Part shown: positions 1 through 64,000 of the stretch, piece by piece
How positions within the stretch are numbered: position 1 is the stretch's first letter
Layout of the letters: every line of letters begins with the position of its first letter
DNA from: Croceivirga radicis
GTDB lineage: Bacteria > Bacteroidota > Bacteroidia > Flavobacteriales > Flavobacteriaceae
DNA length: 64,000 bases
NCBI RefSeq assembly: GCF_002072105.2
Contig: NZ_MTBC01000004.1
Coordinates: 344,913 to 408,912 of the forward strand
Direction of reading: 5' to 3'
The notes under the pieces: generated by a model
Told to the model about the DNA's origin: nothing
The model's database searches: none
The model's input: the letters and a program-made list of their open reading frames with translations, nothing else
Program-made: the position numbers and the translations under genes

Positions 1-794
1 GCCAATTTACCTAAAGAACCTTGACCATTTTCAATATTGTTAAGCAATATATTTAAATTTCCGACAGTTCCTTGCAATTGTTTCACGGTTTTAGCCAAAC
101 CGGCATCTGCTAGGGAGTCTGAAATTTTAGAAAAGTTGGAAGTTATATTATCTAAATTCTTAATAGAATTATCCAATTGACCCTTATTGGCCATTAACAA
201 CTGGTCTAATTTTTGGGCACTACCCTGAAAAGAGGCAACCAATTGATTTAGACCTACTATAGTTTCTTGAAGTTGCTTTTTGGTTGGGTCATCCAAAATC
301 TCATTAATATTTGTTAATAACGAGTCCGCTCCAGATACGGCCCCTTCTACCTTCATTTGCAGGGGTGTAAGCTTTTGTTGCACCAATTCTGTTAAACCCG
401 GCTTAGAATTAGCATTCAATGTATCACCGGATTTTGCCAAAGCAGCACCATCAAAAACAGGAATAATCTGTAATCCCTTGCCTCCAATTATGCCTGTATC
501 ATATAGCTCTACCTTACTATTTTCTGAAAACTGAAAATCATTATTGACACTAAACGTAACCAGTAATTTTCCAGAGTTGTCTTTAAACCTAATTTCCGTA
601 ACGTTACCAACTACCAAACCGTTTAAGGTTACCTGTGTACCTGTCTGTAGCCCACCTACATGTTGGTAAACAGCATAAAATGTTCTTGAATTGTCAAAAA
701 TAGATGAAGCTTTTAGATAGCTAAAGCCAAATACTACTGCCAGTATGCCCAGCAGTACCAAAAATCCCGTCTTTACTTCCCTAGATAATTTCAA
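1..794 (-). CDS. mlaD: MlaD/MCE-family lipid transport protein (3' end beyond window)
   Basis: Substrate-binding MCE subunit of an Mla-type ABC lipid transporter, anchored in the inner membrane. The 264 visible codons begin MKLSREVKTG, the usual flavobacterial MlaD start, followed by one transmembrane segment (about residues 10-27) and an MCE domain with the GLQTGTQVTLNGLVVG stretch; a long helical tail follows and runs off the window at base 1. The only plausible start is TTG at 794-792: an in-frame TAG lies seven codons upstream with no ATG between. The ATPase and permease partners are not in the window. Family call is firm; lipid substrate is not shown by sequence. Confidence 0.88.
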   Translation of the reverse strand, partial: MKLSREVKTGFLVLLGILAVVFGFSYLKASSIFDNSRTFYAVYQHVGGLQTGTQVTLNGLVVGNVTEIRFKDNSGKLLVTFSVNNDFQFSENSKVELYDTGIIGGKGLQIIPVFDGAALAKSGDTLNANSKPGLTELVQQKLTPLQMKVEGAVSGADSLLTNINEILDDPTKKQLQETIVGLNQLVASFQGSAQKLDQLLMANKGQLDNSIKNLDNITSNFSKISDSLADAGLAKTVKQLQGTVGNLNILLNNIENGQGSLGKL

Positions 795-844
795 AAGGTA
801 CTGTTTATGGTTCTAAACAAAATTAGGAATATTTTTTGGCACCT

Positions 845-2056
845 TTATTTTTTGGCTATCGTTTTTAAGGCTTGTGCCATTGTTATGCGCTTTCCGTCTT
901 TATAGGCCACAATGTAAGAATCTGTATAACCTTTAGCATCTGCATTGGACTTCAACAACTTAGCTTTCTGGTAAGAATCCGTATTCCCATATAAATATCG
1001 GTATAAATTATTTACCGGTTCTTTAGACAAATCGTTTAAACCCCTAAAATTATCACCATCCAAAGCTATAACTTTTGAACTGGCCATTAGTTGAATTTTA
1101 AAGGTTACACCAGCAGCTGCAACTTCTTCTGTTTTGGTATCGCTAACTACTGTTTTTACTACTCTGGCAGGCTCATCTTCCTTTTCTGCTACCTTGGGTT
1201 CTTCTGGTTTGGATTCCACTACTTCTTCAATTGTGGCAATGGGCGCATCATTTACAGGCGTTACGGTTTCCAAACTACTTTCTACACCATTTTTATAATT
1301 GATTACAGCCTTAGCTATAGCCGCACCCATTTCTTTTTTACCCTTTGCAGAATTTAGAAAAGCGCCCTCGCTTTTGTTGGTCAAAAAACCTGTTTCTACC
1401 AATACACTAGGCATAAATGTTTGGTGCAAAACAATAAAACCAGCCTGTTTTACCTTACGATCCTTACGCTTTAATTGCTTTGTAAATATATCTTGCATCA
1501 ATTTGGCCAAAAGAATACTCTGGTCTAAGAATTCTTCTTGCATAACCGTTAAACCAATTACTGATTCTGGAGAGTTGATATCATAATCCGAATACTTTTG
1601 CTCGTAATTATCCTCTAAATAAATTACGGAGTTCTCTTTTTTAGCTACTTCAAAATTTTGCTTGTTCGCGTGTAAACCCAAAACAAAAGTTCCAGCTCCA
1701 TGGGCATCAGAAGTATGGGAATCACAATGTACAGATACGAATAGATCGGCATTGGCCTTATTGGCTATCTGCCCTCTTTCATATAAGTCTACAAACGTAT
1801 CATCGTCTCTTGTGTATACCACTTTAACGCCCGGATGTTGTTTAAGAGCCTTACCGGCCTCAAGAACAATAGCCAGGGCAATATTTTTTTCCAAATAACC
1901 ATTACCTAAGTTACCGGGATCATGCCCACCATGACCCGCATCCAAAACAACAACAAACTCATCTTTGTTTTGTAATTGGGTATTATTTTTGCTAAAAGAT
2001 AAAAGTGTAAATATAAATCCTAGGGCTATGGCAAAGGCTAACCAATTTCTCTTCAT
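845..2056 (-). CDS. N-acetylmuramoyl-L-alanine amidase (Amidase_3) with SPOR-like C-terminus
   Basis: Zinc amidase that cuts the amide bond between MurNAc and the stem peptide in peptidoglycan. Residues 1-21 form a signal anchor; the catalytic domain (about 33-260) shows the zinc-ligand motifs DAGHGGHDPG, the glutamate in GYLEKNIAL, SVHCDSH, and the catalytic VETGFLTN. A charged, proline/glutamate-rich linker (about 262-320) leads to a C-terminal SPOR-like domain (about 322-403) that probably binds denuded glycan strands. It lies just downstream of mlaD on the reverse strand in reading order (mlaD follows it by 50 bases), and diverges from lptD, so the neighbourhood is envelope biogenesis. 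Confidence 0.93.
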   Translation of the reverse strand: MKRNWLAFAIALGFIFTLLSFSKNNTQLQNKDEFVVVLDAGHGGHDPGNLGNGYLEKNIALAIVLEAGKALKQHPGVKVVYTRDDDTFVDLYERGQIANKANADLFVSVHCDSHTSDAHGAGTFVLGLHANKQNFEVAKKENSVIYLEDNYEQKYSDYDINSPESVIGLTVMQEEFLDQSILLAKLMQDIFTKQLKRKDRKVKQAGFIVLHQTFMPSVLVETGFLTNKSEGAFLNSAKGKKEMGAAIAKAVINYKNGVESSLETVTPVNDAPIATIEEVVESKPEEPKVAEKEDEPARVVKTVVSDTKTEEVAAAGVTFKIQLMASSKVIALDGDNFRGLNDLSKEPVNNLYRYLYGNTDSYQKAKLLKSNADAKGYTDSYIVAYKDGKRITMAQALKTIAKK

Positions 2057-2133
2057 AAGAACGCATTGTTTTTAATTATCCTTTTGAGGTTAAATTTATG
2101 GTAACACCTCCTAATCAGAATAAAAAATATATG

Positions 2134-2141
2134 TATGTTTG
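2134..2141 (+). promoter_or_regulatory. Candidate -7 element (TAnnTTTG) for lptD
   Basis: TATGTTTG matches the Bacteroidota sigma-A -7 consensus TAnnTTTG exactly. It overlaps the first in-frame ATG of the lptD frame (2135), so transcription would begin near 2148 and that ATG could not be the start. No convincing -33 TTG was found at the usual spacing, so this is a candidate only. Confidence 0.45.
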
Positions 2142-2188
2142 AGCTCCAAAAACTGAGCCAAACTTCTACAAAAATAGGATTTATCAAG

Positions 2189-4912
2189 TTGCAAACAAAC
2201 AAACATCCTTTTCTTTTAGTGCTGCTATTTGCTTTGTTAGCCCAATATTTAACGGCACAAGAAAAGCCTTTGGTACCCTTACCTATTAAGGCTGTTGGCG
2301 ATACCTTGAACCCACCCTTGCTACCACCAAACATCTTAAACGATTCTATTGGCAAAAAGGATTCTATTAACCTGGATAGCACCAATACCAAAAATTCCAT
2401 GTTGGTAGACATTATAGATTATAAGGCTAAAGATTACGTAAAACTGAGCCAAAAAGACCAAAAGATATACTTATACAACGAGGCGGAAATTAAATACCAA
2501 GACACGGAACTAAAAGCCGGTATCATAGTTATGGACTACACTAAAAATGAAGTCTATGCAGGTAGGATTAAAGATAGCACCGGAACGTATACCCAAACTC
2601 CGTACTTTAAACAGGGAGACAATGTGGTTATTCCAGATAGTATTCGGTTTAATTTTGACACCAAAAAAGCACTGATTTGGAACTCTAGAACCGAGCAACA
2701 AGCTGGTTTGGGCTCTTTAGGTAGTGATGCCATGAAGGTGCTGGCCAGTATTACTAAAAAAGAAAACGATTCTGTCTACTTTTTAAAGGATGGCAAAATG
2801 ACCACTTCAAAAGACACGGTAGACCCGGATTATTTTATAAAAATTAGAAAGGCAAAGTTTGTGCCGGGCAAAAAAATAATAGCAGGTTTTAGTAATATGT
2901 ATTTGGTAGACGTTCCTACTCCCATAGCTGTTCCATTTGCCTATTTTCCTTTGACCACCGGTAGAACGGCTGGGTTAATTTTTCCAACTTTTACCCAAGA
3001 TCCAAATCGAGGGTTTTCTTTACAAAACGGAGGCTACTATTTACCCATAAGTGATTATGTTGATTTAAGTGTAATGGGGGATTTTTTTACCAACGGAAGT
3101 TATGGTATACGAACCCAATCCATCTATGCAAAGCGCTATAAGTTTAGGGGTAACGTAAATTTTAGATTTGAAAATCAAATAACCAGTCAAAAAGGGTTTA
3201 GCGATTACCGGCGTAGCACACTTTATAATCTTCAAATCTCGCACTCACAAGACGCCAAGGCAAATCCTAATTCTCGATTTAGTGCTTCGGTAAACTTGGG
3301 GAGTAGTCAATATTATACCAATTCTTTTAATCAGATAAACGTACAAAACACACAGAACAACAACCTTTCTTCTTCTATTTCCTATTCTAAAACATTTCCG
3401 GAATACCCATCGGTGAATTTGAACCTTACCGCTTCACATAATCAGAATACACAAACCCAACAGGTAAACCTTACCTTACCCACCTTCCAAGGTAGCATGG
3501 AACGTATTTTTCCGTTTGCTAAACGCGATGGCATTAAAAAAGGCATAATTCAAAACGTAAATTTTCAATACAACGTAAGGGCAGAAAATAGAATAACCAC
3601 TACAGACTCTTTAATGTTTAGAAAAGGGATGTTTGAAAATGCTCAAATAGGCGCTAGACATACCTTACCCATAAGTACCAACTTTAAAGTAGCCAAATAC
3701 TTTAGTGTAACCTTAGGGGGTAATTATGAAGATGTTTGGACGTTTGAAACCTACAAAAGAGGTCTTGATCCAGATGACCCTACCAGCAATAGTGAAGTTG
3801 TTTTAGATACCATAGAAGGTTTTGACCGTTTTAATAAATATGGCCTCTCTGCAAGTATTGGTACTACGGTCTACGGTACCTTTCCGTTTGGCGAAGACAA
3901 AAAAATACAAGCTATTAGACATGTTATGCGCCCACAGGTAAGCTGGTCTTACACCCCTTCTTTTGAGCAGTTCTATGATACATACGTAGACTATAGTGGA
4001 CAAACCCAGCAGTACACACGTTTTCAGGGTATAGCCGTTGGATCCGTACCCAGCCTTAACAGGGCCAACGTACTTGGGTTCTCTTTACAAAACACATTAG
4101 AAGCCAAGGTAAGGGATAAAGATTCCACAAAACTAGAACCTAAAAAAATATCGTTATTAAGCAACCTTAATTTCTCTACTAGCTATAACATGGAGGCAGA
4201 TAGTTTAAAGCTATCTCCCATAAATATGAACGGTGGCACCAGTTTTTTTGATAAAAAGCTAACCTTGAACTTTAGTGGTAGTCTTGATCCATACACCATT
4301 GACAATAATGGTAGACGAATAAACACACTAAATGTTAAAAATGGGGGGAGCTTGTTACGGTTAACCAGAGCTTCTATGAACATGCGTTATTCTTTGAGCA
4401 ATGAAACCTTTAAGAAAAAGGACGGCAAAAAGGATGAAGACCGGGCAGAGGAAGCGAGTGATTATTACAGGGCGGCTAGTGGTGGTAGAACCGACGATTT
4501 GTTTGGAGCAGGCTTTGACCAAAGCCAATACCAACGTAGAGAAGACGATGGAGAGGATATAGAGAATCCTGTTTATGGCACTAAAATTCCCTGGGATTTA
4601 AACATACAATTTGCAATGGGGTATCTAAACTCCAACAGACAAAATCAAGTAAATACCGCTTCTTTGATGTTTAGCGGCAACGTACAATTATCGCCCAGAT
4701 GGGATCTGGGATTATCCTCTGGTTATGATTTTGTGAACAAAGGTTTTGCACAGACCCAATTTCGATTTTCCCGTCAATTAAAAAGTTTTGACTTACGTTT
4801 TAACTGGGTTCCCTTTGGACGTAATGAACGATGGGATTTCTTTATAGGGATAAGCAGTTCTATTCTTAGCGACCTTAAATATGATAAACGTAGCCAACGA
4901 ATTTTAAGGTAA
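2189..4912 (+). CDS. lptD: LPS-assembly protein LptD (OstA-like outer membrane protein)
   Basis: Outer-membrane beta-barrel that inserts lipopolysaccharide into the outer leaflet. The protein has a signal peptide (FLLVLLFALLAQYLTAQ), a periplasmic OstA/LptA-like beta-jellyroll (about residues 75-220 of the long frame, with KIYLYNEAEIKYQDTELKAG) and a long C-terminal barrel rich in alternating hydrophobic strands, ending in SDLKYDKRSQRILR. The open frame has an ATG at 2135, but that ATG sits inside a perfect -7 promoter element; the TTG at 2189 (MQTNKHPFLL) immediately precedes the signal peptide and is preferred, giving 907 residues. Divergent from the amidase gene. Confidence 0.87.
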   Translation: MQTNKHPFLLVLLFALLAQYLTAQEKPLVPLPIKAVGDTLNPPLLPPNILNDSIGKKDSINLDSTNTKNSMLVDIIDYKAKDYVKLSQKDQKIYLYNEAEIKYQDTELKAGIIVMDYTKNEVYAGRIKDSTGTYTQTPYFKQGDNVVIPDSIRFNFDTKKALIWNSRTEQQAGLGSLGSDAMKVLASITKKENDSVYFLKDGKMTTSKDTVDPDYFIKIRKAKFVPGKKIIAGFSNMYLVDVPTPIAVPFAYFPLTTGRTAGLIFPTFTQDPNRGFSLQNGGYYLPISDYVDLSVMGDFFTNGSYGIRTQSIYAKRYKFRGNVNFRFENQITSQKGFSDYRRSTLYNLQISHSQDAKANPNSRFSASVNLGSSQYYTNSFNQINVQNTQNNNLSSSISYSKTFPEYPSVNLNLTASHNQNTQTQQVNLTLPTFQGSMERIFPFAKRDGIKKGIIQNVNFQYNVRAENRITTTDSLMFRKGMFENAQIGARHTLPISTNFKVAKYFSVTLGGNYEDVWTFETYKRGLDPDDPTSNSEVVLDTIEGFDRFNKYGLSASIGTTVYGTFPFGEDKKIQAIRHVMRPQVSWSYTPSFEQFYDTYVDYSGQTQQYTRFQGIAVGSVPSLNRANVLGFSLQNTLEAKVRDKDSTKLEPKKISLLSNLNFSTSYNMEADSLKLSPINMNGGTSFFDKKLTLNFSGSLDPYTIDNNGRRINTLNVKNGGSLLRLTRASMNMRYSLSNETFKKKDGKKDEDRAEEASDYYRAASGGRTDDLFGAGFDQSQYQRREDDGEDIENPVYGTKIPWDLNIQFAMGYLNSNRQNQVNTASLMFSGNVQLSPRWDLGLSSGYDFVNKGFAQTQFRFSRQLKSFDLRFNWVPFGRNERWDFFIGISSSILSDLKYDKRSQRILR

Positions 4913-5004
4913 AACAGCTTTTTGATCAACCTAAAGTTAAAAGTTGACTTATAAATTGGTAATCTAAAAAGATTCCTACTACCTTAGGTATCTAAAACAA
5001 ACCA

Positions 5005-5385
5005 GTGAAAAAGATTATTAATACTCCAAACGCCCCTGCTCCTATTGGCCCATATAACCAAGCAACACTAGTTAACGACACGCTGTATATATCTGGTCAA
5101 ATTCCTATTGATCCAAAAACCGGTGAATTGGTTTCTGGGGATATAAAAAAGGAAACGCAACAATCTATGGAAAATTTAAAGGCCATTTTGACCGAAGCCC
5201 AAATGACCTTTGAAGATGTTGTAAAGGCTACCATTTTTGTTAAGGATATGCACCAATTTGCTGCTATCAACGAAGTTTACGGTAGTTATTTTAATCCGGA
5301 TACCGCACCTGCTAGGGAAACGGTAGAAGTTGCTAATTTACCTAAGTTCGTAAATGTAGAAATCTCAATGATTGCTATTAAATAG
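5005..5385 (+). CDS. ridA: RidA-family enamine/imine deaminase
   Basis: Small trimeric hydrolase that removes reactive enamine/imine intermediates (2-aminoacrylate) released by PLP enzymes. The 126 residues cover the whole family fold. Diagnostic residues are visible: the N-terminal APAPIGPYNQA, SGQIP around residue 30, the active-site arginine R104 in APARETVEV, and the C-terminal VNVEISMIAIK. It starts at GTG 5005 (MKKIINTPNAP). It lies 92 bases downstream of lptD, possibly on a separate transcript, and its last 8 bases overlap the end of the convergent kinase gene. Confidence 0.94.
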   Translation: MKKIINTPNAPAPIGPYNQATLVNDTLYISGQIPIDPKTGELVSGDIKKETQQSMENLKAILTEAQMTFEDVVKATIFVKDMHQFAAINEVYGSYFNPDTAPARETVEVANLPKFVNVEISMIAIK

Positions 5386-6229
5386 TAGACTGGTGAAATT
5401 TGACCAAACCTTCTATAGGTCTTCTATGCACTACGCCTTTAATTAAATCGTTACGTTCTAGAACTTGAGTAAGCTCTTCTTCTAAAAAGTGAGCAATGCT
5501 ACCTACAAAATGCACTGGCACTTTTGTAGCCAGCTCAAATTGCATAATATTATTGTTTACAAACTGCTGAAGGCCTTTTTCTATAACCCCTTTGCAATAC
5601 GGATGCTCCTTATTTTCTATTATAAAACGGGCAAAAGTTGCTAAATAGGTATTTGGGTTTGGCTGTTTGTACAAATGCTCCTTGATATGATCAGCATCTA
5701 GATTGTATTCCTTATTGAATTTGATGCCCAAGTCTTGCGGCATTTTATGATAGTAATAGTCTCTAAGCAATTTTCTACCAAAGAAATTACCACTACCATC
5801 ATCCATTAAGATATAACCAAGCGCGGTTACCTTTTGAAACAATTGATGGCCATCATAATAACTGCAATTAGACCCAGTGCCTAAAATACATACTATGCCC
5901 TGCTCCCCTATTTTGGTAGTTGCATAAATAGCAGCATAGGTATCTTCTTTAACATCGGCCTTTGCATTAGGAAAAAACTCGCCAAAAATTGACTTTAGAA
6001 AAACTTTCATCCTATCGGTACCACAACCGGCACCATAAAAATAAAGGTGCGTTACCTTTTCCCTGTTTTTAGCTAATTCAAAATTATTAGCCAAACGGTC
6101 TTCTATAACCTCTCGTGTTAAAACCTCAGGGCTAAGACCCAAGGTTTGGGTCATAAAAATTTGGTTTCCCTTTTCGTCCAATGCAATCCAATCAGATTTG
6201 GTTGCACCACTATCTACAATAAGTATCAT
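5378..6229 (-). CDS. BadF/BadG/BcrA/BcrD-type ATPase, N-acetylglucosamine kinase-like
   Basis: Member of the ASKHA sugar-kinase/ATPase superfamily. It opens with the phosphate-1 loop ILIVDSGATKSDW, has the phosphate-2 GIVCILGTGSNCSYYDG (about residues 112-128) followed by GYILMDDGSGNFFG, and an adenosine-type motif HFVGSIAHFL near residue 240. Length (283) suits bacterial GlcNAc/hexosamine kinases of this family. It follows gapA in the same direction, but a strong terminator (6239-6270) separates the two, so it probably has its own promoter. Exact substrate is not readable from sequence. Confidence 0.82.
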   Translation of the reverse strand: MILIVDSGATKSDWIALDEKGNQIFMTQTLGLSPEVLTREVIEDRLANNFELAKNREKVTHLYFYGAGCGTDRMKVFLKSIFGEFFPNAKADVKEDTYAAIYATTKIGEQGIVCILGTGSNCSYYDGHQLFQKVTALGYILMDDGSGNFFGRKLLRDYYYHKMPQDLGIKFNKEYNLDADHIKEHLYKQPNPNTYLATFARFIIENKEHPYCKGVIEKGLQQFVNNNIMQFELATKVPVHFVGSIAHFLEEELTQVLERNDLIKGVVHRRPIEGLVKFHQSTI

Positions 6230-6234
6230 ATAAA

Positions 6235-6272
6235 AAAATTCCTAAAGACGCATAAGATCGCCTTTAGGAATA
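6235..6272 (-). terminator. Rho-independent terminator of the pfkA-gapA operon
   Basis: On the minus strand TTCCTAAAG (6270-6262) pairs with CTTTAGGAA (6247-6239), the stem extended inward by G-C and G-T pairs around an ATCTTATG loop, then a run of seven T. It stands 12 bases after the gapA stop. Confidence 0.85.
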
Positions 6273-6281
6273 CGTTTTAGT

Positions 6282-7304
<1,023 letters not shown>

Positions 7305-7325
7305 TTAAGTGTTTATTGTGTGTTC

Positions 7326-8312
7326 TTATGTAGACATGATATCCGATACGCGCACCAATTCTTCGTCAATTGCCGTGTGTGCTTTAATAGCCTCACTAAT
7401 TGGCGTTAAAATAAGTTGGTTATCACGTATACCTACCATATAATTAGATTTACCTTCTATTAAAGATTCTACTGCTTTAACGCCCATTCTAGAAGCCAAA
7501 ACCCTATCAAAACAAGTTGGGTTACCCCCTCTTTGCATATGGCCCAAAACAGATACTCTAACGTCATAAATAGGCAAATGCTCTTCTACGTATTCTTTAA
7601 GTTCAAATACGTTTTTACCCGTCTTGTCTCCTTCTGCAACTATTACAATACTGGACGATTTACCGGATGCCTTACTTCTTTTTAAAGAATCTAAAAGCCT
7701 GTCTAATCCCAAATTTTGCTCTGGAATTAAAATTTCTTCGGCACCGGCACCAACACCAGCGTTTAAAGCAATATGGCCCACATCTCTACCCATGACCTCA
7801 ACAAAAAAGAGGCGGTTGTGAGAACTAGCCGTATCCCTAATCTTATCAATAGCATCTACAACCGTATTAATTGCAGTATCAAAACCTAACGTATAGGTGG
7901 TGCCAAGAATATCATTATCTATGGTTCCCGGAATTCCAATTACCGGAAAATTGAACTCATCGTTCAATTTTAGTGCACCAGTAAAACTACCGTTACCACC
8001 AATAACCACAAGACCATCAATGTTGTTTTTAAGTAATTGGGCGTGCGCTTTCTGCCTTCCTTCCGGTGTTCTAAATTCTTCACAACGTGCAGACTTTAGT
8101 ATAGTACCACCTTTGTTTATTATGTTGTTTACACTACGGGCATTCATCTCCTTGAAATCCCCTTCTATCATCCCCTGATATCCCCTGTAAATTGCTATAC
8201 ACTCCAATTTCATGTAGGCGCAGGTTCTTACAACGGATCGGATGGCTGCATTCATTCCTGGAGAGTCTCCTCCCGAAGTTAATACAGCTATTTTCTTAAT
8301 CTTATCGGCCAT
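7326..8312 (-). CDS. pfkA: 6-phosphofructokinase (PfkA type) with Asp-to-Asn change in the GGDGS motif
   Basis: ATP-dependent phosphofructokinase by architecture: SGGDSPGMNAA at the N-terminus, catalytic PGTIDNDILGTTYT (about 126-139), VEVMGRDVGHIA, and IPE. The start is set at the ATG giving MADKIKKIAVL (328 residues); the frame upstream (12 codons) has no family similarity. Oddity: the magnesium-site motif normally GGDGS reads GGNGS (N107, codon AAC), losing the aspartate equivalent to E. coli D103, while the catalytic aspartates of TIDND are kept. Upstream, TAGTTTTG (8337-8330) resembles a -7 element. First gene of the pfkA-gapA operon. Confidence 0.94.
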   Translation of the reverse strand: MADKIKKIAVLTSGGDSPGMNAAIRSVVRTCAYMKLECIAIYRGYQGMIEGDFKEMNARSVNNIINKGGTILKSARCEEFRTPEGRQKAHAQLLKNNIDGLVVIGGNGSFTGALKLNDEFNFPVIGIPGTIDNDILGTTYTLGFDTAINTVVDAIDKIRDTASSHNRLFFVEVMGRDVGHIALNAGVGAGAEEILIPEQNLGLDRLLDSLKRSKASGKSSSIVIVAEGDKTGKNVFELKEYVEEHLPIYDVRVSVLGHMQRGGNPTCFDRVLASRMGVKAVESLIEGKSNYMVGIRDNQLILTPISEAIKAHTAIDEELVRVSDIMST

Positions 8313-8445
8313 TTTAAAAATTGAAAAACCAAAACTAGCAAACTTCAATAAAGTAAAAAAGTGTAGCTAGCGCTAAATTGAGAAGAAAGCGTTTTTCAAA
8401 CGATTTCGTTAAAAATTATTTTGAATTTGTTGTATTTGACCAACA

Positions 8446-11400
8446 CTATTCTTGGTTAGAAGTTGCTTTTGATTGAAAATTAATCAATCCTTTTTCTCCC
8501 ATTTGTCCGTCTGATAGAGATTTTTCTTTTTGTGACTTTTCCTTTTCTTTTTTTCTGAAAATTTTAGCCATTAACTCTCTAAAAGTATTAAAATCTACCT
8601 GGTAATTTAACCCGATACCTTGGGTGTAACCTTGAGACTCCAAATAAGTTTGGTATACGTTGTTTTCCCTATTAAAAATGGTGGCGCTCAACGTACCTTC
8701 CTCGTTGAGTAAAAACTGAACCTCCACATTACCTGCAACTACGGTTTCTGAAACTCCACTTACCGGAACACCTACTTTACCATTTACCAACACCCGGTCT
8801 GATATTCTTGTAGAAACCGATACACCAATACGGTCTTCCGTGTCTATTCCCGAATTAATATCCTGATAACCCTGCTCATAAGACAATCCAAAATTAAGCT
8901 TATCGTTATTACTACCTAATACAGAATTTAAAATACCAGAAGCCGTTTGTATTAAATTGCCAGTTACGGCCTGTTGGTTTAAGCCAACAGATTCATTTAC
9001 AAAGGTACCCTGCGCCATTAAAAACAAAGCATTGTTCTTTTCTATAGTAGGATCTTGCAATCTATACTCCAACTCTGATTTTATGACCGAATTGGTGCCT
9101 GGAAATTCTATATTGAAATCTATTTGTGGTTGCTCCAATTCACCTGTTAAACTAACCACCACCTCTGTTGGTATATTTCTGGTGTAATTACTACCATCTA
9201 ATAATGGTGCCGGATTTGCATTTAGCTCATAAACCGCATCCAAGTTTAATTGCGCCTCTAAAGGCTCTCTTTCCCATAGTATGGTTCCGCCGGGTTTTAC
9301 CTTAAACCGCTTATCTATTAAACCACCGTATTTGTAATGGTATTCACCAGTTACCACAACAAACTCTCCATACATATTAAACTTGCCATTGGTGTTGATC
9401 TCCATTAACAACAGACCTTCTCCCGTACCCCGTAACGTACTGCCAGTTTGCTGGTCTACTACAATTTCGATTTCTGCTTCTGGGGTTACGGCCAAATCGA
9501 ACATCATCTCTATACCCTGATAATCATCCAAGGACCGTTGTTGTTCAATAATTTTTCCATTATCCCTTTCTATGAAGTTTATAAAAGAATAATCGCCTAC
9601 ACTGGTAACGTCACTAAGGGGTATTTTTAAAACACTGCCTCTTGCGGTAGCCCCATCAAAATTTATGTTCAATGCATTAATAGGCCCAAAAATACTGCCG
9701 GTACCGTTAACAAATCCGGTTCCATAATACAAAGCTTCTTCGTCGTATTCTGTATTCAAAATCATTAGGCGGTCACCAAGGGTATCTACGTTTAGGTCTA
9801 AACGCCAATCCGTAAAACCAGAGTGACTAATGGAACCGCTCAATTGCCCTTTTGTACCTTCCACAACATCTGTGAGTAGTAAGTTCTCAAAAACAAAAGA
9901 TTTATTATCTAACTTAACCTTAGAAAATGGCGCAAAATCATAATCCACGTTCAACTCTGCTATTCCAAGACCAGCTTCAGTAAGGGTTAGTTCACCATTA
10001 ATATCTGGATTCTGCATATCTCCCGTAATACGCGCGTTTCCATTTACCAAACCCCTAATATTACTAATAACATCTTCTCCCAAAGGCGCAAAAGGCTGTA
10101 GGTTAAAGTCGTTTAAAGATGCCATAAGATCAAAAGTTGCCTTACGGTTAACGTTGTTTATTTTACCGTTTAGCCCAAAACGTTCTTTACCTTCTTTGTT
10201 AATCCAGGCATTTACACCAAACTGCGTAAGATCGTTATTACCAAAAATAACCAGCTCCATAGTCCCTAAAACATAGTCGTTTACCGCTAAATCTTGAATT
10301 TCTACGCTAGAAGATGGTAGATACTTATTGTTCTTTTGAAGAATATTTAAAAATCCGTTAATCTTACCTTCTAATTTTAAGCTATCTACGGTAGGGGTAA
10401 TTTTATTTAAGGATACTTTTTTAAACTGTAACTCCATGTCTTTATAGGTAGAATCCGCAAATTCTCCCCGCAATCTAATTTGCTCATCTTCATGGTTCAT
10501 TACAATTTCTTGTATTTCAATACTATCTAGGGTTTTATTGACAATTACTTTGTTCTTACGATTACCTTCTTTATTTAACACCCATTTGTTGCCCTTAAAA
10601 CTTATATCTGATGTCTTTAGACCTATAACGGATTTGTTTTCTTTATTGAAGGTATGGTAGAAATTAAGGTTATAACTATCGTTAAATTGGCTGCCCCCTT
10701 TAAATTCTGTTCTAAAAAACAAAGTATCTTTTAAGGTAGTATTAATTAGGTTAAAATCTTTTACATCATAATAAACCGTAGACATTTCTTCTACCGAGAA
10801 GAAGGTGTTGAACAGCGGGTTTTTATTATCTATCTTAAGCTCTATATTGTCCAATTTATTTTGGAACGCCTCTATGTGTGGAGATTTAAAGGTTAACTTA
10901 AAATCCCCTTCATCTGCAATAATATTACCCCTAATATAGGTGTCTGGACCAAAATTAACCTCCGGAAAAAAGACATCAACAATTTTATTGTAAATACGAA
11001 AATTGAAGTCTAAACGCTGGCCTTTTGATATTTTAAACGGCTTGTAATTGGTATAAATGCTACCCACAGAATTCTGTACCAATTTACCCAGCTCGTTCAC
11101 CTTAAACTTACCACGCATGTAACCCGTGATAATATCGGGAGATTCTATATCTATATTTCTATCTCCGTTTTCCTCAAAAGAGGAAGAAACTGCAAAATCC
11201 TCAAAATAATAGGTATCATTGGCATTCTGATAGCTGGTGTTTCTAAATTGAATATTACCAACAATGTTATCCAAATTGTTGCCCGTAATATCCATATTTA
11301 CCTGCCCTTTAAAAACAGATACACTATCTTTTATGAAATTTAGTTTTTTAAAATCTGCATAATCTACGGAGGCAATAAAATTAAAATCGTTTAGTTCCTG

Positions 11401-12873
11401 ACTAAAATCTGCTAGCCCTTTAAAATCAAATGTTAGGTTCTCGTCTTTGCCTACCAAACTACCATCAAACAATTCATCCTTAATAATACCAGACATTTTT
11501 ATGTTCTTGTAGTTGTAGCCATTGAATTCTAAACTATATATTTCTCCAATTGCCTCGGTATTTAGATATTCTGCCACAAAGCCCCTACCCTCTACGTTCA
11601 CATCCATGGAAGTTTTTCCAAGATTGGGATTTTCAAGAAAAGTACCTAGTTCAAAATCGATTAGAGAAATAAATCCACGGTAGCTGGCATTATCAATATC
11701 GTCTATATTGGTCATTTGCAAATCTGAATAGCTACTACCAATTGCAGTACTTAGATTTACTTGGGCATCTACGCTTGTCTCGGTTACTTTGGCATCGCCC
11801 CTAACGGTAAATTGACCTAATTTTTGAAAAGAAGAAGGTATACTACCCCCCAATATTTGTGGCAACAACCCTCTTAATTGGTAATAACTAGAGGTTACAT
11901 TATCCATTTGGGCATCCATTTTAAATGGCTCAGACTCGTTAAACATGTTGGTAAAAACAAAATCGCCCCTAATCCCCGTATTATCAGAGAACAGCAATAA
12001 ATCATCTACCTCTAACGCATTTAGAACACCAGCAAAATTAGCCGTAAAATTGGCCGTTTTATCTTTCCCAAATTCATTAAAATACTTGTTCACTTCATTA
12101 AAAGCAACTACAGATTCCTCAAAGTAAGCATCTACTTTTACCAGATTCAGAAAGTCTTTAAAATCTTCCCTGTCATAGGTAAAGGCCAAGTTTCCTTGCA
12201 AGCTAGATTCAGGTGTTTTTATAGTCAAGTCTTCAAAATCCATTCGTTCCCTAGTGTACTTAAACTTAGTAACTAGTTGTTCCATTCTTATACCTTTTTT
12301 GGTATTAAAATCTAACTGTTCTACATCTAGAGAAACTTGTGGGCCTAGAATTAAAAAATCCGTTGCGTTTAAGTTTAGGTCAAAAAAGTTAAGAATACTT
12401 GATTGTTCCAAATTCTCATCCAACAACCGGTATTTGCTGTTTACAAGGTTAATTTCCGTTGCACTCATATAAAATGGTGGCGTATTGGGGTCTCTAGGCT
12501 TACCATCGTCCAATTTAGCAACAAACACGTCTAAGTTGGTTTCAGATTGCCCCTTGTATGTTTGCATTTTAAAGTAAAGTCCATCCACATCAATATCGCC
12601 AAACTCCAATTTACTCTTGAACATATTTCTAGCGTTCAAAACAGACGTGGTTAGTTCCTTAATATGTATTAATGTGTCTTTTTGGTAGTCTTGAACGTAA
12701 ATACCCTTTATATCTGCATTTAAAGTAAAAGGAGAAAACTTTAAGCGTTCAATGTTTATATTGGTGCCAAACTCTTTATTGATTTCCGTAGTTGCATATT
12801 GCGCCAAACGGGTTTGTACAATGGGTAAAGAAAAGAATAGTGTTGCAAAGACCCCTAGCAACAAAATAACCAA
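8446..12873 (-). CDS. tamB: TamB-type translocation/assembly module inner-membrane protein
   Basis: Very large AsmA/TamB-family protein (1475 residues) thought to span the periplasm as a lipid-conducting beta-taco and to act in outer-membrane assembly. A single N-terminal membrane segment (VILLLGVFATLFFSL) is followed by long repetitive beta-rich sequence and a C-terminal DUF490 domain (about residues 1000-1440), ending in a basic tail. The listed start is TTG at 12873. The frame stays open 21 codons further up, encoding the basic stretch IKKFRKILLKT expected before the membrane segment, but contains no ATG, so the true start is unsettled. Divergent from tsaD. Confidence 0.85.
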   Translation of the reverse strand: MVILLLGVFATLFFSLPIVQTRLAQYATTEINKEFGTNINIERLKFSPFTLNADIKGIYVQDYQKDTLIHIKELTTSVLNARNMFKSKLEFGDIDVDGLYFKMQTYKGQSETNLDVFVAKLDDGKPRDPNTPPFYMSATEINLVNSKYRLLDENLEQSSILNFFDLNLNATDFLILGPQVSLDVEQLDFNTKKGIRMEQLVTKFKYTRERMDFEDLTIKTPESSLQGNLAFTYDREDFKDFLNLVKVDAYFEESVVAFNEVNKYFNEFGKDKTANFTANFAGVLNALEVDDLLLFSDNTGIRGDFVFTNMFNESEPFKMDAQMDNVTSSYYQLRGLLPQILGGSIPSSFQKLGQFTVRGDAKVTETSVDAQVNLSTAIGSSYSDLQMTNIDDIDNASYRGFISLIDFELGTFLENPNLGKTSMDVNVEGRGFVAEYLNTEAIGEIYSLEFNGYNYKNIKMSGIIKDELFDGSLVGKDENLTFDFKGLADFSQELNDFNFIASVDYADFKKLNFIKDSVSVFKGQVNMDITGNNLDNIVGNIQFRNTSYQNANDTYYFEDFAVSSSFEENGDRNIDIESPDIITGYMRGKFKVNELGKLVQNSVGSIYTNYKPFKISKGQRLDFNFRIYNKIVDVFFPEVNFGPDTYIRGNIIADEGDFKLTFKSPHIEAFQNKLDNIELKIDNKNPLFNTFFSVEEMSTVYYDVKDFNLINTTLKDTLFFRTEFKGGSQFNDSYNLNFYHTFNKENKSVIGLKTSDISFKGNKWVLNKEGNRKNKVIVNKTLDSIEIQEIVMNHEDEQIRLRGEFADSTYKDMELQFKKVSLNKITPTVDSLKLEGKINGFLNILQKNNKYLPSSSVEIQDLAVNDYVLGTMELVIFGNNDLTQFGVNAWINKEGKERFGLNGKINNVNRKATFDLMASLNDFNLQPFAPLGEDVISNIRGLVNGNARITGDMQNPDINGELTLTEAGLGIAELNVDYDFAPFSKVKLDNKSFVFENLLLTDVVEGTKGQLSGSISHSGFTDWRLDLNVDTLGDRLMILNTEYDEEALYYGTGFVNGTGSIFGPINALNINFDGATARGSVLKIPLSDVTSVGDYSFINFIERDNGKIIEQQRSLDDYQGIEMMFDLAVTPEAEIEIVVDQQTGSTLRGTGEGLLLMEINTNGKFNMYGEFVVVTGEYHYKYGGLIDKRFKVKPGGTILWEREPLEAQLNLDAVYELNANPAPLLDGSNYTRNIPTEVVVSLTGELEQPQIDFNIEFPGTNSVIKSELEYRLQDPTIEKNNALFLMAQGTFVNESVGLNQQAVTGNLIQTASGILNSVLGSNNDKLNFGLSYEQGYQDINSGIDTEDRIGVSVSTRISDRVLVNGKVGVPVSGVSETVVAGNVEVQFLLNEEGTLSATIFNRENNVYQTYLESQGYTQGIGLNYQVDFNTFRELMAKIFRKKEKEKSQKEKSLSDGQMGEKGLINFQSKATSNQE

Positions 12874-12903
12874 AATGGTCTTTAACAGTATTTTTCTAAA
12901 TTT

Positions 12904-12931
12904 TTTGATAGCGATATACCCTTTATCTTTG
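12904..12931 (+). promoter_or_regulatory. Candidate sigma-A promoter of tsaD
   Basis: TTTG at 12904-12907 and TATCTTTG at 12924-12931 (perfect TAnnTTTG) are separated by 16 bases, slightly shorter than the usual flavobacterial spacing. It lies 26 bases before the tsaD GTG. Confidence 0.5.
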
Positions 12932-12957
12932 TACGTTCAATTATTATTCCAAAGCCG

Positions 12958-13980
12958 GTGGAAAATCAGAAAAAATATATTCTAGCAATTGAATCGTCTT
13001 GTGACGATACTTCTGCTGCTGTTTTGTGCAACAAAACAGTGTTGAGTAACGTAGTGGCCAACCAAGAGATACACAAGCAATATGGCGGTGTTGTCCCTGA
13101 ACTGGCCTCAAGGGCCCATCAACAAAATATAGTACCTGTGGTGCACCAAGCCTTGGTAAAGGCAAATATCGACAAAAAACAACTATCTGCCATAGCTTTT
13201 ACCAAAGGTCCAGGACTTTTAGGTTCTTTACTTGTTGGCACCTCTTTTGCCAAATCTTTGGCCTTGGGCCTAAACATTCCGTTAATCCAAGTAAACCATA
13301 TGCAGGCGCATATTTTGGCTCATTTTATAGAAGACCCAGAGCAAAAAGCACCTCCTTTCCCATTTTTGGCCATGACCATTAGTGGGGGGCATACACAAAT
13401 TGTTTTGGTAAAAGACTATTTTGATATGACGGTTTTGGGCGAAACGCTAGACGATGCGGTTGGTGAAGCCTTTGATAAAAGTGCCAAATTGTTAGGATTA
13501 CCCTACCCCGGCGGACCACTAATAGATAAATACGCAAAAGAAGGAAACCCACATGCTTTTGAATTTCCTAAACCAAAGGTAGATGGTTTAAATTTTAGTT
13601 TTAGTGGTCTCAAAACAAGTATACTCTACTTTATACAACGTAACGTTCAAAAAAATCCAGATTTTATCCAAGAAAATCTAGCAGATATCTGCGCTTCTAT
13701 ACAGCATACCATAATTGCTATTCTTATGCAGAAATTAAAAGCAGCTGTAAAGGAAACAGGAATAAAACATATTGCTATTGGTGGTGGAGTGGCAGCCAAT
13801 TCTGGTATTAGAGGAAAATTAAAGCAGATGGAAACCGATAAAGGCTGGACCACATACATTCCTAAATTCTCTTATTGTACAGATAATGCTGGTATGATTG
13901 GAATTGTTGGCTATTTAAAATATTTAGGAAACGAATTTGCAGAACAGGATGTAGCCGCGCAAGCCAGATATCATATTTAG
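12958..13980 (+). CDS. tsaD: tRNA N6-adenosine threonylcarbamoyltransferase
   Basis: Transfers the threonylcarbamoyl group to A37 of ANN-decoding tRNAs (t6A synthesis). The ASKHA fold is clear: ILAIESSCDDTSAA at the start, metal ligands H114 and H118 in NHMQAHILAH, ISGGHTQIV, GEAFDKSAKLLGLPYPGGP, GGGVAANSGIR and the terminal CTDNAGMIG with its metal aspartate. Length (340) is normal. Start is GTG 12958. First gene of a rightward cluster (tsaD, rsmE, DUF4159, AI-2E transporter, methyltransferase) with short gaps or overlaps, probably one operon. Confidence 0.97.
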   Translation: MENQKKYILAIESSCDDTSAAVLCNKTVLSNVVANQEIHKQYGGVVPELASRAHQQNIVPVVHQALVKANIDKKQLSAIAFTKGPGLLGSLLVGTSFAKSLALGLNIPLIQVNHMQAHILAHFIEDPEQKAPPFPFLAMTISGGHTQIVLVKDYFDMTVLGETLDDAVGEAFDKSAKLLGLPYPGGPLIDKYAKEGNPHAFEFPKPKVDGLNFSFSGLKTSILYFIQRNVQKNPDFIQENLADICASIQHTIIAILMQKLKAAVKETGIKHIAIGGGVAANSGIRGKLKQMETDKGWTTYIPKFSYCTDNAGMIGIVGYLKYLGNEFAEQDVAAQARYHI

Positions 13981-14024
13981 TTGCTATAGAATTAATCCTA
14001 AACAAGCTAAAATAAAATTTGCCC

Positions 14025-14729
14025 ATGCAATTGTTTTACAACCCGTTACTTAACAAGAACACAACTACCTTTTCTTTTGACAAGGAAGAAAGTAGGCATA
14101 TTGCTAAAGTACTGCGGAAAAAAGAAGGCGACGTGCTATACATAACCAACGGTAAAGGTTTATTATTTAAAGCAGAATTATTGCAGGCAGATTTTAAAAA
14201 GTGTGTGGTAAAAATACTGGAAACCGATGAAAAAGAAACCGAACCCTACCATTTGCATATAGCTGTTGCCCCAACTAAAATGAACGACCGTTTTGAATGG
14301 TTTTTAGAAAAAGCTACGGAAATTGGCATAAGTGAAATAACCCCTTTGCTATGTGATCATTCTGAACGCAAACAAATTAAACTAGAACGTTTTGAAAAGG
14401 TAATACAGGCCGCCATGAAACAATCATTACAAACATGGTTGCCCAAAATAAACCCGCTAACTACTTTTTCTAAATTTGTGACCAACCAACAATCCGAACA
14501 ATTGTTTATTGCGCATTGCGAAGAAACCGAAAGAAATGCATTAAAGGATTGCGTGTTACCCAATAAATCTACCACCATACTTATTGGTCCGGAGGGCGAT
14601 TTTTCTAGCCAAGAAATTAATGCGGCACTGGATAAAAAATACAAGCCCGTTATGTTAGGAAACAATAGATTGCGCACAGAAACGGCTGCTATTTTTGCTT
14701 GCACCGCTGTACGTTTAATCAATAGTTAA
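14025..14729 (+). CDS. rsmE: 16S rRNA (uracil(1498)-N(3))-methyltransferase
   Basis: SPOUT-class enzyme methylating U1498 of 16S rRNA. An N-terminal PUA-like part (about 1-70) precedes the SPOUT domain with the knot motifs LIGPEGDFSSQEI and LGNNRLRTETAA, typical of RsmE. Start is the ATG at 14025 (MQLFYNPLL, 234 residues); a TTG two codons upstream is also open but less likely. Forty-four bases after tsaD and 29 before the next gene. Confidence 0.95.
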   Translation: MQLFYNPLLNKNTTTFSFDKEESRHIAKVLRKKEGDVLYITNGKGLLFKAELLQADFKKCVVKILETDEKETEPYHLHIAVAPTKMNDRFEWFLEKATEIGISEITPLLCDHSERKQIKLERFEKVIQAAMKQSLQTWLPKINPLTTFSKFVTNQQSEQLFIAHCEETERNALKDCVLPNKSTTILIGPEGDFSSQEINAALDKKYKPVMLGNNRLRTETAAIFACTAVRLINS

Positions 14730-14758
14730 TATTGTTTACCTTTATCCAAACCTGTTGT

Positions 14759-15400
14759 ATGAAACAACTGCCAATATTATTAGTGTTACTGGTAACCTTT
14801 ACCCTTAGCGGACAAGAAATTGCCGTTCTCAAATATGGTGGGGGTGGCGATTGGTATAGCAACCCAACTGCACTACCCAATCTTATAAAGTTTTGCAATA
14901 CCAACATTGGCACCAAATTGGAATTAGCACCCAAAACCGTAAGTCCAAGTTCCCAAGAATTGTTCGAATATCCGTTTATACATATGACAGGGCATGGCAA
15001 TGTGTATTTTACGGACGAAGAGATTACAAATCTTAGCAGTTATTTATTAGCTGGCGGTTTTTTGCATATAGACGATAATTATGGAATGGAGAAATACATT
15101 AAACGCGAGTTAAAAAAACTATTCCCGAACAAAGAATTGGAAGAACTGGCCGTTAATCATCCCATTTTTAATCAAGAATTTCCATTTCCGCAAGGTTTAC
15201 CAAAAATTCATGAACACGATGGCCAAAGACCACAAGCTTTGGGTATTTTTCACGAGGGTAGATTAGTGTTATTATATACTTTGGAATGTGATTTAGGTGA
15301 TGGCTGGGAAGACCCAACCGTACACAATGATCCAGAGCCGGTACGCACAAAAGCCCTAAAGATGGGAAGTAACATTATATCATACGTATTTTCTTTATGA
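14759..15400 (+). CDS. DUF4159 domain-containing exported protein
   Basis: Exported protein of unknown function, 213 residues from ATG 14759 (MKQLPILLVLLVTFTLSGQ signal peptide; the open frame begins earlier at a TTG). The remainder is one DUF4159 domain: LKYGGGGDWYSNP, then YPFIHMTGHGNVYFTDEE, LLAGGFLHIDDNYG, and HEHDGQRPQALGIFHEGR. These resemble glutamine-amidotransferase-like folds, but no catalytic assignment is justified. The stop overlaps the start of the next gene (ATGA), indicating translational coupling with the AI-2E family transporter. Confidence 0.86.
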   Translation: MKQLPILLVLLVTFTLSGQEIAVLKYGGGGDWYSNPTALPNLIKFCNTNIGTKLELAPKTVSPSSQELFEYPFIHMTGHGNVYFTDEEITNLSSYLLAGGFLHIDDNYGMEKYIKRELKKLFPNKELEELAVNHPIFNQEFPFPQGLPKIHEHDGQRPQALGIFHEGRLVLLYTLECDLGDGWEDPTVHNDPEPVRTKALKMGSNIISYVFSL

Positions 15401-16503
15401 ACAAAGAAGCCAACAACATTGCAAAAGGTATTCTTAAAGCAGTAGGTGTTATTGCTGCCATAGTACTAGTAGCCTATTTTATATACTTAATAGGTTCCGT
15501 TATTGCCTATTTGTTAATTGCGGCAGTTTTAGCTTTACTGGGAAGGCCCATAAAACGATTTCTGAATAATAAACTTAGGTTTCCAGATACCTTGGCAGTT
15601 ATGGCTACCATGATGGTATTTTTAGGTGTTTTGGCAGGATTAATAGCCTTGTTTATTCCCTTAATAAGCAAACAAAGTGAAAGTTTATCCTTGTTGGATA
15701 TTGATCAACTAAAACGAGACCTAAACAATCTGTACCTACAAATAATGGAATATTTTGGTACTACAAAATCTGATGTAGACCAGCTAATTGAAGATTCTGA
15801 GCTGGAGAAAACCATAGTAGATGGTTTAAACCTAAATTTTATACCTGATTTTCTTAACTCGCTATTTAATATTTTAAGTGAATTTAGTATTGGTCTTTTT
15901 TCGGTTTTGTTCATCACATTCTTCTTTCTAAAAGATAGTTCGCTTATGCAAAGCGGGTTGCTTGTTTTTATCCCTGAAACTAAAGAGAGTAAATTAACCG
16001 CCACAATAGAAAAAATAAACGGCCTACTTTCTAGGTATTTTGTTGGTTTACTACTACAGTTATCTATACTCTTTGTAATCTATACTATAACCCTATTAAT
16101 TGTAGGTGTAGAAAATGCTATAGTAATTGCTTTTCTATGTGCCCTATTCAACATTATACCCTATATAGGTCCGCTACTAGGTGGTGCCGTTATGATTACC
16201 CTAACCATGACCAGTTATTTGGATGCGGATTTCAGTAGTATAATTTTACCCAAAGCCGGCTATGTACTCATTGGTATAACAGTTGGCCAGCTCATTGATA
16301 ATTTCTTTTCACAGCCGTTTATTTTCTCAACAAGCGTGCGATCACACCCCTTAGAAATATTCTTGATAATTATTATTGCAGGTTTGCTGTTTGGACCTGT
16401 AGGAATGGTTGTGGCCGTACCCGGTTACACGGCGTTAAAGGTAATATTAAAGCAGTTTTTAAATGATAATTCCTTTGTAAAACGCTTTACTAAAAACGTT
16501 TAA
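15397..16503 (+). CDS. AI-2E family transporter (YdiK/TqsA-like membrane protein)
   Basis: Polytopic inner-membrane protein (368 residues) of the AI-2E transporter family, whose members export autoinducer-2 or act as sodium/proton antiporters. Two N-terminal membrane segments, a third at about residues 65-90, a soluble loop, then the family-typical C-terminal block with FLCALFNIIPYIGPLLGG and LEIFLIIIIAGLLFGPVGMVVAVP are visible. It is coupled to the upstream DUF4159 gene by a 4-base overlap. Substrate is not determined. Confidence 0.9.
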   Translation: MNKEANNIAKGILKAVGVIAAIVLVAYFIYLIGSVIAYLLIAAVLALLGRPIKRFLNNKLRFPDTLAVMATMMVFLGVLAGLIALFIPLISKQSESLSLLDIDQLKRDLNNLYLQIMEYFGTTKSDVDQLIEDSELEKTIVDGLNLNFIPDFLNSLFNILSEFSIGLFSVLFITFFFLKDSSLMQSGLLVFIPETKESKLTATIEKINGLLSRYFVGLLLQLSILFVIYTITLLIVGVENAIVIAFLCALFNIIPYIGPLLGGAVMITLTMTSYLDADFSSIILPKAGYVLIGITVGQLIDNFFSQPFIFSTSVRSHPLEIFLIIIIAGLLFGPVGMVVAVPGYTALKVILKQFLNDNSFVKRFTKNV

Positions 16504-16511
16504 CTTTTAGT

Positions 16512-17714
16512 TTGAATAAAAACCTTTTAAATACTGGTATTCAGGATTATATTGAAAATAATTTCAATACTGACACCCTGTCAGTCCTATTAAAAAAACC
16601 TTTTTTTATTGGGGTTAGTCAGCAAGAGTTAGTACAACAACTAATTGGTAAGCAAAAAGCGAACGGTAAGTTAAAAAGTTGGTTCGGCACCAAAAACATA
16701 ATTTACCCGCCAAAACTAAATCTAGAACAAACTAGCTCAGAATATACCGCACAGTATAAAGCTAATCTTGTTGATGGAAAAAATCTATTGGACGCAACAG
16801 GAGGGTTTGGCGTAGACAGTTACTTTTTTGCTCAAAAAATGGAGCACGTTTTTCATGCAGAAATAAATCCAGAATTGGCCGAAATAGTTCAGCATAACTT
16901 TGCCCAATTAGGCGTACATAATTACACCCAACACCAAGGTGACGGACTGGATTTTTTAGCACGAACGCAACACAAAATTGATTGGGTTTATATTGACCCA
17001 TCTAGAAGAAATGAGGTTAAAGGAAAAGTTTTTATGCTATCGGATTGTCTACCGGATGTACCAAAAAACTTACCGTTACTATTTAATAATTGTAGTAAAC
17101 TATTAATCAAAACGTCTCCTTTATTAGACATAACCAACGGTTTGCGCGAATTACAGTTTGTGAAGGAAATTCATGTAGTAGCCGTAAAAAATGAAGTTAA
17201 AGAACTACTCTGGGTCTTAAAAAAAGATTACACAGAAAACCTGAAAATCATCTGTGCCAATATTTTATCTGCAGAAACCGTAGAACGTTTTTCTTTTGAT
17301 TTAGAACATGAAAAAGATACTACGATCCATTATAGCCCGCCAATGCGTTATCTGTATGAGCCAAATGCCGCTATTTTAAAATCGGGGGCATTCAAAAGTA
17401 TAGGTAATACCTACCAGCTTAGCAAATTGCAAGAACACACCCATTTGTACACAAGCGATGTTTTAACTCGAGAATTCCCCGGTCGCATATTTGCCATACA
17501 AAATACCATACCTTACAACAAAAAAGAGATTAAAAAAACGGGCATTACCCAAGCCAACATAACCACGCGTAACTTCCCAGAAAGTGTGGCCCAAATACGT
17601 AAAAAACACAAAATAAAAGATGGTGGCAGCCGTTACCTGTTTTTTACGACCAATCTTGAGGGCAAAAGAATGGTCTTGGAATGTAAAAAGTTTACTCCGG
17701 ACAATCCCATTTAA
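16512..17714 (+). CDS. Class I SAM-dependent methyltransferase with THUMP-like C-terminal domain
   Basis: Predicted RNA-modifying methyltransferase of unknown target (400 residues). The SAM-binding motif LLDATGGFGVDSYFF is near residues 91-105 and the catalytic-type loop VYIDPSRRNEVKG near 161-172. The C-terminal third, ending DGGSRYLFFTTN, matches the THUMP-like/PG1098 ferredoxin-like domain seen in Bacteroidota homologues. Start is TTG 16512: the next in-frame Met is residue 109, inside the methyltransferase domain. The last 23 bases overlap the convergent dipeptidase gene. Confidence 0.85.
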   Translation: MNKNLLNTGIQDYIENNFNTDTLSVLLKKPFFIGVSQQELVQQLIGKQKANGKLKSWFGTKNIIYPPKLNLEQTSSEYTAQYKANLVDGKNLLDATGGFGVDSYFFAQKMEHVFHAEINPELAEIVQHNFAQLGVHNYTQHQGDGLDFLARTQHKIDWVYIDPSRRNEVKGKVFMLSDCLPDVPKNLPLLFNNCSKLLIKTSPLLDITNGLRELQFVKEIHVVAVKNEVKELLWVLKKDYTENLKIICANILSAETVERFSFDLEHEKDTTIHYSPPMRYLYEPNAAILKSGAFKSIGNTYQLSKLQEHTHLYTSDVLTREFPGRIFAIQNTIPYNKKEIKKTGITQANITTRNFPESVAQIRKKHKIKDGGSRYLFFTTNLEGKRMVLECKKFTPDNPI

Positions 17715-18423
17715 AATTGGCTACCTTATCATTTGATCCCGCAGATAAATTATAATGCCACCACTCCGTTCGTATAGACCAAAATCCATGCTTTTCCATG
17801 GTGGTTTTTAAAAGCAACCTATTATCAAGTATTTCTTGGGGTAAATCCAGATTATCATGGTAGGCTCTTTTACCAAAAAAATCAAAATCGGTACCCATGT
17901 CAAGTTCTTCCCCCTTTAAGGTAACCAAAGTAATGTCTACCGCACCACCTTTGTTATGGATACTACCTTTAACCGGATTTGCAACGTATTGCGGATTGGG
18001 CACAATTTTCCACATCTTGTATTGTACAGAATTAGGCCTGTAACAATCAAAAAACTTTATTTTGTATCCTTTATCAATAAATTCTTTATTCGCTTTTAGA
18101 AGGGCCTTGGCAGTTTTTACACGGGTATAACATTCCGCACAATCATAAACCTTTGCTTTTAAAAAATTATTCTCGGTGGCATACCGCAAATCATATGCAA
18201 AATCTCCAGAATAATCTGCCAAACGCACAAAGGTTGTGTCTGCCAAACCCTCCAAAGATTTATAAACTAATGTAGGGGTAGTATCTGTAATCTGTTCCAT
18301 TACCACCTTATTCTCTGTAATCTTAAGCGTATCTTTTTTATTTTGCCCCTTTTCCGAGGGTTTGGTTTCGTTTCTGCAACTTGCCAAGACAAGTAGAATT
18401 ACAAATAGAACACTTGGTTTCAT
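17692..18423 (-). CDS. D-alanyl-D-alanine dipeptidase-like lipoprotein (M15D, VanX/DdpX type)
   Basis: Zinc dipeptidase expected to hydrolyse D-Ala-D-Ala in the periplasm. Lipoprotein signal LLVLASC ends at Cys16 of the 243-residue product from ATG 18423. Catalytic-site features are present: KGSIHNKGGAVDITL (SxHxxGxAxD, two zinc ligands), KIKFFDCYRP with the conserved Arg, and REWWHY-type ending RTEWWHYNL (catalytic Glu and third zinc ligand). The frame can be read 23 codons further up but that overlaps the previous gene. One base separates it from the esterase gene upstream; the pair and the nucleotidase form a tight leftward cluster. Confidence 0.9.
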   Translation of the reverse strand: MKPSVLFVILLVLASCRNETKPSEKGQNKKDTLKITENKVVMEQITDTTPTLVYKSLEGLADTTFVRLADYSGDFAYDLRYATENNFLKAKVYDCAECYTRVKTAKALLKANKEFIDKGYKIKFFDCYRPNSVQYKMWKIVPNPQYVANPVKGSIHNKGGAVDITLVTLKGEELDMGTDFDFFGKRAYHDNLDLPQEILDNRLLLKTTMEKHGFWSIRTEWWHYNLSAGSNDKVANFKWDCPE

Positions 18424-18424
18424 T

Positions 18425-19129
18425 TTAGTTTCGTTTTTGTTGGGCCATCCAAATATAAAGGGAATCTGTTGTATACGCCTTATCCCAGGCATTGTGTCCG
18501 GTTTTTGGATATTTGGTATATCTTACATTAAACTTTAACTCTTTTAACTTGGCTACCATGTTATCTGCCTCTGAAGCTGGCATAATGGAATCTTGGGCGC
18601 CGTGAAATAGCCATATGGGCATCTCATGGTTTAACCAATGTGCGTATGGAACCGGAGCCATAGCAGATACTACGGCCATAGCGGCAAAGGTTTCTTTATG
18701 GTTAATGGCCAATTCCCAAGCCGCATAACCACCTCTGCTTAAACCTGTAAGGTAAATTCTATTGGTATCTACATTATTTTTTGCCACTACATCTTGCAAC
18801 AAATTGTATACCGCTTGGGTGTTCCACCATTTGTCTGCATACGGGTGTTGTGGAGCTAAAACCAAGAACGGAAACGGATATGCTTCTTCCATCAATTTTG
18901 GAGGCCCACCTAATTTTAGGTGTTTTAACTGTGCACCGGCCTCACCACCTCCATGAAGAAATAGCAACAAACCAGGTTTCTTTTCCTTAAGGTTTTTAGG
19001 GCGATACAAATAATACTCCAAATTTTCTTTGTTAACCGATGTATACGTACCGGCTGTGATAGCCGTATCTTGTTTTGAGTTACATGCTATGCATAAAACT
19101 AGAATTAAAAAGAAAAGGATTGCCCGCAT
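18425..19129 (-). CDS. Alpha/beta-hydrolase lipoprotein (prolyl-oligopeptidase/esterase-like)
   Basis: Surface or periplasmic serine hydrolase, 234 residues from ATG 19129, with lipobox LCIAC. The alpha/beta-hydrolase fold is seen as the oxyanion segment LLLFLHGGGEAG, nucleophile elbow TGLSRGGYAAWE, acid AQDSIMPASE and histidine TGHNAWDKAY. The layout matches the PHB-depolymerase/dienelactone-like phospholipase-carboxylesterase group; substrate unknown. Upstream extension of the frame overlaps the nucleotidase gene and lacks a signal sequence. Spacing to both neighbours is one base. Confidence 0.84.
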   Translation of the reverse strand: MRAILFFLILVLCIACNSKQDTAITAGTYTSVNKENLEYYLYRPKNLKEKKPGLLLFLHGGGEAGAQLKHLKLGGPPKLMEEAYPFPFLVLAPQHPYADKWWNTQAVYNLLQDVVAKNNVDTNRIYLTGLSRGGYAAWELAINHKETFAAMAVVSAMAPVPYAHWLNHEMPIWLFHGAQDSIMPASEADNMVAKLKELKFNVRYTKYPKTGHNAWDKAYTTDSLYIWMAQQKRN

Positions 19130-19130
19130 T

Positions 19131-19652
19131 TTACAAAAGTAACGAAGCAATAGTATTCCAATCGTCTGCCCGTTCAAAATCTGTTGTATGTACATTGTGA
19201 GGCGATGTAAATTGAATGCCCCTACCTTCAAAATGCTGTAGATTATAGCTTCTATCATCTATTAACACATCGCCTTTTAAAATGTGTTTATGGCCACATA
19301 AAATCCTATTTTTCCAAGTAATGAATGGTAAATGCTGGTCTAACCATTCGGATTTTTCTTGTAAAGAGTTGGGAAATTGCATAGCGGCACTAGCAATAAA
19401 GACCTCGTGCTTAGCTTCCAATTCTTTTATAACTTCCACTGCGTTACCAATTACCGGTATGTCTTTAAAAAAACCTTTTTGATAAGCATGGTCCCTAACC
19501 TCTTGCTGGTGCTTTTCTGCCACACACATCCAAAACTCCTTACCATAACAATCTGCTTTTGTAAAGTTGGTGCCATATTTTTGATTGTGTACATTAATGT
19601 GTTGTTGGTAAGTATCTGCAATTACTTCGTCCATGTCTATAAAAATACGCAT
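19131..19652 (-). CDS. 5'(3')-deoxyribonucleotidase (NT5C family)
   Basis: HAD-superfamily phosphatase removing phosphate from (deoxy)nucleoside monophosphates. Motif I is FIDMDEVIADTY (nucleophile and acid/base aspartates) at the N-terminus; motif II serine in EVFIASAAMQFPNS; the C-terminal DVLIDDRSYNL gives the magnesium-binding acidic pair. Length 173 from ATG 19652 (MRIFIDMDEV) matches the NT5C family; a longer frame upstream has no similarity. First gene of the three-gene leftward cluster. Confidence 0.92.
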   Translation of the reverse strand: MRIFIDMDEVIADTYQQHINVHNQKYGTNFTKADCYGKEFWMCVAEKHQQEVRDHAYQKGFFKDIPVIGNAVEVIKELEAKHEVFIASAAMQFPNSLQEKSEWLDQHLPFITWKNRILCGHKHILKGDVLIDDRSYNLQHFEGRGIQFTSPHNVHTTDFERADDWNTIASLLL

Positions 19653-19790
19653 GCTTCTTTTTTTGTATAAGATAATCAACCCAACTAACGCCCACAATTT
19701 TGGCGGTAAACTTAACCTGAGTTTAATACAAAAGCGCCATACAGATTACTCCGCACGACGCTCCAATCAATCAAACTATTAATGTAAAAT

Positions 19791-21233
19791 TTACTGCTTA
19801 AACGCAAAAGCTATAGCAGCAGTATTGGTATTTCTAAGGTTTGCCGGTATTTGAGCCGTTAGCTTTCCGTTAGAAACACTGTATTTAATTTTATTTCCGT
19901 TTGCCACTAGGCTTAATTTACTGCCTTTTTTAGGCAGATTGATACTCCAACTTATTGTTTTGGGCACTTTTTCTCCTTCTTTTACCAAGTATATGGCATA
20001 AGTTGTTTTATCCTTGCTTGTAAAGAAAATCCCATCTTCTTGGTAATGATCTACCGTTCTTGTTCCGTAAATAGCAGCTCCATTTGCGGTTAGCCAATTT
20101 CCAATTTCTTCCATTTTGGTAACGGCTTCGTACGGTAAAGTTCCATCAGATTTTGGACCAATACCCAACAGCATATTACCACCTTTTGCCACCACTTCTA
20201 CTAAACTATGTATAACTTTAGTAGTAGATTTATACGTATCATTTGGTACATAACCCCAATTGTTGGCCAAGGGCATACAAGTTTCCCACGGGTTGTCTAT
20301 TTTATGCTCTGGAACTTTACGTTCTGGCGTTTGGTAATTTTCAAAAGGGCCGTGAACCGTTCTATCTGCAAAAATAATTCCTGGTTGGGCCTCTCTAGCC
20401 ATTTGTGCAATTTTAGGCATATCTACCTCTTGGCTAAATTCTGGAATTGGAGCTCCCCAAGAACGCACCTCGTCATTTACCGTTTCTTTAGGCCTTACCC
20501 AACCACCATCTAACCAAAGAATGTCTATTGCTCCATAATCATGCATTAATTCATCAATTTGGTTAAATGTAAAATCTTGATAGGCTTTCCACTTTTCAGG
20601 GTACTTTAGTATGTCATAATTTGCGTTTCTATCTGGGGTAGCATACTTATCCCACCAAAAGTCTTGAGAATGCCAATCTGGCTTGGAAAAATAGGCCCCA
20701 ATCATAAAATCTTGGTTTCTGTAGGCCTCAAAAACATGCTTTGCAACGTTAGCCTTAGGATGGTTTTTAAATGGCCCATTGGTAATTTTATAGTCTGTTT
20801 GTTGTGTATCGAACATGTTAAAACCATCATGATGTTTTGTGGTAAACACAACGTATTTCATACCGGCGGCCTTAGATGCTTTTGCCCATGATTCTGGATT
20901 AAAATTTACCGGATTAAACACAGAACTTAGATTCCAATACCATTTTTTATAGTCTTCATAGCTCATTCCATCTGGTCTATTAATCCATTCTTCTGAACAC
21001 AACTGCCAAGATTCTATAATTCCCGGTACGGCATACACACCCCAATGAATTAAAATTCCAAATTTTAAATCTTGCCACTGCTCTAATTTTGCCAAGACAT
21101 GAGGGTCTTTAGGTGGCACATAAATTGAGGAGGTTTTGTGGGTATTGTCTTGTTGGGCCAACATTCCTTTTACCACAAATACTAAAAGGAAAAGTAGGCT
21201 TCTCATCTTCATTTTTTGGTTTGGTCTCTTCAT
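19791..21233 (-). CDS. Alpha-L-fucosidase, GH29
   Basis: Exported retaining fucosidase releasing alpha-L-fucose from glycan chains. Signal peptide LLFLLVFVVKGMLAQ; GH29 catalytic domain about residues 45-390 with GILIHWGVYAVPG, TTKHHDGFNMFD, and the nucleophile D242 in DILWLDGGW; a beta-sandwich C-terminus follows. Start taken at ATG 21233 (480 residues); a second ATG at 21212 is equally close to the signal peptide. Eleven bases downstream of the UnbV/VCBS gene, so likely co-transcribed. Fucose removal fits complex N-glycans or mucin-type chains. Confidence 0.93.
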   Translation of the reverse strand: MKRPNQKMKMRSLLFLLVFVVKGMLAQQDNTHKTSSIYVPPKDPHVLAKLEQWQDLKFGILIHWGVYAVPGIIESWQLCSEEWINRPDGMSYEDYKKWYWNLSSVFNPVNFNPESWAKASKAAGMKYVVFTTKHHDGFNMFDTQQTDYKITNGPFKNHPKANVAKHVFEAYRNQDFMIGAYFSKPDWHSQDFWWDKYATPDRNANYDILKYPEKWKAYQDFTFNQIDELMHDYGAIDILWLDGGWVRPKETVNDEVRSWGAPIPEFSQEVDMPKIAQMAREAQPGIIFADRTVHGPFENYQTPERKVPEHKIDNPWETCMPLANNWGYVPNDTYKSTTKVIHSLVEVVAKGGNMLLGIGPKSDGTLPYEAVTKMEEIGNWLTANGAAIYGTRTVDHYQEDGIFFTSKDKTTYAIYLVKEGEKVPKTISWSINLPKKGSKLSLVANGNKIKYSVSNGKLTAQIPANLRNTNTAAIAFAFKQ

Positions 21234-21243
21234 CAAATTCTAA

Positions 21244-24200
21244 TTATGATTTTCTTTTAAATATTTGCAGTTTAGCATTGTTGTTAGCTACTAGAATATA
21301 GTTTTTACCGTTGATTGTTATAGTTTCTAGTTTTTTGGCGTCTAAAGAAGCAAATAAGCCTGATTCTAAATTCGAAATCGCCTTAAAACTACCTTTTCCA
21401 TCACCCAAAAGGCAAACACCTATACCAGCATCGTTACGTGGTGTTTCAATTTCTGATACGTATAAATTACCTACCCCCAAGATGTCTAGATTACCGTCTT
21501 GGTTTATGTCCAACACTTTAAAATCATTTAAACTACTGGTTTGTGCTTCCCTGGGTAATTCTTTTAAATTGAATTGGCCATTGCCTACATTTTCTAAATA
21601 TACAGAAGCAAAGGTGTTGGCAATGTAATGCAATGATTTTTGCAATTTTTCTTCACCATATATTTGGTCAATTTCCATTGTGGCAAAAATATCATACTTA
21701 CCAATGTCTTTCTTAAGACCCGGAATTTGCTGTGAAGAACAAGAAAAGCCACGCAACGGAAAATGACTTTCTTCGTCATAGTAGCCCAATACGATATCAA
21801 AACTTCCATTTTGGTCAAAATCATTGTAATACACATCAAAAGGTTCCTCTTTTGAAGTTTTGTATTTGTAATTAAACCCAAGGTTACCCAATACAAAATC
21901 CATATCTCCGTCTTGGTCAAAATCTGCTTGCTCTATACTAGACCACCAGCCAACCGTAGCGGCCAACTTTTCATCATCAACTTTAGAAAACTGTCCAGAA
22001 TCATTGTTTAATATGGTTATTGGCATCCATTCACCTACCAGGATTAAATCTAAATCGCCATCTGAGTCATAATCTGCCCAAGTAGCATCCGTAACCATCC
22101 CGATATTCTCTAAACCAGGGGCTATTTCTTTTGTTTGGTTTACCAATTGCCCGTCTACATTTACCAATAGCATGCTACTTGCCGGCATGGGGTATTGTTG
22201 TGGCCATAACCTGCCGCCCACAAAAAGATCTATATCGCCATCCGCATCAAAATCTGCTGCTTTTACAATACTACCACTATCCCTACCAATATTTTGAATA
22301 GCGCCTTTGGAAAAGTTACCCATGCCATCATTTAAATATAGCCTATCGGTATAGTGAAAAGCGTTTACAGGATATTCATTACCCCCACTTACAACATATA
22401 AATCTAAAAAACCATCTTGGTTTATATCTACAAAGGTGGCATCTACATCTTCATAGGCTTTTTCTTTCGCCCAAAATTCAGAGTTTACGACCGTAAAATT
22501 CCCATTTTCTAGTTGCAGCATCAACTTGGCCTCAAAGCCGGTTGCGCCGCCAAAAAACAAATCTTCTAGACCATCACCGTTTACATCACCTTTAGCCATA
22601 GCCGGCCCAAATTGCGACATTTTGTGGGGTAATAGTACTTGATGCGCATAATCGTCAAATTCATTTTCTTGGTGTGTTATGTCAAGTACATTGGAATCGG
22701 TTACATCTAAAAAATATCTAGCTTTTGTATCGGATTCTACCATACCAATATTCTGTTTGGCTTCTGTCATTTCCAAACTTAATACTTGGTTGGCCTTGAT
22801 CTTATTTAGTTTTGTAGTGGTAGCATTGGGCCACACAACCACTAGACTATCTACCATTTTAGCGTCTCCTAGACCAAAGTGGGCTATTGGTTCGCTCGTA
22901 GAGTAAATACCCCTAACATTTGTGGTTTCTACTAATTGCTTACCACCTTTTACATAGGCGTACAAACGTGTACCAAAAGTAGTTTTATGTTCTTTATGGT
23001 TTAGTTTTACTCGTAAGTAATTGGTAGTACCACCTGTTGCATTATTTTGATATAAAAATGCTGGGGCGTTAATGTTATTAACCACCAAATCCAAATCACC
23101 ATCGTTGTCTAAATCTGCATATGCCGCCCCATTAGAAAAGGATTCTTGATCTAGACCCCATTCTTCAACTGATTTTGTAAAACCTAGGTTACCATTATTT
23201 TTAAAGGCATAATTTTTTAGAGGTTGTGAAGGAATAAGCGGCACTACCTTATCTACATCTAAAATTTCCCAAATACTTTTTAAGTCCCCTCCGTTTGGAT
23301 TTTCCTTTACGTAGTTAAAAGTAAGGTCGTTAATGTATTTAGCTACTTTTTTATCGGCATCTGTATTTCTAATATCTCGTAGCAAACCGTTGGTTACATA
23401 GGTGTCTTTTAAACCATCGTTATCAAAATCAGCAATAAGATTGGCCCAACTCCAGTCCGTTGTAGCCATGCCCGTCATCTGTGCAACATCACTATAGGTA
23501 CCGTTGCCATTATTTAAATGAAACGCGTTATACATGTATTGGTAATGACCACCATTGTTCACCACATCCCAAAATTCGTCAGGATTCATCCCACTCATGT
23601 TACTTTTGGATCTAAAATTGTCTTCTGCGGCCATATCCAAGGTAAAAATGTCCAATAAACCGTCATTGTTAATATCCGCTACATCTACGCCCATGCTGTA
23701 GAAAGACATGTGTTTAACCGCGTTGTCTATGGTGTTGGTAAACGTACCATCTTGGTTATTTATAAAAAGCCAATCTGGGGCGTCAAAATCATTGGCAATA
23801 TAAATATCTGTATAGCCATCATTATTAAAATCTGATGTAGAAACCGCATTTGGATAACCAGACTTAAATACTCCTGCTTCTTGGGTAACTTCTTTAAACG
23901 ATTGGTTCCCTAAATTTTTAAATAATTTTATATGGTACTCTGGCTTTATAAGCTCTTGACCTGCAAAATCTGAGTAACTACCAGGATTAGGTGGTTGTGT
24001 AAGCAGTAGCAAGTCTAAAAATCCATCTTTGTTGTAATCAAAAAATGTAGCATGTCTGGTACGTTGGGTATCCGCAATACCGTATTCTTCTGCACGCTCT
24101 GTAAATGTTAGATCACCATTGTTTATGTACAAAAGGTTTTTACGCAGCTCTGGTTTGTAATCATATAATTCCCTACTCAGGTAAATATCTAAAAAACCAT

Positions 24201-24576
24201 CATTATTTACATCGGCAAGGGTAACACCGGACGTCCACCCGCCATCATCTACTATTTTGGCTGTATTTGTAATGTCTTTAAACTTAAAATCACCTTCATT
24301 TACATACAATTGATCTGCAACCAGATTACCTGCAAAGTAAATGTCTTGTAGACCATCATTATTAAAATCACCAATACCAACACCCGCACCACCATAAAAA
24401 TTATCATACAATAAAATATTGGACGCCTGGGTATCTTTAATCTCGTTGCTAAATGTTATGCCTGTTTGCTTTTTTTTAAGTAAGGTGAATTGCTTTTGCT
24501 GACCATTTACCGCAATAGATATAAAGGAAAGAAAGCCTATTGCCCATTTGGAAATATGTGTTTTGTGACCAAGCAT
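21244..24576 (-). CDS. VCBS/FG-GAP repeat protein with ASPIC/UnbV domain (CRTAC1-like)
   Basis: Large exported protein (1110 residues from ATG 24576, MLGHKTHISKW) probably on the cell surface. I count at least 14 calcium-binding repeat loops of the DxNxDGxxDI type, e.g. DFNNDGLQDIYF, DVNNDGFLDIYL, DFDNDGLKDTYV, DFDADGDIDLFV and DINQDGNLDILG, forming two beta-propeller-like blocks. Between them, about residues 545-625, is an ASPIC/UnbV domain with GTRLYAYVKGG, HFGLGD and VVVWPN. Such proteins often follow SusC/SusD genes; molecular role unknown, glycan adhesion being a guess. It is separated from susD by a hairpin terminator, and leads directly into the fucosidase. Confidence 0.88.
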   Translation of the reverse strand: MLGHKTHISKWAIGFLSFISIAVNGQQKQFTLLKKKQTGITFSNEIKDTQASNILLYDNFYGGAGVGIGDFNNDGLQDIYFAGNLVADQLYVNEGDFKFKDITNTAKIVDDGGWTSGVTLADVNNDGFLDIYLSRELYDYKPELRKNLLYINNGDLTFTERAEEYGIADTQRTRHATFFDYNKDGFLDLLLLTQPPNPGSYSDFAGQELIKPEYHIKLFKNLGNQSFKEVTQEAGVFKSGYPNAVSTSDFNNDGYTDIYIANDFDAPDWLFINNQDGTFTNTIDNAVKHMSFYSMGVDVADINNDGLLDIFTLDMAAEDNFRSKSNMSGMNPDEFWDVVNNGGHYQYMYNAFHLNNGNGTYSDVAQMTGMATTDWSWANLIADFDNDGLKDTYVTNGLLRDIRNTDADKKVAKYINDLTFNYVKENPNGGDLKSIWEILDVDKVVPLIPSQPLKNYAFKNNGNLGFTKSVEEWGLDQESFSNGAAYADLDNDGDLDLVVNNINAPAFLYQNNATGGTTNYLRVKLNHKEHKTTFGTRLYAYVKGGKQLVETTNVRGIYSTSEPIAHFGLGDAKMVDSLVVVWPNATTTKLNKIKANQVLSLEMTEAKQNIGMVESDTKARYFLDVTDSNVLDITHQENEFDDYAHQVLLPHKMSQFGPAMAKGDVNGDGLEDLFFGGATGFEAKLMLQLENGNFTVVNSEFWAKEKAYEDVDATFVDINQDGFLDLYVVSGGNEYPVNAFHYTDRLYLNDGMGNFSKGAIQNIGRDSGSIVKAADFDADGDIDLFVGGRLWPQQYPMPASSMLLVNVDGQLVNQTKEIAPGLENIGMVTDATWADYDSDGDLDLILVGEWMPITILNNDSGQFSKVDDEKLAATVGWWSSIEQADFDQDGDMDFVLGNLGFNYKYKTSKEEPFDVYYNDFDQNGSFDIVLGYYDEESHFPLRGFSCSSQQIPGLKKDIGKYDIFATMEIDQIYGEEKLQKSLHYIANTFASVYLENVGNGQFNLKELPREAQTSSLNDFKVLDINQDGNLDILGVGNLYVSEIETPRNDAGIGVCLLGDGKGSFKAISNLESGLFASLDAKKLETITINGKNYILVANNNAKLQIFKRKS

Positions 24577-24604
24577 ATGTTTAGAATTAGGAAAGAAAAA
24601 ATAC

Positions 24605-24634
24605 AAAAAACAAAGGAGAGTCTCCCCTCCTTTG
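24605..24634 (-). terminator. Hairpin terminator after the first SusCD pair
   Basis: On the minus strand CAAAGGAG (24634-24627) pairs with CTCCTTTG (24618-24611) around an 8-base loop, followed by TTTTTTGTATTTTTT. It lies between susD and the VCBS gene and can end or attenuate the SusCD transcript. Confidence 0.8.
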
Positions 24635-24689
24635 CTTGAACTAAACTAACTTAACATTAACTAAAATTCATGAAATCTGAATTACGTTA

Positions 24690-26195
24690 CTATTGATCCC
24701 ACCACACTCTTGTGGTTAACAAATCAGCACCCTGAGAAGCAATTACAGCATCGTAATTTTCCTTGTTCAAGGCCTGCTCGTTTGTAGGATATATTAATCT
24801 CCTTGGTATAGTACCATTTGTTTGGTTACCAGGGTAGTTAACCGGAGTTAGATTTGGAAAACCAGTTCTTCTCCAGTTAGCATATGTTTCGTATTCGTTT
24901 AAGAAAGTAGCTTTGTAATACTCTGTATTGATTTGCTCTAAAGCATTTGCAGCATCAAACGGATTAGCAGCTAAATAATCTGCAATTTCAGTTGCATCTA
25001 TAGCAGCACCTTCATTATACATTTCCAAGTACTCCATTGCAGCGGTAACACCAGCTTCGTAATGTGCAGCTGGATCACCGGCCAATCCCCATCTTACACC
25101 TGCTTCTGCCAACATTAATTCCACTTCTGCATAGGTTTGCCAAAACATTGGAGCTGCTTCGCTCATTAAGTATTTAGAATTAGGCTCAGAATAGGTAGCC
25201 AAATCATCACCACCCTCATAATCTTGAATAGTTGTACCATCCAAACCATTAGGCAAACCTTTTTGTGCCGCAGGATCGTCATTTACAAAACCTGTTTCAT
25301 CTGGTGGCAATGCTGCATAAACGCGCATTCTAGGGTCGTTCTCTAACAATCCTAAAAAGGTTGTAGAAATACGTGCAGAACGGTCTGCAGTAAATACCTC
25401 ACCGTTGGCGTTTTGTAAGATACCATTACCATCCTCGTGCTGTACATAAGCAATATCTGCGTTAGATTCCATAACCCCACCGTTAATTGCCTTTGTAGCC
25501 CAAGCTTGCGCAGCAGTCTCATCCACTTTAACCAATCTTAGTGCCAAACGAAGCATTAAAGAGTTGCCCCACTTTTTCCACTGATCTTGGTTACCTAGGA
25601 ACAAAATATCAGATGTACCTATCTCTGCAGTACCCGTACCCAATAGAGCTACAGATTCTTCTAGCTCCTTAAGCATATCTGCATAGATGTCTTCTTGTGC
25701 ATCATATCTAGGTCTTGTATTCCCTTCTATAAAAGCTTTACCCGCTTCTGAATAAGGAATATCACCATACAAATCTGTAAGCCTGTGGTAGATAAAAACA
25801 CGAAGTATTCTTACCATTGCGTATTCTGGAGAACTGGTTAATTCTTCTGTTTCTAATTGGAACTTCATATCTTCTACAGTCTTAACCGCCTGTGGATACA
25901 TAGCATCCCAAAATGCAGAAGAGTAAGCAGCATTCCAAAAATACTTATCACCGCTCCAATAGCCCTGTGTATTGGCTAGGTGTTGCATCATGGTAGAACA
26001 ATAAATTAAATTACCTCTCCACGTTTCATAACGTTGGCCAGATGCAAATAGCACCGTGTTGGGAAACTTAAATTTTACATCTATTTGTGATGCTTTTGTT
26101 GGGTCTTCGTTTAAGTCCTCGAAACCCTCATCACAGGATACTACCATCGCTAATGCGAATAGTGTCAATACCCCTTTGTATATTATATTTTTCAT
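24690..26195 (-). CDS. SusD-like nutrient-binding outer membrane lipoprotein (SusD-like_2 type)
   Basis: Surface lipoprotein that captures the substrate for its SusC partner. Lipobox MVVSC follows the signal sequence MKNIIYKGVLTLFALA; the sequence GFEDLNEDPT and the TPR-like helices with YGDIPYSEAG, LGNQDQWKKWGNSLMLRLALR and YANWRRTGFPNL are the SusD/RagB hallmarks, closer to the SusD-like_2 subgroup. Start is ATG 26195 (501 residues), 10 bases after the SusC stop; a longer frame would overlap SusC. Cognate substrate is inferred from the neighbouring glycosidases. Confidence 0.93.
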   Translation of the reverse strand: MKNIIYKGVLTLFALAMVVSCDEGFEDLNEDPTKASQIDVKFKFPNTVLFASGQRYETWRGNLIYCSTMMQHLANTQGYWSGDKYFWNAAYSSAFWDAMYPQAVKTVEDMKFQLETEELTSSPEYAMVRILRVFIYHRLTDLYGDIPYSEAGKAFIEGNTRPRYDAQEDIYADMLKELEESVALLGTGTAEIGTSDILFLGNQDQWKKWGNSLMLRLALRLVKVDETAAQAWATKAINGGVMESNADIAYVQHEDGNGILQNANGEVFTADRSARISTTFLGLLENDPRMRVYAALPPDETGFVNDDPAAQKGLPNGLDGTTIQDYEGGDDLATYSEPNSKYLMSEAAPMFWQTYAEVELMLAEAGVRWGLAGDPAAHYEAGVTAAMEYLEMYNEGAAIDATEIADYLAANPFDAANALEQINTEYYKATFLNEYETYANWRRTGFPNLTPVNYPGNQTNGTIPRRLIYPTNEQALNKENYDAVIASQGADLLTTRVWWDQ

Positions 26196-26205
26196 ATTGA
26201 TTTTT

Positions 26206-29200
26206 TTAGAACTTAACATTTAAACTTAGTCCGTAACTTCTTGTAGAAGGCAATCCAAAACGTTCAATACCATTAGCTACAGTATTGTTGTATGCGGATT
26301 CTGGGTCAATATTTTCCGTTTTACGCATTAAGAAAAATAAGTTTCTACCTATTAAAGAAATAGAAGCATTCTTTATAAAAGTTTTTTCTAGCATTGCAGA
26401 TGGAAATTGGTAACCAAGACTTATTTGTCTGAACTTGATGAAATCTGCATCTTGCACATTAGCCTCGGCAATACTGTACAATCTCTGGTAGTAAATATTT
26501 ACATTCTCTGCAGGTATAGTAGTGCTAAAAGCATTACCATCTGCATCTACACCAGAAACCGGCAAACCATTTTCCCTACCTACCAAAGTATTTTTACTTG
26601 CTCCGTAGAAATTGGCAAAAGCACTAGTTCCAGAGAAAATTTCTCCCCCAAATTTGGCATCAATCAAGAAAGATAGATTTACGTTTTTATAACGAAATGT
26701 ATTGGTAATACCCATTGTCCAAGGCGCAATTCCATTACCAATAACATCATTATCACCTACAGTTGGGGTACCATCAGAATCGTACTGTATGTTACCGTCT
26801 TCATCCCTAACAAAAGTAGTTCCGTAAAGTGTTGCCGCTGGGTAACCTTCTAAATAACCTGCTTGAGAGTTTACACCGTAAGCTGCATCACCTGGGAAAA
26901 TAGGATTTCCGTCAGGGTCTGTTTTAACCACTTCATTTTCATTATAGGTCATGTTGTAGTTAATGTCCCAACTAAAGTTTTCTGAAACTACAGGCTTACC
27001 TGTTAGTAATACCTCTACTCCTTTGTTGGTTAATTCACCTATATTAATAAAGGCACTATTATAACCAGATGCTTGAGAAGTGTTAATACCTACAATATCA
27101 TTGGTTGTTTTATTGCTATAATATGCTAAATCCAAGCCCAATCTATTGTTAAGGAATCGCATATCTAAACCAACTTCATATTCCTTCTTGCTAAAAGGTT
27201 CCAAGTTTTCATTAGGTACGCCGCTATTACTAATACTACCAATAGAAACCCCAGTACCGCGACCGTTATAGGTGTCGTTGATAGCATAATTTAAAGAAAG
27301 CTGATAGGGATCATTGGCACCCCCACCAACATCTGAATAACCTGCTCTAACCTTACCAAAGTTAAACCAAGAAGGCAACTCAAACGCATCTGAGAATACA
27401 AAACTAGCATTAGCAGATGGGTAGAAATAGTTATTTGGCGCGCTTTTACCCGCTTTAGATAAGGTAGAGAACCAGTCATTTCTACCGGTAACCGTTAAGT
27501 ACAAATAGTTTTTATATGCAAATTCTGTAGAGAAATACAAACCGTTACGCTTAACTCTTGAATCTGAGTAACTGTATTGTCTGTTTGCCACATTAGCGAT
27601 ATCTTCTAAAGAAGGAATCACGAATTCATTACCTACTAATTGAATAAATTCGTTTTTAAGACTATTACTGTTTGCACCCAAAATAGTGGTGTTAGAGAAA
27701 TTCTCCGTAATATCTTTTTCTATACCTATAATGAAATCCGCGTCTACCGTACTTACATTAAAAGTTTGTTCTTGCATGCCACCTAAAGGTTTGTATGCCG
27801 TACCAAAGGGCTCTACAGATGTAATTCTAGCCGTATAATTATCTATACCGGCCCTACCCATTAAATACAACCAATCTGTAACTTGGTATCTTAGCGTACT
27901 AGAACCGATAAATCTATTTTTTCTACTCTCGTTAGAAAAACGATACGCTGTCCAATATGGGTTTTGTTGAAATGTGTTGGATGAAATTCTAAATTCCGTA
28001 CCATCTTCTGCAATTCCCGGTTGGTAATCCAAAACATTGATGTTAGAAGGAGATAACACAACAGAGAAATTACCATTACCTGGAGAATCTGAAGACCTAG
28101 GTCTATTGTTAACCTTTTCTACAACAAATTTACCCGCAACATCCAATGTTAATTTGTCTGCTAAAACAGCACCTCCATTTAATGAAAAAGATTTTCTATT
28201 TAAACCAGAATTTGGTGTTATATCATTGTTGTTTAAGTCTGTAGCAGAAAAACGCAAGTTATAACCCTCGCCTGCTTTACTAATAGCAACGGTATTAATC
28301 AATGTATTTGCCGTTCTGTAGTAACGACTAACATTATCACCGGTATCTACATAAGGTCTGTTTACACCGTCAAACTGGGCTGCCGTACTAACACTTCCCA
28401 ATCTAGACCCCCAAGATTGCATACCTGCATCCAAAGCTTCTTGTTGGGTTGTTGGCGCAACACCATTTAAACCTTGGCCGTATTGATTTTGAAACTCATA
28501 CAAATCTGTATTTACAGATTCTAACTGAACGGAACTAGACAATTCTACCCCTAAACCTTGCTGTTTTTTACCAGATTTAGTAGTAATTACGATTACCCCG
28601 TTAGAGGCCCTAGAACCATACAATGCACCAGCTGCACCACCTTTTAGTACACTAACACTTTCAATATCATCTGCATTAATACTAGAGATACCATCACCAT
28701 AGTCAGAACCACCCCATCTACTAGCAGAACCTAAGTTTTGGTTGTTAATTGGAATACCATCAACAATATATAAGGGTTGCGATGTACCACTTAAAGAGGA
28801 AACACCACGAATAACCACTTTACTGGTACCAGACGGACCTGTTGCAGCACCAGTTACGTTAACACCGGCAACTTGCCCTTGTAATGCATTGATTGCATTT
28901 ACTTGCTTAACTTCAGATAGCTTTTCACCGCCTACCTCTGTTAAAGAGTAACCTAAGGCCTTGGTTTCTTTTTTGATACCCAAAGCGGTTACTACCACTT
29001 CACCAAGTAATTCTGCATCTTCTGCTAGAGTTACATTAAGGCTAGCTCCGCTAACACTTCTTTCAGTGGTTTTAAAACCTAAAGCAGAAAATACCAATAC
29101 GGCATTATCGCTAGAAACATTAATGGCATAATTACCATCAAAATCTGTAGAAGTACCATTAGAGGTACCCTTTTCTACAACATTGACGCCTGGTAATGGC

Positions 29201-29304
29201 ATACCGGCCTCATCAGATACGGTACCAGTAATTGTCTGGGCTACGGCACCTTGAATACCTAAGCAGGCCAGAGCAATTAGTAGATACTTTGTCATTTGAT
29301 TCAT
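26206..29304 (-). CDS. SusC/RagA-type TonB-dependent outer membrane transporter (first locus)
   Basis: Outer-membrane active importer, 1032 residues. Order: signal peptide ending GAVAQ, carboxypeptidase-like domain (ITGTVSDEAGMPLPGVNVVEKG through DGNYAINVS, about 24-100), plug domain with VVTALGIKKETKALGY, PLYIVDGIPINN and GSRASNGVIVITTKSGK (about 110-235), then the 22-strand barrel ending RSYGLSLNVKF. Leads a separate operon: the region upstream carries repeated TTTTCGA boxes and lies beyond the terminator of the GH3 gene. Energised by TonB/ExbBD encoded elsewhere. Confidence 0.96.
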   Translation of the reverse strand: MNQMTKYLLIALACLGIQGAVAQTITGTVSDEAGMPLPGVNVVEKGTSNGTSTDFDGNYAINVSSDNAVLVFSALGFKTTERSVSGASLNVTLAEDAELLGEVVVTALGIKKETKALGYSLTEVGGEKLSEVKQVNAINALQGQVAGVNVTGAATGPSGTSKVVIRGVSSLSGTSQPLYIVDGIPINNQNLGSASRWGGSDYGDGISSINADDIESVSVLKGGAAGALYGSRASNGVIVITTKSGKKQQGLGVELSSSVQLESVNTDLYEFQNQYGQGLNGVAPTTQQEALDAGMQSWGSRLGSVSTAAQFDGVNRPYVDTGDNVSRYYRTANTLINTVAISKAGEGYNLRFSATDLNNNDITPNSGLNRKSFSLNGGAVLADKLTLDVAGKFVVEKVNNRPRSSDSPGNGNFSVVLSPSNINVLDYQPGIAEDGTEFRISSNTFQQNPYWTAYRFSNESRKNRFIGSSTLRYQVTDWLYLMGRAGIDNYTARITSVEPFGTAYKPLGGMQEQTFNVSTVDADFIIGIEKDITENFSNTTILGANSNSLKNEFIQLVGNEFVIPSLEDIANVANRQYSYSDSRVKRNGLYFSTEFAYKNYLYLTVTGRNDWFSTLSKAGKSAPNNYFYPSANASFVFSDAFELPSWFNFGKVRAGYSDVGGGANDPYQLSLNYAINDTYNGRGTGVSIGSISNSGVPNENLEPFSKKEYEVGLDMRFLNNRLGLDLAYYSNKTTNDIVGINTSQASGYNSAFINIGELTNKGVEVLLTGKPVVSENFSWDINYNMTYNENEVVKTDPDGNPIFPGDAAYGVNSQAGYLEGYPAATLYGTTFVRDEDGNIQYDSDGTPTVGDNDVIGNGIAPWTMGITNTFRYKNVNLSFLIDAKFGGEIFSGTSAFANFYGASKNTLVGRENGLPVSGVDADGNAFSTTIPAENVNIYYQRLYSIAEANVQDADFIKFRQISLGYQFPSAMLEKTFIKNASISLIGRNLFFLMRKTENIDPESAYNNTVANGIERFGLPSTRSYGLSLNVKF

Positions 29305-29360
29305 ACTAGTTGTTTTTTCGTTAGTAATTTGAATGAGTCAGTTAATTTGAAGTTAACATC

Positions 29361-29414
29361 CGACCCTAATTTTCGAATAACTCTAAGGTTTTCGAAACTT
29401 TTTCGACCAACAAC
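29361..29414. promoter_or_regulatory. Repeated TTTTCGA boxes upstream of the first SusC gene
   Basis: TTTTCGA occurs at 29370-29376, 29389-29395 and 29400-29406 (reading TCGAAAA toward SusC), with CGACC at 29361-29365 and 29404-29408. The copies are 19 and 11 bases apart and 66-102 bases before the start codon. The arrangement looks like a binding array for a regulator; which one is unknown. Confidence 0.45.
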
Positions 29415-29511
29415 GAAGCCGAAAAGCTAAATGCGGCATTTTTGGACCACATTACGTTAACGTTTACATAACTTTTAGGTTATCACAATTGCCAAAAACC
29501 CCATTAAATAA

Positions 29512-29545
29512 AAAGCCGAATCAGTTATTAAACTGATTCGGCTTT
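29512..29545 (-). terminator. Terminator of the GH92-to-GH3 operon
   Basis: A 15-base perfect stem (29512-29526 with 29531-29545) around a 4-base loop, followed on the minus strand by a T-rich run. It lies 23 bases after the stop of the GH3 gene and isolates that operon from SusC. Confidence 0.92.
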
Positions 29546-29568
29546 CTGTTAATGTTTTATAATATTAA

Positions 29569-31953
29569 CTACTCTACCTTAATAGAATTAACAATTTCAA
29601 AATCTTGTTCTAGCCTAATATCTTCTGAAGAACCGCCTACCATTACCTTAAATGCTCCTGCTTCTACAACAAAATCCATAGTACTAGTATAAACGGCTAA
29701 ATCTTCTTGACTCAACCAAAGGGTTAATTGTCTGACCTCTCCCGGTTCTAACGCCACCCTTTTAAACCCTCTTAAATTCAGCATAGGTTGCACGGTACTT
29801 GCTTTTAGGTCTTTTACGTAAACTTGCACTACTTCTTCACCAGCTACTTCCCCTGTATTTTGTAGGGTAAGTGTACATTTTATAGCCAACTCCTCTTCCT
29901 GTGAAACCGCTATTTCTAAATTGGAATATTTAAACTGTGTGTAACTTAGACCATAACCGAACGGCAATAACGGCTTTGCCGTTTCTTCTACATAATCTCT
30001 TCTTGCAGGGTTCCAATTATTATAATAAACTGGAAGTTGCCCTACAGACCTAGGTATAGAAACAGGTAATCTACCAGCAGGATTGTAATCTCCAAACAAT
30101 ACATCTGCAATGGCATTACCACCTTGTTCCCCAGGATACCAAGCATCTAATACGGCTTTGGCGTTCTCCATAGGCCAATTAATCAAAAGCGGCCTACCTT
30201 TTATAAAAACCACAACGGTAGGTGTGCCCGTTGCCACTACTGCCTGCAGTAATTCATTTTGTTTACCCATTAAATCTAATGTAGCACGGTCATAACCCTC
30301 GCCACTTTCCATATCCCCTATAATTTCCTCTTTTTTAGTTTTGGCCACAGTGGCCGCACCTGTTTCCAAATACTCGGTTTTAAAATCCCTTGCGCTTGAG
30401 CCGCCAAGAACTACAACCGCTACTTCTGCATCTTTGGCCGCTGCTACAGCAGCATTAATATCCGTTTGGGTGGTATCCCTTACCGCTGTACCTTTTACGT
30501 AATTAACCTTAGCATTGGGTAATTTGTTTTGTATCCCTTCTAATACGGTAATAATATGTTCGGGGTCTTGTGGTGCCGTATAATCTCCCAATTGATTATA
30601 CGTATTGTGCGCATTAGGACCAATTACGGCGATTGTTTTAAGATTTTTTGATAGCGGCAATAACTGCGCTTCATTCTTAAGCAACACTATTGATTTTTGG
30701 GCAACTTTTCTTGCTAAACGCTTATGTTCAGTACTTCTTACTATTTCGTTGGCCTGATTTTCATCCACATATGGAGTATCAAAAAGACCCATTTCAAATT
30801 TTAAACGCAATACCCTAGCCACAGCTTCATCTATACGTTTTGTTGAAACATTGCCTTTTTTAACTTCTTCTATCGATAACTGAAAAGCATTACTGCCCAA
30901 ATCTACATCTACACCAGAGTTAAGGCTTAAAGCTGCCGCTTCTGCATTACTGCTTACAATTTTATGATCACCCAATAACCCCTCTATACTTCCTAAATCT
31001 GAAACCACGTAGCCCTTAAACCCCCACTTATCTTTTAAAACATCTTGTAAGAGGTATTTGTGGGATGTACTTGGTATGCCATCTATAGAGCTATAGGCCG
31101 TCATAACAGACAGTGCTCCAGTTGCAATAGCTTCTTTAAACGGAAATAAATAGGATTGAAACAATTCCCTTTCTCCCATATGAACAGCAGCACCGTTATG
31201 ACCACCCTCTGAAACGCCATAGGCCGCAAAGTGTTTTAATGTAGACAAGACCCTATCTGGATTAGAAATTCCTTCTCCCTGAAAACCTTTTATAACCGCC
31301 TTACCCATTTTAGAGACTAAATACGGGTCTTCTCCAAAAGTTTCCTCTACTCTAGACCATCTTGGTTCTCTGGCCAAATCTAAAATGGGACCATAACCTA
31401 TATGCGCGCCTTGAGCCCTTAACTCTTTGGCGGTGGCTTTTGCCATTTCTTCTAATAAATCTACATCCCAAGTACTGGCTTGCCCAATTGCGGTAGGAAA
31501 AACAGTAGCACCAATTCCCATATGCCCATGCATGCTTTCTTCTGCTAAAAAAATGGGTATTCCTAAACGCGTTTCTTCTTTGGCATATTTCTGCAGGGCA
31601 TTGGTTGCCTTTGCGGCCAACGATGGGTTAAGTCCTGTTTTTAATGTTTTCTTTGTCCAAGGGTCTGCCCTTAAAAACCCCCAAAGCATTCCTATATGAC
31701 GCTTTGCTATGTCTGCTCTAAAATGTTCGCTTACCTGCACCTTATCACCGGTTTTTTCATACATCTTCCAACCTAGAGGAGACAATAATTGACCTACTTT
31801 TTCTTCAATGGTCATTCTTGGTAGCAAATCGTTTACCCGCTCGTCTATGGTTAAAGAGGCATTTTTATAGGGTGCCTTTTTACTTGGTTTATTTTGCCCT
31901 TGTATTGTTAGCGCACTACAGGTTAACAGCAGTAATACTATATTTTTAATCAT
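29569..31953 (-). CDS. bglX: Glycoside hydrolase family 3 (BglX-like exported beta-glycosidase)
   Basis: Retaining exo-beta-glycosidase, exported by the signal peptide MIKNIVLLLLTCSALTIQGQ. GH3 N-domain (about 35-370) has RLGIPIFLAEESMHG, the substrate-binding KHFAAYG (K240, H241) and the nucleophile D319 in VVSDLGSIEG; the alpha/beta C-domain (about 400-640) contains EQGGNAIADVLFGDYNPAGRLP; a fibronectin-III-like domain closes the protein. The usual SDW after the nucleophile is SDL here. Two bases after the GH20 gene, last of five leftward genes. Bond and sugar specificity cannot be read; beta-glucosidase is the default. Confidence 0.9.
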   Translation of the reverse strand: MIKNIVLLLLTCSALTIQGQNKPSKKAPYKNASLTIDERVNDLLPRMTIEEKVGQLLSPLGWKMYEKTGDKVQVSEHFRADIAKRHIGMLWGFLRADPWTKKTLKTGLNPSLAAKATNALQKYAKEETRLGIPIFLAEESMHGHMGIGATVFPTAIGQASTWDVDLLEEMAKATAKELRAQGAHIGYGPILDLAREPRWSRVEETFGEDPYLVSKMGKAVIKGFQGEGISNPDRVLSTLKHFAAYGVSEGGHNGAAVHMGERELFQSYLFPFKEAIATGALSVMTAYSSIDGIPSTSHKYLLQDVLKDKWGFKGYVVSDLGSIEGLLGDHKIVSSNAEAAALSLNSGVDVDLGSNAFQLSIEEVKKGNVSTKRIDEAVARVLRLKFEMGLFDTPYVDENQANEIVRSTEHKRLARKVAQKSIVLLKNEAQLLPLSKNLKTIAVIGPNAHNTYNQLGDYTAPQDPEHIITVLEGIQNKLPNAKVNYVKGTAVRDTTQTDINAAVAAAKDAEVAVVVLGGSSARDFKTEYLETGAATVAKTKKEEIIGDMESGEGYDRATLDLMGKQNELLQAVVATGTPTVVVFIKGRPLLINWPMENAKAVLDAWYPGEQGGNAIADVLFGDYNPAGRLPVSIPRSVGQLPVYYNNWNPARRDYVEETAKPLLPFGYGLSYTQFKYSNLEIAVSQEEELAIKCTLTLQNTGEVAGEEVVQVYVKDLKASTVQPMLNLRGFKRVALEPGEVRQLTLWLSQEDLAVYTSTMDFVVEAGAFKVMVGGSSEDIRLEQDFEIVNSIKVE

Positions 31954-31955
31954 AA

Positions 31956-34286
31956 TTATTTTACCAATATTTCATCTACAAATATGAATGTACCACGACC
32001 TTTACTGGATTTTTTTATGGGAGAAATTTCAATTTTTATAATCTTGGCCTCATGTGGCTCAAATGCCAGTTTAAAACCTTCTATGGCAGCATCGCCGTTA
32101 GCAACCTCTGGTCTTTCCACACTCACCTTTTTGGTAAAATGTACACCATCCATAGAAGTACTTACTTGAATTTTATTGGGGAAATAAATGTCTGCTCCTT
32201 GGTTTTCCAAAGCGTTAACCACTACAGAGCTTATGTTTTCCGCAATAGGTAGTTCCATGGTTAACGTAACCTCTTTATTGTACCAACCCAACCATTTACC
32301 ATCGCCAAAGTTTTTACTACCCTTGCGAATGTCCATCAAAGTACTTGCACCTTCTCCTTGGTAATTTTTATGCGGATTTGGACTCATGGCCAGTTTTGAC
32401 CCAAAACCTTTGTGAAAATCGATATACGTTTTTAGGGCGACACCTTTTTTCTTACCATCAACAAAAACAACGGCTTTTAAAGAATCTGAAGCCTTAAAGT
32501 GTAGCGTACTATCATAAACCTTGGAAGATTCCGTTAATGCCTCATTACCCAAAGCATAATAAATAGTGGCTTCTGGAAAATCCGTTTTTAAATCGATGTT
32601 TATAGACTTGGATTCAAAATCTGTTTCTGTTGAGGCGCTTACATTATAAACACTTTCTGCATAGTTAATGCCCATGGCATCCAAACTTTCCAATAGTGGA
32701 ACCAATCTAGATGTAAATGCTACATAATTTTTTTGCTTCCCTGAACTCCATAATGCCTCAGAAAGGGCAACCAGTCTTGGATATAGCATGTATTCTGATA
32801 TAGCTTCCGTCTCTATATACTCTGACCATAAATTTCCTTGTGCGCCCAACACATGTTTTTTCTGCTCAACCGACATGGAATCTACCACTGGGTCAAAATC
32901 ATATACTTTTTCTAAAGGCGTATACCCTCCAAACGCCTGTGGCTCCCTATCTTGGTCTCCTTGATAAAAGTTTAGATAAACGTGAGATTCAGGAGTCATA
33001 ATTACATCATGCCCTTGCTTTGAGGCTTCCCATCCACCTTGAATACCTCGCCAACTCATAACCGTGGCTTTGGGTGCCAAGCCACCTTCTAAAATCTCGT
33101 CCCAACCAATTAAGGTTTTGGCTTTGCTATCTAAGAAAGTCTCTATACGTTTGATGAAATAGCTTTGTAATTCGGCAACATCTTGCAATCCTTCCTCCGC
33201 AATTCGTTTTCTACAATGCGGACATTTGGCCCAATTGGTTTTAGTGGCCTCATCGCCACCAATATGTATGTATTTAGACGGGAACACCGTCATAACCTCT
33301 GTTAACACATTTTCTAGAAATTCAAAAGTAGATTCCTTGCCTGCGCAATAGATATCTGTAATTGGCCAAACGCCACCAGAAGGCACACCAATCTCTTGAT
33401 CAAAACAAGCCAATTCTGGATAAGCCGCAATAGCACTCATTACGTGCGCGGGCATTTCTATTTCTGGAATTACCTGTATACCGTATTTAGCAGCATAAGC
33501 AACAACCTCTTTTAACTCTTCTTGCGTATAAAAGCCTCCAAATGTTGCTTTATCCGTTGGTGAATTTGGCGTACGGGCATTCCAGTGTTTTTCTTCTTGG
33601 TCTACCCTATAACCCCCAACTGCTGTTAGTCTTGGATACTGCTTTATCTCCATTCGCCAACCTTGATCATCTACCAAATGCAAATGAAGGGTATTCATTT
33701 TAAGGAAAGCTAAACGGTCAATCGTTTTCAATAAGTAAGATTTATCAAAGAAATGCCTAGATACATCTAACATTACCCCTCTCCATTGATATCTTGGTTT
33801 GTCCTCTATCCGTACTAAAGGAATTGTAAATTCCTGACTGGACGAAGTAAAATATTCCTTACCTATTACTTGTTTTAGCGTTTGCTGTGCATGGCTAAAA
33901 CCTAATTTTGATGCCGCTTCTACAGTAATTTTATCTTCTAACACTTCTAAGACATAGGCTTCTGGATCTAGACTTTTGTTGAGAACAAATACGATATAAT
34001 TACCTTCTGAAACCTCTTTGACATCTGCTAGAACAGCATTGCTATTTTGAATTTTTTCTTTAATCTCAAGGTAAAGATTTTGCTCCGAAAGATGTTTAGA
34101 AACCACCCATTGGGTGTTCTTGTTTAGAACAAAACCACCCTTATTCATTACAACCGAATTGGGTTGCGGTATTAAGGCAATATCTTCTTTTGAAACAGAA
34201 GAAGTATTATTTGTATTACAGGAAAACAACGCTATTGACATTGCAATCAATAGCATTATTCCTGCTTTTGGTTGGTTGGTTTTCAT
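31956..34286 (-). CDS. Beta-N-acetylhexosaminidase lipoprotein, GH20
   Basis: Removes terminal beta-GlcNAc/GalNAc by substrate-assisted catalysis. Lipoprotein (lipobox ALFSC, Cys23). A GH20b N-terminal domain (about 35-160) precedes the catalytic barrel (about 163-510) with the D345-E346 catalytic pair in HIGGDEATKTNW, HLHLVDDQGWR and PEIEMPAHV. The C-terminus (about 620-776) resembles a carbohydrate-binding discoidin-like/chitobiase module. Twenty-five bases downstream of the GHL10-like gene in the same operon. Confidence 0.95.
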   Translation of the reverse strand: MKTNQPKAGIMLLIAMSIALFSCNTNNTSSVSKEDIALIPQPNSVVMNKGGFVLNKNTQWVVSKHLSEQNLYLEIKEKIQNSNAVLADVKEVSEGNYIVFVLNKSLDPEAYVLEVLEDKITVEAASKLGFSHAQQTLKQVIGKEYFTSSSQEFTIPLVRIEDKPRYQWRGVMLDVSRHFFDKSYLLKTIDRLAFLKMNTLHLHLVDDQGWRMEIKQYPRLTAVGGYRVDQEEKHWNARTPNSPTDKATFGGFYTQEELKEVVAYAAKYGIQVIPEIEMPAHVMSAIAAYPELACFDQEIGVPSGGVWPITDIYCAGKESTFEFLENVLTEVMTVFPSKYIHIGGDEATKTNWAKCPHCRKRIAEEGLQDVAELQSYFIKRIETFLDSKAKTLIGWDEILEGGLAPKATVMSWRGIQGGWEASKQGHDVIMTPESHVYLNFYQGDQDREPQAFGGYTPLEKVYDFDPVVDSMSVEQKKHVLGAQGNLWSEYIETEAISEYMLYPRLVALSEALWSSGKQKNYVAFTSRLVPLLESLDAMGINYAESVYNVSASTETDFESKSINIDLKTDFPEATIYYALGNEALTESSKVYDSTLHFKASDSLKAVVFVDGKKKGVALKTYIDFHKGFGSKLAMSPNPHKNYQGEGASTLMDIRKGSKNFGDGKWLGWYNKEVTLTMELPIAENISSVVVNALENQGADIYFPNKIQVSTSMDGVHFTKKVSVERPEVANGDAAIEGFKLAFEPHEAKIIKIEISPIKKSSKGRGTFIFVDEILVK

Positions 34287-34310
34287 TGAAATTCGTTTGG
34301 TTCGGGCTTA

Positions 34311-35432
34311 TTATTTCTTACTCTCCCTAATGGCCTTAAAGTGGTCTTCTGTTATTGCAGGGCCGTCAAAAATAGCAACACCTTTGGCACCGTTATCTTT
34401 AGCCAATTGTATTGCCTTGGCCACATCTTCACCAGACATTTCTGGCACATATATACCCGTATGTAATTGTGTATTTTTAGCAGCTAAATCTTGCACACCT
34501 TGTTTTGTGGCAAAACCCACCCACTCTACAGGTTCATTATAAAAGTTATTGTAAATCATTGGCAATACTACATCGACATTCCATTTATCCCAACGTTGTC
34601 TTACCATATGATCGGCCATTTCTGGATAAGGAAAAACAGCTGCGGTCAATATTTTGTTTTTCTTGTGAACGATGTCATAAGCATCATTTACCACTGCTCT
34701 AATCTTATTTAACCTAAATTGTTTCCATTCAATATCTATTGCAGGGTTTTCCATTTCTCTTGGATTTCTACCATGCTCTTTCTCAAAGGTTTCTACACAT
34801 ACATCGCAATAGCAAAAATCATAATCTGGTAGCTCTGTCTCCTGCTTTAAATCATACTTTGGCAATAGACCAACCGGCAAATACACGTCTGGATATCTTA
34901 TATAGTCTAAGTGTACACTGGCAACATCCTCAACATCTGCCAATTCTGAAACCAATTTTAGCACGTGGTTTCTAGATTCTGTTCTAGTAGGACATAAAAA
35001 TTCATAATAACCAACGTAAGGTCTATTATCATAAGCAGATTTACCACTTCTGCTAACCACGTACCATTCTGGATGTTTGTTTACCTCTTTATCTCCTGGT
35101 CTATTCATGGCCATTATCCACGCATGCAACTCTAATCCTTCTTTTTTTGCCAAAGGTGCCAATCTAGCTAAGAGCTTTGCATCTGCATTGGTGTTAATTA
35201 AAATAGCATCCAATCCATTTTGCTTATACTTTTTAAACTCTTCTGTATAAGATTCGTCTGTACGTTCTGGATCCGCCGTAATCCAAGTCCAATACTTAAA
35301 GGGTTCTTCTATAATGGATAAATCGGTGGCCTTTTTGGTATCCGTTATTGGTTTTGCTCCAATATTATCCAAACAAGCATAGTTGGTGAGTACTAAAACA
35401 GCTGCTAGCAGCGATAAACTTATTTTTTTCAT
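34311..35432 (-). CDS. GHL10-like putative glycosidase lipoprotein
   Basis: Putative TIM-barrel hydrolase (373 residues) with signal sequence and lipobox-like NYAC. The family-typical strand VASVHLDYIRYPDVYLP (about 165-180) with the DYIRYP signature, YWTWITADPER near the start, and PMIYNNFY late in the barrel point to the GHL10 (formerly DUF187) group of glycoside-hydrolase-like proteins. Activity has not been inferred here. A short cysteine cluster, CYCDVC, is unusual in the barrel and might bind metal. It overlaps the upstream CBM9-like gene by 4 bases, implying coupled translation and a joint role in glycan breakdown. Confidence 0.75.
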   Translation of the reverse strand: MKKISLSLLAAVLVLTNYACLDNIGAKPITDTKKATDLSIIEEPFKYWTWITADPERTDESYTEEFKKYKQNGLDAILINTNADAKLLARLAPLAKKEGLELHAWIMAMNRPGDKEVNKHPEWYVVSRSGKSAYDNRPYVGYYEFLCPTRTESRNHVLKLVSELADVEDVASVHLDYIRYPDVYLPVGLLPKYDLKQETELPDYDFCYCDVCVETFEKEHGRNPREMENPAIDIEWKQFRLNKIRAVVNDAYDIVHKKNKILTAAVFPYPEMADHMVRQRWDKWNVDVVLPMIYNNFYNEPVEWVGFATKQGVQDLAAKNTQLHTGIYVPEMSGEDVAKAIQLAKDNGAKGVAIFDGPAITEDHFKAIRESKK

Positions 35433-36508
35433 GAGTCTGTTTTTTTAAGTTGAAAATCGCCATCTTCTTGCACCGTTAACTGGTTGCCGGTAAATGGACT
35501 TACAGCGGTAATAAACCAACCGCCAATAGTATTTGTAAATTTTACGATAATTGTTTTACCCAAAATGGTATGAGGTTCTAAACCTAGAACAGTTAAGGCA
35601 TTTGCAGGCCTACCATATTTTTCTGTGTACGATTTTTGCGCCCTGTATAAACTATACAAATACCATTTAATTTGTTCGTCTTTAGGGATAATAAAGCTAT
35701 CCCCTTTTGTTTTTTCTGAAAAATAGGCATAGCCCCAATGTTCTGGTTCGTGCATATTAATGACGCCCTGTGGCGACCAAACCCAATTGTATTCTGGCAA
35801 AAAATTACCTTTAGCATCTTTTTTACGATAGTATTTGCCATCGTTCAACTCAAAATCCCAATTAACCCGCGAAAAGTTTATGCGCCAAAAATCTCCAATT
35901 GGCAATTTATTACTACCACTAGGTTCTTTTAAAACAGACCATGGCATTGCAATTTCAATACTCCAACTTTTATCCGTGTCAGAGGCATTATTTATACTAC
36001 CTTCAACAGATACTGCAGATTTTAAGCCATTTATATCCCAATTGTAGATAATTGGACCACCATCACGGTAGGCTTTCACCATTAACAAATCCCACACCGT
36101 GTTCAAGGCATTCATTTCAAACTCCATATAATTTTGGGTGTCTCCATCCGGGTCTATAAAAACCTCAAAATCATTATTATAAAAAATAATGGTGTCTCGT
36201 TGTTTAAGTGTTGCCCAAACATGTGGCTCTTCTAAATGCGCATAGAAATAGAGGTTTTCTTCATCCCAGAGCATTTTTAGATTGGTCTTGTACTTTGGTG
36301 TTTTATTGCCTTCAATATCTATAAAATCTGCAGACCACGGTGCATTGTTCCAAGTTTTCTCGTCTGCCTTCCCATCAATTTTAATAGCACTCTCCGCTTT
36401 ATGTACCACATAGGTTCTTGGCGTTCTAATATTTTGCGCCAACGTGTTGGCAACGCCACCAATTAGCAGTAAAATTAAAATAGTAGATTTTATAATATTC
36501 ACTTTCAT
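35429..36508 (-). CDS. CBM9-like carbohydrate-binding exported protein
   Basis: Exported protein (359 residues; signal ending NTLAQ) with one carbohydrate-binding family-9-like beta-sandwich (about 35-270). Visible family features are AIKIDGKADEKTWNNAPWS, LKMLWDEENLYFYAHLEEPHVWA, NDFEVFIDPDGD and YMEFEMNALNTVWDL. No catalytic domain is present, so binding to the substrate is the likely role. Between GH92 (25 bases upstream) and the GHL10-like gene (4-base overlap). Confidence 0.86.
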   Translation of the reverse strand: MKVNIIKSTILILLLIGGVANTLAQNIRTPRTYVVHKAESAIKIDGKADEKTWNNAPWSADFIDIEGNKTPKYKTNLKMLWDEENLYFYAHLEEPHVWATLKQRDTIIFYNNDFEVFIDPDGDTQNYMEFEMNALNTVWDLLMVKAYRDGGPIIYNWDINGLKSAVSVEGSINNASDTDKSWSIEIAMPWSVLKEPSGSNKLPIGDFWRINFSRVNWDFELNDGKYYRKKDAKGNFLPEYNWVWSPQGVINMHEPEHWGYAYFSEKTKGDSFIIPKDEQIKWYLYSLYRAQKSYTEKYGRPANALTVLGLEPHTILGKTIIVKFTNTIGGWFITAVSPFTGNQLTVQEDGDFQLKKTDS

Positions 36509-36533
36509 ATGCTTTACCTGTCTCTTTTATAGC

Positions 36534-38792
36534 TTAATCTAAACCCCACTTATAATTGGGTTCTGGCCCCATTATTAACGTAAGGGTACCACCGGCTAGA
36601 ATAGTTTTATGTTCTAATGTGGTAGTATTGAATGGCTGCCCATTTAAGGTGGCCGATTGTATGTATTTGTTTTCTTTAGAAACCTGTTCTGCAACAATGG
36701 AAAAGGTATTACCACCTGGTAATTTAATTTCTGATTTTGCAAATAAAGGCCTACCTATTTCATAAGTGCCACTAGCCGGATTCATTGGATAAATACCCAT
36801 AGCACTTAGCACATACCATGCAGACATTTGGCCAGCATCTTCATTACCGCTAAGTCCGTTTGGGGTAGTATTGTATTGGGTTTGCAAAATAGAATCTACC
36901 CAAAATTGAGTTTTCCATGGTTTACCTGCTTTGTTGAACAGATAAGCAATATGGTGGCTTGGTTCATTGCCGTGGGCATACTGCCCTATAAGTCCCGTTA
37001 TATCATTAGAGGCTTCCTCTCCCGTAATTTCTGAAGATTCCGTAAAGAGCTGCTCCAACATTTCTGAAAATGATGTTTTGCCACCATGCAGCTCTATTAA
37101 ACCATTAACATCATGTGGCACAAACCAACTATGTTGCCATGCATTACCCTCCGTATAATCCGTATTTTCCATATGTTTGGAATATTTAGGGTCAAACGGA
37201 GTTCTAAATTGGCCACCATCATAAGACCTACCTCGCATAAAACGGGTCTCTGCATCAAATACCTTTTTGTAGGCATTGGAACGCTCAATAAAATACTGGT
37301 AATCCGCTTCCTTTTTTAAGGCCTTTGCCAGTTGCGCAACACACCAATCATTATACGCGTATTCTAGGGTATAGGTAACATTCTCATCTACTTTATCAAA
37401 AGGTACGTAACCAACCTCCTTAAAATACTTAAGGCCCCTCTTATCTTGCATCATGGTTTGCTTCATGGCCTCAAATGCCAATTCAGCATCAAAACCTTGA
37501 ATACCTTTAAAATATGCTTCCACGATTACGGGAATGGAATGGTAACCCGTCATGGTATCCGTTTCATTACCGTATAAAGTCCAAACTGGTAAACTGCCAC
37601 TTTGCTTATAATAGACCAGCATGGAGTTAATAATATCAGACACTACAGTTGGGTTTACCAGGGTTAGTAGGGGCTGTTCTGCCCTAAAGGTATCCCAAAG
37701 GGACAGTGTACTATAAACCTTAAAGTTTTTAGCCGATCCTATGCTATCGTTACTAAATCTAAATTGTCCATTACTATCGCTAAACAATACAGGCGCTACT
37801 TGACTATGATATAATGCCGAATAAAAAATAGTTTTTAGACTGTCTACCGCTGTGGTAACCTGTATTTTAGATAATGCCTGTTCCCATTCTTTTTGAGCCG
37901 TTTTTTGTGCTTCTTCAAATGTTACGTTTGCTGCGCTTTCTAAATTTAATTTGGCATTTGCGACGCTTACACTAGAAATGGCCGTTTTAACTTCCAGGGT
38001 ATCCAAGGTAGTATCAAAAAAGAATTGCGCTGCGCTAATACCATCAGCCATAGAATTTTCTACCAATTCCTGTTTAGTATAAAGCTTAGCATCCTTTATA
38101 GGTGAGGAAAACTTTGAAACAAAAAACACTTTTTGATTTTTGGCCCAACCTTTACTATGCCTATATCCAGAAATAGTTACACTATCTTCTACCTTTATTG
38201 ACGTATTAATGGGTGTATCCCAGTTAACGGCAAAAGCTAAATCTAGAACAACACTTTTAACTTTAGCTTGTTTATAATCGTATTTTTGAAACCCTACACG
38301 TTCCGTAGCGGTAAGCCCTACCGCAACTTTACTATCCTCTAAATAAACCGAATATAATCCTGGAGTTGCCTTTTCATTCAAATGAGAAAACGAGGAAACG
38401 TAAGGCTTAAGTTTATTTTCTTTTGGCATGTTTGCCAAATCCAGTGATTTGGTAGCTGGCGTAAAAAGTATATCAGATAAGTCTCCAATGCCCGTACCAC
38501 TTAAATGCAAATGGCTAAAACCAGCTATGATAGAGTCAGAAAAATGATAACCAGAGCTCCAATCCCAACCACTGGTACCATTATCTGGACTCAACTGAAT
38601 CATTCCAAAAGGGACGGTTGCACCAGGATAAGTATGGCCATGACCGCCTGTACCTATAAAAGGGTCAACGTAGGCCAATGGGGTTTTAGATTGTTCTAAA
38701 TTATGGGAAGTGTCTTTTTCGTGTTGCTTACACGCAAAAAAAACGAATTGTGTAATTATTAAAAGGCAACAATATTTTTTATCTAAAATCAT
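36534..38792 (-). CDS. Alpha-mannosidase lipoprotein, GH92
   Basis: Calcium-dependent inverting exo-alpha-mannosidase typical of Bacteroidota that feed on N-glycans or fungal mannan. Lipoprotein signal with lipobox VFFAC. The N-terminal sandwich begins YVDPFIGTGGHGHTYPGA and contains HLSGTGIGDL; the (alpha/alpha)6 catalytic domain carries GNEPSHHIAYLF (about 608) and GNEDAGQMSAWYVLSAMG (about 649), the family's substrate and calcium site. Length 752 is normal. First gene of the five-gene operon ending at the 29512 terminator and divergent from the LytS gene. Confidence 0.96.
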   Translation of the reverse strand: MILDKKYCCLLIITQFVFFACKQHEKDTSHNLEQSKTPLAYVDPFIGTGGHGHTYPGATVPFGMIQLSPDNGTSGWDWSSGYHFSDSIIAGFSHLHLSGTGIGDLSDILFTPATKSLDLANMPKENKLKPYVSSFSHLNEKATPGLYSVYLEDSKVAVGLTATERVGFQKYDYKQAKVKSVVLDLAFAVNWDTPINTSIKVEDSVTISGYRHSKGWAKNQKVFFVSKFSSPIKDAKLYTKQELVENSMADGISAAQFFFDTTLDTLEVKTAISSVSVANAKLNLESAANVTFEEAQKTAQKEWEQALSKIQVTTAVDSLKTIFYSALYHSQVAPVLFSDSNGQFRFSNDSIGSAKNFKVYSTLSLWDTFRAEQPLLTLVNPTVVSDIINSMLVYYKQSGSLPVWTLYGNETDTMTGYHSIPVIVEAYFKGIQGFDAELAFEAMKQTMMQDKRGLKYFKEVGYVPFDKVDENVTYTLEYAYNDWCVAQLAKALKKEADYQYFIERSNAYKKVFDAETRFMRGRSYDGGQFRTPFDPKYSKHMENTDYTEGNAWQHSWFVPHDVNGLIELHGGKTSFSEMLEQLFTESSEITGEEASNDITGLIGQYAHGNEPSHHIAYLFNKAGKPWKTQFWVDSILQTQYNTTPNGLSGNEDAGQMSAWYVLSAMGIYPMNPASGTYEIGRPLFAKSEIKLPGGNTFSIVAEQVSKENKYIQSATLNGQPFNTTTLEHKTILAGGTLTLIMGPEPNYKWGLD

Positions 38793-38917
38793 CTTTATGA
38801 AATCCTTTTTGGACTTATAGAATTATAAATTTTTCTATTTTACGGCAGAATTTGGTTATTTATTAGACCAACAACAGTTAACACTAGCTTAACGCGATAA
38901 AATTAGTTCCTTATAAT

Positions 38918-40021
38918 TTGAATACATTAAATAAGAAAGTAAAAAACCGGTTAGCACTTACCAATGCTACAAATTTTAAAATAAAACCGTTTCATCATGT
39001 TGTATTTTGGGCGTTTTATTTTTTATTCAATTTTTTACGTTGGGGCAGTTTTTATAGCGATTATCTGTACTCTTTTAAATCTAACTTATTAGGTTTTCCT
39101 ATTCATATCATACTCTCCTATTTTACCATTTACTATCTAATACCCAGATATATATTCAGGAAGAAATTTTTAAGTTTTGTTGTCTTACTTATTCTCTCCA
39201 TATTCATTATGGTATTTTTTAAGTTTGAGCTTACAAAATTTTTGATCAGTAACAACGTATGGCCAGAAGGTCCAGAAACGTACTACCTTACCTTTGATTA
39301 CACCATTGTAATGATGTTGGGAGAACTTTACGTGATAACCTTTGTAGCCTCTATTAAGCTTACTATAGATTGGCTGCGAGAAAGTGGTAGAATAGCAAAA
39401 CTGGAAAAGGCCCAGTTAGAAACAGAATTAAAATTTTTGCGAAACCAGATATCTCCCCACTTTTTCTTTAATACCTTAAACAACATTTACGCGCAAAGCC
39501 TTGATAATTCTAAAGACACTCCGGACACCATTTTAAAATTATCAGATTTAATGCGGTATTTGATATATGATGCCAACAAAAAAAAATACCAAAGTCTTAA
39601 GAAGGAATTAGAGTTTTTGGAAAACTATATAGAGCTAGAACGCATAAGACATACTCAAAATCTAAATTTGGTCTACCATGTAGAAGGCAATCCAAGAGAC
39701 AAAAAAATAATTCCGTTACTACTGATAAATTTTGTAGAAAATGCATTTAAACACGGTGCTAACAAAAGCATAGAAAAGGTTGATATATTAATTGACCTAA
39801 TTATTAAAGAAGATTGGTTAACATTTAAAATCAACAACACCAAACCCACTCAAAAATTTATCACCGTATCTAAAAAAGATAAAGGGGGTGTTGGGTTAAC
39901 CAACGTTAAAAAGAGATTGGAATTGCGGTATGCCGAAAATGAATATGATTTAAATATTACCGAAACCAAAACTAACTTTCAAGTAGAATTAAACTTAAAA
40001 TTGATGCCAGATGAAGCTTAA
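38918..40021 (+). CDS. LytS/YehU-type sensor histidine kinase
   Basis: Membrane sensor kinase of the His_kinase (PF06580) class. Four membrane segments fill residues 25-150; a short coiled coil leads to the phosphoacceptor H181 in LRNQISPHFFFNTLNNIY; the ATPase part has LLINFVENAFKHG (N box) and KGGVGLTNVKKRLEL (G box). No extracellular sensor domain is seen. Start is TTG 38918: an in-frame TAG lies 11 codons upstream, and the next Met (about 98) falls inside the membrane region. It overlaps the regulator gene by 11 bases, so the two work as a pair. Confidence 0.92.
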   Translation: MNTLNKKVKNRLALTNATNFKIKPFHHVVFWAFYFLFNFLRWGSFYSDYLYSFKSNLLGFPIHIILSYFTIYYLIPRYIFRKKFLSFVVLLILSIFIMVFFKFELTKFLISNNVWPEGPETYYLTFDYTIVMMLGELYVITFVASIKLTIDWLRESGRIAKLEKAQLETELKFLRNQISPHFFFNTLNNIYAQSLDNSKDTPDTILKLSDLMRYLIYDANKKKYQSLKKELEFLENYIELERIRHTQNLNLVYHVEGNPRDKKIIPLLLINFVENAFKHGANKSIEKVDILIDLIIKEDWLTFKINNTKPTQKFITVSKKDKGGVGLTNVKKRLELRYAENEYDLNITETKTNFQVELNLKLMPDEA

Positions 40022-40709
40022 ATGTGTGATTATTGACGATGAACCCTTGGCCATTAACGTGATTAAAAAACATGTGGATCAAATAGAGGAGCTAGAAACC
40101 GTAGCTACATTTACCAATGCCGTAGAAAGTTTAAAATTTTTACATGACAACCAACCAGATTTAATCTTTCTAGACGTAAATATGCCTGTGCTAGACGGTT
40201 TTAAATTTCTGGAAAGCCTTAACCAAAAACCTATGGTTATAATTACCTCTGCACATGCGGAACACGCCATCAAAGGTTTTGAATTAGAAGTATTGGACTA
40301 CTTATTAAAGCCAATATCTTTTCCAAGGTTTCTCAAGTCCGTAAACAAGGCCATTGGCTTACATAGAAAAGAACAAGAAGAAAAAGCAAGTAGTAGCGAA
40401 CATATATTTGTTAAGGTGGATAAAAAGAAGATGAAAAAAATCTGCTTTGAAGAAATTATCTATGTGGAAAGCCTTAAAGACTACATAAAAATAATTACCA
40501 AAAATGGAAACTATGTAGTGCACAGTACGCTTAGCAGCTTTACAGACCAATTACCAGCAGACCAGTTTATACGCATTCACCGATCTATAACGGTTTCTAT
40601 AGACAAAATAGACACCGTAGAAGGCAACAGTCTAGAAATAGGTGGGCAGCGTTTTACTATTGGTAGAAGCTATATAGACAGTGCTAAAGAAAAGATTTTC
40701 AATTCTTAA
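40011..40709 (+). CDS. LytTR-family response regulator
   Basis: DNA-binding response regulator, partner of the LytS-like kinase. Receiver domain (1-120) has the acidic pocket IIDDEP and phosphoacceptor D55 in LIFLDVNMPVLDG, with K in LLKPISF. The LytTR DNA-binding domain (about 130-230) is shown by IFVKVDKKKMKKICFEEIIYVES, FIRIHRSITVSID and FTIGRSYID. Placed between the GH92 operon and the sialidase-like gene; control of this glycan locus is inferred from position. Confidence 0.94.
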   Translation: MKLKCVIIDDEPLAINVIKKHVDQIEELETVATFTNAVESLKFLHDNQPDLIFLDVNMPVLDGFKFLESLNQKPMVIITSAHAEHAIKGFELEVLDYLLKPISFPRFLKSVNKAIGLHRKEQEEKASSSEHIFVKVDKKKMKKICFEEIIYVESLKDYIKIITKNGNYVVHSTLSSFTDQLPADQFIRIHRSITVSIDKIDTVEGNSLEIGGQRFTIGRSYIDSAKEKIFNS

Positions 40710-40727
40710 TATTTAAGACGTTAATTG

Positions 40728-41768
40728 CTAATCCTCTATTTTTAACTTAACATATTTTATCTTTTTTCTATCATAGGTGTATACCAGGTGGATGTATCCA
40801 TCTTGGTCCTGCACAATTGCCGGATAACTGTATTCGCCCTTTTGGTGATTTTCTAATGATACTATAGATTTCCATTGCATTCCATTTTGGCTATATCCTA
40901 GGTTTAGTTTACTTCTACCATCCCACCATTGATCTCCACTTAGGGCAGGATTATAAACAAGCAGATGGTTGCCATTTTTCATGGTAAGCGCATCTATTCC
41001 ACTATTAGGGTTTTCTAATTCCATGGCCTTTGCCTTGCTCCATGTAATTCCATTGTCCTTGCTTTTAGAATAGACTACTTTATCTTGATTGCTTCTAAAC
41101 AAAGCTAAAATAGATTTGTCTTTAAGGGTGAGTAACGTTGGCTGAATTAATTTGTGTTTTTTCTTTTGTGGAATTTTTATTTTCTGCCAAGTTTTACCAC
41201 TATCAATACTGTGCTCCATATGGGCCAACCAAATTTCTCCATTTTCCAGTTCTACACTAGAAGGGCTAAGAATATTTCCATTTTTTAAGAGCAAAGGCTT
41301 ATTCTTAATTGGGCCCAAAATACCATCAGAAAGTTTTTTTGCCTCACTCCAAGTTTTCCCATTGTCTTTGCTTGTTTTATACATTCCCCACCAAGTAGAT
41401 GGCGAAGGGCCAACTTTGTAATACAGATACAACAAGCCGTTTGGGTTTTTAAATAAAACTGGATTCCATGTAGGATATTTTTTACCATTTGCAGCAACTC
41501 CATTGGCCACTAATTTTGGATAAGACCAAGAACCCCCTTTTTTAATGCTCGTATAAATAGCAACATCCTCATGGCGTTCATGAGTACCTGCAAACCAAGA
41601 AGCCATTATGCTGCCATCTTCCAATACAACTAATGTAGGCGCATGACATTCTTTAAAAGGACCTTTCTCAAAAACAAATTCCGATACGTTGATGTTTGCT
41701 TCTTGTGCCAACAAAAAAGGCACTGTAAATAGTAAACAAACACACTGCAAACAAGAGCTATAATTCAT
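40728..41768 (-). CDS. Sialidase-fold BNR-repeat exported protein
   Basis: Exported (signal ending LLAQ) six-bladed beta-propeller protein of 346 residues in the sialidase-like BNR group. Three Asp-boxes are clear: SKDNGKTWSEA, SIDSGKTWQ and SKDNGITWSKA. The N-terminal ECHAPTLVVLEDGSIMASWFAG and the histidines GTHERHEDVAIY belong to the BNR_2 type rather than classical GH33: no FRIP arginine motif is present. True sialidase activity is therefore doubtful. Convergent with the LytTR gene, 18 bases apart. Confidence 0.82.
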   Translation of the reverse strand: MNYSSCLQCVCLLFTVPFLLAQEANINVSEFVFEKGPFKECHAPTLVVLEDGSIMASWFAGTHERHEDVAIYTSIKKGGSWSYPKLVANGVAANGKKYPTWNPVLFKNPNGLLYLYYKVGPSPSTWWGMYKTSKDNGKTWSEAKKLSDGILGPIKNKPLLLKNGNILSPSSVELENGEIWLAHMEHSIDSGKTWQKIKIPQKKKHKLIQPTLLTLKDKSILALFRSNQDKVVYSKSKDNGITWSKAKAMELENPNSGIDALTMKNGNHLLVYNPALSGDQWWDGRSKLNLGYSQNGMQWKSIVSLENHQKGEYSYPAIVQDQDGYIHLVYTYDRKKIKYVKLKIED

Positions 41769-41927
41769 AACCTAGCTAGATAGCCTTAATTTGGTATTGC
41801 ACAAAAAATTTTCGCTAAACAACTTATGGCAGGCATTAAGCGTAAAGGCCAAAAAGAATTTCTTTCTTTACCTGTACCAACCGTATTTTTTCATTTAAAT
41901 TAGAAAACAATTACTTTCTTAACGCGA

Positions 41928-43952
41928 ATGAGATTATTGAGATTCAGCATCGTTTATTTTTGCTTTTGCTTCCTTTTAACCGCACAACAAAAACCAAACG
42001 CCCTTTTAGAAGAAACCAGTCCCTACCTACAATCCCACGCATATAATCCTGTAAACTGGTACCCTTGGCGCACTACTTTTTTAGAGAAAGCCAAAGACGA
42101 AAACAAACTACTAATCATAAGTATTGGCTATGCTAGTTGCCATTGGTGCCATGTAATGGCTCAAGAGTCTTTTGAAGACGAAACCGTAGCCAAAGTAATG
42201 AATTCCAGTTTTATAAATATTAAAGTTGACCGTGAAGAACGCCCAGATATTGACCAAATATATATGCGTGCCCTTCAATTGATAAAGGGAGAAGGGGGCT
42301 GGCCTTTGAATGTGGTTGCACTGCCAGATGGTAGACCAATATATGCAGGTACCTACCATAGTAAAACACAATGGATATCTGTTTTAAAACAACTCGAAGA
42401 ACTTTATAAAAAAGAACCTGAAAAAGCAGTTGCATTTGCGGAAAAAATCACAAAAGGTATAAAAGAACTCAATTTAATAGCTCCTAAAGAAGCTATTGAC
42501 ATTACCAATAAAGATATTGACAAAATTCAACAAAAATTATATCAGACTTGGGATATACGCTATGGTGGTCTAAAGGGCACAGAAAAATTTCTGTTACCCC
42601 AGAACCTTCTTTACAATATTAAATATGCAAACCTAAGCAAGGATACCATAACCCTAGCCCACAACAAACGTACCCTAAACAATATACTTTTCAATGGTGT
42701 GTTTGATGCTGTAGATGGTGGTTTTTACCGTTACAGTACCGATAGTATGTGGCAGGTGCCGCATTTTGAAAAAATGTTGTATGACAATGCTCAAATGCTA
42801 AGTGTATACGCCGAGGCTTATAACCAATACAAGGAATTGGCCTACAAAGAAGCCATAATCCAAACCATTGGTTTTTTAAAGCATACTATGAAAAACCAAA
42901 ATGGGGGTTACTTTGCTTCTTTACACGCAGATAGTAATGGCATGGAAGGTGGTTATTACGTATACTCCTCCGATGAATTAAAAACAGTTGCGCAAAAAAA
43001 GGAAACTTTATTCAAAGTAATTTACAATCCAATACCTTTTGAAGAAACTTTCTACATAATTACCAAGAATAAATTAGTACCAAAAAAACATAAAGCCCAA
43101 ATTACGGAATGGAACAAAGCACTGGTAAAAATTAGAAAAAACAAGCAAATGCCCTTAAAAGACCGTAAAATTATTACTAGCTGGAATGCCCTTTTGGTAA
43201 AAGGCTATGTGGATGCGTACAGGGCGTTGGCAAATGAATCTTATTTAAAAGAAGCCGAAAACCTTTTTGCATACCTTATAAATAATCAATTTTATAACGG
43301 AGAATTAGTACATCTAAAAAGCGAAAACGGAAATCATGTAAATGCTTTTGTAGAGGATTATGCCTACTTGGCAGACGCTGCAACCGCATTATACCTTGCC
43401 ACACAAAATGAAGCTTATCAAGTATATGCACTGCAATTTTTAGAGGCTTCCAAGGAATTGTTTTATGATAAAGAGGAGGGATTATTTAAATATGCCAGTA
43501 ACAACCAATTGGTGTCTAAAATTTATAAGACCAATGATGATGTTTTACCTAGTCCTACTTTGGTTTTAGCCGACAACTATTTTAAATGGGGGCATATTTT
43601 ATACCAGAAAGCCTATTTACAAATGGCAGAACAGATTTTGAAAAATACCTATAACCTTTATCAAGACCAACCGGAACACTACCCTAGCATTGGTGCTTTG
43701 GCCCTTAATTACACGTATCCCTTTTATGAGATAGCCATAGTAGGCCCCAAAGCCGAATCACTGGCAGCAGAATTTAACCGCGCAAAGCCTATAAATGGTA
43801 TAATTGTTTACAGTACTATTGCAAATGACCAACCGCTTTTTAAAGGCCGGTATGAACCTAACCAAACTTACATATACGTTTGCCAAAATAATAGCTGCAA
43901 ACTACCAGTAGAGACGGTAGAAGAGGCCTTATTTCAAATGGATTTTAATTAA
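41928..43952 (+). CDS. DUF255 thioredoxin-fold protein (YyaL/SPATA20 family)
   Basis: Protein of 674 residues with N-terminal signal peptide (ending FLLTAQ), a thioredoxin-like DUF255 domain (about 20-180) containing GYASCHWCHVMAQESFED with a CxxC pair, and an (alpha/alpha)6 barrel resembling N-acylglucosamine 2-epimerase/cellulase folds (about 190-600; DGGFYRYSTDSMWQVPHFEKMLYD split across the first strands). The C-terminal VCQNNSCKLP is also family-typical. Function in bacteria is unknown; the signal peptide places it in the periplasm. Flanked by convergent dehydrogenase genes. Confidence 0.93.
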   Translation: MRLLRFSIVYFCFCFLLTAQQKPNALLEETSPYLQSHAYNPVNWYPWRTTFLEKAKDENKLLIISIGYASCHWCHVMAQESFEDETVAKVMNSSFINIKVDREERPDIDQIYMRALQLIKGEGGWPLNVVALPDGRPIYAGTYHSKTQWISVLKQLEELYKKEPEKAVAFAEKITKGIKELNLIAPKEAIDITNKDIDKIQQKLYQTWDIRYGGLKGTEKFLLPQNLLYNIKYANLSKDTITLAHNKRTLNNILFNGVFDAVDGGFYRYSTDSMWQVPHFEKMLYDNAQMLSVYAEAYNQYKELAYKEAIIQTIGFLKHTMKNQNGGYFASLHADSNGMEGGYYVYSSDELKTVAQKKETLFKVIYNPIPFEETFYIITKNKLVPKKHKAQITEWNKALVKIRKNKQMPLKDRKIITSWNALLVKGYVDAYRALANESYLKEAENLFAYLINNQFYNGELVHLKSENGNHVNAFVEDYAYLADAATALYLATQNEAYQVYALQFLEASKELFYDKEEGLFKYASNNQLVSKIYKTNDDVLPSPTLVLADNYFKWGHILYQKAYLQMAEQILKNTYNLYQDQPEHYPSIGALALNYTYPFYEIAIVGPKAESLAAEFNRAKPINGIIVYSTIANDQPLFKGRYEPNQTYIYVCQNNSCKLPVETVEEALFQMDFN

Positions 43953-43958
43953 AAGAAA

Positions 43959-43988
43959 AGCTATTGCACATTGGTCTGCACAATAGCT
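43959..43988 (-). terminator. Hairpin terminator of the GMC dehydrogenase operon
   Basis: AGCTATTG (43959-43966) and CAATAGCT (43981-43988) form a stem; on the minus strand it is followed by TTTTCTTTT. It lies between convergent genes and may also slow forward transcripts, though the plus side lacks a T run. Confidence 0.7.
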
Positions 43989-44045
43989 CTCTCAATAGTC
44001 AACTAAAAGGTTGGTTGTTGGTTAAGTAGTTGTCTGTTTTGTTGA

Positions 44046-44759
44046 CTATGTTAACAAGTTGCCTTCGTCGTCCCATTGGGCGATGTCGTTTCGTTTACTC
44101 TGATCCACACATTTAGCAAGCCATTCTTCATCATAAGCTACGCCATGCTGGTCCAAAACATCTTGTGGAACACCATCCCAAACATTTGGCGAATTGCCTT
44201 TATAACCCAATTCTTCTATTCCTAATTTAGAGGTGTAAAATCCGGTCATGGTTAAATTACGGACCAGACTAAAAAAGTTTACGGCAAAGGGTCTTTCCAT
44301 TTGGGGTGTTTCTGGATCGTAATACGCTATTTCGTCTAAAATTTCTTTTTGTTGGTTTTCTTGTAAACTATCAAAGTTGGTATTAAACTGTGTATTGGCT
44401 TCGTGATCTAACCACATTAAACCACCCCTAAGGTCTAATTGCAAATCTGGAATATCTTTAGCCATAAATTCTATAAAGTCTACCACATTTGCATCCGAGG
44501 CACCTTTATAGGTTTCGCTAGAAGGTAAAATTAAATCGCAAAGCACCGTTAAGGTTTCTATTTCGTGCTTATTAAAGAATTGATCATCATGTAATTCTTG
44601 TACAAGTTCATTTTCGCTAGCGGTTCGCCATTTAACCATAGAACTCTCTACAACCTCTGGGGCAATTTCCGTATCCGTACCTGGTTTGCAACCATGCAAG
44701 GCCAATCCGCCGGCTACACCTCCAAAAACTATAGATTTTAAACTTTTTCTCCTATCCAT
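44046..44759 (-). CDS. Gluconate 2-dehydrogenase subunit 3 family protein
   Basis: Small (gamma) subunit of a membrane-side FAD sugar/polyol dehydrogenase; such subunits carry the Tat signal for the complex. The N-terminus MDRRKSLKSIVFGGVAGGLALHGC is a twin-arginine-like leader with a lipobox-like cysteine. The domain (about 60-180) has LCDLILPSSE and FMAKDIPDLQ, then AYDPETPQ-like loops. It is 3 bases downstream of the GMC oxidoreductase gene; the two form an operon with the terminator at 43959. Confidence 0.9.
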   Translation of the reverse strand: MDRRKSLKSIVFGGVAGGLALHGCKPGTDTEIAPEVVESSMVKWRTASENELVQELHDDQFFNKHEIETLTVLCDLILPSSETYKGASDANVVDFIEFMAKDIPDLQLDLRGGLMWLDHEANTQFNTNFDSLQENQQKEILDEIAYYDPETPQMERPFAVNFFSLVRNLTMTGFYTSKLGIEELGYKGNSPNVWDGVPQDVLDQHGVAYDEEWLAKCVDQSKRNDIAQWDDEGNLLT

Positions 44760-44762
44760 AAC

Positions 44763-46484
44763 TTAGAAGTTTTGCTTTTTAAATTGTTCTACAATATAAT
44801 CCGAAGCCCTCCAGGAGAGCGCCAGAATTGTCCATGTACAATTCTTGTCTGCTTGAGACACAAAAGGCCCTGCATCTACAATAAAAACATTGTCCACATC
44901 ATGCAACTGTTGGTATTTGTTGGTTACAGAAGTTTTGGGGTCATCTCCCATACGGGTGGTTCCAACCTCGTGTATAATACGTCCGGGAGCATGCAACCCA
45001 TAATCTACATCCTTACCGGGTTTTTCTCCCAGTAATTCCCCACCCATATTGGTCAAGATTTCTTCAAAAGTATCTTGCATGTGTTTGGCTTGGTTACGTT
45101 CCAGATCAGACCATTTGTAATTGAATTTTAAAACAGGAATACCCCATTCGTCCACTACGGTATCATCTATCTCGCAGTAGTTGTCCTTACGCGCAATAGA
45201 TTCGCCCCGGCCTGCCATACCTACTACGGCTCCATAATATTTTTTTACATCGCTTCTAAGTACATCGCCATAGCCCCCAACCTTAGTTCCAAAAAATTTG
45301 TTGAATTCGTTGGCGTTAAACCCAAATCCATAACTAGGCATACCCATACCACCCCAAACCTCTATGTGGTAACCTCTTGGAAAATCTAATTTAGAATTAT
45401 CTCCCCACCATGGAGAATAGACATGCATACCGCCAACCCCATCTTCATTGTAGGAAACCTTACGGTTCATCAAATCCGGGATAAAAGCAGCACGATCGGC
45501 ACCAGTAGAATCATGTAAATATTTGCCAACGTGATCACTGCTGTTACCTAAACCATTAGGATGTTGTTTGCTTTTAGAATTTAACAGAATTCGTGCAGAG
45601 CTACAGGCAGAAGCGCCCAATACCACTACTTTACCTTTTAGTTTATATTCTGTTCTGTCTTCTTTGTTAATGTAAGAAACTCCAGTAGCCTTACCTTCTT
45701 CATCTGTGGTAACGGTACGCACCACACAATTAACAAAAAGGTCTACCTGACCCCCATTTTTTTGAGCTGGAAATATTAAACAGGTACCGGCAGAAAAATC
45801 TGCATAAACTTGGCATGCCCTAGAACACTGCCCGCAGTAAAAGCAAACACCGCGCTCATTATTGATACGCTTGGTTAGCATGGACATTCTAGAAGGGTAA
45901 ACCGGTATATTGGTTTTACGGGCTCCTTTTATATAAAAAAGCTCATGTAATCTTGGTTTGGGCGGAGGTAAGAAAAAGCCATCTGGATCATTCCTAAGCC
46001 CTTCATTGGTACCAAATACACCAATTAATTTATCTACTTTATCATAGTACGGTTTTACATCTTCATAACCAATTGGCCAATCGTCCCCGTAACCATCTAT
46101 ACTTTTATGTTTAAAATCGTCTGGACCAAAGCGCAAAGAAATTCTACCCCAGTGATTGGTTCTACCTCCAAGCATATGAGATCTAAACCAATCAAATTTG
46201 GTGCCTTCTGCTCGCGTGTACGGTTCCCCTTCTATTTCCCATCCTCCATAAGCCGCATCAAAATCACCAAAGGGCCTTACGGTAGACGCCCCTCTTCTTG
46301 GGGACTCATAAGGCCATCTTAATTGGGTACGTTGTTCTGGGTCTGCAGGGTCAAAAAAGGGACCGGCTTCTACTACTGCTACTTTTAATCCAGCCTCGGA
46401 AAGCACTTTAGTGGCCATACCACCACCTGCTCCCGATCCTACTATGATTACATCATAGATAGTAGCATTCTCTTTTATTTGCAT
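44763..46484 (-). CDS. GMC-family FAD oxidoreductase with iron-sulfur-like cysteine cluster
   Basis: Catalytic subunit of a glucose/gluconate/sorbitol-type dehydrogenase, 573 residues. FAD-binding VIIVGSGAGGGMATKVLSE (13-30) with VVEAG; GGRTNHWGRIS; C-terminal GMC_oxred_C with HEVGTTRMG and VDAGPFVSQADKNCTWTI. Residues C214, C217, C220, C224 and C235 form a ferredoxin-like cluster (CFYCGQCSRAC), consistent with an Fe-S centre as in FAD glucose dehydrogenases. No cytochrome c subunit is nearby. Exported with the small subunit by the Tat system, presumably; it has no signal itself. Substrate unknown. Confidence 0.92.
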   Translation of the reverse strand: MQIKENATIYDVIIVGSGAGGGMATKVLSEAGLKVAVVEAGPFFDPADPEQRTQLRWPYESPRRGASTVRPFGDFDAAYGGWEIEGEPYTRAEGTKFDWFRSHMLGGRTNHWGRISLRFGPDDFKHKSIDGYGDDWPIGYEDVKPYYDKVDKLIGVFGTNEGLRNDPDGFFLPPPKPRLHELFYIKGARKTNIPVYPSRMSMLTKRINNERGVCFYCGQCSRACQVYADFSAGTCLIFPAQKNGGQVDLFVNCVVRTVTTDEEGKATGVSYINKEDRTEYKLKGKVVVLGASACSSARILLNSKSKQHPNGLGNSSDHVGKYLHDSTGADRAAFIPDLMNRKVSYNEDGVGGMHVYSPWWGDNSKLDFPRGYHIEVWGGMGMPSYGFGFNANEFNKFFGTKVGGYGDVLRSDVKKYYGAVVGMAGRGESIARKDNYCEIDDTVVDEWGIPVLKFNYKWSDLERNQAKHMQDTFEEILTNMGGELLGEKPGKDVDYGLHAPGRIIHEVGTTRMGDDPKTSVTNKYQQLHDVDNVFIVDAGPFVSQADKNCTWTILALSWRASDYIVEQFKKQNF

Positions 46485-46716
46485 GCAATGTGCGTTAGTT
46501 TGTTAGTCTTATCGGTTGAATATCAAATGGATAAAAATTACGATATTATAATTAAAAATAACTTTACACTTCAACTATTCAACAACATTACCTTAATTAT
46601 CTACATTCTTACTGAATTTTGTTTAAATTTTTAGATAAACAACAATTTTAAAAAGCTTAACAACCGCATATAAACCATTAACTACAAAACTTTTAACCTC
46701 ATCTCTACTTTTTTGT

Positions 46717-48615
46717 TTAGGTCTTCTTTACACGCTGTTTAGCCAGCGCAGCGGAACGCATTTCATCACTATCCCAAAGTTTATCATGAGATAAGATACC
46801 GCGGGTAAAATCTTCTTCTAATAGTTTTTCTTGTTGTTCTAACTCTCTTCTGGCTTTAGAAATATAAGCGTCTCTATCTTTTGGCCTTTCTGCCATATTC
46901 TTAAGACCCTGCTCATCATACCTAATAAAATTTTGTGCCTGTCTGTAAACAGAATATCTTCTAAAACCTAGATGGGTTAATGCATCGCTAGCTAATTTTA
47001 CAGAAGTATCTAACGATTCACGATAAATATCCTTTACTCCAGCATCCATTAATTCATAAGCATCATACCGGTTTCTTGCCCTAACCAGTAATTTTAATTT
47101 TGGATATTTTTCTTTAACGATTTTTACCAAATGGTTGGTGGTTTCTGTACTGCCAATGGCACAAATTAGCAGCTTAGCATCCGCAATACCCGCAGCTTCT
47201 AAAAGTTCCATACGAGTGGCATCTCCATAGTATACTTGAAAACCCATTTTTCTCAAAAAATCAACTCGAGTTGAATCATGGTCCAAGATAGTAGCTTCAA
47301 TACCATGGGCGCGTAAAAAGCGACCAACAGTACTACCAAAATGTCCAAACCCAACTAAAATTACTTTATGCGTTTTGGCAATATGGTCCATGGGCCTATT
47401 TTCTTGTCTTTTGGTACCTATTTTAGGCAATAAAAACCGCTCATTTAGCAAACTTAAAATGGGTGTTAGCGCCATACTTAGCGCCGTGATCACCAACATC
47501 ATATCTAAATTAAACTGATCTATGATATTCAGTTGAAAGGCAAAAGAAAATAACACAAACGCAAATTCACCAATTTGCGCCAAACCAATCATAAGCAATA
47601 GACGTTGGTCTGTCTTAATTTTAAATACCTTGGCTACACCGTAAATCACCAACGCTTTTAAGGCTATAACGGCAATGACCAATCCAATAATCATAATAGG
47701 ATTTTCTGCTATGACCTGAAAGTTGATAGAGGCACCAACAGTAATAAAAAACAGCCCCAGTAATAGCCCTTTAAATGGTTCTAGATTACTTTCTAACTCA
47801 TGTTTAAATTCGCTAGTAGCCAAAACTACCCCACCCAAAAAAGCACCTAGCGCTGGGCTAAGGCCAACCATTTCCATTAAAAAAGAGATACCTAGAACAA
47901 TAAAAAGTGCGGATGCCGTAAGTAGCTCCCTAATTCTTGCCTGTGCCACCAATCGTAGGAGCGGTACGATCAAATACCTACCCGCCAGTACAATTGCTAC
48001 AATGGATAGTAGAATAGCAGCTGCTTGCCAGCCTAGAGATAGACCATCTAAAAAATGAAAATTATCTGTAGTATGAGATGTGGTGTTGTTTTCCCCTCCT
48101 GAAGACAATAATGGTAAAACCGCCAACATGGGAATAACAATTATATCTTGAAATAACAAAATGGAAAAGGAGGAAGTACCGTAGGTACTATCCATTAAAT
48201 TTTTCTCTTTTAGGGTTTGTAAGGTAATTGCGGTGGAAGATAAGGCTACTGCCATGGCTATGGTAATAGCTACATTTGTTTCAAAACCTATGTAATAAAA
48301 TAGCAAGTAGCCTAATATCAAGGTTACCCCAACTTGAAGCCCCCCTAAACCTACTATACGCTTTCGCATCTGCCAAAAGGTCTTGGGTTCTATTTCCAAC
48401 CCAATTAGAAATAACATCATTACGACACCAAATTCTGCAAAATGCAATATATCTTCCCCTTCTTCACCTACGAAACCCAATAAAAATGGACCTATTAGTA
48501 CACCTGCTAATAAGTAGCCTATTACAGAACTTAGACCAAACCGCTTGGCCAACGGAACACAAATTAATGCCCCAAGTAAAAAAACTATGGCTTGAAATAA
48601 AATGCTAGTAGTCAT
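46717..48615 (-). CDS. KefB/KefC-type monovalent cation:proton antiporter (CPA2) with RCK domain
   Basis: Inner-membrane potassium/proton antiporter of 632 residues: 12 to 13 membrane helices in 1-385, starting SILFQAIVFLLGALICVPLAKRF split by typical motifs GYLLAGVLIGPF and ALSSTAITLQTL, then a cytosolic TrkA-N/RCK domain (about 405-530) with the dinucleotide motif ILVGFGHFGSTVGRFL and YGDATRMELLEAAGI. The charged C-terminal tail is long. KefC-like family members are gated by glutathione adducts. It follows an NAD(P)H oxidoreductase 3 bases upstream, matching the KefB-KefG/KefF pairing. Confidence 0.94.
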   Translation of the reverse strand: MTTSILFQAIVFLLGALICVPLAKRFGLSSVIGYLLAGVLIGPFLLGFVGEEGEDILHFAEFGVVMMLFLIGLEIEPKTFWQMRKRIVGLGGLQVGVTLILGYLLFYYIGFETNVAITIAMAVALSSTAITLQTLKEKNLMDSTYGTSSFSILLFQDIIVIPMLAVLPLLSSGGENNTTSHTTDNFHFLDGLSLGWQAAAILLSIVAIVLAGRYLIVPLLRLVAQARIRELLTASALFIVLGISFLMEMVGLSPALGAFLGGVVLATSEFKHELESNLEPFKGLLLGLFFITVGASINFQVIAENPIMIIGLVIAVIALKALVIYGVAKVFKIKTDQRLLLMIGLAQIGEFAFVLFSFAFQLNIIDQFNLDMMLVITALSMALTPILSLLNERFLLPKIGTKRQENRPMDHIAKTHKVILVGFGHFGSTVGRFLRAHGIEATILDHDSTRVDFLRKMGFQVYYGDATRMELLEAAGIADAKLLICAIGSTETTNHLVKIVKEKYPKLKLLVRARNRYDAYELMDAGVKDIYRESLDTSVKLASDALTHLGFRRYSVYRQAQNFIRYDEQGLKNMAERPKDRDAYISKARRELEQQEKLLEEDFTRGILSHDKLWDSDEMRSAALAKQRVKKT

Positions 48616-48618
48616 GGG

Positions 48619-49212
48619 CTATTGATTTGGTAGTGTAATCTCGCTAAGAAAATTAGTGGTTTTAAAATACGCTAGATCTGGTACGCGCATCATTTCTTCT
48701 AACAAGGCCCTATATTTTTCCGCATAAGCATTAAGGTCTATTGCTTCTACCCTATGTGTGCCCATTACTGTAAATGGCGATAGGTAATCCATACCACATA
48801 AAATTGCAGTTTGTTCAAAAGGCCTTAGAAACTCTGCCACCGAATAATGGTTAGACCCAGAAGAACAATAAAGTTCTTTAGAGCCTCCTGTAGTTATGAC
48901 ATTGAAACAAGTCTTATCCCATAATGCCCGTCCGTTAGGGCCATATGCCCAGTTATATTCTAATACCAAATCTATCCATTGTTTTAACAGTGGCGGGCAG
49001 CTATACCAATAAAATGGATGATGCCAAACAATGATGTCATGCAAGGCAAGTATCTTTTTTTCTTCATTTACGTGAATATTAAAATCTGGGTAGAGCTCAT
49101 ACAAATCTCTAAAAGTTACCCCTTCCAAGTCTTTTATTGCATTGATTAATGCTAGGTTGGCTTTTGATTGTTCCAATTTAGGATGCGCAAAAAGCACAAG
49201 TATTTTTCTCAT
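48619..49212 (-). CDS. KefF/KefG-like NAD(P)H-dependent oxidoreductase
   Basis: Flavodoxin_2-fold quinone reductase/ancillary protein (197 residues) that in characterised bacteria activates the partner KefB/KefC channel. Features: LVLFAHPKLEQSKANLALI at the FMN phosphate loop, VWHHPFYWYSCPPLLKQWIDLVL and NVITTGGSKELYCSSG. The 3-base gap to the antiporter gene supports a two-gene efflux unit against electrophile stress. Confidence 0.92.
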   Translation of the reverse strand: MRKILVLFAHPKLEQSKANLALINAIKDLEGVTFRDLYELYPDFNIHVNEEKKILALHDIIVWHHPFYWYSCPPLLKQWIDLVLEYNWAYGPNGRALWDKTCFNVITTGGSKELYCSSGSNHYSVAEFLRPFEQTAILCGMDYLSPFTVMGTHRVEAIDLNAYAEKYRALLEEMMRVPDLAYFKTTNFLSEITLPNQ

Positions 49213-49246
49213 ACTACCAGTTTGGCACCTAAATTAAGAAAAGCGA

Positions 49247-49861
49247 CTAAGAAACCCTTAGGTTGTCCTTATCCCCTTTTTTAGGATTGTACATAATAAT
49301 TACCTGAATAATTACTGCTAGGATAATTAATAAATAGATTTCTATTTTGGTAAATAGATCTACTGTATTCAAGGCTTTTCTACTAATAGACACTTGCCTA
49401 TTCCCTTCTTCTAATTGAATATTGGCCAATTGATTAAGGCTTCGTTCCAATACCGAAAGTTGTTTTAAATAAGCTGCGTTATCTACCTCCATAATTTTCT
49501 CATTCTTTTCTAAGGCAAAAAGATTTTCTAACTCAGTTTTAAAATCGGAATAAATTACACCCTCCTCTCTGGTAAGCTTGGTATTGTCAAAACGGTCTAA
49601 CAATAAATTAAGTTCTTTTTGTTGGCCGGCCAATTCTGTTGTGGCAAAAGGTTTAGCCGTTACAGCATCTAGCTTTTTCTCTTGCAGAATCTTATACATA
49701 TTAAAAATAAGATTTTTTGCTACTAGCCGGTCTTCATAAATGGTGGCAACAGACTCTTTTACCAAAGAAAAACTATTACGGTCTACTAAATTGGTGGCAA
49801 CAATTACGAAGAAAATCAGTAGGATACCCAGTATCCACTTTAGTTTGGTCAAAAAATTCAT
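49247..49861 (-). CDS. Four-helix-bundle chemoreceptor-like sensor fragment (4HB_MCP)
   Basis: Membrane protein of 204 residues with TM1 (about 7-24), a periplasmic four-helix bundle (about 30-168) and TM2 (about 171-190), followed by only a 14-residue cytosolic tail, KKGDKDNLRVS. This is the sensory half of a methyl-accepting chemotaxis protein without HAMP or signalling domains. The start MNFLTKLKWILG is well placed. Why a truncated receptor is kept is unknown; there is no frameshift remnant of a signalling domain nearby. It is upstream of the KefF/KefB pair in the same direction (34 bases), so it may sense for it. Confidence 0.8.
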   Translation of the reverse strand: MNFLTKLKWILGILLIFFVIVATNLVDRNSFSLVKESVATIYEDRLVAKNLIFNMYKILQEKKLDAVTAKPFATTELAGQQKELNLLLDRFDNTKLTREEGVIYSDFKTELENLFALEKNEKIMEVDNAAYLKQLSVLERSLNQLANIQLEEGNRQVSISRKALNTVDLFTKIEIYLLIILAVIIQVIIMYNPKKGDKDNLRVS

Positions 49862-49925
49862 CTTAGGTCTAATTAATTTAAGTCTGTAATTAAATATACC
49901 AATTAAAAATTAGTCCTTAAAAAAG

Positions 49926-49957
49926 AAAAACCCCGTTGCTGACACAACGGGGTTTAA
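49926..49957 (-). terminator. Terminator of the second SusCD operon
   Basis: AACCCCGTTG and CAACGGGGTT form a strong stem (CCCCGTTG 49931-49938, CAACGGGG 49945-49952) with a 6-base loop; on the minus strand TTTTTCTTTTTT follows. Located 46 bases after the SusD stop. Confidence 0.9.
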
Positions 49958-50003
49958 CAAATTAAAAATGATTAAACTAAACTAACTCTAACTGTACCAA
50001 CTT

Positions 50004-51647
50004 TTATTCGTATCCTGGATTTTGGCTAATACTACCACCAGAATTATCTATTTCTGCCTGTGGAATAGGTCTTAGTAAGTGCTTTTGTTCCAGAGCACCA
50101 TTTAATGCCGCATGCGGATTGTTCGCTAAGGTTCTCTCTATTAACTTACCCGTACGTTTTAAATCCATCCACCTATTTGCTTCTCCAGCAAGTTCTCTTG
50201 CTCTTTCGTCCAAAATAAAGTCAAGGTCTACCTCCGCAGCAGTTACCGCTGTTGTTAATCCTGCTCTAGAACGCAATGTGGTTAATAAGGTTGCTGCGCT
50301 CGCAGCATCATTTAACTGTAAGTATGCTTCTGCCGCAATTAAGTATGCCTCACCAGAACGCATTACCACCATATCCCTTTCTCCTTGAGAAGACTGATCT
50401 GGTTGTGTAAAAGGAACGCCTGGATCATCAAACTTTTTAAACATTGGGTAATGTACTACGGTAACACCATTGTTCTCAAAATAAGTTCCTGGGTTAATTA
50501 CTTTATAGGGTACCGCATCCATTTCGGCCTGCGTCCATGCAACCTTAGGAAAATAAATTGCCGTATCGCCAGCCATTACATTAACGGTAATACCATTAGC
50601 GGTAGACTCAAAATCCTCATCTGCAAAGAGTACCCTGCGGAACGTAGCATCTGCACGTTCGTCATCATCTTCAAACAAAGAGTAGAAAAATTCTGTTGGC
50701 GCCGCACCTAGCCCTTTTTGATATTTATCGCCACGAATAAGACCCGGATAATCAAAATAACGGAATTTATACAGCATGTGCCTAGAATTACCCCAACCTC
50801 TACTTACAGAGTTAGTACCAAATAAATAGGAAAAAACAACTTCTGAGTTACGTTGATTTTCTTCGCTTACCAAAGATTCAAAAGAAGCTACCAATGGGTG
50901 ATTGGCAATAACCGTTTCTGAAAGACTTACAGCAGTCTGAAAATCAGAGGATGATCCAAATGATTTATATCCTCTTGTCAATAAAACCCTGGCCATAAAC
51001 TGCCTTACAGCATCTTTGGTTAACCTACCATACGTATCCGTAGTTTCTGGAAGATCTGCTAAAGCATCGTTCAAATCTAGAACAATTTGTGCATACACTT
51101 CTTCCTCTGAAGCTCTAGGATAATTAATCTCTGCGGTTGTTACCTGACTGGTAATTAGTGGAACACCACCGAAGTTTTCTACCAGTTTAAAGTAGGCCAA
51201 AGCTCTAAAAAATTTAGACTCTGCAACCCCGCTAGACAATTCTGTTTGTGGCACATCTTCTGCAATTGCCGCGGCCTCAATGGCCACATTAGCCGCTGCA
51301 ATTACCCTATATTGATTACCCCAATATACATCTACGGGCCAATTTCTACCAGTTAGATTAACATAATCGTTAATCTCATCTGTACCCGTTAAAGCCGTAC
51401 CCCTTGTGACGATATCCGTACCTAGATCTTCCAAAACATAATACATATCTCCAGTATATCTGGTAGTAGTTTCTCTAGCCCTTTCGTAAACAGAAGCTAC
51501 CAATTGGCCAAATATTGCTGGGTCTGTTGCTACGTTATCCAAACCTAGGGCCTCATTATTCTCTTCTTCCAAGTAATCTTCACAGCCAGTCATAAATAGT
51601 CCTAAGACCAATGAGGCAGCTACAATTTTATATCGATTTAATTTCAT
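50004..51647 (-). CDS. SusD/RagB-family outer membrane lipoprotein (second locus)
   Basis: Substrate-capture lipoprotein (547 residues), lipobox LFMTGC after MKLNRYKIVAASLVLG. SusD hallmarks: N-terminal EDYLEEENNEALG, TPR helices with FFRALAYFKLVENFGGVPLIT, YPRASEEEVYAQIVLDL, RSGEAYLIAAEAYLQLND and the C-terminal RPIPQAEIDNSGG. Twenty-one bases after the SusC gene; a terminator follows. It belongs to the inositol/GlcNAc locus through a shared operator, so an inositol-containing or GlcNAc-containing glycan is the probable ligand (inference). Confidence 0.95.
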   Translation of the reverse strand: MKLNRYKIVAASLVLGLFMTGCEDYLEEENNEALGLDNVATDPAIFGQLVASVYERARETTTRYTGDMYYVLEDLGTDIVTRGTALTGTDEINDYVNLTGRNWPVDVYWGNQYRVIAAANVAIEAAAIAEDVPQTELSSGVAESKFFRALAYFKLVENFGGVPLITSQVTTAEINYPRASEEEVYAQIVLDLNDALADLPETTDTYGRLTKDAVRQFMARVLLTRGYKSFGSSSDFQTAVSLSETVIANHPLVASFESLVSEENQRNSEVVFSYLFGTNSVSRGWGNSRHMLYKFRYFDYPGLIRGDKYQKGLGAAPTEFFYSLFEDDDERADATFRRVLFADEDFESTANGITVNVMAGDTAIYFPKVAWTQAEMDAVPYKVINPGTYFENNGVTVVHYPMFKKFDDPGVPFTQPDQSSQGERDMVVMRSGEAYLIAAEAYLQLNDAASAATLLTTLRSRAGLTTAVTAAEVDLDFILDERARELAGEANRWMDLKRTGKLIERTLANNPHAALNGALEQKHLLRPIPQAEIDNSGGSISQNPGYE

Positions 51648-51668
51648 TTTTTCAGTTTTATTCGTTTG

Positions 51669-54600
51669 TTAGAAACTTACGTTGATACCTGTTATAATTG
51701 AGCGCGATAAGAATGCCGCTCCCCAGTGGTTTCTACCAGCATTTTCTGGATCCCAACCATCATAATCCGTAAATATAAATGGATTCTGCGCAGTTACGTA
51801 AAATCTTAATTTGTCTAAACCTAAAGTATTCAATGCATTGTCCGGTAACTTGTAACCTAGGGTAATGAAACCTACTTTAGTAAATGAAATATCCCTATAC
51901 TTTATAGCATTTTGGAAGGTACCGCCGTTACCAGGTTGGTACCAGTTGTTCGTAGGATTCTCAGGGGTCCAATAATTTACGTTGTAACCGTTAAAAGTTC
52001 GGGTTGGTTCACTGTCCCATGGGAAAGAGAAAGCATTGTGAAAGTTACTCATCATACTATTTCCCTGACTTGTGCTAATTAAGAACGTAAAATCAAAATC
52101 TTTATAGTTCAACGTACTGGTAACACTACCCGTCCATTTAGGAACTACATTACCAATTATAGTTCTGTCACCATCTGGGGTAATCTGGCCATCTCCATTA
52201 ATGTCCCTTACTTTTACCTGTCCAGGTCTTTGGTTAAAAGTAGCCGCTTCGGCAGCTTCGTCTAATTGCCAAATACCTTCGTACTCATAGTCATATATAG
52301 AACCTATAGATTCTCCTACTCTATGAATAAGATTAGTACCGTTTACATTGAAAATAATCTCATCTAAATCGCCATACAATCTATCAAGGGTGTTTTTGTT
52401 TCTAGCAAAATTGAAATTGGTGGTCCACGTTAGGTTCTCATTATCAATATTTACCGTATTTAAACCAATTTCTATACCCTTGTTGGTAGACTCACCCACG
52501 TTATCAAATGTTCCAGAGAAACCGGTAACATCTGGTAATGGTGAAAAGAAAATAATATCTGAGTTTTTTCTGTTATACACATCTACAGAACCGTAAATAC
52601 GGTTTTGTAAAAATCCAAAATCTATACCTACGTTAACTTCCGTAGTACGCTCCCATGTTAGATCTTCATTAGCCAAACCACCTATGTAAGCCGTAGAAAC
52701 TGCTGCATCACCTAAATTGGTTGCACTAGAAGACAACAAAGATTGAGAAGCCAATGGTGCCAACCCGCCACCTTGACCATTATTACCGGTTTGCCCGTAG
52801 CTTAACCTAAGTTTGGCATTAGAAATTACATTTTGGTCTTTAAGGAAATTTTCTTCCATCATTTTCCAAGCAAAAGCTGCCGAAGGGAAAAATGCCCATT
52901 TGTTTTCATCAGACAAGATAGACGCACCATCATAACGGCCGGTTACCGTAAACAAATATTTGTTGTCTAAGGTATAGTTAATTCTACCCGTATAGGATTC
53001 AAGGGTTTGTTTAGAAAAACCACTAGACAGGTCCCTTATATCTAAACCAGCATCTAAGTTGTAAAATGAAAACTCATCTGTAGTAAAGTTTCTTACTTGA
53101 GAATAATACCCTTCTCTACGTTCTAAAAACCTAGAAACAACACCGGTTACATTTAAAGAGTGGATGTCTTTAGACCAGTTCCAGTTTAATATATTATCCC
53201 ATGTATATGAGAAATAATTGGTGTTATCTACTACCGCTCTCCTATTAGAAGGATTACCAGAAACACTTTTAGACAGTAACCCCCTATACTCACCATATCT
53301 TTGGTATTTAATATTTGGGGAGAATTTTGTGGTAAAACTTAATCCATTAACTGGGGTCAGTTTTAAAGAAATATCTCCCAAATATTGAAGAAAACGTGTT
53401 TCTCTTGTTATATTTTGCGTATCAAACAATGGGTTTGTAATCTGCGTTTCTTTTTGTGTAGGAAAAAATCGTAAACTACCATCTTCATTATAAGGTCTAC
53501 CAATTGGCTTTAATCGATAAGCACTTCTAAACGCCTCCCAGCTACCGGTATTTTGCACCACACTAGTTACATAATTGTTAACACTAACATTTAACCAATC
53601 TGTTAAATCACTAGAAAGGCTACCTCTAATATTATATCTATTGTAATCTTCGCCCTCTACGGTACCTTCATCTAATGTATACCCAAGACCTACTGCATAG
53701 GTAGTGTTTTCGTTACCACCACTCATATCTATGGTATGGTTGCTTTGCAAACCACTTTTCAACAATAAATCTACCCAATCCGTACTTACACCATCTGCTA
53801 CGTTTTGCTGTTCCTCACTATCTAAATAATTGGTTAAATCTACTTGGTCTCTTCTAAAACTTAAATCACCATTGGTTTGTGCAAACTCATTACCCACAAC
53901 AACATCCTTAAGAAACTCAATATAACCAGGACCGTCATAGACAGAAGGTAAATTGTATGCTTGTTTAAAACCAATGTAATTATTGTAGTTAACACGCATT
54001 TTACCTTGCTTACCTCTTTTAGTCTCTATAATAACCACCCCATTACTACCCCTAGAACCATAGATAGCCGTAGCAGAAGCATCTTTAAGAATATCCATTT
54101 TATCAATATCCGCAGGGTTTAAAAAGGAAATATCATCTACAAATATTCCATCTACGATAAACAATGGATTTTGTCCAGGATTAAAACCACCTTGATTTGC
54201 GGTCTGATTAGAATTAATGGTACTGGCACCACGAATACGAATGTTAAAACCACCTGCACCAGGTTTATTGTCCGTACGTTGAATAACAACACCAGGAGCC
54301 TGCCCTTGTAATGCAGAAACTGCATCTACCTTATTGGCCTGCTCTATTTGCTCACTACCCACAGAGGCAACAGAACCGGTTAGGTCTGCTCTTTTAACCT
54401 CGCCATAACCAATAACCACAACCTCGTCTAGTTTACTTACATCTTCTAGTAGTTGTACGTTAATTGTATTTTGACTGCCAACCGTAATATCTTTGGAACT
54501 AAATCCTATATAGGAATAGGTAAGTACAACTGCATCTCCAGAAACATTAATGGTATAATTACCATCAAAATCTGTTTGTGCCCCATTGTTAGTTCCTTTT

Positions 54601-54731
54601 TGGACAACAGTTGCACCAGGCAAGGGAGCACCCGTATCATCCGTAACCGTTCCGGAAATTGTACGGTCTTGCCCATAAGATAGCAGACAAGTACCAAACG
54701 CCAAGAGTAGCGTTAAAAATGATTTAAGCAT
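51669..54731 (-). CDS. SusC/RagA-type TonB-dependent transporter (second locus)
   Basis: Outer-membrane importer, 1020 residues: signal peptide ending LLSYGQ, carboxypeptidase-like domain (RTISGTVTDDTGAPLPGATV), plug with EVVVIGYGEVKRADLTG (TonB-box-like start), PLFIVDGIFVDD and ATAIYGSRGSNGVVIIETKRG, then the barrel ending FLSRSIITGINVSF. Stand-alone promoter region upstream holds the palindrome at 54795-54823. Pairs with the SusD gene 21 bases away. Confidence 0.96.
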   Translation of the reverse strand: MLKSFLTLLLAFGTCLLSYGQDRTISGTVTDDTGAPLPGATVVQKGTNNGAQTDFDGNYTINVSGDAVVLTYSYIGFSSKDITVGSQNTINVQLLEDVSKLDEVVVIGYGEVKRADLTGSVASVGSEQIEQANKVDAVSALQGQAPGVVIQRTDNKPGAGGFNIRIRGASTINSNQTANQGGFNPGQNPLFIVDGIFVDDISFLNPADIDKMDILKDASATAIYGSRGSNGVVIIETKRGKQGKMRVNYNNYIGFKQAYNLPSVYDGPGYIEFLKDVVVGNEFAQTNGDLSFRRDQVDLTNYLDSEEQQNVADGVSTDWVDLLLKSGLQSNHTIDMSGGNENTTYAVGLGYTLDEGTVEGEDYNRYNIRGSLSSDLTDWLNVSVNNYVTSVVQNTGSWEAFRSAYRLKPIGRPYNEDGSLRFFPTQKETQITNPLFDTQNITRETRFLQYLGDISLKLTPVNGLSFTTKFSPNIKYQRYGEYRGLLSKSVSGNPSNRRAVVDNTNYFSYTWDNILNWNWSKDIHSLNVTGVVSRFLERREGYYSQVRNFTTDEFSFYNLDAGLDIRDLSSGFSKQTLESYTGRINYTLDNKYLFTVTGRYDGASILSDENKWAFFPSAAFAWKMMEENFLKDQNVISNAKLRLSYGQTGNNGQGGGLAPLASQSLLSSSATNLGDAAVSTAYIGGLANEDLTWERTTEVNVGIDFGFLQNRIYGSVDVYNRKNSDIIFFSPLPDVTGFSGTFDNVGESTNKGIEIGLNTVNIDNENLTWTTNFNFARNKNTLDRLYGDLDEIIFNVNGTNLIHRVGESIGSIYDYEYEGIWQLDEAAEAATFNQRPGQVKVRDINGDGQITPDGDRTIIGNVVPKWTGSVTSTLNYKDFDFTFLISTSQGNSMMSNFHNAFSFPWDSEPTRTFNGYNVNYWTPENPTNNWYQPGNGGTFQNAIKYRDISFTKVGFITLGYKLPDNALNTLGLDKLRFYVTAQNPFIFTDYDGWDPENAGRNHWGAAFLSRSIITGINVSF

Positions 54732-54794
54732 AATTTATTGTTTAGTTAAATTTCAGTTATTGCATAAAATTAGGAGGGTACGGATGTTCTTACC

Positions 54795-54823
54795 ATGGAC
54801 GTATTTTTCAAATACATGGATAT
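54795..54823. promoter_or_regulatory. Inverted-repeat operator upstream of the second SusC gene
   Basis: The 29-base element has arms ACGTATTT (54799-54806) and AAATACAT (54810-54817) around TTC, flanked by ATGGA on both sides. It is 64 bases before the SusC start. It differs by one base from the copy at 59972-60000. Binding protein unknown; the locus HTCS is a candidate. Confidence 0.75.
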
Positions 54824-54962
54824 ATCTTCAATAGCTTATCATTACTGGGCTCACAGCCATATAAACCTCAAAAAAAAGCATTTATATTAATTAGAAGATT
54901 ACAAAATAAACGAGCTGTCCATACTTTTAGCCGCTAACTTCACGAAAACGATTTAGAAATAA

Positions 54963-54987
54963 AAAAAACGGGCCATGCCCGTTTTAA
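54963..54987 (-). terminator. Terminator of the MIOX-to-uxuA operon
   Basis: AAAACGGGC (54965-54973) and GCCCGTTTT (54977-54985) form a 9-base stem with a 3-base loop; on the minus strand TTTTTTTTATTT follows. It ends the leftward operon 30 bases after the uxuA stop. Confidence 0.9.
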
Positions 54988-55016
54988 TTTTGATTAACAA
55001 TCCTAATTTGTATTTG

Positions 55017-56198
55017 TTAATTACTTCGTTCTATACCTAACATTAACCCTCTAAGCTCTGCCAAACCCCTTAATCTACCAATTCCAGAATAACCTGGATT
55101 TGTTTGCTTCTTTAAATCGTCTAACATTTGGTGCCCATGATCTGGCCGCATTGGCATTTGGTGGTCTTGTCTCCCACTTTTTTTTCTTTTGGCTTGCTCA
55201 GCCAATAAGGCTTTCATTACAGCATACATATCTACATCTCCAGTCAAATGATCTGCTTCGAAAAAACTGCCCCATTGATCCCTTTTGGTACTCCTTAGGT
55301 GAACAAAATTTATTTTATCGCCCAAACGCTTCACCATTCCCTCTAAATCATTCTCAACAATTACTCCATAAGAACCGGTACAAAAACAGAGTCCGTTATT
55401 TGGACTATCTACTGCCGCCAACAGTTGCTGGGCATCTTTTTCTGTGCTCACCACCCTGGGTAATCCTAAAATTGGATACGGAGGATCATCGGGGTGTATT
55501 GCCATATTTACGCCATGTTCTTCGGCTACGGGAATAATTTCCTTTAGAAATTCATATAAGTTTTCCCTTAACTTTTTATCATCTACATGGGCATAACTAG
55601 TGAGTACTTCTTGAAATTGTTCTAAAGTATACCCTTCTTCTGCCCCTGGTAAACCAGCAATTATATTTTTGGTTAACGCTGCTATTGCTTCCTTGGTCAA
55701 GGAATTAAAAACCGTCTTTGCCCTAGTTACTTGCTCCTTGCTGTATACTGCTTCAGCATTTGGGCGTTTTAAGATAAAAAGTTCAAAAGCGGCAAATTGA
55801 TCCGCATCAAAACGTAAGGCCTTTGAACCATCTGGCATTTCAAAAGACAAATCTGTCCTAGTCCAGTCCAAAACAGGCATAAAATTGTAGCAAATGGTTT
55901 TTATACCACACGCTCCTAAATTTTTTATGGTCTCTAGGTAATTAGCAATGTAGGTTTGATAGGCACCAGTTCTCTTCTTGATATCTTCGTGTACAGGTAC
56001 ACTCTCCACAACAGACCATTGTAAGCCAGCCCTTTCGATTATCTTTTTACGTTCCAAAATGGCATTTTTGGACCATACTTCCCCATTTGGAATTTGATGT
56101 AAAGCGGTAACAATACCGGTTGCCCCTGCCATTTTTATATCTGATAAAGAGACCACATCATCTGGTCCATACCATCTCCAAGTTTCTTCTAAAGCCAT
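55017..56198 (-). CDS. uxuA: Mannonate dehydratase
   Basis: Dehydrates D-mannonate to 2-keto-3-deoxygluconate, the convergence step for glucuronate catabolism. The TIM-barrel UxuA sequence is clear: [52 protein letters not shown] (split), [21 protein letters not shown] with metal ligands, CFCTGSYG and FVHLRSTKR. Length 393 is normal. Last gene of the four-gene leftward operon (9 bases after the acetyltransferase-like gene). With the inositol oxygenase upstream it gives two steps of inositol to KDG; the isomerase UxaC and reductase UxuB are not in the window. Confidence 0.97.
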
Positions 56199-56207
56199 TC
56201 TAGCTAT

Positions 56208-57344
56208 TTAAATTTTTATGTAAATTTTCTTTTTGTGAAGCCATAAACCAACGAACCAACACAACAACATAAACAAAACCCCAGTAATTAAGGCACCAAA
56301 AGCACCCGGAAAAATCTGTTGTACTATGGCTTCGCTAAACCACTCAAACGCATCATGATTTTTGGTTACTGGTATAAGTCGTAAAGTGATGAAAAACAAT
56401 TCAGAAAATAAATAAATGAAAAGTGGGTTTTTACCAAAGACATCAAAAAAGTATACACCAAATCTTACTTTTTTTATTTCTATTGCATAAACCAGAGTGG
56501 CCATAATAAATAAATCTAACCCAATAGTATGTAAGGCAAAACTACTGGTCCATAATTTTTTAGAAATAGGAAAAATAAGGTTCCACCATTGACCTAACGT
56601 GTAAATCAAAAAACCAGCTACCATTAAAACGGCTATTGATTTAAAAGTGTTGCCGTTTTTTTTAAGATAAACACCCGCAAAATAACCACCTAATACATTT
56701 ACAATAGATGGTAATGTACTTAACAACCCTTCTGGATCAAAGGGCACACTGTCTTTTTTGTAAACATGCCCTTCTCCTAAAAGAAATAAATCTAGTCTTG
56801 TAATTGCATTACTGCCCATTTCCAATACGCCCCCGTTGCCATCAAACCAATACAAAAGACACCAATATAACAGTAAAATAAGTGCTGAAATTAGGGCAAC
56901 AAGTTTACTGTTTAAATGATAGATTAAGACAGAAGCAAAAAAATAACATAAGGCTATACGCTGTAAAACCCCCATAATACGGGTTTCTGCAACAGGTTTT
57001 AAAGAGAAATCTTGCGCTGACCATTCAAAAAACGGGAACCAATACATTAGATATCCTAAAAGGAAAATAATGAGGGTTCTTCTAACTACTTTCTTATAAA
57101 ATTTAGATGCTGGAGTAGTTTTTAGTTTTGCCATAGAAAAGCTCATGGCATTACCCATAGCAAATAAAAATGAAGGAAACACCAAATCTGCCAAGGTAAA
57201 ACCAAACCAGTTTGCATGTGACAAATAGGGGTAAATATCTGCTCCCGTACCTGGTGAGTTTACCAAAATCATTAAACATATGGTTAAGCCCCTAAATACA
57301 TCTAAGGCCAAAAACCGGTTTGTTTTGTTTATACTGGTAGACAT
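56208..57344 (-). CDS. Heparan-alpha-glucosaminide N-acetyltransferase-like membrane protein (DUF5009)
   Basis: Polytopic inner-membrane protein (378 residues, about 10 helices) of the HGSNAT_cat/DUF5009 group. The N-terminal block ALDVFRGLTICLMILVNSPG, then LSHANWFGFTLADLVFPSFLFAMG, aligns with human HGSNAT, including H43, equivalent to its active-site histidine. HGSNAT passes acetyl from cytosolic acetyl-CoA to terminal alpha-glucosamine on the far side of the membrane. If that holds here, it would acetylate a periplasmic alpha-GlcN so GH89 can cut it. Bacterial homologues are mostly uncharacterised, so the acceptor is an inference. Nine bases after the symporter gene. Confidence 0.82.
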   Translation of the reverse strand: MSTSINKTNRFLALDVFRGLTICLMILVNSPGTGADIYPYLSHANWFGFTLADLVFPSFLFAMGNAMSFSMAKLKTTPASKFYKKVVRRTLIIFLLGYLMYWFPFFEWSAQDFSLKPVAETRIMGVLQRIALCYFFASVLIYHLNSKLVALISALILLLYWCLLYWFDGNGGVLEMGSNAITRLDLFLLGEGHVYKKDSVPFDPEGLLSTLPSIVNVLGGYFAGVYLKKNGNTFKSIAVLMVAGFLIYTLGQWWNLIFPISKKLWTSSFALHTIGLDLFIMATLVYAIEIKKVRFGVYFFDVFGKNPLFIYLFSELFFITLRLIPVTKNHDAFEWFSEAIVQQIFPGAFGALITGVLFMLLCWFVGLWLHKKKIYIKI

Positions 57345-57353
57345 ATTCTGATT

Positions 57354-58934
57354 TTAAAGTTGACCCATAAAAATGTAAATAACTAAGGTAATGGCACATA
57401 GCACCAACCCCATTGGTTTGGCATACCGCCACGTTTCTAACTTCTCTTGGGTACTTTCTGGCATATCGTCAGTATTGTTTACTCTTGGATACAGATAAGA
57501 AACTCCAAACATGATAACGAGGTTCAATACAAATTCTATTCCCCATAAATGAACAAAATGGATACCCGTATCAAAAACAAAAGTGGTTAGGATGTAGAAC
57601 AAAAGACCCACAAATAACGCCACTTTTGCGCCCATTGCAGATATGTTTTTTAAGAAAAACCCCGCCAATAAAATAGAGGCAATGGGAATAAAAAAGATAC
57701 CGTTTAATTGCTGCAATAACTGGTACAAGCCATCTGGCGCATTGGCTACAAAAGGCGCAACAAATATTGAAAATACAGCTAAGATAATAGATGTGGTTTT
57801 ACCTACACGTACCAATTTTGCATCGCTACTAGATTTGTCTATATGCTTTTTAAAAATATCTACAGAGAATATGGTAGCAGCGCTATTAAGTACACTATTA
57901 AAAGTACTTAATACCGCCCCTAGAACTACAGCTGCAAAAATACCCACCAGACCTACTGGTAACACCCGCTTTATTAATTCAGGATAAATCATATCCTGTT
58001 CTGCATACATACTATCCCCTAGATAATAAAAAGCGATGACGCCGGGCAAAATAATAACTATAGGAATTATGATTTTGAGCACCCCTGTATACAGAAGACC
58101 TTTTTGCGCTTCTTTCAAGTTTTTTGCACCCAATGCACGCTGTATTATTGTTTGGTTCATACCCCAGAAATACAACTGGTTAATCATTAAGCCCGTAAAA
58201 AGGACTTCAAAAGGTAAAACGGAATCTTTGTCACCTATTACATTAAATTTATCAGGGCTATTTTCATATACTTTTTGTAGGCCTTGCAATGGGTTTCCGT
58301 CTCCAATGGCCAATAAAGCGAAAATAGGGATAGCAGCACCACCTATTAACAGACCATACCCATTAATGGTGTCTGATATTGCAACTGCTTTTAACCCTCC
58401 TAAAATTGCATAAAGTGCACCTAAACTACCAATTACCACAACGGTTACCCATAGGCTCTCTTGCTTCGGTAATTGTAACACTTCAGAAACATTAAATATG
58501 CTCTCAAGGTTTATTGCGCCTGTATAAAGTACAATGGGCAAAATAGTAACCACAAAAGAAACCATTAGAAAAAAGGCTACCATGGTTCTTGTGGTACCAT
58601 CAAAACGTCTTTCAAGATATTCTGGAATGGTGGTCAAGCCCATTTTTAAATACTTGGGTATAAAATAAAGTGCCGCTATTACCAAAGCTATGGCAGAAGT
58701 TACCTCCCACGCTATGATGATAAACCCGTTCTTGTAAGAGGAACCATTCATGCCTATTAAATGTTCCGTAGAAATATTGGTCAATAGCATGGAACCGGCA
58801 ATGACCACTCCTGTTAGACTTTTACCTCCTAAAAAATAGCCATCTTTAGTCTTTAAAGACTCCTTTCTAAGTTTAAACCAACTAAAAAATGCAACAAATA
58901 AAGTAAAGGCAAGAAATGAAAGTAATGTATACAT
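57354..58934 (-). CDS. Sodium:solute symporter (SSS family), candidate inositol/sugar importer
   Basis: Inner-membrane sodium-coupled transporter of the SSS/SLC5 family, about 13 helices in 526 residues from ATG 58934; an upstream TTG seven codons earlier is possible. Features: DGYFLGGKSLTGVVIAGSMLLTNIS with the sodium-site start, STEHLIGMNGSSY, YLERRFDG, LGGLKAVAISDTINGYGLLIGG and NSVLNSAATIFSVDIF. The family includes SMIT inositol and SGLT sugar carriers; the neighbouring inositol oxygenase makes inositol a plausible load, not shown by sequence. Second gene of its operon. Confidence 0.93.
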   Translation of the reverse strand: MYTLLSFLAFTLFVAFFSWFKLRKESLKTKDGYFLGGKSLTGVVIAGSMLLTNISTEHLIGMNGSSYKNGFIIIAWEVTSAIALVIAALYFIPKYLKMGLTTIPEYLERRFDGTTRTMVAFFLMVSFVVTILPIVLYTGAINLESIFNVSEVLQLPKQESLWVTVVVIGSLGALYAILGGLKAVAISDTINGYGLLIGGAAIPIFALLAIGDGNPLQGLQKVYENSPDKFNVIGDKDSVLPFEVLFTGLMINQLYFWGMNQTIIQRALGAKNLKEAQKGLLYTGVLKIIIPIVIILPGVIAFYYLGDSMYAEQDMIYPELIKRVLPVGLVGIFAAVVLGAVLSTFNSVLNSAATIFSVDIFKKHIDKSSSDAKLVRVGKTTSIILAVFSIFVAPFVANAPDGLYQLLQQLNGIFFIPIASILLAGFFLKNISAMGAKVALFVGLLFYILTTFVFDTGIHFVHLWGIEFVLNLVIMFGVSYLYPRVNNTDDMPESTQEKLETWRYAKPMGLVLCAITLVIYIFMGQL

Positions 58935-59028
58935 AATATCTTTACAATTAGACAAGTAACCCCCTTTCTAAATCCATTATTGATTTAGAATGAAGGTTTT
59001 ACAACGTTAAAATGTGATTGTTTACTTT

Positions 59029-59901
59029 CTAAAATTTAATCTTTTCAGGTAAATATTTAGCAGCCAATTCTTTGTAATACGGCATCAAGGCAGCCACATC
59101 TGGCTTTACCGGTGCTTTAGTATACAAATCGTACGGATTAAATTTCTTTACCCACTCAAACATCTCTTGATCCTTTTGATTCATTAAATGGGTGTATGCA
59201 TTTTCCTTATGTTGCGCATAAAAAGAATGATATCTTATTATATACAATGCTGGTTCTGGCAGGTAATCTTTCATTACATGGTATAGATACTCATCATGCC
59301 CCCAGCTCATTTTTACCTTATCCAAGCCGCAATTGGCTTCGTAAACACCGTATTTTGTATTGAATTTATCGTTGGTGGTATCAGGATTTAGTTGAAAAAA
59401 CTCTGGATACACTATATTTTCAGAAAAAGCACACCCAACTGGATAAGTATCCCCTACTACTGCCCATTGTGGCTCTCCAAACAAGCATAGTATTTTACCT
59501 AAATCATGTAAAAACCCAGTAAGTACAAACCAGTCTGGATGTCCGTCCGCGCGGATGGCTTCAGACGTTTGCAACAAATGTTGGGTTTGGTCTAAATCTA
59601 TATCTGGATCACTATCATCTACAAGCGTATTTAAAAACTCTACCGCCTCCCAGACACTCATTTCCCGTTTTTGTAGTTTTAAAAATTCTTCTTCTTTCTT
59701 GCAGACAAAATCATATGTTTGGTACGTATGGTTTTCCTTATAAAATTCCCTAACAATAGCTACCCTATCAGAATCCACATAATTTCTAAATTCCTCTTTT
59801 TCCTTTACCGGTTCATCTGGATTAGGATATCTTCTTTTTAAATCATCCTCCCAATCGTCCTCAATACTCAATAAATTTTTATGGTTCTTTAGGTCTTTCA
59901 T
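59029..59901 (-). CDS. Myo-inositol oxygenase (MIOX)
   Basis: Di-iron HD-domain oxygenase converting myo-inositol plus O2 to D-glucuronate. All six metal ligands of the animal enzyme are present: H108, H132-D133 (GFLHDLGKI), H202 (WGHDEY), H225 (IRYHSFY) and D258 (NPYDLYTK). Length 290 fits eukaryotic and bacterial MIOX; N-terminal FRNYVDSDRVAIVREFY and the loop PVGCAFSENIVYPEFFQ are typical. First gene of the operon MIOX-symporter-acetyltransferase-like-uxuA; the palindromic operator is 71 bases upstream. MIOX is uncommon in bacteria outside Bacteroidota and a few others. Confidence 0.95.
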   Translation of the reverse strand: MKDLKNHKNLLSIEDDWEDDLKRRYPNPDEPVKEKEEFRNYVDSDRVAIVREFYKENHTYQTYDFVCKKEEEFLKLQKREMSVWEAVEFLNTLVDDSDPDIDLDQTQHLLQTSEAIRADGHPDWFVLTGFLHDLGKILCLFGEPQWAVVGDTYPVGCAFSENIVYPEFFQLNPDTTNDKFNTKYGVYEANCGLDKVKMSWGHDEYLYHVMKDYLPEPALYIIRYHSFYAQHKENAYTHLMNQKDQEMFEWVKKFNPYDLYTKAPVKPDVAALMPYYKELAAKYLPEKIKF

Positions 59902-59971
59902 AGATTGTCAATTTAAATTTTAGTCGTTATCAGTTGCAATGCTCAAGATACACCTTGCCATTATGTTAAGA

Positions 59972-60000
59972 ATGGATGTATTTTTCAAATACATGGATAT
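59972..60000. promoter_or_regulatory. Perfect inverted-repeat operator between MIOX and GH89 genes
   Basis: Arms ATGTATTT (59976-59983) and AAATACAT (59987-59994), a perfect 8+8 inverted repeat around TTC, with flanking ATGGA copies. It lies 71 bases upstream of MIOX and 165 bases upstream of the divergent GH89 gene, and matches 28 of 29 bases of the element at 54795. Confidence 0.8.
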
Positions 60001-60164
60001 TTAAGGCTTGTTTATTTAAATATAGATAAAAATAAACCTAAAACCATATAGCACAGATAGTTAAAAAATAGTTTTAAGTACTACTAATTTCAATCTATAA
60101 AATCATCTATATACTTGATTTATTTTTACATGGCTACTTTTATACAATGTAGTTTCTTTATTCT

Positions 60165-62303
60165 ATGAAAAACCGTACTTCTAATTTCACCTGCTTAATT
60201 CTCATTGCCATAACCTTGTTAATGAATGCATGTACCACTAAAACTAAAGTACCTGTATCTCCTGAACAAGACGTTTTAGTGCAACTTTTGGGCAAAAGAG
60301 CTAATGAATTTGTTTTAACCTTAGATACCCTTTCTACTACTAAAGGTGATTATTTTGAAGTAGATGCCAAGCCAAAGGAAGTACGTATTAAAGCTTCTTC
60401 TAAAATTGCCCTTACCTACGGAGCTTATTATTATTTAAAACAAATTGGAGCGGCATTCAATAGCTGGGAGGGTACTGCTTTGGATTTACCCGCAAAATGG
60501 CCCCAAAAAAAACTTAGAAAGCAAACACCTTTTGAGTTTAGAAAATACTTGAATGTGGTTACTTATGGTTACACCACACCGTGGTGGGATTGGGAAAGAT
60601 GGAACCAGGAAATTAACTGGATGGCCCTACATGGTATAAATATGCCCACGGCTATGGAAGGGCAGGAATATATCTGGCAAAAATTATGGAAAGAGTATGG
60701 CGTAACACAAGCCGAACTGGACAAACATTTTACCGGCCCTGCTTTTTTACCTTGGCAGCGTATGGGCAATATAAACGGACATGCAGGACCTATACCCCAA
60801 GAATGGATTACTAAAAAAGCCAAACTACAGAAAAAGATTCTGTCAAAAATGCGTGATTTGGGAATGAAACCAGTGGTGCCGGCCTTTAGCGGTTACATAC
60901 CTGCTGCTTTGGCCGAGAAATTTCCGAATGCGAAAATTAGTGAACTTAACGGTTGGTCTGGAGGCGGATTTGATAGCACCTATTTATTAGACCCTAAAGA
61001 CCCATTGTTTAAAGAAATTGGTAAGCGTTTTATAGAACTATATAATCAAGAATACGGCAAGGCCGAATATTATTTGGCAGATAGTTTTAATGAGGTTACA
61101 CCACCTGTTAGTACAGAAAATAAGCTAGATGAATTAGCCGCCTATGGCCAAGTAATTTATGAAACCTTGAACGAAGCCGCTCCTGGTGCCACGTGGGTAA
61201 TGCAAGGTTGGTTATTTGGACATGATGCCGACTTCTGGGAAAAAGACGCCGTTATTGCCTTTTTAAGTAAAGTACCCAACGACAAGTTGATAATCCAAGA
61301 CTTTGGAAACGATAGATACAAAGTTTGGGAAAAACAAGATGCATTTTATGGCAAGCAATGGACGTATGGTTATGTACATAACTACGGCGGCTCTAATCCT
61401 ATTTATGGTGATTTTGATTTTTACAAAGAAGAAATTAATTATTTGCTAGAGCATGATAAGAGCACTAAAGTTTTAGGTTATGGTGTAATGCCAGAAGGTT
61501 TACACCAGAACTCTATGGTTTATGAGTATTTATACGATTTACCTTGGGATAGCAAAATACCCGTTAAAGATTGGCTAAAAACTAACGTTAAAGCTAGGTA
61601 TGGCAAAGATTTTACTAAAGAAACGCTAACCGCCTGGATAAAGTTAGATAGTGCGGTTTATAGCACTAAATATTGGACACCTCGTTGGTGGAACGATCAA
61701 GCAGGAGCTTATTTACTCTTTAAACAACCATCTAAAGAAATAACAGCCTTTAAGGGGCATCCTACCAATCTTAAATTGCTTGAAGAAGCGAATCTTTTGC
61801 TTGAAAAAAATAAAGAAAACAACCCGCTGATACAAGAGGATTTTATAGCACACAAAAGGCACGAACTTTCTCTAAAAATAGATACCCTACTACAACAAGC
61901 TACGTACGCCTACATAAATAACGATTTTGAAAAAGGAGACAGTTTACAGTTACAATTCCATACTTTAATAGACAGCACGGAACAATTATTAGAAAATAGC
62001 AAACTAGACCGTTTGGATTATTGGGTGCAAGAAGCCACAAATTATGGGGACACCCCGGAAACTAAAGCATTTTATAATAAAAACGCACGTTTATTAATTA
62101 ACCAGTGGGGCGGTGTTGGTAATTTAAATAATTATGCCTCCAGAGCTTGGAAAGATCAATACCAATTACTCTATAAATTAAGATGGGATATTTTTTTGGG
62201 TTCTCTTAGAGCCAATTCAGAATTAGGCGGTGAATTAAACCAAGAAAGAATAGAGCAAAACATCAAGGAATGGGATGAATTATGGTTAGACTATCCGCAT
62301 TGA
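60165..62303 (+). CDS. Alpha-N-acetylglucosaminidase lipoprotein, GH89 (NAGLU family)
   Basis: Removes terminal alpha-linked GlcNAc (retaining, like human lysosomal NAGLU). Lipobox MNAC, Cys23, so it is membrane-anchored. The NAGLU N-domain (about 33-115) precedes the barrel, with VVTYGYTTPWWDWERWNQEINW split, GINMPTAMEGQEYIWQKLW, PFLP-type FTGPAFLPWQRMGNINGH, E310 in YLADSFNEVTPP and E444 in VMPEGLHQNS as likely catalytic glutamates, and a helical C-domain. Length 712 is typical. Diverges from the MIOX operon with the operator between them. Confidence 0.96.
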   Translation: MKNRTSNFTCLILIAITLLMNACTTKTKVPVSPEQDVLVQLLGKRANEFVLTLDTLSTTKGDYFEVDAKPKEVRIKASSKIALTYGAYYYLKQIGAAFNSWEGTALDLPAKWPQKKLRKQTPFEFRKYLNVVTYGYTTPWWDWERWNQEINWMALHGINMPTAMEGQEYIWQKLWKEYGVTQAELDKHFTGPAFLPWQRMGNINGHAGPIPQEWITKKAKLQKKILSKMRDLGMKPVVPAFSGYIPAALAEKFPNAKISELNGWSGGGFDSTYLLDPKDPLFKEIGKRFIELYNQEYGKAEYYLADSFNEVTPPVSTENKLDELAAYGQVIYETLNEAAPGATWVMQGWLFGHDADFWEKDAVIAFLSKVPNDKLIIQDFGNDRYKVWEKQDAFYGKQWTYGYVHNYGGSNPIYGDFDFYKEEINYLLEHDKSTKVLGYGVMPEGLHQNSMVYEYLYDLPWDSKIPVKDWLKTNVKARYGKDFTKETLTAWIKLDSAVYSTKYWTPRWWNDQAGAYLLFKQPSKEITAFKGHPTNLKLLEEANLLLEKNKENNPLIQEDFIAHKRHELSLKIDTLLQQATYAYINNDFEKGDSLQLQFHTLIDSTEQLLENSKLDRLDYWVQEATNYGDTPETKAFYNKNARLLINQWGGVGNLNNYASRAWKDQYQLLYKLRWDIFLGSLRANSELGGELNQERIEQNIKEWDELWLDYPH

Positions 62304-62306
62304 TTT

Positions 62307-64000
62307 TTAGTTCAATAATTTACTAGGTGGAAATCCAAATTGCTTTTTAAAACATCTACTAAAATATAGAGGATCTTTAAAGCCTGTAGTATATGCAACT
62401 TCAGAAACATTGTACTTTCTAGATTTTAGTAATTGGGCGGACTTTTTAAGCCTAACCGTACGGATAAACTCATTGGGAGACAAATCTGTAAGCTCCTTAA
62501 TTTTTCTGTATAACTTAGAAGAACTTACTCCCATTTCTTTACATAGATAGGTAGTAGTTAGTTCAGAATTGCCCATTTGATCCATAATGATTTGGGTTAC
62601 TTTCTGCATAAACTCTTCATCTATGGGCGAATGTGTTAGCAAACTTACTTCGCTCTCTACCTCTTCAGAAAATTTAGCTTTTAGCTCTAATCTATTCTTT
62701 ATCATGTTGTCTACAACAGTTCGCAACAGAGCCGGTTCAAAAGGTTTTACAATGTACCCATCTGCACCTGCTCCGTAGCCCTTTACTTTATCTTCATTTT
62801 CAGATAAAGCTGTTAATAGAATTACGGGTATATGGCTTATCTCTTCGTCTTGTTTTAATGCTTTACAAAATTCAATTCCGGTCATTACAGGCATCATTAC
62901 GTCTGCAATACAAAGTATTGGCTTTATTTTTTTACATAGATTTAAACCTTCTTCTCCATTTTCTGCCATATACACCTTATAGAAATCAGATAGGTAATCT
63001 ACCAAGTACTTACGTAGCTCTACATTATCTTCTACAACCAGTATTTTTTGCTTTACTTGGGTGTTATTTTGGGCTTTTTTAGCTGTTATTTCTAGAACTT
63101 CAATTGGCCTATCCTGTTTAGCAGTTACTACATATTCAAAAACTTCATCCTCTGTATAACTATCCCTACCTATAGGCAATTCTACCACAAAAGAACTACC
63201 CTTGCCCAATGCACTATTTACGGTAATGTCTCCTTTATGTAACCCAATTAATGATTTTACCAAGGATAACCCAATTCCAGAGCCGGTATTGTAATCTTTA
63301 TTGTTGGTAGCTTGATAAAAACGACTAAATATTTTATCTAAACTTTTGGCAGGTATACCAATACCATCATCAGAAATTTCTACTACCAGAATATTCTTGT
63401 TGTTCTCCTTGGTACGTAAGAACAAATCTACCGTTCCATATGCCTCGGTAAATTTTAGCGCATTGGATAATAGGTTATATACGATTTTATCGTACTTATC
63501 AGAATCTATCCAGCCCTTAATTTCTTCTTCCTCTACTATAAAATTATAGGTGATGTTCTTTTTAAAAGCAAGTTCTTTAAAAGATTCAAATATGTGCTTG
63601 GTATACAGGACAACATCTGTTTGTGCCACTTTAAGTTTTAGTTCACCGGTCTGGGCTTTTCTAAAATCTAAAACCTGATTTACCAAGTTTAGGAGCCTAC
63701 TGGCATTTTGATAAATTAAATTATACCTACTTTTTTGGTATTCGGTTGCCCCTTCATTATGTTCCAATAGCTGTTTGGACGGACCTAAAATTAAGGTCAA
63801 CGGTGTACGTAATTCGTGCGAAATGTTGGTAAAAAAACGTAGCTTTTCGTTGTTGAGTTTTACATCATGTTCCCGGTTCACCTTTTCGGTAAGCAAATCT
63901 GCCTTTAGCTTACTTCTGTGCTTTAATTCCCTTCTAATCAAAAAAGTAGCAATTGCTATAATTGCCAGCAATAAGGCCAGTGCTTGCGGGGTTAACCAGA
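62307..64000 (-). CDS. Hybrid two-component system regulator (HTCS), N-terminus beyond window
   Basis: Single-chain sensor kinase/response regulator typical of Bacteroidota glycan loci. Visible, in order: the end of a transmembrane helix (LALLLAIIAIATFLI), HisKA with FFTNISHELRTPLTLILGP, HATPase with NLLSNALKFTEA and DDGIGIPAKSLDKIF, a receiver domain (ILVVEDNVELRKYL, CIADVMMPVMTG) and a C-terminal AraC-type helix-turn-helix (LSPNEFIRTVRLKKSAQLL, DPLYFSRCFKKQFGFPPSKLL). The frame stays open to base 64000, so the periplasmic sensor lies outside. It ends 4 bases after the GH89 gene, convergent, and probably controls this locus. Confidence 0.94.
   Translation of the reverse strand, partial: WLTPQALALLLAIIAIATFLIRRELKHRSKLKADLLTEKVNREHDVKLNNEKLRFFTNISHELRTPLTLILGPSKQLLEHNEGATEYQKSRYNLIYQNASRLLNLVNQVLDFRKAQTGELKLKVAQTDVVLYTKHIFESFKELAFKKNITYNFIVEEEEIKGWIDSDKYDKIVYNLLSNALKFTEAYGTVDLFLRTKENNKNILVVEISDDGIGIPAKSLDKIFSRFYQATNNKDYNTGSGIGLSLVKSLIGLHKGDITVNSALGKGSSFVVELPIGRDSYTEDEVFEYVVTAKQDRPIEVLEITAKKAQNNTQVKQKILVVEDNVELRKYLVDYLSDFYKVYMAENGEEGLNLCKKIKPILCIADVMMPVMTGIEFCKALKQDEEISHIPVILLTALSENEDKVKGYGAGADGYIVKPFEPALLRTVVDNMIKNRLELKAKFSEEVESEVSLLTHSPIDEEFMQKVTQIIMDQMGNSELTTTYLCKEMGVSSSKLYRKIKELTDLSPNEFIRTVRLKKSAQLLKSRKYNVSEVAYTTGFKDPLYFSRCFKKQFGFPPSKLLN

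Follow-up and report, generated by a model that had tools for sequence, protein, structure and literature searches.

A candidate co-regulated locus in Croceivirga radicis for using the glycan head of GIPC sphingolipids or an algal equivalent

Bacterial iol operons catabolise inositol by means of inositol dehydrogenase, and SusC/SusD polysaccharide utilisation loci combine this transporter pair with a hybrid two-component regulator (HTCS) and several glycosidases. In the lysosomal trimming of heparan sulfate ends, terminal alpha-GlcN is N-acetylated across the membrane by HGSNAT before the GH89 enzyme NAGLU removes the alpha-GlcNAc. NagX, of the same family as HGSNAT, has been proposed to convert free GlcN to GlcNAc in the periplasm, often within chitin operons (PMC9007349). 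Glycosyl inositol phosphoceramides (GIPCs) are the principal sphingolipids of plants. They have been called major sphingolipids on Earth (PMC11907402) and the predominant outer-leaflet lipid of the plant plasma membrane (PMC7980081). Their head consists of GlcN(Ac) or Man on GlcA, which is alpha-1,2-linked to inositol (PMC12498067, PMC9113257), and heads with GlcN or GlcNAc are discussed for rice, the GlcN being predicted to come from deacetylation (PMC9113257). A phospholipase C of Botrytis cinerea also breaks down plant GIPC but, unlike the locus described here, is fungal, of the sphingomyelinase type and frees phosphorylated heads (PMC11496612, as far as the sections cited go). The sequence-only reading of this DNA knew of no described locus of its kind, and neither a bacterial GIPC locus nor a utilisation locus bearing myo-inositol oxygenase (MIOX) was found in the open-licence PMC literature, among the matches listed.

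The window, which is the whole 64,000-nucleotide stretch of Croceivirga radicis DNA that was analysed, ends in a locus for which eight genes had been named from the sequence. All eight are real and in place, their open reading frames and families agreeing with that list, with the correction that the HTCS gene extends beyond the window's end at 64000. SusC and SusD are adjacent, 21 bp apart, as in SusCD loci. The features, in window numbering, are as follows.

50004..51647, minus strand: SusD-like glycan-binding lipoprotein (Pfam SusD_RagB, SusD-like_3)
51669..54731, minus strand: SusC-like TonB-dependent transporter (TIGR04056, 825 bits)
54795..54821, plus strand: operator copy 1, perfect; the SusC start lies 63 bp away
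55017..56198, minus strand: mannonate dehydratase UxuA (TIGR00695 equivalog, 596 bits, cut-off 199.55)
56208..57344, minus strand: putative HGSNAT/NagX-like transmembrane glucosamine N-acetyltransferase (NCBIfam NagX, 174 bits, below cut-off; 8jkv alignment)
57354..58955, minus strand: SSS sodium/solute symporter (PF00474, PRK10484 family)
59029..59901, minus strand: myo-inositol oxygenase MIOX (PF05153, E 1.1e-109)
59972..59998, plus strand: operator copy 2, perfect, between the divergent MIOX and GH89
60165..62303, plus strand: GH89 alpha-N-acetylglucosaminidase (PF05089, PF12971, PF12972)
62307..66368, minus strand, past the window end: hybrid two-component regulator HTCS, 1353 aa (gene start at 66368)
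66417-69389, minus strand, beyond the window: GH115 (PF15979, E 2.6e-127, and GH115_C)
69393-70916, minus strand, beyond the window: GH28 (PF00295)
70948-73269, minus strand, beyond the window: GH92 (PF07971; TIGR01180 above cut-off)
73369-73395 (C15:418281-418307), beyond the window: operator copy 3, one mismatch, before GH92-GH28-GH115

The acetyltransferase belongs to the HGSNAT/NagX superfamily, its His43 aligning with His297, the acetyl-carrying residue of HGSNAT (PMC9007349). The earlier assignment as HGSNAT-like stands as far as clear homology goes, including a match to the HGSNAT structure 8jkv (E 6.8e-22), but the protein falls under the cut-offs of both the NCBIfam NagX equivalog NF046061 (174.4 bits, cut-off 480) and Pfam DUF5009 (20.4, cut-off 25), and because it is below the equivalog cut-off it is named NagX/HGSNAT-like. 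The GH89 carries all three NAGLU domains and matches the NAGLU structure 4xwh (E 9.5e-105), with both catalytic glutamates, which we take to be E316 and E446, conserved. The GH89 N-terminus resembles a lipoprotein signal when judged by eye.

In a survey of 199 genomes from 198 genera, corresponding gene cassettes were found in relatives. A NagX homologue lies near GH89 in 8/8 cassettes vs 0/10 other places (Fisher p 2.3e-5), the second count using every NagX match listed and not close orthologues alone. The window NagX query is broad, matching 97/199 genomes at E 1e-20, and close orthologues (at least 57% identity) are present in ten genomes, including that of C. radicis. The cassette GH89s fall in two separate clades; the trees are quick ones with SH-aLRT as their only support, and the NagX tree, covering 17/59 rows, was weakly resolved and not used for conclusions. 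In contrast to the NagX of the glucosamine pathway, the enzyme here pairs with GH89 and GH115, so that the locus may offer a bacterial counterpart to the HGSNAT-NAGLU pair. The two homologues are side by side in relatives and 4 kb apart in the window, as might be expected of a heparan-type (GlcN/GlcA) locus working like the lysosomal pathway, yet the scanned locus genes include no sulfatase, lyase, beta-glucuronidase or GH88, which bears out the earlier remark that heparan sulfate sulfatases and lyases are absent. The locus instead continues with MIOX and with a GH115 alpha-glucuronidase, which targets alpha-GlcA, and neither MIOX nor the PI-PLC of relatives has a role in heparan use, making a heparan-type locus extremely unlikely.

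MIOX, a member of PF05153, had been credited with six iron ligands, and all six align with the residues that we take to be the di-iron ligands of 2huo. The locus resembles iol operons in catabolising inositol but differs in that its MIOX would supply glucuronate to UxaC and UxuA; UxaC, suggested earlier as a gene to look for on either side of the locus, is encoded on another contig of the same genome. The SSS symporter, whose gene lies within 10 kb of MIOX in 78/80 MIOX loci, probably transports inositol. A second MIOX type occurs as MIOX-SSS without cassette partners (five loci mapped), and genomes G119 and G120 keep a cassette-type MIOX with few other cassette genes, both of which would suit a free-inositol and glucuronate catabolic operon that merely stands beside unrelated sugar genes. 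Such an operon is hardly credible here, as a perfect operator is common to the susC and MIOX/GH89 promoters and the operator recurs across relatives.

This operator is a 27-bp direct repeat, ATGGAC-N8-CAAA-N3-ATGGAT, of which the 3.6-Mb genome holds two perfect copies, both in the locus, one ahead of SusC and the other in the gap that separates MIOX from GH89, and two one-mismatch copies, one of which precedes GH92-GH28-GH115. The other one-mismatch site, C1:171856, sits outside the locus. Sites with two mismatches are at chance level (18 in all vs 26 for the reversed pattern), and analysis of this genome was therefore restricted to sites with 0-1 mismatches. The operator is present in 72/80 related MIOX loci vs 0/22 control stretches, the loci being related by descent and the counts thus not independent; the pattern had been reduced to its fixed letters after full 29-mer matches in relatives had been seen, using genomes that partly overlap with the 80 loci counted. 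All 82 sites in those 72 loci are intergenic, and one Markov shuffle of each locus gave 0 sites. In G054 and G111, copies with at most one mismatch stand ahead of GH89, SusC and MIOX over about 30 kb; one perfect site in G054 is inside an unrelated ORF. Among 21 mapped stretches, G129, G130, G180 and G085 have two-mismatch sites only, and seven lack any site even when two mismatches are allowed, including G125, which has MIOX, GH89 and NagX. The operator and the conservation of the genes in relatives exceed chance, and the shared sequence indicates that glycosidases and transporter would be under common control, with HTCS as the putative protein binding the repeat. Searches with this operator could reveal further genes of the regulon in bacteria from roots, soils and the sea.

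An alpha-glucuronidase had been predicted to lie outside the window, and just past its end, 48 bp upstream of HTCS, is a GH115 gene with both the PF15979 catalytic and the GH115_C domains. It is part of the next transcription unit, along with GH28 and GH92 farther out, and this unit is preceded by the one-mismatch operator copy. The cassette GH115s, as 18 distinct rows, form one clade vs 22 other GH115s (SH-aLRT 100), in a tree from which two duplicates were dropped and a distant GH115 type was omitted, the 22 being taken from 60 GH115 matches listed and 15/22 coming from genomes having a cassette. The nearest solved structure is BtGH115A, which is reported to be active on arabinogalactan and inactive on xylan (PMC13059095, PMC9063842), and whose natural substrate the present locus may help to inform. 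With GH115 known from xylan as well as from arabinogalactan, and with GH28, GH2, GH43 and GH51 being wall-type families, the locus could be one for glucuronoxylan or arabinogalactan-protein, to which free-inositol catabolism is adjacent by chance or through shared glucuronate flux. This is quite improbable, since the scanned locus genes include no xylanase or galactanase, the cassette GH115 clade stands apart from the other 22, the operator is common to MIOX and susC, PI-PLC is associated with cassette-type MIOX (see below) and the GlcA on arabinogalactan is reported as beta-linked in the part of the source cited (PMC9063842).

The sequence-only reading had proposed an inositol-glycan locus for either GIPC or GPI, which the genomic evidence supports. 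GIPC is the better fit of the two, as the alpha-1,2-linked GlcA on which GH115 acts is present in GIPC (PMC12498067) and, to our knowledge, lacking in GPI. Use of the GPI-anchor glycan (Man3-GlcN-inositol-P-lipid), whether it comes from plant arabinogalactan proteins or from another eukaryotic source, would account for GH92 and GH125 alpha-mannosidases, NagX with GH89, PI-PLC and MIOX, but not for a clade of 18 distinct cassette GH115s, nor for the GH115 gene that adjoins NagX in G099, G085 and G101 and lies one gene off in G195, and is accordingly very improbable.

Conservation among relatives is uneven, with SusC counterparts 61-71% identical in some cassettes and 28-43% in others, and SusD counterparts 56-69% and 23-40%; genes were labelled by their top BLAST match in a panel, with a Pfam check on representatives only. 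Of the glycosidases in the window set, GH92 is retained most widely, at 59-65% identity in the cassettes of 14 mapped relatives and also in G160. In 12/16 genomes cassette-type MIOX has a GH115-family gene no more than 25 kb away, four of these genomes having the distant type only, vs 0/22 genes of the second MIOX type; the genome count omits G052 and G023, with weak partial MIOX matches above cut-off, and all sub-cut-off matches. GH115 is absent near cassette-type MIOX in the remaining four (G111, G119, G120 and G125), and MIOX is absent from two otherwise good cassettes, G101 and G085, the latter ordered SusC-SusD-GH92-GH89-NagX-GH115-HTCS.

The expectation of a lipid-cleaving enzyme outside the window held in relatives, whose cassettes add candidate PI-PLC-C1 and metallophosphoesterase genes beside GH115, but not in the C. 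radicis genome, where PI-PLC-C1 (PF16670) gave 0 matches (one control genome matched), and the cassette metallophosphoesterase gave none in a search without positive control. Neutral ceramidase PF04734 gave no match there or in any control genome, a result that carries no weight. Strong PI-PLC-C1 matches (E < 1e-100) occur in 11/16 genomes with cassette-type MIOX vs 6/183 others among the 199 (Fisher p 1.3e-10, with no tree correction), a count omitting G063 and G165, with weak partial matches only, and the sub-cut-off G105. In 8/16 of the cassette-type-MIOX genomes PI-PLC-C1 is within 21 kb of MIOX.

Several carriers belong to known marine genera (Wenyingzhuangia, Maribacter and Algibacter), and many carriers are Flavobacterium with names pointing to roots or soil. 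The marine carriers, the wide retention of GH92 and the occurrence of Man on inositol in fungal inositol phosphoceramides (PMC11907402) would be consistent with the same machinery acting on another inositol glycolipid, whether algal, fungal or bacterial, bearing alpha-Man, alpha-GlcN or an alpha-uronate on inositol. That the target is such a lipid and not land-plant GIPC is unlikely, given that GH115 and GH89 indicate alpha-GlcA and alpha-GlcNAc, that GlcA-IPC is termed plant-specific in the passage cited (PMC9113257), and that so many Flavobacterium carriers have root- or soil-type names.

The gene content and operator together suggest that the locus is probably under joint control and lets the cell use the glycan head of GIPCs, or an algal equivalent, and its enzyme families fit the bonds of the GIPC head, in which the GlcN(Ac) bond is alpha. 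It differs from other SusCD loci in that the predicted substrate is a glycolipid head and in having MIOX and, in relatives, PI-PLC. In the proposed route, for which we infer the substrate, the order of steps, the cell compartment and the sensor ligand, SusC/SusD would import an inositol glycan, which might still carry phosphate or lipid, after which the NagX/HGSNAT-like enzyme would acetylate terminal alpha-GlcN in the periplasm using cytosolic acetyl-CoA, and GH89 would take off the resulting alpha-GlcNAc, or GH92 the alpha-Man when Man is the outer sugar. GH115 would then cleave GlcA-alpha-1,2-inositol, and PI-PLC and/or the metallophosphoesterase may release inositol from phosphate and lipid in relatives, while C. 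radicis may import heads previously released by others. Inositol would enter by the SSS symporter and be converted by MIOX to glucuronate, joining GH115-derived GlcA in the UxaC-UxuA route, with HTCS sensing an inositol-glycan fragment and acting via the 27-bp repeat. The locus thereby offers a testable enzyme order and a candidate new GH115 specificity for inositol glycosides. We lean towards a dedicated bacterial GIPC-head pathway that is distributed among Flavobacteriaceae, with a Xanthocytophaga (L052) version, and mostly operator-marked, in which NagX-like acetylation at the membrane enables GH89 as in lysosomal heparan breakdown, a distinct GH115 clade cuts GlcA and MIOX adds glucuronate, and, held jointly with this and no more firmly, in which the GH89 partner was recruited at least twice or swapped.

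The GH28 of this locus, which scored under all five NCBIfam cut-offs that it matched, and the GH2, GH43, GH51 and GH95 of relatives would be superfluous for a simple GIPC head. Past GH92, a UnbV-PAP2-UnbV-SusD-SusC series in the same direction (C15:418340 onward) was excluded from the locus because its SusC2 has no operator with up to two mismatches and no such unit was seen among the mapped cassettes; its PAP2 had, before exclusion, resembled a candidate phosphatase for the pathway.

The window lies at G000:C15:344913-408912 within the 3.6-Mb genome of this strain, a member of the Flavobacteriaceae, and the eight genes named in the sequence-only reading, encoding SusD, SusC, UxuA, an NagX/HGSNAT-like membrane protein, an SSS symporter, MIOX (myo-inositol oxygenase), GH89 and an HTCS, are all present with strong family matches. 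Alignment to solved structures shows that GH89 keeps both NAGLU catalytic glutamates and that MIOX keeps all six iron ligands. The NagX/HGSNAT-like protein, aligned in the same way, keeps the acetyl-carrying histidine of HGSNAT, named as His297 in PMC9007349. The locus continues past the window end (window numbering):

start at 66368, minus strand: HTCS
66417-69389, minus strand: GH115, upstream of HTCS (48 bp gap)
69393-70916, minus strand: GH28 (3 bp gap to GH115)
70948-73269, minus strand: GH92 (31 bp gap to GH28)

The alpha-glucuronidase missing from the genes read in the window is therefore present, as the GH115 upstream of HTCS; UxaC sits on a different contig.

This gene set is predicted to act as a utilisation locus whose substrate is a glycolipid head, that of the plant sphingolipid glycosyl inositol phosphoceramide (GIPC). 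The GlcN/GlcNAc bond in the GIPC head is alpha. In this head GlcA is joined to inositol by an alpha-1,2 bond and carries another sugar at O-4, which is alpha-D-Man in cabbage (PMC12498067) and GlcN or GlcNAc in rice (PMC9113257). GH115, an alpha-1,2-glucuronidase family, would cleave the GlcA-alpha-1,2-inositol bond, GH92 would remove alpha-Man, PI-PLC or a phosphoesterase would open the phosphodiester, and MIOX and UxuA would handle inositol and glucuronate. The GH89 mechanism requires an N-acetyl group, which would explain the membrane acetyltransferase in the locus, predicted to N-acetylate GlcN for GH89. PI-PLC uses the inositol 2-OH, blocked by GlcA in GIPC, so GH115 would act before it.

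Other substrates fit less well: GPI, as it is not known to carry alpha-GlcA; heparan, as its GlcA is beta; and xylan, as no xylanase was found among the locus genes scanned. Arabinogalactan also fits less well, its GlcA being beta-linked (PMC9063842). Two points count against GIPC: the nearest solved GH115 is the odd, arabinogalactan-linked BtGH115A, whose reported activity PMC9063842 itself finds unusual, and no clear role can be given to GH28. All the parts belong to known families; among the open-licence PMC papers listed in searches, none was met with their combination, the predicted substrate or the operator described below.

Relatives were sampled twice. Within 10 kb of MIOX in the best 80 of 533 MIOX relatives, SSS was found in 78, an orthologous HTCS in 56, metallophosphoesterase in 53, an NagX homologue and GH28 in 49 each, PI-PLC-C1 in 10 and cassette GH115 in 9, families being checked on representatives and the 10-kb flank often truncating the locus. 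Among 199 family genomes (198 genera), with weaker MIOX matches excluded, 16 including the window's own carry the window's (cassette) MIOX type (E below 1e-107), and 21 further genomes have a second type alone (E 1e-93 to 1e-98; 22 genes in all, one in G180, which holds both). A GH115-family gene lies within 25 kb of cassette-type MIOX in 12/16 genomes (8 full GH115, 4 a distant type only) and of 0/22 second-type genes; five mapped second-type loci are MIOX-SSS without cassette partners. One second-type gene, L151 (G005:C3:86117-86866), lies 7 kb from PI-PLC and has two in-frame TGA codons.

Strong PI-PLC-C1 occurs in 17/199 genomes, 11 of the 16 with cassette-type MIOX versus 6 of the 183 others, and within 21 kb of that MIOX in 8/16. 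The lipid-cleaving enzyme that might lie outside the window has candidates in relatives (PI-PLC-C1, metallophosphoesterase). Against the GIPC reading, the own genome gave no match to PI-PLC-C1 in a search that did hit a control genome, nor to the cassette metallophosphoesterase in a search run without positive control, so this strain either cuts the lipid with a different enzyme or uses released heads.

Cassettes were defined by the presence, at a distance of up to about 35 kb, of either cassette-type MIOX or orthologues of the window's SusC/SusD and HTCS. The fullest among mapped relatives are the first four below (Mphos, metallophosphoesterase; PIPLC, PI-PLC-C1):

G195: Mphos-GH115-PIPLC-NagX-GH89-GH92-GH2-GH28-GH28-GH92-SusD-SusC, MIOX-SSS, HTCS
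G099: HTCS-Mphos-GH115-NagX-GH89-GH92-GH2-GH92-SusD-SusC, UxuA-MIOX-SSS
G085 (no MIOX over cut-off): SusC-SusD-GH92-GH89-NagX-GH115-HTCS
G101 (no MIOX): HTCS-GH115-NagX-GH89-GH2-GH28-GH92-SusD-SusC
G041, G129, G130: Mphos-GH115-GH125-GH92-GH28-GH92-SusD-SusC beside MIOX-SSS

The last three cassettes have neither NagX nor GH89, and those of G041 and G129 have PI-PLC; GH125 was assigned by Pfam in G041 and by a gene of equal length and place in G129 and G130. These orders suggest that the genes for the outer sugar vary (NagX with GH89 where it is GlcN, GH92/GH125 where it is Man) and that GH115, phosphoesterase and MIOX form a more constant base. There are exceptions: MIOX has few partners in G119 and G120, no GH115 lies near it in G111 and G125, and G176, G172, G196, G002 and G180 have no GH89 anywhere in the genome, their mapped stretches lacking NagX as well.

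There are 18 GH89 genes in all, spread over 15/199 genomes. All eight cassette GH89s, the window's included, have an NagX homologue within 32 kb (a distant one in G111), versus 0/10 of those elsewhere, for which NagX-query matches up to 35 kb away on the contig were counted (Fisher p 2.3e-5). The loci sampled share descent, and Fisher tests here take no account of the tree. With L052 added, the nine cassette GH89s form two clades (SH-aLRT 100 each) held apart by supported branches, suggesting two or more entries of GH89 into the cassette, or a swap. Set against 22 other GH115s, 15 of them from genomes also holding a cassette, the 18 distinct cassette GH115 rows group in a single clade (SH-aLRT 100).

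An identical 23-bp stretch occurs both in front of SusC and in the MIOX-GH89 intergenic region, and the operator pattern was reduced to ATGGAY-N8-CAAA-N3-ATGGAY, a 27-bp direct repeat, 21 bp apart. The whole own genome holds two perfect copies (54795-54821; 59972-59998). Two more differ at one position, and one of them, at 73369-73395, is upstream of GH92-GH28-GH115; two-mismatch sites are at chance level in this genome. The other, G000:C1:171856-171882 (L261), is the only such copy outside the locus and may be chance. An UnbV/ASPIC-PAP2-UnbV/ASPIC-SusD-SusC unit (L003:9541-19901 and L004:1-1296; 73428 onward in window numbering) adjoins the locus, outside the operator set.

The 80 MIOX loci of other genomes (1,615,362 bp; best 80 of 533 relatives) hold 71 perfect and 11 one-mismatch copies, intergenic in 82/82 cases and spread over 72 loci. 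Every locus was also Markov-shuffled once, which gave no copy, and 22 controls totalling 431,814 bp (second MIOX type, PI-PLC-only loci, GH89 elsewhere) had none either. Across longer stretches mapped in relatives, sites with at most one mismatch precede SusC, MIOX or UxuA; G054 and G111 also have them in front of GH89, some 30 kb from MIOX. The locus probably forms one regulon under a shared operator, which we infer is bound by HTCS. Compared with the window's HTCS, the sensor half shows 50-60% identity in most full-length HTCSs of cassettes, but 40% in the GH125 carriers G041 and G130; three HTCSs that are unrelated reach 22-27%. Of the 21 longer stretches, seven lack any site even when two mismatches are allowed, and another four contain two-mismatch sites only; that several cassettes have a weak operator or none counts against the GIPC-head reading.

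Several other features were seen. A fusion of NagB-like (GlcN-6-P isomerase) and PIG-L (GlcNAc-PI de-N-acetylase) domains (L048:12455-14383, L054, L161, L177, L223) occurs in 9/80 MIOX loci and near GH89 in G054, G111 and G125. Cassette-linked proteins without any Pfam match are encoded at L016:6037-9693 (1218 aa), L019:1852-3648 (598 aa) and L067:1697-2272 (191 aa). A second PI-PLC-C1 group, 46-62% identical to cassette PI-PLC-C1 (L154, L155, L157, L163, L164, L165, L166, L167), adjoins SusC and an SusD-sized gene, sometimes with metallophosphoesterase, and no MIOX or GH115 was seen in the 20 kb covered; these are candidate phosphatidylinositol utilisation loci. Within the window, 19791-38792 is a separate utilisation locus, possibly for N-glycans, with GH29, an UnbV/FG-GAP protein, SusD/SusC, GH3, GH20, GHL10, CBM9 and GH92, and 44046-46484 encodes a GMC oxidoreductase with a gluconate 2-dehydrogenase subunit-3-like partner, the GMC protein sharing 89% identity, across the part that matches, with a protein encoded close to MIOX in Flagellimonas flava (L025).
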